Source of the DNA: a virus
Virus record (IMG/VR): IMGVR_UViG_3300043470_001186
Coordinates: 1 to 33,035 of that record
Direction: 5' to 3' (one strand)
Length of the DNA: 33,035 nucleotides
Positions 1 to 33,035 of the stretch are shown here, one piece after another (positions within the stretch are counted from its first letter, which is position 1; the number at the start of each line of letters is the position of its first letter). A program made the position numbers and the translations under genes. The notes under the pieces are model-generated. The model ran no database searches and was not told the origin of the DNA. It saw only the letters and a list, made by a program, of their open reading frames with translations.

Positions 1-556
1 ACAGTTTTCCGTATTCAAATATCGGATCAACCTTTTTGTCATTAATTAAAATCGTAGAGGCGTTATCGTCAATTAACTTAGACCATTTGATATAGGATAC
101 GTTTACAGCATTCCTACCAGCCATAACGTTAGGTCGTAACGCAACCTTAATCCCATTACGGCTACCGTCGTTGTTACTATTGCCTTCAATACTCTGAAGC
201 AATCCGTTCTCGTCTCTACTGCCAACAATACCAATATGGTAAGCGTCGTCATTCCTGTGGCATATGACTAAGTCTCCGGGAGATCCAGTCTTACTCAATG
301 CAAGTCTACGTTTGGCAGCCCAGTAAACGACATCGCAATCTGCACTGAAAGGTAATGGCCAGTCAATACCACATTTAGTTTCAAGCTCCATGCCCATACT
401 AGATACAAAACTACAGCACCAGAAACTTCCAATAGGTGCATTGACTTGTGCGTTCCACCTATCAATTAGGAAGCCACGGTTACTGCCAAGCGGCTGTTCC
501 TCTGTGCCAACATACCGCAACGCAATATCAATTAGTGTTTGCCTGTAGTCAATCAT
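1..556 (-). CDS. CHAP/NlpC-P60-like cell-wall hydrolase (endolysin), 3'-partial
   Basis: The gene starts at 556 and stays open for 185 codons to the left edge, so its C-terminus is missing. The visible part has the layout of a CHAP/NlpC-P60 cysteine hydrolase. It has a YVGTEEQPLGSNRG entry motif near residues 15-28, a catalytic-type Cys in FWCCSF (Cys47 or Cys48), GDLVICHRNDDAYHIGIVGS with the probable catalytic His107, and SIEGNSNNDGSRNG (residues 122-135) supplying the third polar residue. Known members cut peptidoglycan peptide or amide bonds. The start is set by an AGAGGT ribosome site, and its ATG overlaps the giant protein's stop as ATGA. It could be the lysis enzyme or a virion-borne lysin for entry; its place directly after the ejection genes allows either. 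The visible end (ILINDKKV...) may begin a second domain. Family assignment is fairly secure, role less so. Confidence 0.82.
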   Translation of the reverse strand, partial: MIDYRQTLIDIALRYVGTEEQPLGSNRGFLIDRWNAQVNAPIGSFWCCSFVSSMGMELETKCGIDWPLPFSADCDVVYWAAKRRLALSKTGSPGDLVICHRNDDAYHIGIVGSRDENGLLQSIEGNSNNDGSRNGIKVALRPNVMAGRNAVNVSYIKWSKLIDDNASTILINDKKVDPIFEYGKL

Positions 557-3500
557 TCCCGCCTACCTCTTACGAATGTGTCTAATGATGCACCAAAGTC
601 TTTACCGTTGAACTCCTGCCACATATTTTTGTATTGGGCATTGTCTCGCTCTTCTTTCATAGACTTATAACGAGGTGCACCATCTTGATAGACCTTTAAC
701 CAAGCTTCATAGTCCTCATCGTATTCAGTTGCACCAGCACCAGAGAAGTTCAATGCAGACTTCATAAGGTCGAACTGTACATCGTCATCAGACAACGTAG
801 CCTCTTCATCAAATACTAAACGCTTATGCAATTTCATGTCAATGTCTTTTAATGCATCCCTAGCGGATACGTTAAAGACTGAGTTGACGATAAAGTTACT
901 CAACTCACTTGGAGCCATTTCCATTAATGTCTTCCTAAGCGAACCGTCAGGAAGAGTCTCAATCATCTTCTGCCTCCAGAGCATATAAGACTCATTAGAT
1001 GCAAATGCGTCTTCACCATCAAACGTCTTTCCGAATGCAGCCATTTTCATAGTTTGCATCATTGGAGACAACTGATTCAAAACAAACTGCTTAAACGTCC
1101 ATTCAGGTACGTCCTGCCATGCGCCAGTATCTTTAGTAAATACACGCCGTGCTATGTTTTCAGTTTGACGCAATGTCCTACCTGTAGCACCCGGCATAGT
1201 CATTTGATACTTCTTGCCCCAAGGTGTTGATATCTGGAGGAATCCATTGTTGAAAGCAAAGTTATCCATGATGACCTTGAATCCCTCAGCTCGTTCTTCC
1301 TCATCAGAACTAAATAACGACATGAAAGCAGGGACGATCAATGGCGTACTAGTAGCAAGCTTCAAACCTGCATTGCTCATGTATGCACCAAGAACTCGCT
1401 TGATAATGTGCTTGCGAACTCTCCAGTCAAATCCTTCTGATCCTAGACCATAGACTTGTCTTTCCAATGTAGTATTAGCAACGTCTTTACCAATTGCCAT
1501 ACGAGAGATTTTATTAGCACCAGACTTCAATCCAAATACCGTTAATCCAAGCACTGGGTTCAACAGCACACGGCTACGAGCATACCTAGATGAGATAAAC
1601 ATATTGGCTACAGCCTTCTGCGCTCGTGCTAATCCTTCTACATCACTATATTGGCCAGACTGATTACCGTTAAGAAGGTTAATAGCCTCTGCGTATTGGC
1701 GACGTAAGTTCTCTCGGTAATATGGACGGCTTGTGCTATCACCAGCAACCTGCGTGTTTCCACTAGCATCACGCTTGTCAGATGGCGGAACTGCTTCCTG
1801 TGTTTGTTGCCATACACGCTGGAAGTCAATCAACGCAGCAAGGTCTTTATAGAAGACGTTTGCTCGCTCAAGAGGCGCAAGGTGTGGCATTACCTTTTGA
1901 ACTACTTTGCTGTCTCCATAGTAATCCCGAAGGCGATAGTTAAGTGGAACGTCTTCTCGTTGAATGTCAGGGTTATTCAACAAGCCTTCCTTCCATTCTT
2001 TGTGCCAACGTAAGTACTCAAGGTTGAGTCCATAAGACTCAAGCATATCTAAAGTTAACCCCGGTGTTTTGGCTAAGACCTTTTCCATCATGACATGGAC
2101 ATAGTTGTCACCCCATGCACTTACAGGAATCTTACTGTTGTGAAATGCATCTCCCATCAATGCAGGAGTGTTTGGTAAAGCTGCTCCTATTGCTCGCATT
2201 GCCATGGCTGGACCAAAGCTACGGTTGTTTGGATCAGCCATGTGTTCAATCATGACTGCTGGGTTTGCAAGCATCCATGACTGGTTGAATGCTACACCCA
2301 TATCACCGCCAAGGATTAATAATCGAGCAGTACCATTCAACTCGTTGAATGCGTTTGCTACAAAATCAAGTCCCGCATGTACACCAGCCATGTTTGCTCC
2401 GCCACGAGCTTGGTAAACACCACTAGAGTCCACGTCAAATTCAACTTGATCTGGCTTTAAGGATTCATCAAGCACTACATTGACTTCATCAACTACAGCA
2501 TTTTCTGCTTCTGCTACAGGGCTTTTAGCTAATGGCGATTGAACGTCATCGGCCAATGCAAGTGGGTCATATCCCTGAGAGAATAACGAACGTCTATTCC
2601 ACTGACCCGGATCACCCGACAATGGATTCTTTCCAGTAGGAGTCTCAACTTGCTTGAACACGCTGGATTGACGAGGGTCAATTCCATCGGCAACTTCTTC
2701 TGGTGTTGGAGCTATGCCAGCAATGATGTCCTGCTCTGCAAGCAACCGACGTGCTACGTAAACTTCTACAGGTGCAATACGTCTGTTGCCACGACCAGCT
2801 GCAACATCAACAAAGTTACCAAGCGAACGACGCATTGGTGATTCTTCATTACCAACTAAGCCCATGTCAGTAATGGTGAACTTACCCTTTCCTTCATAGG
2901 TAACTTTTAAATGGCGAGGCAGTACGTTGTACATCTCACCATTAGGGTCACTCTCAATTGCATCTAGCACCTGATCAAAGTTTGCAAATTTAAACTCACC
3001 GCTATACGGTCCTGTTGGATCGTACATGTCTGCGCCCCATGAATGAGGAAGAGGTACAGTAACAACTTGCGACTGACCTACCTTTTTGCTTGACTGAAGC
3101 ATATTAATAATCGTAAGTAACTGACCGCCAGCGTATGACTTTTGACCACCAGACATCAATCCAGCAAGGCGTAGTTTTAATCCCGGAGAAGCAACTTCTT
3201 CATTGGATCGGTTTACGTAAACATTAGTATCGTTTACGTTGTCATACACCTGCTGTTGCTTACGTCCGTAACCACCGTCTGGTAACTCGTCTCCTCTGAA
3301 CAACATCTCACCAGTTGATGCCGACGTACCCTTTGATGTTGGTAAATCAAAATGCCTTGCAATGGCTTCACTACCAGCCTTGCCATCATGCACATTCTTA
3401 CCAAGTACGTAAGTTGTTTCACCTGTCACAGGATTTGTTTTAGGAGTGGCAATACGTACAGTGTTCTCAGCTTGATCAACGGCTAAATACAATATGCCAT

Positions 3501-6500
3501 TGCTATCCGCTGAAGCTTTCTCACGTAAATCAGCCGAGTACCGGTTTGCCTTACCAAACTCTTTTAAGATTACAACTGGATCCTTGCTACCATTTACCCA
3601 GATAACATCATGAATAGAATAGTCGTTATAGGACTTCATTGCAGCGGAGCGATTGTTCAAGTCTAACGACATCATATGCGCAACAGCAGATACACCTGCA
3701 TATTCTTCACCATGAAGATTTGTGCCCATGTTCTCAAGAACTTGACCAACTGGCATGCCACGCATTTGAGCGTAGGCTCTTGCTGCATTAGCAATTAAAG
3801 CTCGTTGATTGACGATGTGAGGAACCATCTCTCCATCAACTAAACCTTGAAGCGTAGAGTTAAAATCAGATACTGTTCGTTGCTTAGGTCCATCAGTCCA
3901 ATTACTGTAACCAGTAATAAAGTCACGGAGTAATCCAACTACAGTGTCATTACTAAATGCTACACCCGTTGTAGATACACCAGCATTTTGCTCAAGTATT
4001 GAAACAACCTTCTTGACTTGATCTTCATCTAGACCCTGCTTAGTCATTTCAGATTGAAATGCCGCAGCGTCTTGAGACTTCAGTAAAGCATTTGCCACCT
4101 TGTCAGCAACTTCATTGGATTCGTCAAAGCCATTGAAGTAATCCATTAAGTCAGCAGCTACATCACGAACTACAAGTCCTTCAGAACGAGCAGCTCCAGT
4201 TCGAGCAGTGTAGAACATTAACGGATGACCCTTTAAGTTGCCATCGTCAGATACTAAAAATCTACTAGTTTGAATTGGGTCGTAGTTTATCTGTGGTCGT
4301 TGCCGTATATCCTGTGATGTTAATCCAAACAACGATCGGCGAGCAGAATCTAAACCTCTATCAATACGTTCTCTTACAGCATCTTGCTCTTCTGGGATAG
4401 TTCTATTAATCCACTCATATGTGCTTACAAGTGCTTGGTCAGCATATTCTTGAATCTTTGCACCAGCTCCAAGTTGAGACATTACACCAGCAGCGTGTTC
4501 AATAGTCCCTTCATATGCATCTTGACCAACGTCATAATTACCTACGTTTTTGCTAGGCATTCCCTCTACGTTGGACATTGTGCTAATAGCACGTTGCTTT
4601 AATTGATTGTACGAAACAACATCAACACGACCAACCATACTGGATGCAAGCGCAGAAGTTTTACCCCATACATTGTACAAAACAGATGACAACTGAGAAT
4701 TCCACTGAGCAGCTCGCCCAGAAACAACAGCGTCCTGTGGCATTGTTTCTGGCTTAAGAATCATATACTTAGACTTCAGCGTTGGTTTTTCATCAGTTGT
4801 AACCAAATATGCGTAACCGTCTATTCGGTCTTTTACTGAAATACCATCAACCGAAAGTACTGGAATACCATTCTCAGAATCAAGTGCGTAATATTTCTTA
4901 CCTTGATAATCAGCAACATGTTTTCCGACTAATTCAGCTGGAACACTCTTCAACTCTACTACATTCTTATTTACATGCAGGGTAGTTGCTGTAGATATCT
5001 TTGATGCGCCCGGTACACGAGTACGTCCACCACTTAAATCTATACGTGATGTTTGGGCTGTCATTGGATCAGATGTTTTTGCTCCAGCAGCATAACCAAC
5101 AACAGGAATGTCTTTCCTTAACGTAAGTTTGGTTGGACCATCAACTAAACTGTTTGTATTCAACAGTGAGATAGTTGATCCAAGTGGCAATGGAGTAGAG
5201 TAATCACGCCCATTCTTACTTGCAACAAAAGATGAGAATGGCAATTGCCATCTATGCTGATATCCAGTTACTGCTTTCCCGTCAGCCGTTTTAGTCGTAA
5301 CCCAGTCAGGGCCTTGGTAAGAACCTGATTGCATTTTTACAACAGCCATCTTAGCAAACTCACCTACGCGAGACATAATTGCTGTAGCAGATGACGATGG
5401 GTCGTAGTTCTTGCTAAAGATTGTCGGAGTATTCATTGCTGCAGTCATCATCGTAGTGGTGACTAACTCATTAACAATAGGATTGCTGTACAGGATATCG
5501 GTTGTATCCGCATGCATATCAACAAACGATCTGAACTCAAAATCATCTAATGCGTTTTGTGCAGCAATTAAAGATTCATCAGTGGTTGCATTTGCAACAG
5601 CATCTTGTAACTCTGAGTACTTTGCTTTAAATGTCTGCTCGGCAGCTTTTAACTTGACTAACGTCTTGCCAACCTCAGAGTTTGTTTTCCCTAACGAATC
5701 GTGCAACCACTCAACTGCATTGACAGCAAAATCGAGTTTCTCCTTGTAGGGTAAAGTGTGAAACACTCCGTGAAACATTTCGTGCCCAAGGCTCAATGTG
5801 TCACGCGCTTCATCACCAGTGCGATTTAGGTGTAGGAGTAAGTTTAACTGAGCACGTTCAGTCGCACGATTCTTATTCCGTTGCGCTGTAATTGAAGCAA
5901 AGCTAGTACCAATGTTACTTGCAGGAGAGAAGTCGCTTGACTTAGCAGAACTTACAAGCACACGAGCGTTACTTGCATAGAACTCATGCTGCACCTGAGC
6001 TGCACGATGAGTGTAAATAAATGTCTCTAACTTAGAACCATAATCTGCATCACCTGCGCCAGTAAATGCATCTTTAATTACACTGCCAAATGACTTGTCC
6101 TTCTTGTAGGCAAGTGGCTGACCTTCACGCACGTCATTGATCAAACCTTCAATAATGGCAGCACGTTCCGGTGTTGCTGTTTTAGCGACTGCGGATAACA
6201 AAGACATTACGTGTTGATTGGCTGAGTCAACAGTTCCGGACTTCATCTGATAATCAACGTGACGCATTGCATAACTATATGCATGTAGGTCGTAAACGTC
6301 TGCCAAAGAAGCTGCCATGTTGTCAATAAGCATCTTCATTTCTGGGCTTGCACCTTGAACATCTAAGGCATCACGGAAGATCAACGTCATACCGTTCTTG
6401 CCCATAGCACTCTTCTGGGTAAGATCAATAGCTTCTCCAGTAGGTGTATGCCCAAACAAACCGCTTTCACTTTGTAATGGCAGTTGCCAAGTAGCATTAC

Positions 6501-9500
6501 GAATATTGGTTGAGCCGTATTCGCTAAGCCACGTAGATGCTTCTTTGACAGATGCATTGACTGCATCAAATACATCCTGACTAACAATAGATGGCTTTAG
6601 AGGCTGTGATGCGTTTAAGTCATAGATTGCATCAAAGACTGACTGCACACGCTCAACTGCACCTTCAACAACTTCACCACCACGGCCTTCATTAGCAGAG
6701 TCCATTCGTTGCTGGGCTTCTGCGTCAGTTGCTAGTAAAGAAGCAATTCGCTTGAGTACTGGGTTAACCGCAAGAGTCTTCTGCTGTACTTCTTTTACTG
6801 CAGTTGCAACACGTGCTGCATCATCTAACGTTGGGTCAACTACTTTATTGAGAAGGCCTGTCATTAACTCTTGTGCTTTTAATGCTGCATTCTCAGGGCC
6901 TTGATTCATTGCCCTAGCCATTTCGCTTTCCGTGTAAGTCTTTGCGCTTTCACGTGCTTCTGGCGTAGGTAAACGTTCAATTAATGGAGACAGGATATTA
7001 GACCAGTCTTCAACAACAAGCCTACTGCCTTGCATACCTGCACGACGAACAACAGCTTGAACGCGATTACTTGTTTCTATGTAATCCGCAAACGTACCAT
7101 TTTTGATACGGTCGGCTGCCTCCCCAATAGTCATTTCACTATTAGGGAATTTCATATCCGCAAAGTACTGACGGAACTGCGTCTCAGGCATGTCCTGCTT
7201 AGATAGGTTATTGAAAATCTCTTTCATTGCAGGATCATCTGGCTTGATGTTTTTTATAGCATCGTTCAAGTCAGACATTGAGACCTTTGGATCTGCAGAA
7301 CTGATCTTTGCCTGTTCAGCTTGCCTACGTTGAGCCTGTGCTTTTACCTCTGCAAAGAACCTTCCGTTAGCAGCGTCAAAGTCGTCAAACGTAAGAGTCC
7401 TTTTACCTTGTGATGCAGGAATCAATCCTTGCATTTGACCCTTAAGTTGTTTCACAGTTACAGAGTTTTCACTCGACTTGTTTATACCTTGGAGTCTAAC
7501 CGCTAATGCCATCTGGTCACGTTGACTTAAACGACTTGCAAAACTCCATATCTCTTGTGATGTAACTCCATTACCAATCAAAAGACTTCGTAATGGAGTG
7601 ACAACTTGTGCCATCTGCTTAGCTCTTGTTTGAATAGAAGTAGCTTGAGCAGGAGTAATGTTGGCTCCTTGAGAATTAAGCTTGTCAATGTAGTTAGCAA
7701 CACGTGTAGTTAATCGCTGACCAGATCGCCAACCATGTACTGCTTCTAACGCACGGGTATTAACATCACGCTGAACTGCTTTTTCTAAGGTAGTACCACT
7801 GAAGTGCACAGTTGCACTTATGTCGGACTGAATGTTTACTGGACGACTACCAGCATGCCATTCTGTTACAGCATCAATCATGTGATTGATTTTGTTGATT
7901 GAGTTTAAATCAGCTCCATCAATATCAAGCAATAAGACAGCACTGACAATACGCTCTTTGTGTTCAGGTAACACGTTGTCGTCATTAAGTATATTTGTCA
8001 CTGCATCTTTAGCAGTCTGTGGTTCAAGTTGCTTTGTTTGCGATACTTCAACAACAGAATCTCTGACAAATGCAATTGTTCCATTGCGGCTAAGTTTAGC
8101 TTGTGCCTCTTGCAAAGTAGCTCGGTACGCAGGATCTGGTGCTAATCCATCTGCATCAATCATTGCGTCAACTGTCTCAGTTGGGCTAAGACTTTCTTCA
8201 ACCTTTGGTGGTTCTGGTGTTACAGGCTTAGCAGGGATTGGAGCATCAAGGTCAGAAACACGCTCAAGACGCATAATGCCTTGTTGGTCGTATCCTAAAT
8301 GTGGTTGCGTTTCTGGGACCAGTGTTTCTGGGTGCGCAAGAACAGTACGTCCTCCCTCATCACCAATGATTCCCGGTAATTGGTTTGCAATCTTTACGTG
8401 AACACCGTTGTGGTCAACACCAACAACAACACCTCTATCAATAAAGTGATGAGCCAAACGACTGTTTGCACTGACGTTTCCGTTTTCATCTACGCTTGAT
8501 GCAAACCGAACTACATCACCTATACGGATAGGCATGCCTTCATGTGCGTCAAATTTTTCATCATCAAACTTACCAACATAACCATACTTGTAATTAACAT
8601 CTTCATTATCAGGCTTGCCTGTAGAAGAGATCTTTTTAAGATAGTCGTGTATCTCGTCGTTAAACTTTGTGTCAACCTTATCTAAATCACCGCCCTCATT
8701 TTTAGCGTCAGCTAACTCTTGGCGGTATTCATTTGTTTTATCTTTAAGCCACTTGCGATCCTTTTCATTAATATAAACACGACGTACACCTTCTTGTGTT
8801 CCTGTTAAATTAATGTCAAGGTAATTAACGTCAACCATTGGGCGACCAATTTGTTGCGCTTGGATTAATGGTGTTTCAGCATAGCCAGTACCAGCATAGG
8901 TTCGCTGGCGAGTTTCAACTGGCTCTAATACTTGCGTTCGCTGATTTGTGTCAGCTTCTTTTGGTATTCGCCAGATACCGCCAGTAGGATCCTGATATGT
9001 ATTAAATGCACCCTTGTTGTTAATTAAACGAGTTGGCACTACACCCTTTGATCCTTCGGCTGTAGATTTGCCTACATAGACAGTAGAAGGAAATTCTTTT
9101 CTATCTACATCGCCAAAAGATGTATCGGAATAATTAATGCCACGACCAGACCCTTGTAATCCGGGGACACCAAAGCTTTCAGCTAAGTCGTCAAGCTGTT
9201 TAGTTAATTGATCACGTTTACTTGGCGGAGCAGTACGCATGATTTCTTCTCGACTGGCAGTGTAAGAAACAGTAGGGCCAGTGCCTTCAGAGCCACGTAC
9301 AGTTCGCGTTACGGTAAAGCCACCTCGGTTAAATCCACGTACTGTGTATTGATAAACACGACCATCTGCCATCGGTGGTTGCGCCCAGTCAATACGAGCC
9401 ATGTCTTCTCGGTTAAATCGTGCAATACCTGCAGCGTAGTTTTCACGAGGTAATGCACTTACAGTAACTTCAAATGATTCCGGAGTAAGCGTATGTGACG

Positions 9501-11691
9501 TTGGAGAAGACGTGTCGTCTGTTAAATAGATACCACTAAGGTCTGGTTTGTATATAGCAAGCTTTGGTCCCTGATCCGTTTCAATAACCATTGATGGATA
9601 AGGTAGTGCCTTCTTACTCTTAGGTGTTTCAGCGGCTACTGCTTCAGATGTACTTGTCTGCTGACGTAATGCATCAAGCGCAGTTTTCTCACCAGCAGTA
9701 GCAGATGCTTTGCGGAATGCAGAAGAAAATGGAAGTAGGTCATAATGCATACCTACGCCAGATTGAGCCTTTAACGGCTGATCGATTTCCATTCCAAGTA
9801 AACGCTTTGGTGCACCAGTACGCTCGTTAACAGAACGTAGAACATTACTATTAAGGGTTGGCATATAACCCTGTTCAATTTCACGTGACTCACGTAATTG
9901 ATTTAAATCATTAAGGTCATTAATTCTTTGGCCGGGAAATTCTTCTTGATGCCTTTGACTTGCATACGCCAACGCTTGATCAGGAGACAACCCTGTCGTA
10001 TTAATTAAGTGATTTAACAGAGGAGAACTTTTAATCGCTTCCTGCTGCATTTTACGGACTTGGCTGTCAACGTCATAACGAGCTTGAGCACCAACAGCCA
10101 ATTCTGTTTGATACTTATTAAAACGACCCATTAAAGAACGCTGAGGCGCATAGTCATACAAACCACCGGCTAAAGCGCTAACAACGTCAGTTGCTTTAGG
10201 TGCTTGGAATTTATTCTTATCTACTCCTGCAAATCCCAATGCTCCAGATCTAGCAATTTCTGTAGCAATGATAGGAGATGCATTAGCAATAGCATTGATT
10301 GCAGTAGCACTTAACATCTGTCCTGTAGGACGTACAGCCTCTAGCATTCGTGCTCGTGATCCAATGTTTAATGCAGTTGGGGCAGGAGGGAACATCGATG
10401 TAGCACTGCGTTGTGCTGCAGCAATTTCTTTTTGTGCTGTGCCTAATAATGCTTTTGAATTTTTTGCGCCACTAATAACGCTCTTTGCTCCAAACTGGGC
10501 CATACCAATAGTCAAGCCAGCAACGTCCATAAGACCTTGTGCAGCAGGAGCCATCTCTTGTGCAAGTGCAAGGTTTTCTTCACTCTCTTGACCTAACTCT
10601 CCACCAGAGCGACGCATTGCCCCTAATGGATTACCAAGAACATTTAATACAGGATTTCCTGTAATTGCCTCAAGTGCTTGCCCGCCAATCAATCCAGTTG
10701 CGTAAATACCCTGTGCTACTTTTGGACTAAGACCAATAGCTGCAGCAGCCTTTGGAATAGCTGCACCAGTTGCCATCATTCCTAGTACTTGAGGTGCAGT
10801 ATTAGCAGCAATATATCCACCAGCTTCTAGTGCATCAGCAGGTCCTGTAAAGCCTCCCATTACACTTCCAGCTGTGCCAGCCATACCTTCATTGGTAGAT
10901 GTGTCATTAAACCTATTGGCTACCGCAGCACGAGCAATTCGCATCTGCTGGTCTTCAGTTTGACGACGTGCCATTGTTTCTTCTGGAGTTTCTCCAGCAC
11001 CAATATCTAATCCGGTATCTCTAAATCGCTGAGTACCCCAACTCATAATGTCGCCAGCTTGTGCTGCTACGCCCTTGTATGCACCACGAGCAATCTTTGG
11101 GATAGACTCACGGTTGTATGTGCCACGCGCTGCTGCGCCAAGGTAGTTACCAATAAGTGCTTGCTCATCAACAGGTTTGATTGAATCAACCTGAGATTGC
11201 ATTTCATTACGACGTTTAGTTTTGTCGATTAAGACATCTTCAATAGGGCGATCAAAGTTATAACTACCATTTTGTATAAACGCACTACGCATCAATGTGC
11301 GTTCTTTTTTTGTACTCGGATCTAAATACGTAACAGGCTTTCCACTAACAGTAACTGGACGACTAGATACCTCATTTAAAATGTCAGTGTATTTTTTTAA
11401 TCGTTGCCTATGTGTAGTTGTATCAATAACACCTTGACGCAAGGCTTCGTTTAATGCGTACTTTGTAATGTCGGTCCCATTAGAGTCACGACGAATAATT
11501 TGTGCGTAGTCGTTATTAGTGCGCTTAGGCTTAGCAGCAACAGAATCAAATTGAGTAACCCATTGCGAAAGCTTTTTGCGTTCTTCTGTAGTGCCTGTAC
11601 CAATAGCTTTCTTAGAACCAGTCGTATCTACATTTACTGTTTCATACTTACGGGTCTTAGGGTTGTAACGCTTGATTGCACCTTGAGGCAT
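553..11691 (-). CDS. Giant internal virion / DNA-ejection protein, polyvalent type, with a zincin-like HExxH motif (3712 aa)
   Basis: This single uninterrupted frame fills a third of the window. A GGTGGAG ribosome site precedes its ATG, and it starts 2 bases after the 611-residue gene. Visible features in order: Ala/Gly-rich hydrophobic segments at about residues 278-365, 386-405 and 459-489; a small beta, SH3/KOW-like stretch near 1060-1130; a long helical Gln/Ala/Glu-rich middle; HEMFHGVFH at 1970-1978 with a possible third metal ligand, Glu2052, in DDFEFRS; and hydrophobic C-terminal segments near 3372-3395 and 3436-3464. The part around 3118-3400 resembles the C-terminal domains of phage large polyvalent proteins. 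By position (third after two smaller helical proteins) it matches T7 gp16, which crosses the envelope during DNA ejection, but it is nearly three times as long. I infer a packaged ejection protein with protease activity. Phage N4 virion RNA polymerase has a similar size, but I found no polymerase motifs. Confidence 0.75.
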   Translation of the reverse strand: MPQGAIKRYNPKTRKYETVNVDTTGSKKAIGTGTTEERKKLSQWVTQFDSVAAKPKRTNNDYAQIIRRDSNGTDITKYALNEALRQGVIDTTTHRQRLKKYTDILNEVSSRPVTVSGKPVTYLDPSTKKERTLMRSAFIQNGSYNFDRPIEDVLIDKTKRRNEMQSQVDSIKPVDEQALIGNYLGAAARGTYNRESIPKIARGAYKGVAAQAGDIMSWGTQRFRDTGLDIGAGETPEETMARRQTEDQQMRIARAAVANRFNDTSTNEGMAGTAGSVMGGFTGPADALEAGGYIAANTAPQVLGMMATGAAIPKAAAAIGLSPKVAQGIYATGLIGGQALEAITGNPVLNVLGNPLGAMRRSGGELGQESEENLALAQEMAPAAQGLMDVAGLTIGMAQFGAKSVISGAKNSKALLGTAQKEIAAAQRSATSMFPPAPTALNIGSRARMLEAVRPTGQMLSATAINAIANASPIIATEIARSGALGFAGVDKNKFQAPKATDVVSALAGGLYDYAPQRSLMGRFNKYQTELAVGAQARYDVDSQVRKMQQEAIKSSPLLNHLINTTGLSPDQALAYASQRHQEEFPGQRINDLNDLNQLRESREIEQGYMPTLNSNVLRSVNERTGAPKRLLGMEIDQPLKAQSGVGMHYDLLPFSSAFRKASATAGEKTALDALRQQTSTSEAVAAETPKSKKALPYPSMVIETDQGPKLAIYKPDLSGIYLTDDTSSPTSHTLTPESFEVTVSALPRENYAAGIARFNREDMARIDWAQPPMADGRVYQYTVRGFNRGGFTVTRTVRGSEGTGPTVSYTASREEIMRTAPPSKRDQLTKQLDDLAESFGVPGLQGSGRGINYSDTSFGDVDRKEFPSTVYVGKSTAEGSKGVVPTRLINNKGAFNTYQDPTGGIWRIPKEADTNQRTQVLEPVETRQRTYAGTGYAETPLIQAQQIGRPMVDVNYLDINLTGTQEGVRRVYINEKDRKWLKDKTNEYRQELADAKNEGGDLDKVDTKFNDEIHDYLKKISSTGKPDNEDVNYKYGYVGKFDDEKFDAHEGMPIRIGDVVRFASSVDENGNVSANSRLAHHFIDRGVVVGVDHNGVHVKIANQLPGIIGDEGGRTVLAHPETLVPETQPHLGYDQQGIMRLERVSDLDAPIPAKPVTPEPPKVEESLSPTETVDAMIDADGLAPDPAYRATLQEAQAKLSRNGTIAFVRDSVVEVSQTKQLEPQTAKDAVTNILNDDNVLPEHKERIVSAVLLLDIDGADLNSINKINHMIDAVTEWHAGSRPVNIQSDISATVHFSGTTLEKAVQRDVNTRALEAVHGWRSGQRLTTRVANYIDKLNSQGANITPAQATSIQTRAKQMAQVVTPLRSLLIGNGVTSQEIWSFASRLSQRDQMALAVRLQGINKSSENSVTVKQLKGQMQGLIPASQGKRTLTFDDFDAANGRFFAEVKAQAQRRQAEQAKISSADPKVSMSDLNDAIKNIKPDDPAMKEIFNNLSKQDMPETQFRQYFADMKFPNSEMTIGEAADRIKNGTFADYIETSNRVQAVVRRAGMQGSRLVVEDWSNILSPLIERLPTPEARESAKTYTESEMARAMNQGPENAALKAQELMTGLLNKVVDPTLDDAARVATAVKEVQQKTLAVNPVLKRIASLLATDAEAQQRMDSANEGRGGEVVEGAVERVQSVFDAIYDLNASQPLKPSIVSQDVFDAVNASVKEASTWLSEYGSTNIRNATWQLPLQSESGLFGHTPTGEAIDLTQKSAMGKNGMTLIFRDALDVQGASPEMKMLIDNMAASLADVYDLHAYSYAMRHVDYQMKSGTVDSANQHVMSLLSAVAKTATPERAAIIEGLINDVREGQPLAYKKDKSFGSVIKDAFTGAGDADYGSKLETFIYTHRAAQVQHEFYASNARVLVSSAKSSDFSPASNIGTSFASITAQRNKNRATERAQLNLLLHLNRTGDEARDTLSLGHEMFHGVFHTLPYKEKLDFAVNAVEWLHDSLGKTNSEVGKTLVKLKAAEQTFKAKYSELQDAVANATTDESLIAAQNALDDFEFRSFVDMHADTTDILYSNPIVNELVTTTMMTAAMNTPTIFSKNYDPSSSATAIMSRVGEFAKMAVVKMQSGSYQGPDWVTTKTADGKAVTGYQHRWQLPFSSFVASKNGRDYSTPLPLGSTISLLNTNSLVDGPTKLTLRKDIPVVGYAAGAKTSDPMTAQTSRIDLSGGRTRVPGASKISTATTLHVNKNVVELKSVPAELVGKHVADYQGKKYYALDSENGIPVLSVDGISVKDRIDGYAYLVTTDEKPTLKSKYMILKPETMPQDAVVSGRAAQWNSQLSSVLYNVWGKTSALASSMVGRVDVVSYNQLKQRAISTMSNVEGMPSKNVGNYDVGQDAYEGTIEHAAGVMSQLGAGAKIQEYADQALVSTYEWINRTIPEEQDAVRERIDRGLDSARRSLFGLTSQDIRQRPQINYDPIQTSRFLVSDDGNLKGHPLMFYTARTGAARSEGLVVRDVAADLMDYFNGFDESNEVADKVANALLKSQDAAAFQSEMTKQGLDEDQVKKVVSILEQNAGVSTTGVAFSNDTVVGLLRDFITGYSNWTDGPKQRTVSDFNSTLQGLVDGEMVPHIVNQRALIANAARAYAQMRGMPVGQVLENMGTNLHGEEYAGVSAVAHMMSLDLNNRSAAMKSYNDYSIHDVIWVNGSKDPVVILKEFGKANRYSADLREKASADSNGILYLAVDQAENTVRIATPKTNPVTGETTYVLGKNVHDGKAGSEAIARHFDLPTSKGTSASTGEMLFRGDELPDGGYGRKQQQVYDNVNDTNVYVNRSNEEVASPGLKLRLAGLMSGGQKSYAGGQLLTIINMLQSSKKVGQSQVVTVPLPHSWGADMYDPTGPYSGEFKFANFDQVLDAIESDPNGEMYNVLPRHLKVTYEGKGKFTITDMGLVGNEESPMRRSLGNFVDVAAGRGNRRIAPVEVYVARRLLAEQDIIAGIAPTPEEVADGIDPRQSSVFKQVETPTGKNPLSGDPGQWNRRSLFSQGYDPLALADDVQSPLAKSPVAEAENAVVDEVNVVLDESLKPDQVEFDVDSSGVYQARGGANMAGVHAGLDFVANAFNELNGTARLLILGGDMGVAFNQSWMLANPAVMIEHMADPNNRSFGPAMAMRAIGAALPNTPALMGDAFHNSKIPVSAWGDNYVHVMMEKVLAKTPGLTLDMLESYGLNLEYLRWHKEWKEGLLNNPDIQREDVPLNYRLRDYYGDSKVVQKVMPHLAPLERANVFYKDLAALIDFQRVWQQTQEAVPPSDKRDASGNTQVAGDSTSRPYYRENLRRQYAEAINLLNGNQSGQYSDVEGLARAQKAVANMFISSRYARSRVLLNPVLGLTVFGLKSGANKISRMAIGKDVANTTLERQVYGLGSEGFDWRVRKHIIKRVLGAYMSNAGLKLATSTPLIVPAFMSLFSSDEEERAEGFKVIMDNFAFNNGFLQISTPWGKKYQMTMPGATGRTLRQTENIARRVFTKDTGAWQDVPEWTFKQFVLNQLSPMMQTMKMAAFGKTFDGEDAFASNESYMLWRQKMIETLPDGSLRKTLMEMAPSELSNFIVNSVFNVSARDALKDIDMKLHKRLVFDEEATLSDDDVQFDLMKSALNFSGAGATEYDEDYEAWLKVYQDGAPRYKSMKEERDNAQYKNMWQEFNGKDFGASLDTFVRGRRE
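5758..5784 (-). other. Zincin-like metallopeptidase motif HEMFHGVFH in the giant protein
   Basis: Codons 1970-1978 read HEMFHGVFH. His1970 and His1974 would bind zinc and Glu1971 would act as the general base in the HExxH family. His1978 gives an HExxHxxxH spacing, shorter than the metzincin HExxHxxGxxH. The local sequence (SLGHEMFHGVFHTLPYKEK) reads as a helix, as in known zincins. Glu2052 is a candidate third ligand. Activity is inferred from the motif alone. Confidence 0.6.
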
Positions 11692-11693
11692 TA

Positions 11694-13529
11694 TTATTCG
11701 TCTCCACCAGCACGTCCTGAAACACCAGTACCACCACTAGTAACTTGTGGTATTGGAACACTGTTATACACTTCTGCTAATCCGGGAACAGCACTCATCT
11801 TTTGTCTAAAACTTTTGCTGCTTTCGTCAATAAGACGCATAGCATCGGCTTTATTTCCGCTAACAATAGCCCTGACAAAATCACCTTTTTTAACTCCAAC
11901 ATCAGCTACTAATCCACGCAATGCTGCAATTTGAGTACGTTTATTTTCAATCTCAGTTGTAGTGCCACCAACATTGCTTTTACCTTTTGGTTTCAAGGCT
12001 ACAATGTCACGCTCAAGGCTTTTAATTGTTTCATTGAGGTGCGCTGATGTTTGTTGTCCTTGCACATTATCCCATGTGTTTACAGCTCGGCTTACTACCA
12101 TTGACAAGCTTTCAGGTTTGGCAGGATCAGCTTTACCAATATTGTCAATTTCTTTCCTAAGCTTTTGAACTCTAAGGGTAGCTTCTTTATTTTCAAGCTG
12201 CCACAAACCACGCTCTTGATTAAACTTTGCTTGCTTGCGACCTTCTTCTTTTCGTGCAATTGTCTGTTGAAGTTCGTCAGCTCGTGCAGCTCGTGCGTTT
12301 TTAGATTCATTTGCAAGTCGTTCAATGACCTTTGGGTCAATAAAACCCTTATCTGATATACGACTAGCAATACGGCCAACTACATTTGGTGCATAGTCAG
12401 CTAAGTCACCAACTAGTTCAGAATCAAGAAACCGCTGAATCTCAGCTTCATTACCAATGTGCCCACGATAATCATTAAGAAGGTCAGTCAAGTTACCGCC
12501 ATAAACTTGGTCGTTAAACTTGTTAGATCTAAATGAACTGCCACGATTACTAAAGTAAGCATCAACAATTTTATTAATGATCTCATTTGTTGGAACATCA
12601 ATTTCACTTGGTGACCACTCGCCTCCTTGAACATTCTTGGCTAACCTAGTACGCAATGCTGCTAATGCTGTAAGGGGATCTACTTGAGGTACAACAGTAG
12701 GCTTTTGTGATGTAGCCAACTTAGTTGGTGGGACACCAATGCCTAAAAATGAATTTGCTGGCAATACTCCAGATTGAAAAACTTTATCAAGGGGTGATCC
12801 CATCATTGAAACAGGAACACCTGCAGGTGCAGCTAGTTCATTTCCATCAATGATGGTTGGACCCGTACCCATAGGTCCTCCGCCTTGACTTGTAGCAGGT
12901 AATGAAAACTGTGATGGGAACTGCTGTGTTGTAGTTTCTTGTGGTGCAACACCTCTGCGTCTAAACGCATCAGGCATTGCAAACTCACCAAGCTCATACT
13001 TTTTAGTTACTGGATTCCAGTCAATGCCATAGGTTGTATCGCCAGCAGTATCTGTCTGGAATTGCTTTAATGCTGCAGCATAGTCAGATTCGGTTTTACT
13101 CATCCCCGTTCGCAATGCTTCAAGTTGTGAAGGAAGCATGCGCTTACCAGACTTAGCTAAGTCTTCAATTTGCTTACGTGTACTAAGTACCTTATTGTAC
13201 GCAGCAGACAAAGGAGATGCTTTACCTTGTATGTATGCATTGACTGCAGCCGTCCTGTCTTCTTTTTCTTTCGTGAGAAGACGGTCTCTATCAGCTTGCG
13301 CAAGAGAATCTAACAATGACTGCCTATCTCGATCAGCTTTAGCCCAATCAAATTGCTGGCGCTGTTGTTTACGCGCTTCTGTTTTGTCTCCTAATTCCAT
13401 AAGGAACTGAGCATTGTTTTTCTGCTGTTCAAGGTTTTGCATTCCAAACTGCTGACGCATTTGCTCGGACTGACGTTGACCTTGTTGCAGTGATTGTAAA
13501 TAAGCAAGTAATGGAGTAGCGCTTGTCAT
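11694..13529 (-). CDS. Internal virion protein, T7 gp15-like by position (611 aa)
   Basis: No sequence family is recognised with certainty. The N-terminal 130 residues are very rich in Gln, Arg, Asp and Glu (for example QQGQRQSEQMRQQFGMQ) and should form long helices or coiled coil. A Pro/Gly/Thr-rich linker follows at about residues 190-290, and a second charged helical part at about 400-520. There is no signal peptide or clear membrane segment. The gene sits between an Ala/Gln-rich protein and the giant ejection protein, the place held by gp15 between gp14 and gp16 in T7-like phages. I infer a structural partner in the DNA-ejection conduit. A TAAGGTAGA ribosome site lies 14 bases after the previous gene. 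The order and composition support the call; homology to gp15 is not shown. Confidence 0.6.
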   Translation of the reverse strand: MTSATPLLAYLQSLQQGQRQSEQMRQQFGMQNLEQQKNNAQFLMELGDKTEARKQQRQQFDWAKADRDRQSLLDSLAQADRDRLLTKEKEDRTAAVNAYIQGKASPLSAAYNKVLSTRKQIEDLAKSGKRMLPSQLEALRTGMSKTESDYAAALKQFQTDTAGDTTYGIDWNPVTKKYELGEFAMPDAFRRRGVAPQETTTQQFPSQFSLPATSQGGGPMGTGPTIIDGNELAAPAGVPVSMMGSPLDKVFQSGVLPANSFLGIGVPPTKLATSQKPTVVPQVDPLTALAALRTRLAKNVQGGEWSPSEIDVPTNEIINKIVDAYFSNRGSSFRSNKFNDQVYGGNLTDLLNDYRGHIGNEAEIQRFLDSELVGDLADYAPNVVGRIASRISDKGFIDPKVIERLANESKNARAARADELQQTIARKEEGRKQAKFNQERGLWQLENKEATLRVQKLRKEIDNIGKADPAKPESLSMVVSRAVNTWDNVQGQQTSAHLNETIKSLERDIVALKPKGKSNVGGTTTEIENKRTQIAALRGLVADVGVKKGDFVRAIVSGNKADAMRLIDESSKSFRQKMSAVPGLAEVYNSVPIPQVTSGGTGVSGRAGGDE

Positions 13530-13543
13530 GTTGATTATCTACC

Positions 13544-14485
13544 TTAAGGCCTTAACTGGAAACCACTACGATTGTAAGCTGAGTTAATACTAGGTTGCGG
13601 TGCAAATCCTAAATTAGCACCAATACTTACTGGCTTTTGTTGACCAAATACAGTACCTGTAGCTCCGGGTAAATAAGGATTATAGGATTGACCATATGTT
13701 TGCATTGCTTTTATCTGAGCGTCATTCATAGCTTGTTGTTGCTTCATCTGCGCATCAAACTGGCGACGTTGTGCTTGATCAGCTCTCATGCCACCAAGCA
13801 TACTCATCAACGCTGATTGATCGCCTTGACGTGCAGCAAGCTGGTTGTTGTACGTATTGCCAAGCTCACCTGCCATGTTCCCAAGTTCGTTGTAACCTTG
13901 TTGCATTCCACCAAGCATACTCATTAATTGATTTTGAGAGTCTTGATAGTTCTGCCCAGCCATACTTGCTGCAGCAGCCATACGTGCTGGCGCTTGTAAT
14001 TCATACGCATTTGAATAATCGCTAATGCTTTTATTAATAGCAGAACGATTGGTGTTATTAATAGAGTTCTGTAATCCGACTCGTGCTCCACCTTGTAAGC
14101 CAGACTTACTTGCCATATCTGCACCAGCTGCACTTGCAGCCTGTGCGTTATTGTTTAGTATTTCGTTAGCAGGACCAAGCCCTTTAAAGATGTCTGTGTT
14201 GGTCAAAGGCTTATTAGCACCTTCGATAGCCATATCAGTCATCTTGTCATACATAGGCTGATACTTTTTATTACGTGCATCCTGCTTATCAAGCATAGAT
14301 TGAAAATAATTCATCTGCCTACGCTTAGCGTTGTAGGCAGACTTCTGTTGTTCTAGATATGGATTTTTATTTGGCTTAATCAGATTGTTTAAGATGTAAC
14401 TAACGCCCATGTCGGCCAATGGCCCACCAAAAGCGCCAGCAATCTTGCCACCTATTGCTCCACCAATTTGTCGATTGTTTGCCAT
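13544..14485 (-). CDS. Internal virion protein, T7 gp14-like by position (313 aa)
   Basis: The N-terminus is Gly/Ala-rich and weakly hydrophobic (GGAIGGKIAGAFGGPLADMG, residues 8-27), a pattern common in phage ejection proteins that insert into membranes. The middle is Ala/Gln/Asn/Met-rich and helical. It contains a repeated short motif, LMSMLGGMQQGYNELG and LMSMLGGMRADQAQRR, about 41 residues apart. The C-terminus is Gly/Pro/Gln-rich and probably flexible. A 17-base gap precedes it, and AGGATAGG is the likely ribosome site. As the smallest of three consecutive helical proteins ending in the giant protein, it fits the gp14 position in T7-like phages, whose protein forms a pore in the outer membrane. 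That role is inferred from order and composition only. Confidence 0.58.
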   Translation of the reverse strand: MANNRQIGGAIGGKIAGAFGGPLADMGVSYILNNLIKPNKNPYLEQQKSAYNAKRRQMNYFQSMLDKQDARNKKYQPMYDKMTDMAIEGANKPLTNTDIFKGLGPANEILNNNAQAASAAGADMASKSGLQGGARVGLQNSINNTNRSAINKSISDYSNAYELQAPARMAAAASMAGQNYQDSQNQLMSMLGGMQQGYNELGNMAGELGNTYNNQLAARQGDQSALMSMLGGMRADQAQRRQFDAQMKQQQAMNDAQIKAMQTYGQSYNPYLPGATGTVFGQQKPVSIGANLGFAPQPSINSAYNRSGFQLRP

Positions 14486-14502
14486 TTTGTATACCTATCC
14501 TA

Positions 14503-14973
14503 TTAAACTACGGCCTTATCTAGTAAAGCAAGCCACCCATAATTACCTGATGCATCTAAACAAGCAAGCCACGTAACAGTTTCATACTGCTTAGATAACG
14601 ACGTCCATGTTGAATACTTCCAAAGGCTAGATGGAGAATCAACAACAAACGATATTGTGTTTGCTGATGAATCCATTTTAGCTGCAATAACTCTCCTGCC
14701 ATAACATGATGCAGCCTGCGGTAATGTCAATACAAAACTACCTGTTGTTGCATCACATATTGCCAATTGATCTGCATACATAACCACATTGTCAGACTTG
14801 TATATTGTCTGCTGCATTTGGTTAGCAGAATATGGCACAGTTGGATTACCAACATACGTACGTATAGTCTGTATTAATCCAGACACTCCCGGCCCATAAA
14901 CTTTGTTTAATGCCGGAGCACGACGTGAACCAGATGATGAATCTGGAGTTGTAACAGGACCGGGTATTGCCAT
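14503..14973 (-). CDS. Small tail-fibre-like structural protein (156 aa)
   Basis: The C-terminal two thirds carry a pattern frequent in short phage fibre and appendage domains: YADQLAICDATTGSFVLTLP, then GRRVIAAKMDSSANTISFVV and SKQYETVTWLACLDASGNYG. These are alternating beta strands with small residues, as in trimeric beta structures. The N-terminus is Pro/Ser-rich and likely unstructured. There is no signal peptide or membrane segment. The start codon shares its A with the stop of the 1444-residue nozzle-like gene in the string TAATG, so translation is probably coupled to it and the two products may act together at the tail tip. A receptor-contacting or tail-tip role is an inference. Confidence 0.55.
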   Translation of the reverse strand: MAIPGPVTTPDSSSGSRRAPALNKVYGPGVSGLIQTIRTYVGNPTVPYSANQMQQTIYKSDNVVMYADQLAICDATTGSFVLTLPQAASCYGRRVIAAKMDSSANTISFVVDSPSSLWKYSTWTSLSKQYETVTWLACLDASGNYGWLALLDKAVV

Positions 14974-17900
14974 TATGTTCTCGGTGTATTTCCTTCAGTA
15001 GTTGTCGCATGCAATGCAAACATACGCCATGGATGAGATGTACTTCCCGTCAAATTGATATTGAACGCCTGTGCATCAGCGGTTCGCGAAATACTTCGCA
15101 GTGATACTACTTCATTGGTTGATGGATGCCAAGCATATATCCCAGAAGTACTGTAACCCTTAATACTTGTAATACTCCAGTTTATATACATTTCGGTAGT
15201 GGCTTGATTATCAATATGCAATAACAATGAGTGTAACTTGTTTGCGCTGTAATACATTGCGCCTTCTGCAAATGTTTGACCATATTGCCGTGTATTGATT
15301 TCCCACGAGATAGGTGTTGATGCCCTAGTAGTGTTTGCTGTAGATGCATATACATTGTCAGACCAACTTTCTAACTTGTATAACTTTCCATCTCGGCCAC
15401 CAGCATATAACTCTTGTGTGTCATCAGCAGCTTCAAGTACGACTAAGCTTGTAAATCCAACAGGATTAATCCAAGTAAACCATCCTTGGTTACGATGGTC
15501 ATAAACATAGGTTCTACTGTTTGCTGTAGTTGTATTATCAGTTTGGGTTGGAGCCAACATAATAATACGACGATCTTGACTTGCTACAACCACCTTAGAA
15601 TATAACGTAGGGCTGATGTAATTATTTGACTGAGTAGTAAAGTTTTGGCTATTGATATTAAGGACGCCTTCAAGAGCAATAGATTTAGGAGTAAGAACTG
15701 TACTCTGCAGTTCCATCAAGCCACTTGCAGTTAAGTACACAAGGCGGTTCATAACAGTTGCATAACCACGCTTGGCAACAAGTCCTGCAGTTCCTTGTTG
15801 TAAAAATCCTTGGCTTGCAAAATTATGCGGACTATCTCCCGTCAGGAGATAAGTACTCCTCTCCCGCATGATAACCATAGCAGCAGTAGTACTGTTGTCT
15901 CTCATCAAGCCATCACCTTGTACGGCAATCATTGCTTGAATCTGTTCTTCATCTGTCTTATTACTGATACTGAACTGAGTACCCTTTATTGCAACTTCAG
16001 GGTCAGTTACGTCAGGAAGTAATGTTGTGTATACACCATATTCATTACCCGGATTGAGCAACCAACTAGCGTAAATGGCATTCTTCTTACTAACAAACAA
16101 TCGTTGGTTGTAAGTAGAAACTACATCAGCACCGACAGGAAATTGATCTTTACCTGTCCGTAATCTATAGCCTAATGTTCCCGGACCATTATCAAAAAAC
16201 AAAGATGAGTCTTCTACTTGATCTGTAATAGTTAAGTTAGTAGAGACTCCAGATGAAGACGTAGTCAAACCCTTCCAGACAGAACCAGATGAATATACTG
16301 ATCCAGTGTCAAGGTCGATAAATCCAATCAACTTTGGTTGAACCCCACCAGAACGTGCGTTGTTTCTATAGATCAAACAGTACTTATATATTGGGTTGCT
16401 TCCTGTTAATCCATTCTTTAGTTGTGTGCATGTATATGGGATAGATAGAGTGACACTGTTTATTGCAGATGTAACAGTCACTTCATTACTTAATTTAGAC
16501 GGCACTGTCTCAAACCCATTACCGCTTGGTACTTCAGGCGTTGGAGTAAATTGGTTTGCGCCCAAAGTAACAGCAGCAGAGAATTGAAAAGTAGTACCAA
16601 TCAATGACGAGTCAGTAGTTATTGTAAATGTAGTAGTGCTAGGTACAGTCTTTACATAATAAGTCGTAGTAGTAGAGACGCCACCTGTTGTGCCAGTAAA
16701 AGTAAGCAATGAACCTACACCTAAGTTATGAGCAGTAGATGTAGTCAATAGTGTTCCACTAAGAGAAGCAGTAAAGTTTACACTTGCCCAGCTAGGAGTA
16801 GCCGTTGTAGTTGGTAATGCGTATGGTCTCCACAAACTAAATGTATACGTATAAATAGAGTCAGGTGTAAGAGATCCCTGACGAACAACATCACCAAAAC
16901 TAATTACCCACTCATTGTTATAAAAGCCATTAAGGTCAAAATCATTTTTGATGTAAACAGCAGCTACTTGAGTTCTGACAGATGTAGTAATTGGAAACAG
17001 TGCCCATGTTAAAAACCCTTGGTCTTTGTCGTATGTACACTGGCCAGTAAAGTACATACTGTTGCCATTACGTATTCCCAAACTAAATGGTGGTACTGAC
17101 TGATTGATCTTGTCACTAAACGCCGACGCGACACTGATTGACTGGACGTTTCGTAAATCAACAGTTGCTTGGTAATAGTTAGTTGTTACTGCAACATTAG
17201 CTGTAAATACAAATGCATTTCCAATTAATGTTTGATCAGTCGTAACAACAAATTGCGTTGGTGAGGAAATACCTTTTACGTAGTAAGTCGTAGATGTAGA
17301 CGTGCCACCTACTGTCGTTGTGAACAATACTGCATTACCTACATTCAGTCCATGCGGAGCACTAGTAGTTATAGCAGCGTTATTGATAGAAGCCGTAAAT
17401 TCTACGGTAGGCGTAATATTTATTTTGACGTATTCGTTTTGGACATAGTCTACAAACGGATTTGTCGGAAGGGCTTCATTGATAAAAGTATTATTGGCCT
17501 GATTTGTATTAATCTTTACGAGGCCTTTTGGGTCATCTTGCGTATCAGATAATTGAAATCTACTGTTAACAGGATGACAAGTAAAGTCATCTAAGTAAAC
17601 AAAGGAATCTCCTCCTCTGTTGAAAGCTGCTTGAACTCTAAACTTTAACCCTGTTAGTATCTTGTCAAACAACCTAAAGTCCACAATAATCTGTATCTTT
17701 TGCCAGTCAGCAGAACTTTGTCCTGCTGCAATTTCTACAGTAGTTTGAAGTACTGCTCCAGCAATTTCATTGGATGAAGAAAAAGCACTAGAGGCCGTTT
17801 TCCAATATCCTTGTACCGTGACATCAATATTGTTCTGGCTAACAAAATTAGTTAAATCATCTTGGTTGTATGCATAAAAAGTCAAAGCATACAAACCTGC

Positions 17901-19307
17901 ATTATGCTGCGGAATAATATACGTTGCGCCTAACGTAACTCCCGGAGAAGTTAGCGTAACTGCTGCTCCAGCCAGAGTGGAATCAGTTGTAACAGTTAAT
18001 GTAGTCGTAGTGATTGATTTTACGTAGTAGTTTGTACCAGCAGTTAATCCAGCAACTGTTACTGTGAATCGAATAATCTGACCAACAACTAGATTGTGTC
18101 CCCCAGCAATAGTCAATGTACTGGATGACGCCGTACCAGTAAATGCTAAAGGTGTCTCATCTTTAGTTACTAGTACGTTTCGCACATCAATGTCTTGAAA
18201 GAAATAGTCTTGTGCTTGATCAATCTTCAAACAAAATCCAGTAGCACCGTCACGTGTTAGGATGTAGTTGTCTGGGTTTTTGGCTGTGTTTGAAAATACG
18301 TTGTAGGTAATACCACCTACTAACTTAGTTCCTGAAGTAATACGCTGGGTATCTCCAGTGTTGTAATTCCATTCACCAAAACCAGAAGCTGTACTAGATG
18401 CAATAGCTCCGTTGTTTAATACGTTTGCTCCATCTGCTCTGACAACGAATGTTCCTCCGGTTCCACCAGTAGGTGTTATTGCTGTTCCACCAATTGATGC
18501 AGAAATTTGAAATCCAGTGCTGACTAGTCCTGTAGAAATAACATAATACGTTGTGCCAGCAACTATGTTTGTAACCGTAGATGTACTGAATACAACTGGT
18601 TGATTAGCGATAAAACGACTAGATGCGGGAGTGACATATGCAATTGTTGCTGTGCCTAAAGTGACTGTAGCACTTACAAAAACAGTAGGAACAGAACCAA
18701 AACTCGTAGTGTCAATAGCCGACTTATTAGTATTGCTAAGTGCCCTGACAATAATAGACGTTGCTGTTGCAATCGGAGAATACGGAGAGATATTTACGAG
18801 TTGTGGTATTGATTCACCCTCAACTACATTGTCATTCATGCGCACACGGAATAATGCTTGTGATCCACCAGCAACACCATAGATATACTGACCAAACGAA
18901 ACCATCCGTACATTTTCACTATTGCTAAAAGCAAACGACGTGCCAGTAGTACGATCTAAAATTTCAACAGGTTGATTATTAGATGTTCCGTATGTTGTTG
19001 TGTCCCAGTAATACAATTTGCTATTACAAGTAAAAACAATTTTGCTCTGCTGGCCATTATCTTTTAGCGCAACAGTTTCCCAAATTGGCTGAGGTAACGC
19101 AAAATTAGGACTACCAGTAGTTGAGTGCCAACACGTATTCCACCCATTACGTGGCTGTAATGTGTTGCCATAGATTTGTAAGTTATCTAGCTTTTGAAAG
19201 TAGCCTTCTTGTAATTTATTTGGAGAGTTATATGTATCAAGCCCAGTAAATTTTGCATCACCTAAAGTAAATGCTTGCTGGTTATTTGTTACCATTCGTG
19301 TAGGCAT
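14973..19307 (-). CDS. Large tail protein, nozzle/stabilisation-type beta-propeller with inserted beta modules (1444 aa)
   Basis: The N-terminus (GLDTYNSPNKLQEGYFQKLD, then GNTLQPRNGW, about residues 23-56) and the C-terminal half (STYNQRLFVSKKNAIYAS; FASQGFLQQGTAGLVAKRGY; RTYVYDHRNQGWFTWI) resemble podovirus tail nozzle or DNA-stabilisation proteins such as P22 gp10 and T7 gp12, which are beta-propellers below the portal. Between them lie four copies of one beta module at about residues 215-287, 386-464, 633-713 and 840-920. These make the protein far longer than gp10 (about 470 residues) or gp12 (about 800). The start shares a base with the previous stop (TAATG) and has an AAGGAG site at 19316-19321. 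It should sit at the head-tail exit and hold packaged DNA. The structural class is an inference from motif style, not an alignment. Confidence 0.65.
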   Translation of the reverse strand: MPTRMVTNNQQAFTLGDAKFTGLDTYNSPNKLQEGYFQKLDNLQIYGNTLQPRNGWNTCWHSTTGSPNFALPQPIWETVALKDNGQQSKIVFTCNSKLYYWDTTTYGTSNNQPVEILDRTTGTSFAFSNSENVRMVSFGQYIYGVAGGSQALFRVRMNDNVVEGESIPQLVNISPYSPIATATSIIVRALSNTNKSAIDTTSFGSVPTVFVSATVTLGTATIAYVTPASSRFIANQPVVFSTSTVTNIVAGTTYYVISTGLVSTGFQISASIGGTAITPTGGTGGTFVVRADGANVLNNGAIASSTASGFGEWNYNTGDTQRITSGTKLVGGITYNVFSNTAKNPDNYILTRDGATGFCLKIDQAQDYFFQDIDVRNVLVTKDETPLAFTGTASSSTLTIAGGHNLVVGQIIRFTVTVAGLTAGTNYYVKSITTTTLTVTTDSTLAGAAVTLTSPGVTLGATYIIPQHNAGLYALTFYAYNQDDLTNFVSQNNIDVTVQGYWKTASSAFSSSNEIAGAVLQTTVEIAAGQSSADWQKIQIIVDFRLFDKILTGLKFRVQAAFNRGGDSFVYLDDFTCHPVNSRFQLSDTQDDPKGLVKINTNQANNTFINEALPTNPFVDYVQNEYVKINITPTVEFTASINNAAITTSAPHGLNVGNAVLFTTTVGGTSTSTTYYVKGISSPTQFVVTTDQTLIGNAFVFTANVAVTTNYYQATVDLRNVQSISVASAFSDKINQSVPPFSLGIRNGNSMYFTGQCTYDKDQGFLTWALFPITTSVRTQVAAVYIKNDFDLNGFYNNEWVISFGDVVRQGSLTPDSIYTYTFSLWRPYALPTTTATPSWASVNFTASLSGTLLTTSTAHNLGVGSLLTFTGTTGGVSTTTTYYVKTVPSTTTFTITTDSSLIGTTFQFSAAVTLGANQFTPTPEVPSGNGFETVPSKLSNEVTVTSAINSVTLSIPYTCTQLKNGLTGSNPIYKYCLIYRNNARSGGVQPKLIGFIDLDTGSVYSSGSVWKGLTTSSSGVSTNLTITDQVEDSSLFFDNGPGTLGYRLRTGKDQFPVGADVVSTYNQRLFVSKKNAIYASWLLNPGNEYGVYTTLLPDVTDPEVAIKGTQFSISNKTDEEQIQAMIAVQGDGLMRDNSTTAAMVIMRERSTYLLTGDSPHNFASQGFLQQGTAGLVAKRGYATVMNRLVYLTASGLMELQSTVLTPKSIALEGVLNINSQNFTTQSNNYISPTLYSKVVVASQDRRIIMLAPTQTDNTTTANSRTYVYDHRNQGWFTWINPVGFTSLVVLEAADDTQELYAGGRDGKLYKLESWSDNVYASTANTTRASTPISWEINTRQYGQTFAEGAMYYSANKLHSLLLHIDNQATTEMYINWSITSIKGYSTSGIYAWHPSTNEVVSLRSISRTADAQAFNINLTGSTSHPWRMFALHATTTEGNTPRT
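16550..16790 (-). repeat. Beta module copy D (nozzle-like protein residues about 840-920)
   Basis: The copy reads FTASLSGTLLTTSTAHNLGV, GSLLTFTGTTGGVSTTTTYY and FTITTDSSLIGTTFQFSAAV. It is the closest partner of copy C. Confidence 0.75.
17170..17410 (-). repeat. Beta module copy C (nozzle-like protein residues about 633-713)
   Basis: The copy reads FTASINNAAITTSAPHGLNV, GNAVLFTTTVGGTSTSTTYY and FVVTTDQTLIGNAFVFTANV. It is close to copy D along its whole length in protein and visibly similar in DNA. Confidence 0.75.
17917..18152 (-). repeat. Beta module copy B (nozzle-like protein residues about 386-464)
   Basis: The copy reads GGHNLVVGQIIRFT, then GTNYYVKSITTTTLTVTTDS and ends near VTLGATYI. 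It shares with copies C and D the frame H-N/G-L-x2-G-x4-F, then YYVK, then TTD and a final beta strand. Confidence 0.7.
18447..18665 (-). repeat. Beta module copy A (nozzle-like protein residues 215-287)
   Basis: Key residues are VTLGTATIAY at the start, NQPVVFSTSTVTNIVAGTTYYV in the middle and TGFQIS...TPTGGTGGTF at the end. It is nearly the same as the module in the second adaptor gene and is also similar to it at DNA level. The style recalls domains often annotated in phage tail proteins as E1 FCCH-like. Confidence 0.7.
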
Positions 19308-19561
19308 TACGTTTGCTCCTTAGTCCACGTTGATCCTAACGTACCGGGGCGCGACCAAGGATCAGTAGATGTACCTGTTCTAGTATACGTGGAAGTTACT
19401 GTTTCAGATTGCGCCCATGCATTACTAAGCGTTCCATCTTGAGTATAGGTAGATGTGACTGTGCCGGGTCGTGTCCATAACTCAGGAGCAGGTGGAGCAG
19501 TCCCACCAGCGTTATAGCCGGTAAACCACCAAAATATACGTGACCTGTATCCAGCTGCCAT
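19307..19561 (-). CDS. Small Thr/Ser/Trp repeat protein (84 aa)
   Basis: No family is recognised. After a short hydrophobic N-terminus (SRIFWWFTGYNAGG, residues 7-20) there are three tandem units of about 20 residues: LWTRPGTVTSTYTQDG, AWAQSETVTSTYTRTG and PWSRPGTLGSTWTKEQ. Each has the frame W-T/A/S-R/Q-P/S-G/E-T-V/L-x-S-T-Y/W-T, which suggests stacked beta turns. The gene is held between two TAATG junctions, with the 488-residue protein before and the nozzle-like protein after, and has an AGGAG site upstream. It is almost certainly translated with them. A minor virion or fibre-linker role fits the neighbourhood but is not shown by sequence. Confidence 0.62.
   Translation of the reverse strand: MAAGYRSRIFWWFTGYNAGGTAPPAPELWTRPGTVTSTYTQDGTLSNAWAQSETVTSTYTRTGTSTDPWSRPGTLGSTWTKEQT
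19316..19321 (-). promoter_or_regulatory. Ribosome binding site AAGGAG for the nozzle-like gene
   Basis: AAGGAG lies 8 bases before the ATG at 19307, inside the end of the 84-residue gene. It supports independent initiation as well as coupling by the TAATG overlap. Confidence 0.7.
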
Positions 19562-21027
19562 TATGCTGGATCAACTCCTGTTACAGGTACAGCAGAGCCG
19601 CTAGATGCAACCGCCGCCGACCAAGCAATAGCACCATCTGTTGCGTTGTACACATTCAACGTACTTCCGACAATCTCTGACTTATTACGGAGTGCGTAGA
19701 GTGCTTCTTTAACTAAACGTCCAGTGTTAGAACCACCAGCAAGATTACGATTGAGCAATGTATCGCCTATCGATTCAATGTATGGGCTACCTGTCATTAA
19801 ATTAGTATCACTAACAATTTGTTGGCTATTTAAACCTGATTGATATAACCAGTAACCTGCTGTACTACTAGCAAACAGAGACGGGTCAACTGTCCACGTT
19901 GCAGTTGCAATTTCAGTAGCAGCATCTGTGGCTAGAGCATTTGCATCAATAGCGTTAGCACTAAAGTCAGCCGATGTTATTACCCCTGCCTGAAGTTCAT
20001 GAATATCAGCCGCAATATGGTTTGACCCAGTTACTGCACAGGTAGATTGCGAGGTCGTTGAGCGCAACACTCTTTGACCAAACGAATTGTTGACTGTATA
20101 TGATGCAAGTAATGCATCCCATACAGCAGATGCAGTTTGTGCGGAATTAAGAGGGGCCGTATAGGTAAACGTAGGCATTGCATTTTTAAGATACGTACCA
20201 GCTTGCCCGGCAGTGCTAAATCCAGATACATCTGTCTGCCATATTTGTGTTACTGTTGGCGGGGCAGTATACGTAAATGAAGCCATACGTGTAGTAATTG
20301 CAGCATCAAGTTTATTTTGATACGTACCTGCTTGTCCTGCAGTTGTATATCCCGAAACGTCCGTAGCCCAAATTTGTGCAGCAGTAGGAGGCGCAACAGA
20401 TAATGAGTAACCCGTTTTGTCACTTACGGTGCCAGCGGTTACAGCACCACTACCATTTATAGCAAGCAAGTTAAAGTTTGTTGGGAATGTTTGTGTAAGG
20501 CTATATCCAGTTTTGTCATTGTTAGTAGCAACAGTAACTTGACCAGATGCGTTACCTGTAGATAATGCGCCTGATGTACCTTGAGCCACATTTGGCAGAG
20601 CCGTTAACCCAAAACGGACTGTATCCATCAGGTCTACAGCGACAAGTTGATACTCAACAAATACAGGTGCTACGCCGGTACATTGAATACTAATTAGCAA
20701 CTGCGTTGAGTTTGCAACGGCAAATCTTGCGTCCGCAATTTGTATTTCGTACACACCCGGAAAGTTTGTAGCATCGACTTCACGGAACCTACACTTACTA
20801 GCCGTAGGCGCTGCAAACGTGCCTAGTGTAGTAATGGTTTCAACGTTAGTGGCTGCGCTCGTGTATGTTGTTGCTGTAGCTTCAAGGTCAGCAATAGTCG
20901 AGATGATTAACCCACTAGACGTGCTGGTAAGTGCTGTTTTACCAGCGCCAGTAGTTGACGCTGAGTCTTGTAGGAACACACGTATGATATTGCTAGTGGC
21001 TCCACGTTTAAGTATCTCTTTTGGCAT
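19561..21027 (-). CDS. Phage appendage/tail-fibre type structural protein (488 aa)
   Basis: The N-terminal 140 residues have the layout VFLQDSASTTGAGKTALTST, VDATNFPGVYEIQIADARF and VDLMDTVRFGLTALPN, a pattern I know from many uncharacterised phage structural proteins. Low-complexity beta repeats follow: DKTGYSL occurs twice, and a unit of about 42 residues (PPTAAQIWATDVSGYTTAGQAGTY, then PPTVTQIWQTDVSGFSTAGQAGTY) occurs twice. The C-terminus (LNVYNATDGAIAWSAAVAS) looks like a beta capping domain. An AGAGGT site precedes the ATG, one base after the previous stop, and its own stop shares a base with the next start. I infer a surface-exposed virion protein, possibly for host contact. No enzymatic motif is seen. 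Confidence 0.62.
   Translation of the reverse strand: MPKEILKRGATSNIIRVFLQDSASTTGAGKTALTSTSSGLIISTIADLEATATTYTSAATNVETITTLGTFAAPTASKCRFREVDATNFPGVYEIQIADARFAVANSTQLLISIQCTGVAPVFVEYQLVAVDLMDTVRFGLTALPNVAQGTSGALSTGNASGQVTVATNNDKTGYSLTQTFPTNFNLLAINGSGAVTAGTVSDKTGYSLSVAPPTAAQIWATDVSGYTTAGQAGTYQNKLDAAITTRMASFTYTAPPTVTQIWQTDVSGFSTAGQAGTYLKNAMPTFTYTAPLNSAQTASAVWDALLASYTVNNSFGQRVLRSTTSQSTCAVTGSNHIAADIHELQAGVITSADFSANAIDANALATDAATEIATATWTVDPSLFASSTAGYWLYQSGLNSQQIVSDTNLMTGSPYIESIGDTLLNRNLAGGSNTGRLVKEALYALRNKSEIVGSTLNVYNATDGAIAWSAAVASSGSAVPVTGVDPA
20150..20400 (-). repeat. Two tandem repeat units inside the 488-residue protein
   Basis: Two adjacent copies encode TAxQIW-T-DVSGY/F-TAGQAGTY. The DNA strings for AGQAGTY (near 20190-20215 and 20318-20343 on the plus strand) lie about 128 bases apart and are visibly similar. 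Unit edges are approximate. Confidence 0.6.
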
Positions 21028-21028
21028 A

Positions 21029-22144
21029 CTAACCTCTCATTCCACCAGACATACCGGGATGTACTACTATTCCACCTGCACCACCTGTAGCGGTAGCAGC
21101 ACTTATAATTAATTTCCAACAAAGCCCTTGTGTGTCCGTATCTGTCCACGCTCCTGCATTGGTGCGTTCTGTACGCATATATGTTCCACTTCCAACAAAT
21201 GCTGCAACGTGTGCAGCACTAGGATAAGTAATACGTTGCATTGACATTGCACCTAGTGTGGCAGAGGTTGCCTCTATAGTTATCCGATATGTATCTCCGG
21301 GTATGAGATTACTAAGCGTAGTAGTGTTAAAGTAAACGGTGCGTAGACTGTTAACGTTATTCCCACCATAAATGTCTAGGCTATTGTAAGACGTAGTCTG
21401 CAACACATTGTTTGCTGAGTCATACAACTTCATGTTGAATGTAGCAGCCGAGTTTGTCGGACCCAACACGCCTTGTATGCCTAGCACATTAAAATTCGTA
21501 GTCCACCCAGATGGCACTACAAACTTCATCCCAATTTCATCTGGTGTAGCAGCCGAGTTAAATGACGCAATACTACCAGAGCCATAAAACGCATTGCCGT
21601 AATATTGAGTGCTACTTTTTGCCCAATGCATTGGTGTCGATGGGTTATTAGTATCAGTTTGTACTCCACCTACTACAGCCCTCATAGTTGGAAACGTATT
21701 TGCTATTTGCCCTACGTTAGTATTAATAGTTGAAATCTGTAAGTTATTGGTTGCGTCCCACGTACCAGATTGGCAATAAACGACGATAGCGTAAAACTGC
21801 CCTCTAGTGACAGATGCAGTACCGTTAGCAGTAATACTTAAAGTGACGGCTGTAAAGTTAGGGAAGTTTGTAGCATTCGCAGTGTAATCTGTATAGCCCA
21901 ACCACGTTCCAGAAATTGCACCGCTTGACGTGACCGTTTGGATGCCTACACGAGCCGTGCCGGGCGTAGCATTTGTTCCTCTAGCATCAAAGTAAAAACC
22001 AACATCTGTTATAGTGTCAGCACTTTCCGCTTGACGTATAAATGCCACATAGTCACCAATAGCACGAATCTGACGGTTGCCAGCATTGCCACTAGACGTA
22101 GACTGTGGGAAGTTATACGGAAAAACAAAGTCTGTTCTAGCCAC
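21029..22144 (-). CDS. Virion structural protein, beta-rich, unknown (371 aa)
   Basis: No family is recognised. The protein is rich in Thr, Ser, Asn and Gly with alternating hydrophobic residues, as in jelly-roll or beta-sandwich virion proteins. It shows two similar halves in style: ITDVGFYFDARGTNATPGTA with VTRGQFYAIVVYCQSG, and FNVLGIQGVLGPTNSAATFN with LIPGDTYRITIEATS. This suggests two beta-sandwich domains. The C-terminus is Gly/Met-rich (HPGMSGGMRG). The start is GTG at 22144, 8 bases inside the preceding small gene, with only a weak ribosome site. It lies with the appendage genes, so a head or tail surface role is likely but unproved. Confidence 0.55.
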   Translation of the reverse strand: MARTDFVFPYNFPQSTSSGNAGNRQIRAIGDYVAFIRQAESADTITDVGFYFDARGTNATPGTARVGIQTVTSSGAISGTWLGYTDYTANATNFPNFTAVTLSITANGTASVTRGQFYAIVVYCQSGTWDATNNLQISTINTNVGQIANTFPTMRAVVGGVQTDTNNPSTPMHWAKSSTQYYGNAFYGSGSIASFNSAATPDEIGMKFVVPSGWTTNFNVLGIQGVLGPTNSAATFNMKLYDSANNVLQTTSYNSLDIYGGNNVNSLRTVYFNTTTLSNLIPGDTYRITIEATSATLGAMSMQRITYPSAAHVAAFVGSGTYMRTERTNAGAWTDTDTQGLCWKLIISAATATGGAGGIVVHPGMSGGMRG

Positions 22145-22397
22145 GTTTTTCTATCCATATATTTGCCGGGGCAGTTGTGTCAATAATAGCCTCTACAGGA
22201 ACAATGCCACTAGATAAATACGCATCAACTATTAATGCTCTCAGCATTGGAATTGTGTAGTTGTTGTAACAAGTATTAATTTCATCTTGCCACTCCTGTG
22301 TAGTGCGTGTAATAGCCGGACCGGCATCAAATTCAAACGTTAATGTGCCGTCTTGGTTGTCTGTTACGTTTGTAATTTTTAATGTGTTTCGCATCAT
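22137..22397 (-). CDS. Small hypothetical protein (86 aa)
   Basis: No family is recognised. The N-terminal third forms a short beta unit (LKITNVTDNQDGTLTFEFD). A helical part follows (TTQEWQDEINTCYNNYTIPM), and the C-terminus is hydrophobic but not a membrane segment. The start overlaps the holin-like stop as ATGA with AGGTGA just upstream; a second ATG follows directly. Its end overlaps the next gene by 8 bases. Conserved spacing on both sides makes it a likely real gene, though its role is open. Confidence 0.55.
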   Translation of the reverse strand: MMRNTLKITNVTDNQDGTLTFEFDAGPAITRTTQEWQDEINTCYNNYTIPMLRALIVDAYLSSGIVPVEAIIDTTAPANIWIEKRG

Positions 22398-22678
22398 TCA
22401 CCTAACTTTAATAGTTTTTTTTCAACAAAAGAATTAAAAGCTTGAACAGTACGTAACCCTAATGTGCCAAGTAAAAAAGAAAGGCCAAGCATTTCTACTG
22501 GTTTAGTCCAACCAATTTGCTCGGCTACCAACGGCGTTAAGTACACAGCAGAAACAGTTCCAGTAAACACAGTTATAACGCCTTGCATAACAGTCCTCAC
22601 TTTTTTCCAATCAGTTCCAGTAATTGCTCCAGCTAGTGCTGCTAATAGTTGATTGAAGTCAATGTTGTACTTGTCCAT
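22394..22678 (-). CDS. Holin-like membrane protein (94 aa)
   Basis: A start at 22678 gives a 94-residue product, 5 bases after the adaptor stop, with an AGGAAAG site. A longer in-frame start at 22789 would add 37 residues overlapping the adaptor gene without a better ribosome site, so I reject it. The product has a hydrophobic helix near residues 32-50 (VITVFTGTVSAVYLTPLV), a second at about 63-79 (MLGLSFLLGTLGLRTVQ) and a basic tail (VEKKLLKLGE). Size and layout fit phage holins, which open the inner membrane for lysis on schedule. The gene lies inside the structural cluster, 22 kb from the endolysin. A virion membrane protein is the alternative. Confidence 0.6.
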   Translation of the reverse strand: MDKYNIDFNQLLAALAGAITGTDWKKVRTVMQGVITVFTGTVSAVYLTPLVAEQIGWTKPVEMLGLSFLLGTLGLRTVQAFNSFVEKKLLKLGE

Positions 22679-22683
22679 TGTAA

Positions 22684-23634
22684 TTACTTTCCTGATTGTG
22701 CTACAGGAGGGATTGAAAATAATCCACCCGGCGCTTTGTAGCTTGCATCCAATGCTGCCCATAGTGTCATGCGCGTAAGATCGTACCAATCTTTCCAGAA
22801 TGCGCGACCAATCAACGATGGGTCATCGTAGTTTTTCAATGCAATTTTAGATGCTGCATAAGCTGGCAATGCTTTTAACAGTGTGTCATCAGGAAGAAAT
22901 GAAAATGTATTAGTGTCAGTTGGTGTTGCTTCTACTGAGAACGTACCTGCTGTACCACCTGTTGGAGTCAATACTGCTCCAGCAACAGATGTAGATATCT
23001 GAAATCCAGTAGGAGATAACCCTGTTGCAATAACGTAATACGTAGTACCAGCAACAATGTTTGTTACTGTAGATGTCCTAAACACTACGGCTTGGTTCAC
23101 AGCAAACGTGTTTGTTGCAGTTATTGTTGCCGTGCCAAGAGCAACAGTAGCAAGCACGTAACCTGTTATTCCGGTATAAGCTAGAGGAGTTGGAGTTGTC
23201 GCTCCAGTTACGGTTAGTGTTACAGCAGTTGTAGGAGTTGGATATAAACCAATATTGTAAACACCACTACGATACCAATTAGTAGGTACTCCAGTAGTTG
23301 CAGTGTATGACTGATCGTAAGCGTGAAGCTCCATTTCTCCACAGTGAGTTAATCGAGCAGCAGCTGTTGACACAGTAAATGGATACCACATAATAGTACC
23401 TAACGTACTATTTAAACGGCTTGTCGTACTGCTGACAGTAATGTTTCCTTCAATGAGGATACACGTGCGCGACATTTCAAGTGCGCCTTCATTTAGGTAA
23501 TTAAGCAAAGCAACATCAGACAATGCTTCAGCTGCACCACCAACACCAGAAGCTAATTCGGCAACTACTGATGTATTTGTTTCATTTAAAAGTCGCAGGG
23601 TTTCTGTTCGTAATGCAGTAAAACCTAATGCCAT
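22684..23634 (-). CDS. Second head-tail adaptor protein with inserted beta module (316 aa)
   Basis: Its flanks match the neighbouring 215-residue protein in layout: NIGLYPTPTTAVTLTVTGAT against EIAIYPTPSAAVTNGVMVEG, and a helical C-terminus with DDPSLIGRAFWKDWYDL against MDPNGMQIFKAQYMDRL. These features fit P22 gp4-type adaptors that bind below the portal ring. Between the two halves lies an extra beta module at about residues 164-232. The start shares a base with the previous stop (TAATG), and GAGGAGGA gives a strong ribosome site. I infer a second adaptor or tail-completion ring. The match between the two neighbours is seen directly; the gp4 assignment rests on motif style and gene order. 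Confidence 0.62.
   Translation of the reverse strand: MALGFTALRTETLRLLNETNTSVVAELASGVGGAAEALSDVALLNYLNEGALEMSRTCILIEGNITVSSTTSRLNSTLGTIMWYPFTVSTAAARLTHCGEMELHAYDQSYTATTGVPTNWYRSGVYNIGLYPTPTTAVTLTVTGATTPTPLAYTGITGYVLATVALGTATITATNTFAVNQAVVFRTSTVTNIVAGTTYYVIATGLSPTGFQISTSVAGAVLTPTGGTAGTFSVEATPTDTNTFSFLPDDTLLKALPAYAASKIALKNYDDPSLIGRAFWKDWYDLTRMTLWAALDASYKAPGGLFSIPPVAQSGK
22939..23145 (-). repeat. Beta module inserted in the second adaptor (residues about 164-232)
   Basis: The copy reads VALGTATITATNTFAVNQAV, then TSTVTNIVAGTTYYVIATGL and ends TPTGGTAGTF. About three quarters of its residues match copy A in the nozzle-like protein, and the DNA is also clearly similar, which points to copying between the two genes. 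Confidence 0.75.
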
Positions 23635-24281
23635 TAGACTGTCCTCCTCATATACATTGCTGCATATGATTCTACTTGCCCAAGGCGATCCATGTATTGA
23701 GCTTTAAAAATCTGCATGCCATTAGGATCCATCATTTGCATGGCACGGTCAGCAAGAACACCATAGATAAGACAGTCGTGAGCCACAACAGGTAACGGAC
23801 ATTCCGTTGCGTCAGTATTGACAATAGGATTTCCATTGACATCATAGGCCCAGTATTCACCGGGGATTGCATACCCTTCAACCATAACTCCGTTTGTAAC
23901 TGCAGCAGATGGAGTTGGGTAAATTGCAATTTCATTCATACCCCTAATGCCAACTGCTTCAGCCCATGCTTGTGCTGGCTTATTGGCTAATGCTACTAGC
24001 ATTTGGTCTCCATAGTTGTACATGCGAGGCTGCACATAATCACCATTAGAGTCAAGAAACCTAGTAGCTCGAATCTTATAAATATCAGGTGTAGCATAAA
24101 TTGTTTGTCCTGCTACAAGACTTAAATACCGACGACCAACCAAACAGTCAGTATTTCTGGCTATCTGGTTGGCCGACTCTTTAATAATGTAATCTAGGCC
24201 AAACGGATCTCGATCAGCATCTGTGCCGAAATAATTCCGACCCAGCATTCTTACTCGTTGTTTAATTTGACCTAGATTCAT
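23634..24281 (-). CDS. Head-tail adaptor / head-completion protein, gp4-like (215 aa)
   Basis: The protein begins with a helical segment (LGQIKQRVRMLGRN, then LDYIIKESANQIARNTDCL), has a central beta part with the motif EIAIYPTPS near residues 116-124, and ends in helices (DCLIYGVLADRAMQMMDPNG). This arrangement is common in podovirus adaptor proteins, which extend the portal and join it to the tail. It lies two genes after the capsid gene, as expected for this role. AAGGTG precedes the ATG after a 10-base gap. There is no signal peptide or enzyme motif. The adaptor role is inferred from order and layout. Confidence 0.62.
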   Translation of the reverse strand: MNLGQIKQRVRMLGRNYFGTDADRDPFGLDYIIKESANQIARNTDCLVGRRYLSLVAGQTIYATPDIYKIRATRFLDSNGDYVQPRMYNYGDQMLVALANKPAQAWAEAVGIRGMNEIAIYPTPSAAVTNGVMVEGYAIPGEYWAYDVNGNPIVNTDATECPLPVVAHDCLIYGVLADRAMQMMDPNGMQIFKAQYMDRLGQVESYAAMYMRRTV

Positions 24282-24291
24282 TATTTACACC

Positions 24292-25266
24292 TTAGACCAT
24301 TGCGTTTTCACGACCGGTTACTACACTCATTCCTACGTTAATTGTAGAAGTGTTAGCAATAAGTCCGGTCGTAGCAGTCTCAGTATGACCAAACGAAAGA
24401 CTTGCACGTAAGAACGGAAAGTCTGTCTGAAATGGAACCGTAAATACTGCTCCAGTGTTTGGCACACCATTAAGACCATCAAAGAAAACCTGCTGGAATG
24501 TCTTTGATGCAACTGTTGCATACGGAAGGCTATCAAGGTCAGCAATGGTTCCAGCCGTACCACTAAATCCACGTACATATGAACCTGTTAGCGTGACCGT
24601 TAAGTTAGTCAAGTTTACAGGGCCAGTCTGTGCTGTAGTAGTAATATTTGGTTGAACTACACAACGCAAGTACAGTGGGCGAACATACTGACCCGGAGTT
24701 GCTTCAGGAACTGCTCCCGCTTGCCCTTGAATACCTAAAGGACCAAGTCCAAACGTTGGGTGAGTTGCAAATAATACACCAGCACTAACAACAGTTGGCG
24801 TGACAATGTAGTTAGTAGACCAGTTTTCTGCTAAATAGAAAGTACTTGCAGAAATCAACTGCACTCGATAAGGACGGAATGCACGAATCGCACCGCCACC
24901 ACCGGTAACAGATGAGAATACAACTGTTTGCCCTTGCTGCAATCCATGGTTAGCAGCAGTAAACAAGCCTGCAGCAGAACTTGAAATCGAGGTGATTTTG
25001 ATTCCTAATGGAGCCGCTGCCGACGCCATGCCCTCGCCTTTAGTTCCGTCACTATTATTAAGCACATACTGATCAGCAACCATTTCATCAATGTAGAAAA
25101 AGTCGGATGTGACAGCAGTAAGTGGGTTAGTATTTACAGACGAGTTAACCGTTAACGTATTAAAGCCAGTACGAAAGACCTGTGTAAGGTTTGCCGTATT
25201 ACCGAGAACGTTAGCACCAACCGTTTGCGTTGGGAAAATAAACGATGTTTTAAAATCTCTTGCCAT
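24292..25266 (-). CDS. Capsid-adjacent virion protein with one beta module, possible decoration protein (324 aa)
   Basis: No family is recognised for the full length. The protein is rich in Thr, Val, Gly and Asn and almost all beta. It carries one copy of the shared module at about residues 86-168 (ANHGLQQGQTVVFSSVTGGG; FRPYRVQLISASTFYLAENW). The C-terminal half (ANITTTAQTGPVNLTNLT-like strands and FPFLRASLSFGHTETATTG) is also beta. It starts 13 bases after the major capsid gene with a strong AAGGAG site, so high expression is likely. Location and composition suggest a decoration, spike or head-surface protein; an abundant minor capsid protein is the alternative. Confidence 0.52.
   Translation of the reverse strand: MARDFKTSFIFPTQTVGANVLGNTANLTQVFRTGFNTLTVNSSVNTNPLTAVTSDFFYIDEMVADQYVLNNSDGTKGEGMASAAAPLGIKITSISSSAAGLFTAANHGLQQGQTVVFSSVTGGGGAIRAFRPYRVQLISASTFYLAENWSTNYIVTPTVVSAGVLFATHPTFGLGPLGIQGQAGAVPEATPGQYVRPLYLRCVVQPNITTTAQTGPVNLTNLTVTLTGSYVRGFSGTAGTIADLDSLPYATVASKTFQQVFFDGLNGVPNTGAVFTVPFQTDFPFLRASLSFGHTETATTGLIANTSTINVGMSVVTGRENAMV
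24765..25010 (-). repeat. Beta module in the capsid-adjacent protein (residues about 86-168)
   Basis: This is the most divergent copy: AANHGLQQGQTVVFSSVTGG, then RPYRVQLISASTFYLAENWS. It keeps the HGL-x2-G-x4-F frame and the strand following the YYV position, here YRV. Confidence 0.5.
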
Positions 25267-25272
25267 GTCTTA

Positions 25273-25278
25273 CTCCTT
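25273..25278 (-). promoter_or_regulatory. Ribosome binding site AAGGAG for the capsid-adjacent gene
   Basis: AAGGAG lies 6 bases before the ATG at 25266. The string AAGGAGTAAG is the same as that before the capsid gene, so both genes should be made in quantity. Confidence 0.75.
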
Positions 25279-25279
25279 A

Positions 25280-26323
25280 TTAGTTGACCTTGACGTTCAA
25301 GCGTCCTAGAGCACGAACATGAGGAATCCAGAGACCAGCACCCCAGTCAAATAAGACGTTGTGCATGATGCCGTTTTCCTTGCTGAGTCCAAGATACGTT
25401 GGCTTAAACGGACCAGACTGCCAACCCTGTACGTAGCCAGAACCGTAACGCACAAAGTAGATCTGAGTTGCAGTACCAGCGGTAATACCCGTAATTGTCT
25501 GGTTGTTAGGAATGACAGGAGTTACACCATCAGACTTACGACCAACAACACGAATAGTAACATTCTTGTACTTTTCCACTGGGCGATCGTAACTGTCTTG
25601 AGTAATGTCAAAACCAGCACCAATACCCATAACACGGATAGCCATTTCAACCTGACGCTTTGTTTGCTCAGACATGTATGCAACAATGCCATCTCCATCA
25701 GGAGAGTTCATGTTGTCAAGAACATACTGGAAGTCAGCGATTAAACGGTTTGCAGCAGCAGCACCAGTAGTAGCAGATGCAGCTGCAAACAAGTTTGCAG
25801 TTGAAATATCAGCAGTGGATGTAATAGACATTTCACCGGGAATGTCATATGCGTTGAAGTTATCTAAGCGATACTTAAGTCCTGGAAAACAATCTGAGCT
25901 ATTACCAATGACCGTAGATGTCGGATCATTGTTAATATATTTATCATTGAAATCGTATGCAAAACCTTCTAAGAACATCTTGATCTGTGCGTCTACAGGA
26001 TCAATGATGTTATTAGGCTGGTCAAGCAAAACGTGGTCAACAGTAATCTTGTTACGAACAAGATACATTGCCTCTTCATACGACTTCGGCTTTCCACGAA
26101 CAGCGGCTGGTTCTGTGTTAATTCCAGTCCAGTTTGGGGTAGGAATATTACCGTTTAAGTAACGTACGCCAACCTGCTTAAGGCTAGGCGAGGTGAAGAA
26201 TGGAATATCCTTGATAGCATTCCATGTTTGGTGAAGGCTCTTGGTGATTTCCTTAACCAGCGGATCGTTGGACAAAATAGCCTGATCCGCGAGGGTAAGG
26301 GCACCATTAAAGTCAATAGCCAT
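25280..26323 (-). CDS. Major capsid protein (347 aa)
   Basis: The N-terminus (ALTLADQAILSNDPLVKEIT, residues 8-27) and the following IKDIPFFTSPSLKQVGVRYL, with a NWTGINTEPAAVRGKPKSYE block near residues 64-83, are typical of podovirus major capsid proteins of the HK97-fold type without a fused protease. A long helix with DPVDAQIKMFLEGFAYDFND fits the fold's spine region. The gene follows the scaffold-like gene and has the best ribosome site in the cluster (AAGGAG at 26333-26338). The product would build the icosahedral head shell. Length is in the usual range of 300-450. Order and motif style agree; I could not confirm the exact family. Confidence 0.82.
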   Translation of the reverse strand: MAIDFNGALTLADQAILSNDPLVKEITKSLHQTWNAIKDIPFFTSPSLKQVGVRYLNGNIPTPNWTGINTEPAAVRGKPKSYEEAMYLVRNKITVDHVLLDQPNNIIDPVDAQIKMFLEGFAYDFNDKYINNDPTSTVIGNSSDCFPGLKYRLDNFNAYDIPGEMSITSTADISTANLFAAASATTGAAAANRLIADFQYVLDNMNSPDGDGIVAYMSEQTKRQVEMAIRVMGIGAGFDITQDSYDRPVEKYKNVTIRVVGRKSDGVTPVIPNNQTITGITAGTATQIYFVRYGSGYVQGWQSGPFKPTYLGLSKENGIMHNVLFDWGAGLWIPHVRALGRLNVKVN

Positions 26324-26332
26324 TGTGACTTA

Positions 26333-26338
26333 CTCCTT
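26333..26338 (-). promoter_or_regulatory. Ribosome binding site AAGGAG for the major capsid gene
   Basis: AAGGAG sits 9 bases before the ATG at 26323 and overlaps the stop codon of the scaffold-like gene (TAAGGAG). Terminating ribosomes could re-start here, which fits the high need for capsid protein. Confidence 0.75.
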
Positions 26339-27224
26339 AAAGTTGATTCGGTGACCTGCCGATACCTAACAGTTTACTGATTGTTCCTAAAGCGGAACGA
26401 GACTGTACGGGATCGGGCTGAGAGACGACTTGTTGGTTTGAATATGATGTGTCCATCGGAACTGGAACTTGCATTCGTTCAGAAAGCATCCCAGTTAACT
26501 GAGGAACAATAGATTCAACAATTCCGGCCACACTGTTGTGTACGTATTCTGCTGCATCCATAGGATTCATTCCGTTAGAAATGAGGCCCTCATACATATC
26601 CATACCACGCCTAGCATATGGGTACTGTTGCAATGCGGACTCCCGCTGCTGGTTAACCATGTACTCAGACATCTGATTCATTAGCCTGTCATAGCGCATT
26701 CGCTGAACTTCAGCTTCTGCCTGTGCATGTGCTAATTCAGGACTTAATACTTCCTGATTCATTAATTGGTCGTATTCGGCTCTAACCTGTTGTTCTTGCT
26801 GTTCCCATTGCTGCTCTTGTAAAGCGCGTTGGACATCAGCTGCAGATTGGAATCCGTTAGACTCTAATTGCTGAATAACATCTGACCAACGTTCTAACCG
26901 TTCTTGATATTCTCTGCCGGAACGAGCTTGTTCGTTAACTTCACGAAATCGCTCGTATGGCACTGATCCCGGTTGGTCGTCTGCCAGTGTGTCATACAGT
27001 TGCTGACGTAGTTGAGACTCCAGATCTTCTGGCGTTACATCTACTTCATCATAAGTATTTTCGTCTGAGCCAAGCTGCCATTCATTAGATTCTTCGTTGT
27101 TTAACGCCCATTCGTTAGGGTCGGCGGCTCCCTGTATCGAATCTAATAACGCTTCAGCTGCTCCATAATCGCCCGTCGCCGCTGCTGGTGAGTCAGCGGT
27201 TCGCATCACCATCTCATCGGACAT
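26337..27224 (-). CDS. Scaffold-like capsid assembly protein (295 aa)
   Basis: The protein is acidic at its N-terminus (residues 30-75 rich in Glu and Asp), contains the motif SVPYERFREVNEQ often seen in phage scaffolds at about residues 86-98, and is then strongly helical and Gln/Glu-rich (ALQEQQWEQQEQQVRAEYDQ). The C-terminus is short and basic (KLLGIGRSPNQL), as in scaffolds that dock on coat protein. It lies between portal and capsid, the classic scaffold position. The ATG shares a base with the portal stop (TAATG) and has a TAGGAG site. It should guide head assembly and leave the mature particle. No protease motif is seen. Confidence 0.75.
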   Translation of the reverse strand: MSDEMVMRTADSPAAATGDYGAAEALLDSIQGAADPNEWALNNEESNEWQLGSDENTYDEVDVTPEDLESQLRQQLYDTLADDQPGSVPYERFREVNEQARSGREYQERLERWSDVIQQLESNGFQSAADVQRALQEQQWEQQEQQVRAEYDQLMNQEVLSPELAHAQAEAEVQRMRYDRLMNQMSEYMVNQQRESALQQYPYARRGMDMYEGLISNGMNPMDAAEYVHNSVAGIVESIVPQLTGMLSERMQVPVPMDTSYSNQQVVSQPDPVQSRSALGTISKLLGIGRSPNQL

Positions 27225-29461
27225 TACATTGTACTCCTATTTTCTTCTTGCATGCCAGATAACATATTTCTCTGGTCCTGCGCGGACAGTTCTTCTTCAC
27301 GCGCATTGCTTGCGATTCCAGCCTTTGCAGTTTCTAAAGCAATATCAGCTTCTAGCTTTGCTTTGATTTCTGCTACTCGTTTCTGGATCTCAATCTGTGC
27401 CTTAGCTTGCTCAACTTCAAGATTAACTTGTGGAACTTGCTGCTGTGCTGCAGCAACTTGTTGCTGTTGCATAGCCATCTGTTGTTCTTGCATCTGCATC
27501 TGCATTTGCTGTGCTTGTGCTAACTTTTCATTCTGAGCCTCAAGATGCTTTAAGATCTTGCTTGACTCTGGCATATTTACCATCTCAACAAAAAGCTTGT
27601 TAGTAGCTGGATCTGAAGGATCTCCAAACACACCCATCTGACGTAATGTTGCATACTTTTGCAAACGTACATCTGGGCCTTCATCCATACTGGACCCCGG
27701 TACATAAACTATACGGAACTGACCACCGTTGCGAATGGCGTCAAATCGCATAACACCCTGCTCAATTTTGTCAGATGGCAAATCACCACCTTCAACGTTT
27801 CCAACAAATGGAACAATTGCAAATTGATTAACAAGTGCTACTTCCCATTCTTTAATTTTGGCAGTACTAATTTCAATGTCTGCTCGGATGTAACTATGCT
27901 GGGTATTGTCAGCTTTTTGCAACAATCGAACGGACTCAGCTGGCGTACCTGCTTGTGCCATACCTTGGCTTACATCGTGCAATCCAGCAATGTCCATCAT
28001 GTCTTTTTCAACCATTTGCAGTAATGGAAATAGATCTCCACCTATTCCCGGTGCGCGTTGAATTGATGGTGGTTGTGAACCACGGTTGTAGTAGACCTTT
28101 CGGTAAATACGATTCTTATCTTCAATATCATCAGATTGATTATCGTATGCATCTGCTCCTACGTTACTTAATCGCTCGACCATAATGTAGTCTTTCTGCG
28201 ATTCAAACTGTTCAAGTAAACGAGAGTAGACACGGTTGTATGTTGACTGCAACGATGTCAAATCAAATCCTAGCGAGTAACCATATGGTGTTCCAGAACG
28301 TGGCTGCCATCGTAATGGAATGAATGGAAATGAGTCACGCTTGTCGTATGGCCAAATACCAGCATAGAGCAAAACACCATTTGACGAAACAATGTAGCGA
28401 CCCTTTGGATATAACGCAGATGGCTTTTCCCAATACTCGTAAACAACAGCACTTAGCTTGCGAGTGTCATAGTTGTTAATTCGCGCTGTAGAGGGAGGAA
28501 CCCAACCGCGCCCTGATCCATTTGCACCTTCTAAATAACTATCAATGTAACCACTGTTGTGGCCCATAACAGCATCAGGTTTTACAAGCTTTCCAATATC
28601 GCCATAGCTATCTACAAACCACGACAATGGTTTGATCATTGCATGAATCATCCATCGAATATCGTCATCACGTTTAGCAGACGGATCAATGTAAACATCA
28701 AAGCAAGGAAGGATTTGCTCAACTACATCACCAACTTTCATCAGTTGATGACCTAGTATCTGCTGTCCAGTTGCGTCAAATTGAGGAACGACTTGTTCCT
28801 TTCGTGTATCCCAAAATACTTTGAGGTAAGACGTACCAGTAACGCATGCCCATCGCACACGTTCTTTTAGCTGCGTTTCACGACAAAACTTACGATTGTA
28901 GTGATGTACCAAGTAATTGGCTTCATCGGCTGCCTGTCGGTCTTGTGGCGCGTCAGAAAGAGCGACTGCAGTAGCGTCCGGACTGCACTGAGTAAGCTTG
29001 CCCACAACTCCATCAATTAATGGTCGAATCTTATTAACCGTCATATATCGGTTAGGCTCATTTGGGTTTTGTAAATTTACTAAGTTGCGTGAGTTAGTGT
29101 TAATTCTAAACCATTGGCGTCCCTCAAAAAAGGCACTAGCCATTGCCCACTCAATTTCCATTTCACTTCTTGATCGGTAAGAAGTATCAAATTGAGTTTT
29201 TACAAAATCAACAATTTTGCGGTCTTGCTCTGGTTGATCTCCGGGAACAACTTTCCAATCTTTAGTTTCAACATCAAGGCTTAGATTGTCTTTTGGTTCT
29301 ATTGAGCTATTGGTTAGTGGTTGCGCCCCAATAGCAGCAGGAGCAGGTGGGCGACTAAACGCACTCATACGTACATTTGATCCCGCTTGGCGATTACGCA
29401 TTGCCATAGGAATCATACGACGTAAAACATTAGGATCAAGCGGTGGCATACTCATACCCAT
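27224..29461 (-). CDS. Portal protein, P22-type (745 aa)
   Basis: Length (745) is close to P22 portal (725). After a Pro/Met-rich start come IVDFVKTQFDTSYRSRSEME, EWAMASAFFEGRQWFRI and NRYMTVNKIRPLIDGVVGKL (about residues 85-160), a block typical of P22-like portals. A middle section with FPFIPLRWQPRSGTPYGYSL and a long C-terminal Gln/Met-rich helix (about residues 640-720) match the wing, stem and barrel layout. Twelve copies would form the DNA channel at one head vertex and bind the terminase and adaptors. The start overlaps the end of the 46-residue gene by 10 bases, with AAGG upstream; further ATGs two and four codons later are possible starts. Confidence 0.88.
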   Translation of the reverse strand: MGMSMPPLDPNVLRRMIPMAMRNRQAGSNVRMSAFSRPPAPAAIGAQPLTNSSIEPKDNLSLDVETKDWKVVPGDQPEQDRKIVDFVKTQFDTSYRSRSEMEIEWAMASAFFEGRQWFRINTNSRNLVNLQNPNEPNRYMTVNKIRPLIDGVVGKLTQCSPDATAVALSDAPQDRQAADEANYLVHHYNRKFCRETQLKERVRWACVTGTSYLKVFWDTRKEQVVPQFDATGQQILGHQLMKVGDVVEQILPCFDVYIDPSAKRDDDIRWMIHAMIKPLSWFVDSYGDIGKLVKPDAVMGHNSGYIDSYLEGANGSGRGWVPPSTARINNYDTRKLSAVVYEYWEKPSALYPKGRYIVSSNGVLLYAGIWPYDKRDSFPFIPLRWQPRSGTPYGYSLGFDLTSLQSTYNRVYSRLLEQFESQKDYIMVERLSNVGADAYDNQSDDIEDKNRIYRKVYYNRGSQPPSIQRAPGIGGDLFPLLQMVEKDMMDIAGLHDVSQGMAQAGTPAESVRLLQKADNTQHSYIRADIEISTAKIKEWEVALVNQFAIVPFVGNVEGGDLPSDKIEQGVMRFDAIRNGGQFRIVYVPGSSMDEGPDVRLQKYATLRQMGVFGDPSDPATNKLFVEMVNMPESSKILKHLEAQNEKLAQAQQMQMQMQEQQMAMQQQQVAAAQQQVPQVNLEVEQAKAQIEIQKRVAEIKAKLEADIALETAKAGIASNAREEELSAQDQRNMLSGMQEENRSTM

Positions 29462-29592
29462 TCACCAACCTTTTCAATCAACTTAAGCAACTTCTCCGCA
29501 CGAAGAAATACTAAATCCTTGTGTATGACGTACATGCCATAGGCATTTCCGATTAACGCAATGACTACAATAAAAAATTGCCATAGCTCCAT
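29452..29592 (-). CDS. Single-pass membrane micro-protein between terminase and portal (46 aa)
   Basis: No family is recognised. The product starts MELWQFFIVVIALIGNAYGM, a single hydrophobic helix of about 17 residues, and goes on with a charged amphipathic tail (HKDLVFLRAEKLLKLIEKVG). Its ATG shares the A of the terminase stop (TAATG), and its stop lies 10 bases inside the portal start. The frame therefore exactly fills the gap between two certain genes, which supports it as real. There is no Shine-Dalgarno, so translation would depend on coupling. The layout recalls small lysis or spanin-like proteins, but that is only a guess. Confidence 0.6.
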   Translation of the reverse strand: MELWQFFIVVIALIGNAYGMYVIHKDLVFLRAEKLLKLIEKVGEWV

Positions 29593-31340
29593 TATACGTA
29601 ATCCGATCTTTTATTATCTTTGACCCATGCTGGTAGATTCTCTTTATTGAATGGAGTTCCATCCTTATTAATTTCGGGACACCTTACGGGATTTACACGC
29701 CACATAGCACCATATCTAAAACTATCAATGGCGTGGTCATTTTTTGTTCCGTTGTCAATCTCGTCTAAATCTTTAGGTGAACACATAGTGTCGCTAAGTT
29801 GTTTGATTAGATTTGGGCAATTACGACGCAGGATTTTAAACTTAGGTTTAATTACACCAGCACTACTTTCAATACTTACTAGTAATTCCTTGCAGCGTTG
29901 CCATCCAGCTTTACGGTCTTTAACTGCACGAACAGGAGGAAGACCTTTCTCCCACCATATTTCTACTGGATACTCACCAACACGTTCTTCAACTTTTTGC
30001 GGAGGAAATGTATTGGCCCAGTCAAATGCAATAGCTTCCAGCTTTGTATTCCATGCTCCTGACCTATGTTTTAATAGCTTAGGCTCTGCTAGTTTATGTT
30101 TTTCAAGGACTCCTAGCACAGCCTCTACTTGCGACGAACTAACGTGTCCGCTTTCATACCATTCATCAATAACATAAACGTTCTCTCGTTCATCTGAAGC
30201 ATAAAGTAAAAAGCATGCAGGTGCGCCAGTACCAAAGTCATGCGATCCCCAAAATCTCCACCATGGCTGAACATCAATTGAATCAACAACATGCCACGGC
30301 TCACCAGTTGGACCATACTCTTTAAACTCTGGAAAGAACTTTCCACCTACACCAACATCATGTTGACACTCACGTAGAAACGGCAGCAAACCAAAGTCTT
30401 CTATTTCACGTTGACACACATCAATACTTTTGTGTATCCATGATGCTGTCCCACCAGTAATCTTATAGGAAATACGACCATCTTCTTTTTCTACTGGTTC
30501 GTATGTAAGTTCTTTTATTGCAGGAACAATCTTGCTTTGAATACGATTCTGCAACATATCTAACTCACCACTCAGTACTCGTGACATTACACTGTTAGAG
30601 TGAATAGCGTTTTGAACAAATACAATAGCGCAGTCGTTTGACTTAGCTGGCAAAATTGTTTGTGTGATTGTTTGTATTTTCTTTTCTACGCGATTTACAG
30701 AATCGTCAAGTTCATCAATGTCATCTAGGATAATCATGTCTGGTCGTAAGTGATCAAGCTTTACACCACGTGCGCCAGTGTCTAATCCAAATGCAAGAAC
30801 GTTAAAACCGTTTGCTGTGCGTAATTTTTGAGCGTTCCATCCACGACTAAATCCATACTGGTTAACAGCTCGTTCAATACCGCACTTCTCCATAACGTTT
30901 GCAATATCACTAACGTGGCGGTTGGCCGCATCCTGAGTCGCACATACATACAGAACGAATCTCCTAGTGGCACGAACAGCAGTACGACAGGTAATTAATT
31001 CAACAGTTGTTGACTTACCACCTCCGCGAAACCAACACTCAATCAACGCAGGAGGTGCAATACCTTGACTGAATCCATCAGACCAATCCCATGCGCGTAA
31101 GTGATGCTCGCCTAACTCTGAACTTGCTGCATGTGGTGCATACGTTTTAAGCCACGTTTTGTAATCAAGATCAGCTCCAGCAATAGGAAAAGCAGAACCT
31201 AAATCAAAATCACCGTTAACAAGAGAGCTTTCAATTTCTGCGTCAAGAGCTTGTAAAAGACTAACTGCCAATGACTGTGTTGCTTTGATATGGGGTTTTA
31301 AATTACGAGGCGTTGCTCGTGTGTTGACTGACAGTTTCAT
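29592..31340 (-). CDS. terL: Terminase large subunit (582 aa)
   Basis: This is the DNA-packaging motor. The ATPase has a Walker A at about residues 104-111 (FRGGGKST) and a Walker B MIILDDID near 202-209. The RNase H-like nuclease shows GSHDFG with Asp368, VYVIDEWYES near 388-397 and NDHAIDSFRYGAM near 534-546, the usual acidic cluster. ATP hydrolysis would drive DNA into the head through the portal, and the nuclease would cut concatemers. The frame could start at TTG 31343, but GGAGG at 31347-31351 lies 6 bases before ATG 31340, so I choose that ATG. It overlaps the previous gene by 38 bases. Length is within the range usual for terminases. Confidence 0.93.
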   Translation of the reverse strand: MKLSVNTRATPRNLKPHIKATQSLAVSLLQALDAEIESSLVNGDFDLGSAFPIAGADLDYKTWLKTYAPHAASSELGEHHLRAWDWSDGFSQGIAPPALIECWFRGGGKSTTVELITCRTAVRATRRFVLYVCATQDAANRHVSDIANVMEKCGIERAVNQYGFSRGWNAQKLRTANGFNVLAFGLDTGARGVKLDHLRPDMIILDDIDELDDSVNRVEKKIQTITQTILPAKSNDCAIVFVQNAIHSNSVMSRVLSGELDMLQNRIQSKIVPAIKELTYEPVEKEDGRISYKITGGTASWIHKSIDVCQREIEDFGLLPFLRECQHDVGVGGKFFPEFKEYGPTGEPWHVVDSIDVQPWWRFWGSHDFGTGAPACFLLYASDERENVYVIDEWYESGHVSSSQVEAVLGVLEKHKLAEPKLLKHRSGAWNTKLEAIAFDWANTFPPQKVEERVGEYPVEIWWEKGLPPVRAVKDRKAGWQRCKELLVSIESSAGVIKPKFKILRRNCPNLIKQLSDTMCSPKDLDEIDNGTKNDHAIDSFRYGAMWRVNPVRCPEINKDGTPFNKENLPAWVKDNKRSDYV

Positions 31341-32031
31341 CAACTACCTCCGCATCCATAATTTCTTCATCTTCACTTTGATATGTGCGCAGGATTTTTC
31401 CTATGCCACCACGAATAGCTTTTAGTTCTTCTGCGTTTTTGACATGCGTTTTAATTACGCCGAATACCTGCATGATCAAACTGTACGCTTGATCAACCTC
31501 TATTGTGTAAGCCTTAGCATGCATCATGCGTTGTTCAGTTTCAATAATGTCTGTTCGTTTTTCAATCAATCGAACAACTTCTTCACTTCCAGCAAATGCG
31601 TCTTCACCTTTAGTTACAAGCTCCTCTAAAGTGTCAATGCATTTCTGAATGTTATCCATATCTCCAGATCTATATGCTCGCTTAAGTGCGTTTACGCTTT
31701 GAGCTAAAGCACGATAATGATCTAAAGACAAACCCTCTGATATGCTTTCGGCTCGCATATCCATCAATGCTGTTACAAATGCAACATCATCTTTTAATGA
31801 CCATAAATCTGGATCGTCACGCAGTTCGTTAATGCGAGTAAGTAGCGTTTCATTGACCGCGCTAAATCGTTTTTTAAAAGGACTATACAAGCCATGCTCA
31901 AACTTATGGCTTGTAGTTACCTTGTAAAGTTCTTTGTTATGCTTTGGGCAATAAGCAGATGATCCTGTAGCCATATTGCCACATTGTGTTTCACCTACCT
32001 CGTTTTTAATAATTGCCTCGCAACGTTTCAT
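31303..32031 (-). CDS. Putative terminase small subunit with N-terminal Cys/His cluster (242 aa)
   Basis: The N-terminus has Cys4, Cys17, Cys28 and His31 in MKRCEA, ETQCGNM and YCPKH, a likely zinc site. The rest is helical and charged: LLTRINELRDDPDLWSLKDD near residues 63-82, then EALKRAYRSGDM-like helices and a stretch of coiled coil to about residue 200. Its end is acidic (SEDEEIMDAEVVDE). Small terminase subunits bind DNA and hand it to the large subunit. The call rests on its place directly before the large subunit, with a 38-base overlap, and on its size. No clear helix-turn-helix is seen. There is no ribosome site before ATG 32031, and the upstream codon is a stop. Confidence 0.55.
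   Translation of the reverse strand: MKRCEAIIKNEVGETQCGNMATGSSAYCPKHNKELYKVTTSHKFEHGLYSPFKKRFSAVNETLLTRINELRDDPDLWSLKDDVAFVTALMDMRAESISEGLSLDHYRALAQSVNALKRAYRSGDMDNIQKCIDTLEELVTKGEDAFAGSEEVVRLIEKRTDIIETEQRMMHAKAYTIEVDQAYSLIMQVFGVIKTHVKNAEELKAIRGGIGKILRTYQSEDEEIMDAEVVDETVSQHTSNAS
31347..31351 (-). promoter_or_regulatory. Ribosome binding site GGAGG that sets the terminase start
   Basis: GGAGG is 6 bases before ATG 31340 and 3 before the alternative TTG 31343. Spacing favours the ATG. The site lies inside the end of the preceding gene. Confidence 0.75.
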
Positions 32032-32039
32032 TACATTAC

Positions 32040-32065
32040 TATACCGTCAGTATGCTTACGGTATA
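32040..32065 (-). other. Intergenic 8-bp stem-loop before the small-terminase-like gene
   Basis: TATACCGT at 32040-32047 and ACGGTATA at 32058-32065 form a perfect 8-bp inverted repeat with a 10-base loop. It covers the stop codon of the upstream gene and ends 8 bases before the next ATG. No run of T follows, so it is not a typical terminator. It could be an RNA processing site, a translational control hairpin or a protein-binding palindrome. Confidence 0.5.
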
Positions 32066-33035
32066 AATGAATTTTCACTTGCACCAAATGTACGAATAGC
32101 GTTTTTAACTGAACGAGGTGTATTTCGTCCAATCTCCTTTGCAACACCACCTACGTTTTTGCGCATAAAATGGCTTGTGTCATTTTTAATAGCATTGCCA
32201 AAATATCGAGAGACAGATTCCGGAGTAACTTTTCCACCAAAATTATTTGGTTTCCCGATCTCTAATATGCCACCACCTAATTGACCAAGACCAGTAGCTG
32301 CTTGGCCATGAGGCATAAGTAAATTTTGTAACAAGTCAACAGCAGTAACGGTGGGTCTCATACCAAGAGTATTAGGATGCTGTAAATATTCTGGCAATGG
32401 TTGATTGCCAATCATATTCATAAACCCTTGAAGTTCACCGGGTTGAGTCAGGTTTTTAGCAATAAATCCAAAAAGATCAGCTATGCCGGGTTCACGACCA
32501 GTCCTGTTTTCCTCTTTAAACTTAGGTTCGTACAATTTGTTAATGCCTGTGTTTACAGCTTTACTAACAGGCTCAAACACTAAAGATGAATCAATGGCAG
32601 TATTAATTGCAGGTGCAAGTCTTCCAAATTTAGAAGTTACTGCATCCTGCATTCCATTTAAACCCATCCATAACAGATCGCGATTAGTTAACTGCCTACG
32701 TGCATTTTTCAATGCCATAGGAGATGGAAAATTCTTTGTGCGTTGTCCTTGTTGATCAACTATATCCGTCGGCCATCCCATTGCCGTAGCCAACTTCATA
32801 TAGGCTTCAATATCAGTATCAGTGCCAGCCGATCTTATAGTGTCAGCAGCAAGCATTGGAGTAGCTCCAATTTTTCCTACTGCAGCTAAAGCTCGTGAGC
32901 CTCTTCCACTATTTGCAATTTGAGTTCGTTGCTGCGGAGAACGTAAATCAAAACCCATACCACCGGGATTAATTGCCGGTGGTCTTACAGAGTTTTGATA
33001 TCCTTGTGCACCTGCCGAAAATCTATTTGCAACTT
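32056..33035 (-). CDS. Hypothetical protein, 5'-partial (at least 326 aa visible)
   Basis: No family is recognised. The first in-window ATG is at 32958, but the frame stays open through the right edge, adding VANRFSAGAQGYQNSVRPPA and more, and the ATG has no good ribosome site. The true start is probably outside the window. The visible part is basic and mostly helical, with Ala/Gly stretches (GRGSRALAAVGKIGATPML) and a Gly-rich middle (GLGQLGGGILEIGKPNNFGG). There is no signal peptide or enzyme motif. Its place before the terminase pair does not suggest a function; a virion or packaging-linked protein is possible. Confidence 0.6.
   Translation of the reverse strand, partial: VANRFSAGAQGYQNSVRPPAINPGGMGFDLRSPQQRTQIANSGRGSRALAAVGKIGATPMLAADTIRSAGTDTDIEAYMKLATAMGWPTDIVDQQGQRTKNFPSPMALKNARRQLTNRDLLWMGLNGMQDAVTSKFGRLAPAINTAIDSSLVFEPVSKAVNTGINKLYEPKFKEENRTGREPGIADLFGFIAKNLTQPGELQGFMNMIGNQPLPEYLQHPNTLGMRPTVTAVDLLQNLLMPHGQAATGLGQLGGGILEIGKPNNFGGKVTPESVSRYFGNAIKNDTSHFMRKNVGGVAKEIGRNTPRSVKNAIRTFGASENSFIP

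Follow-up and report, generated by a model that had tools for sequence, protein, structure and literature searches.

The window analysed here is the whole of a linear virus record from IMG/VR, 33035 bases long, which is a fragment of a podovirus genome. Its late genes follow the order TerS, TerL, P22-type portal, scaffold, major capsid protein, tail genes (including one for a 1444-aa protein), genes for proteins of 156, 313, and 611 aa, a giant open reading frame (ORF), and a CHAP endolysin. The features on which the analysis draws, with the evidence for each in brackets, are the following.

2..556, minus strand: CHAP-type endolysin, truncated by the window end, 258 aa in relative G002 (domain search)
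553..11691, minus strand: giant ORF, 3712 aa, 0 Cys, proposed ejected protein (ORF, composition, conservation)
11694..13529, minus strand: trio member 2, 611 aa, 0 Cys, in a position like that of gp15 or N4 gp51 (gene order)
13544..14485, minus strand: trio member 1, 313 aa, 0 Cys, in a position like that of gp14 or N4 gp52 (gene order)
14503..14973, minus strand: conserved 156-aa neighbor that marks the upstream edge of the trio and contains Cys (gene order in relatives)
25280..26323, minus strand: major capsid protein, phrog_212 (profile)
27224..29461, minus strand: P22-type portal protein, PF16510 (profile)
29592..31343, minus strand: terminase large subunit, phrog_38, the query used to find the lineage (profile)
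32056..33033, minus strand: ORF without Cys, upstream of TerS and running off the window edge, belonging to a second Cys-free block of the relatives, denoted block B (Cys count)

The first-pass annotation had described the giant as a single open frame filling a third of the window and as the third protein of a T7-like trio. Both descriptions hold: the frame starts with ATG, runs for 3712 codons without an internal stop and covers 34% of the window, and the order 156-aa protein, small, mid, and giant protein is invariant in the 18 genomes on which the gene-order and Cys statistics are based. A homologue in relative G045 has the identical length of 3712 aa at 58% amino acid identity (dN 0.38, dS 1.9), and of the 97 differences between the window giant and the near-identical G002, 85 affect the third position of a codon. 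Given this conservation and third-position bias, the ORF is a real gene and, judging from the same comparisons, is under strong purifying selection. Searches of Pfam, PHROG, NCBIfam, and PDB sequences with the giant returned nothing significant, and tblastn of two parts of the giant against 50,697 phage records gave zero matches. Two divergent C-terminal modules used as tblastn queries gave none either. A BLAST match between the giant and the neighboring 459-aa DnaB helicase (33% over 58 aa) was dismissed as chance.

Relatives of the window were found in IMG/VR with the portal (27) and with TerL (at least 230, of which 80 were kept for analysis), and they include contigs of 58-67 kb. Three of the contigs (G010, G012, and G023) carry direct repeats of 114-123 bp at both ends, which may be terminal repeats or may reflect assembly circularity. 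The nearest annotated phages are distant, namely, Microbacterium phage Shocker and Arthrobacter phages by portal, and phages of the Roseobacter CRP-3 and Rhizobium RHph_N3_13 types by TerL (22-31% identity). A TerL search of bacterial genome contigs yielded no relative, prophage, or host. The lineage consists of uncultured short-tailed phages and has no close cultured relatives. CRP-3 and RHph_N3_13, the nearest cultured phages, encode Cys-free proteins of 1179 and 1255 aa, respectively, similar in size to gp16, as the last products of a Cys-poor series of late genes. Among the non-structural genes of G006 are those for DnaB, an O-like initiator, Gam, ThyX, and dUTPase, and no DNA or RNA polymerase was detected among them.

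Every relative contig that reaches the slot carries a giant of 3364-5539 aa there, some contigs ending within the gene. Iterated profiles identified the modules shared by these proteins, and the layout of the window giant is as follows.

10252..10845, minus strand: Ala/Gly-rich hydrophobic segments, residues 283-480, the proposed membrane-inserting region, in a place similar to that in the N4 virion RNA polymerase (vRNAP) (hydropathy and a weak collinear hhalign match to N4 95-338)
8137..8253, minus strand: Pro/Glu-rich linker between the N-terminal part and the helical middle, residues 1147-1185 (sequence)
6091..8139, minus strand: middle region, residues 1185-1867, predicted to be all-helical at low to moderate pLDDT, without an RNAP signature (model and profiles)
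5326..6090, minus strand: zincin-like metallopeptidase module, residues 1868-2122, common to the whole family (profiles)
5770..5784, minus strand: HEMFH, residues 1970-1974, predicted zinc ligands and catalytic Glu (motif and alignment)
5467..5469, minus strand: Glu 2075, invariant in the alignment, predicted third zinc ligand (alignment)
592..2454, minus strand: conserved C-terminal module, residues 3080-3700, with the first ~300 aa common to the most divergent giants (iterated profiles)

The ~255-aa zinc module was recovered in the giants at E values from 1e-94 to 0.006. The first ~300 aa of the C-terminal module unite the group of the window with several very divergent groups; in the G008-G012 group, the profiles detect this module weakly or not at all. 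The stretches between the two modules are specific to subgroups, so that the giants are mosaic. In the giant of G033, a P-loop kinase domain (AAA_33, 1.5e-12; phrog_2071, 6e-29) is present along with DUF7178; this protein (G033:1796-18415, L180) is the longest of the giants, at 5539 aa, and its P-loop domain is polynucleotide kinase-like. Residues 1343-1625 of another giant (G025:11482-24942, L203) match positions 1023-1296 of phrog_21, which comprises long portal proteins, with an E value of 1e-31. Hydrophobic or uncharged N-terminal segments are present in all nine giants inspected, and N4 has similar ones.

The total absence of Cys from the giant, a feature missed by the first-pass annotation, extends to both other members of the trio. 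At the rate found in the other virion proteins (0.87%), about 32 Cys would be expected in the window giant, and about 55 would be expected from base composition by codon position. The trio is Cys-free or nearly so in all 18 genomes (Fisher p 2e-9 to 2e-18 relative to the remaining virion genes). The same depletion was observed in the established ejection proteins of four other phages (PMC8954989, PMC12633501): there is no Cys in N4 gp50 (3500 aa), gp51, and gp52, T7 gp15 and gp16, P22 gp7, gp16, and gp20, or phiKMV gp35-37, and there is a single Cys in T7 gp14. Conversely, at least two Cys were counted in each portal, large tail, and TerL protein examined in the control phages, and non-ejected virion proteins of similar length carry Cys both in these phages and in the window lineage. 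Earlier work noted that N4-type vRNAPs lack Cys and ascribed this to their having to pass through the tail (PMC3915230), and the same feature has also served as an argument for the giant of phage StenR_269 (PMC10747016); the extension of this rule to P22, T7, and phiKMV is a count made here on a few phages. Cys is also missing from scaffolds and from a few further proteins shorter than about 700 aa, which makes the signal strong only in long proteins or in a set taken together; a short Cys-free protein is not diagnostic. Zero Cys fits transit of an unfolded chain through the oxidizing periplasm.

Cys depletion also marks a second locus. Immediately upstream of TerS, most relatives have two Cys-free ORFs, one small (188-355 aa) and one large (1160-2178 aa), accompanied in some cases by one or two others (p for the block down to 1e-10). 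This block B lies at 32056-33033 in the window, which ends inside it, at 12014-18947 in G012, at 12002-18812 in G008, and at 48998-55225 in G006. The block B ORFs tested against Pfam had no family match, and BLAST detected no similarity between them and the giants. By the Cys criterion, the block B proteins are possibly ejected too.

Taken with the gene order, these data make it probable that the giant is an internal virion (ejection) protein, packaged inside the head along with both Cys-free neighbors and threaded through the portal and tail at infection. An ejection role had been proposed from length and context alone; the order conserved in 18 genomes, the zero-Cys trio, the Ala/Gly-rich hydrophobic segment near the N-terminus and the missing RNAP signatures give it independent, indirect support. 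The gene itself, its order, the Cys depletion, the conserved zinc-site residues, and the mosaic middle are observed; packaging, ejection, membrane insertion, and proteolysis are inferred. Were the giant instead a non-virion protein, for instance an intracellular polyprotein made late in infection, Cys depletion would have no obvious reason in the cytoplasm, where the likewise late TerL of this lineage retains 9-12 Cys in 582 aa; moreover, the giant always lies in the late structural operon, flanked by tail genes and the endolysin. We regard this reading as highly improbable.

The core of the ejection candidate is likely to be a zinc protease, specifically a zincin-like metallopeptidase. An HExxH motif, at residue 1970 in the window and overlooked by the first-pass annotation, occurs at residues 1783-2586 across the giants except for G028 and G034, and H1970, E1971, H1974, and E2075 are invariant in an alignment of 15 sequences. 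In injected polyvalent proteins, the zincin pattern consists of HExxH in one helix and a Glu in the next (PMC5512222); the four invariant residues of the giants follow this pattern. The giants of G028 (G028:37149-48419) and G034 (G034:777-10871) keep the module with the first His replaced (EELSH), which suggests loss of catalysis in one subclade; proteolysis would therefore not be essential in every member. An AlphaFold model of the zincin region is helical (mean pLDDT 54) and is too poor to show the zincin fold, in which helices accompany a three-stranded sheet.

HExxH recurs in comparable phage proteins: in all seven N4-type vRNAPs examined (the motif of the N4 vRNAP C-terminal domain has been described [PMC12633501, PMC5512222]), in phiKMV gp37, in crAss001 gp47, and, in two copies, in the StenR_269 giant. 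Comparison by hhalign shows the modules of N4 and phiKMV to be related (probability 92%, E 7e-7). The match joins C1 of N4 gp50 (L076:4524-15026) to phiKMV gp37 (L219:11567-15580) around HEAVH 423, so that a zincin is common to the ejection proteins of two phage families. The motif of the window giant is located downstream of the middle domain, an order corresponding to that in N4; similarity to N4 C1 is weak, the hhalign match covering only ~20 columns around the motif (probability 8%), and does not establish common descent. In the 2270-aa StenR_269 giant (L220:736-7548), annotated as a putative vRNAP, the motifs lie at 776 and 1030 in zincin-like contexts. The 2341-aa crAss001 gp47 (L218:6120-13145), annotated as a putative RNAP subunit, contains one Cys and HEAFH at 2157, so that both features recur in a further phage group.

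The conserved zinc site also bears on the possibility that the giant is a large structural protein, part of an internal core or of the tail, which would remain in the particle without delivering anything. The giant adjoins the tail genes and bears no enzymatic signature over most of its length, as such a component might; yet the tail, portal, and other large non-ejected virion proteins of the same genomes contain Cys, and a conserved zinc site, a mosaic middle, and, in G033, a kinase domain are unlike a structural core. A purely structural role thus appears quite unlikely.

A protein of this size in this slot calls to mind the N4 vRNAP, and the first-pass annotation, which made that comparison, had seen no polymerase motif. 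Profile searches agree. A profile built from six N4 RNAP+C1 sequences recovered the left-out DSS3P2 at an E value of 1e-69 and left the window and 15 relatives unmatched even at E<=10; the T7 RNAP profile PF00940 found KP8, the positive control, and none of the 15 relatives; and neither T/DxxGR and R..K..Y nor related RNAP motifs were present in the cluster alignment. With hhalign, the giant and the N4 vRNAP gave weak collinear signals (E 0.05-0.07), all outside the RNAP domain. Hence, the giant does not appear to be a detectable vRNAP, the defining domain having been searched for and not found.

A highly divergent vRNAP of the N4 kind, with an RNAP domain beyond sequence recognition, would account for the shared slot, size, Cys-free trio, and HExxH, for the weak collinear hhalign matches around HExxH and in the hydrophobic N-terminal region, and for the fact that no other RNAP was detected in the 15 relatives; there is also the precedent of the StenR_269 giant, named a putative vRNAP from its size, helicity, and absence of Cys (PMC10747016). 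Against these stand the negative searches, made with profiles whose controls worked, and the dimensions of the region in question: the stretch from the linker to the zinc module is ~680 aa long and predicted to be all-helical, whereas the N4 counterpart comprises 1100 aa of mixed fold. In addition, the lambda-type replication genes (O-like initiator and DnaB) suggest that host polymerases are used. We therefore consider a hidden polymerase unlikely and retain the polymerase-free ejection protein as the preferred reading.

Among known systems, the closest in architecture is N4 gp50 with gp51 and gp52 (Schitoviridae). Like the giant, gp50 is Cys-free, of comparable length, and last in a Cys-free trio of small, mid, and giant proteins (PMC12633501), with a hydrophobic N-terminal part and, after its HExxH module, a large helical C-terminal part. 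Unlike gp50, the giant has no detected RNAP domain, and its lineage differs from N4 in the portal, terminase, and replication genes and in having the endolysin directly downstream. In T7 (gp14-gp15-gp16) and phiKMV (gp35-gp37), the trio has the same order and slot, and the long members are Cys-free; phiKMV gp37 has the zincin-like site related to that of N4. T7 gp16 is 1318 aa long, and the giant is 2.8 times longer, close to the threefold difference first noted. No lytic transglycosylase or other Pfam domain was found in the giant, and there was no profile match to the T7 and phiKMV proteins nor any significant sequence or profile match to known ejection proteins. When the small and mid trio members were compared by hhalign with proteins of T7, P22, N4, phiKMV, crAss, and CRP-3, nothing significant emerged either. 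Thus, the giant may work like the ejection proteins N4 vRNAP and T7 gp16 by analogy, without being a homologue of T7 gp16.

The StenR_269 giant shares with ours an origin in a podovirus (66 kb), a Cys-free helical make-up, and a place in the late block; it differs in being shorter, in belonging to a different genome, and in showing no profile similarity to either core module. A further parallel is offered by the polyvalent proteins described by Iyer et al. in 2017, huge multidomain proteins proposed to be injected with DNA, in which the zincin-like MPTase is the commonest domain (PMC5512222). Huge size, the zincin and a structural match with an LPD label connect the giant to these proteins, as does the kinase domain in the case of G033. 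Structure prediction gave two AlphaFold models, both poor (mean pLDDT 54 and 43): the model of residues 1185-2250 (mean pLDDT 54) consists of helices alone as far as the zinc module, a Foldseek search of PDB with the weak model returned only noise to helical solenoids, and the C-terminal model was too poor for a structure search. The best match in BFVD, and the sole strong one, is A0A6J5NEC8 from an uncultured phage (E 2e-23, 25% identity, about 1030 columns), labeled "Large polyvalent protein associated domain-containing protein"; the giant family is therefore already in UniProt under an LPD-type name. The Pfam LPD models did not match the giant, and neither did LPD38, for which the control went unmatched too, so that this comparison is uninformative. 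Polyvalent proteins have several catalytic domains, in contrast to the one predicted activity, the zincin, of the window giant; the suggestion that it may combine several activities is only partly supported, with one predicted function here and a second domain clear only in G033. Overall, the giant seems nearest in kind to injected polyvalent proteins and vRNAPs rather than to T7 gp16 as such, and we consider it a candidate polyvalent-type injected protein.

In the scheme that we propose, the trio would follow T7 and N4 in being packaged in the head and then ejected. The conduit through the outer membrane and periplasm would be formed by the 313- and 611-aa proteins, and the hydrophobic N-terminal part of the giant (about residues 283-480) would enter the inner membrane. 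The rest of the giant, a string of helical domains around the zincin-like peptidase, would reach the host cytoplasm, where the zincin could trim the giant itself after delivery or cut host proteins. More broadly, it is conceivable, if somewhat short of probable, that this lineage injects about 6-7 thousand Cys-free residues from two blocks, the 313/611/3712-aa trio and the small and 1.2-2.2-kaa proteins beside the terminase genes, and that the giant serves as a self-processing carrier without a polymerase, with exchangeable effector modules lodged in its mosaic middle, the kinase of one relative being an example.

An N4-sized candidate ejection protein outside Schitoviridae, in which no polymerase was found, indicates that giant size need not mean an RNA polymerase cargo. 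The absence of Cys and an embedded zincin, both recurring in ejected phage proteins, appear to be separable from the polymerase. The Cys criterion offers a simple way to recognize, from sequence, proteins that travel through phage tails, and it predicts a second, unsuspected ejected set beside the terminase genes.
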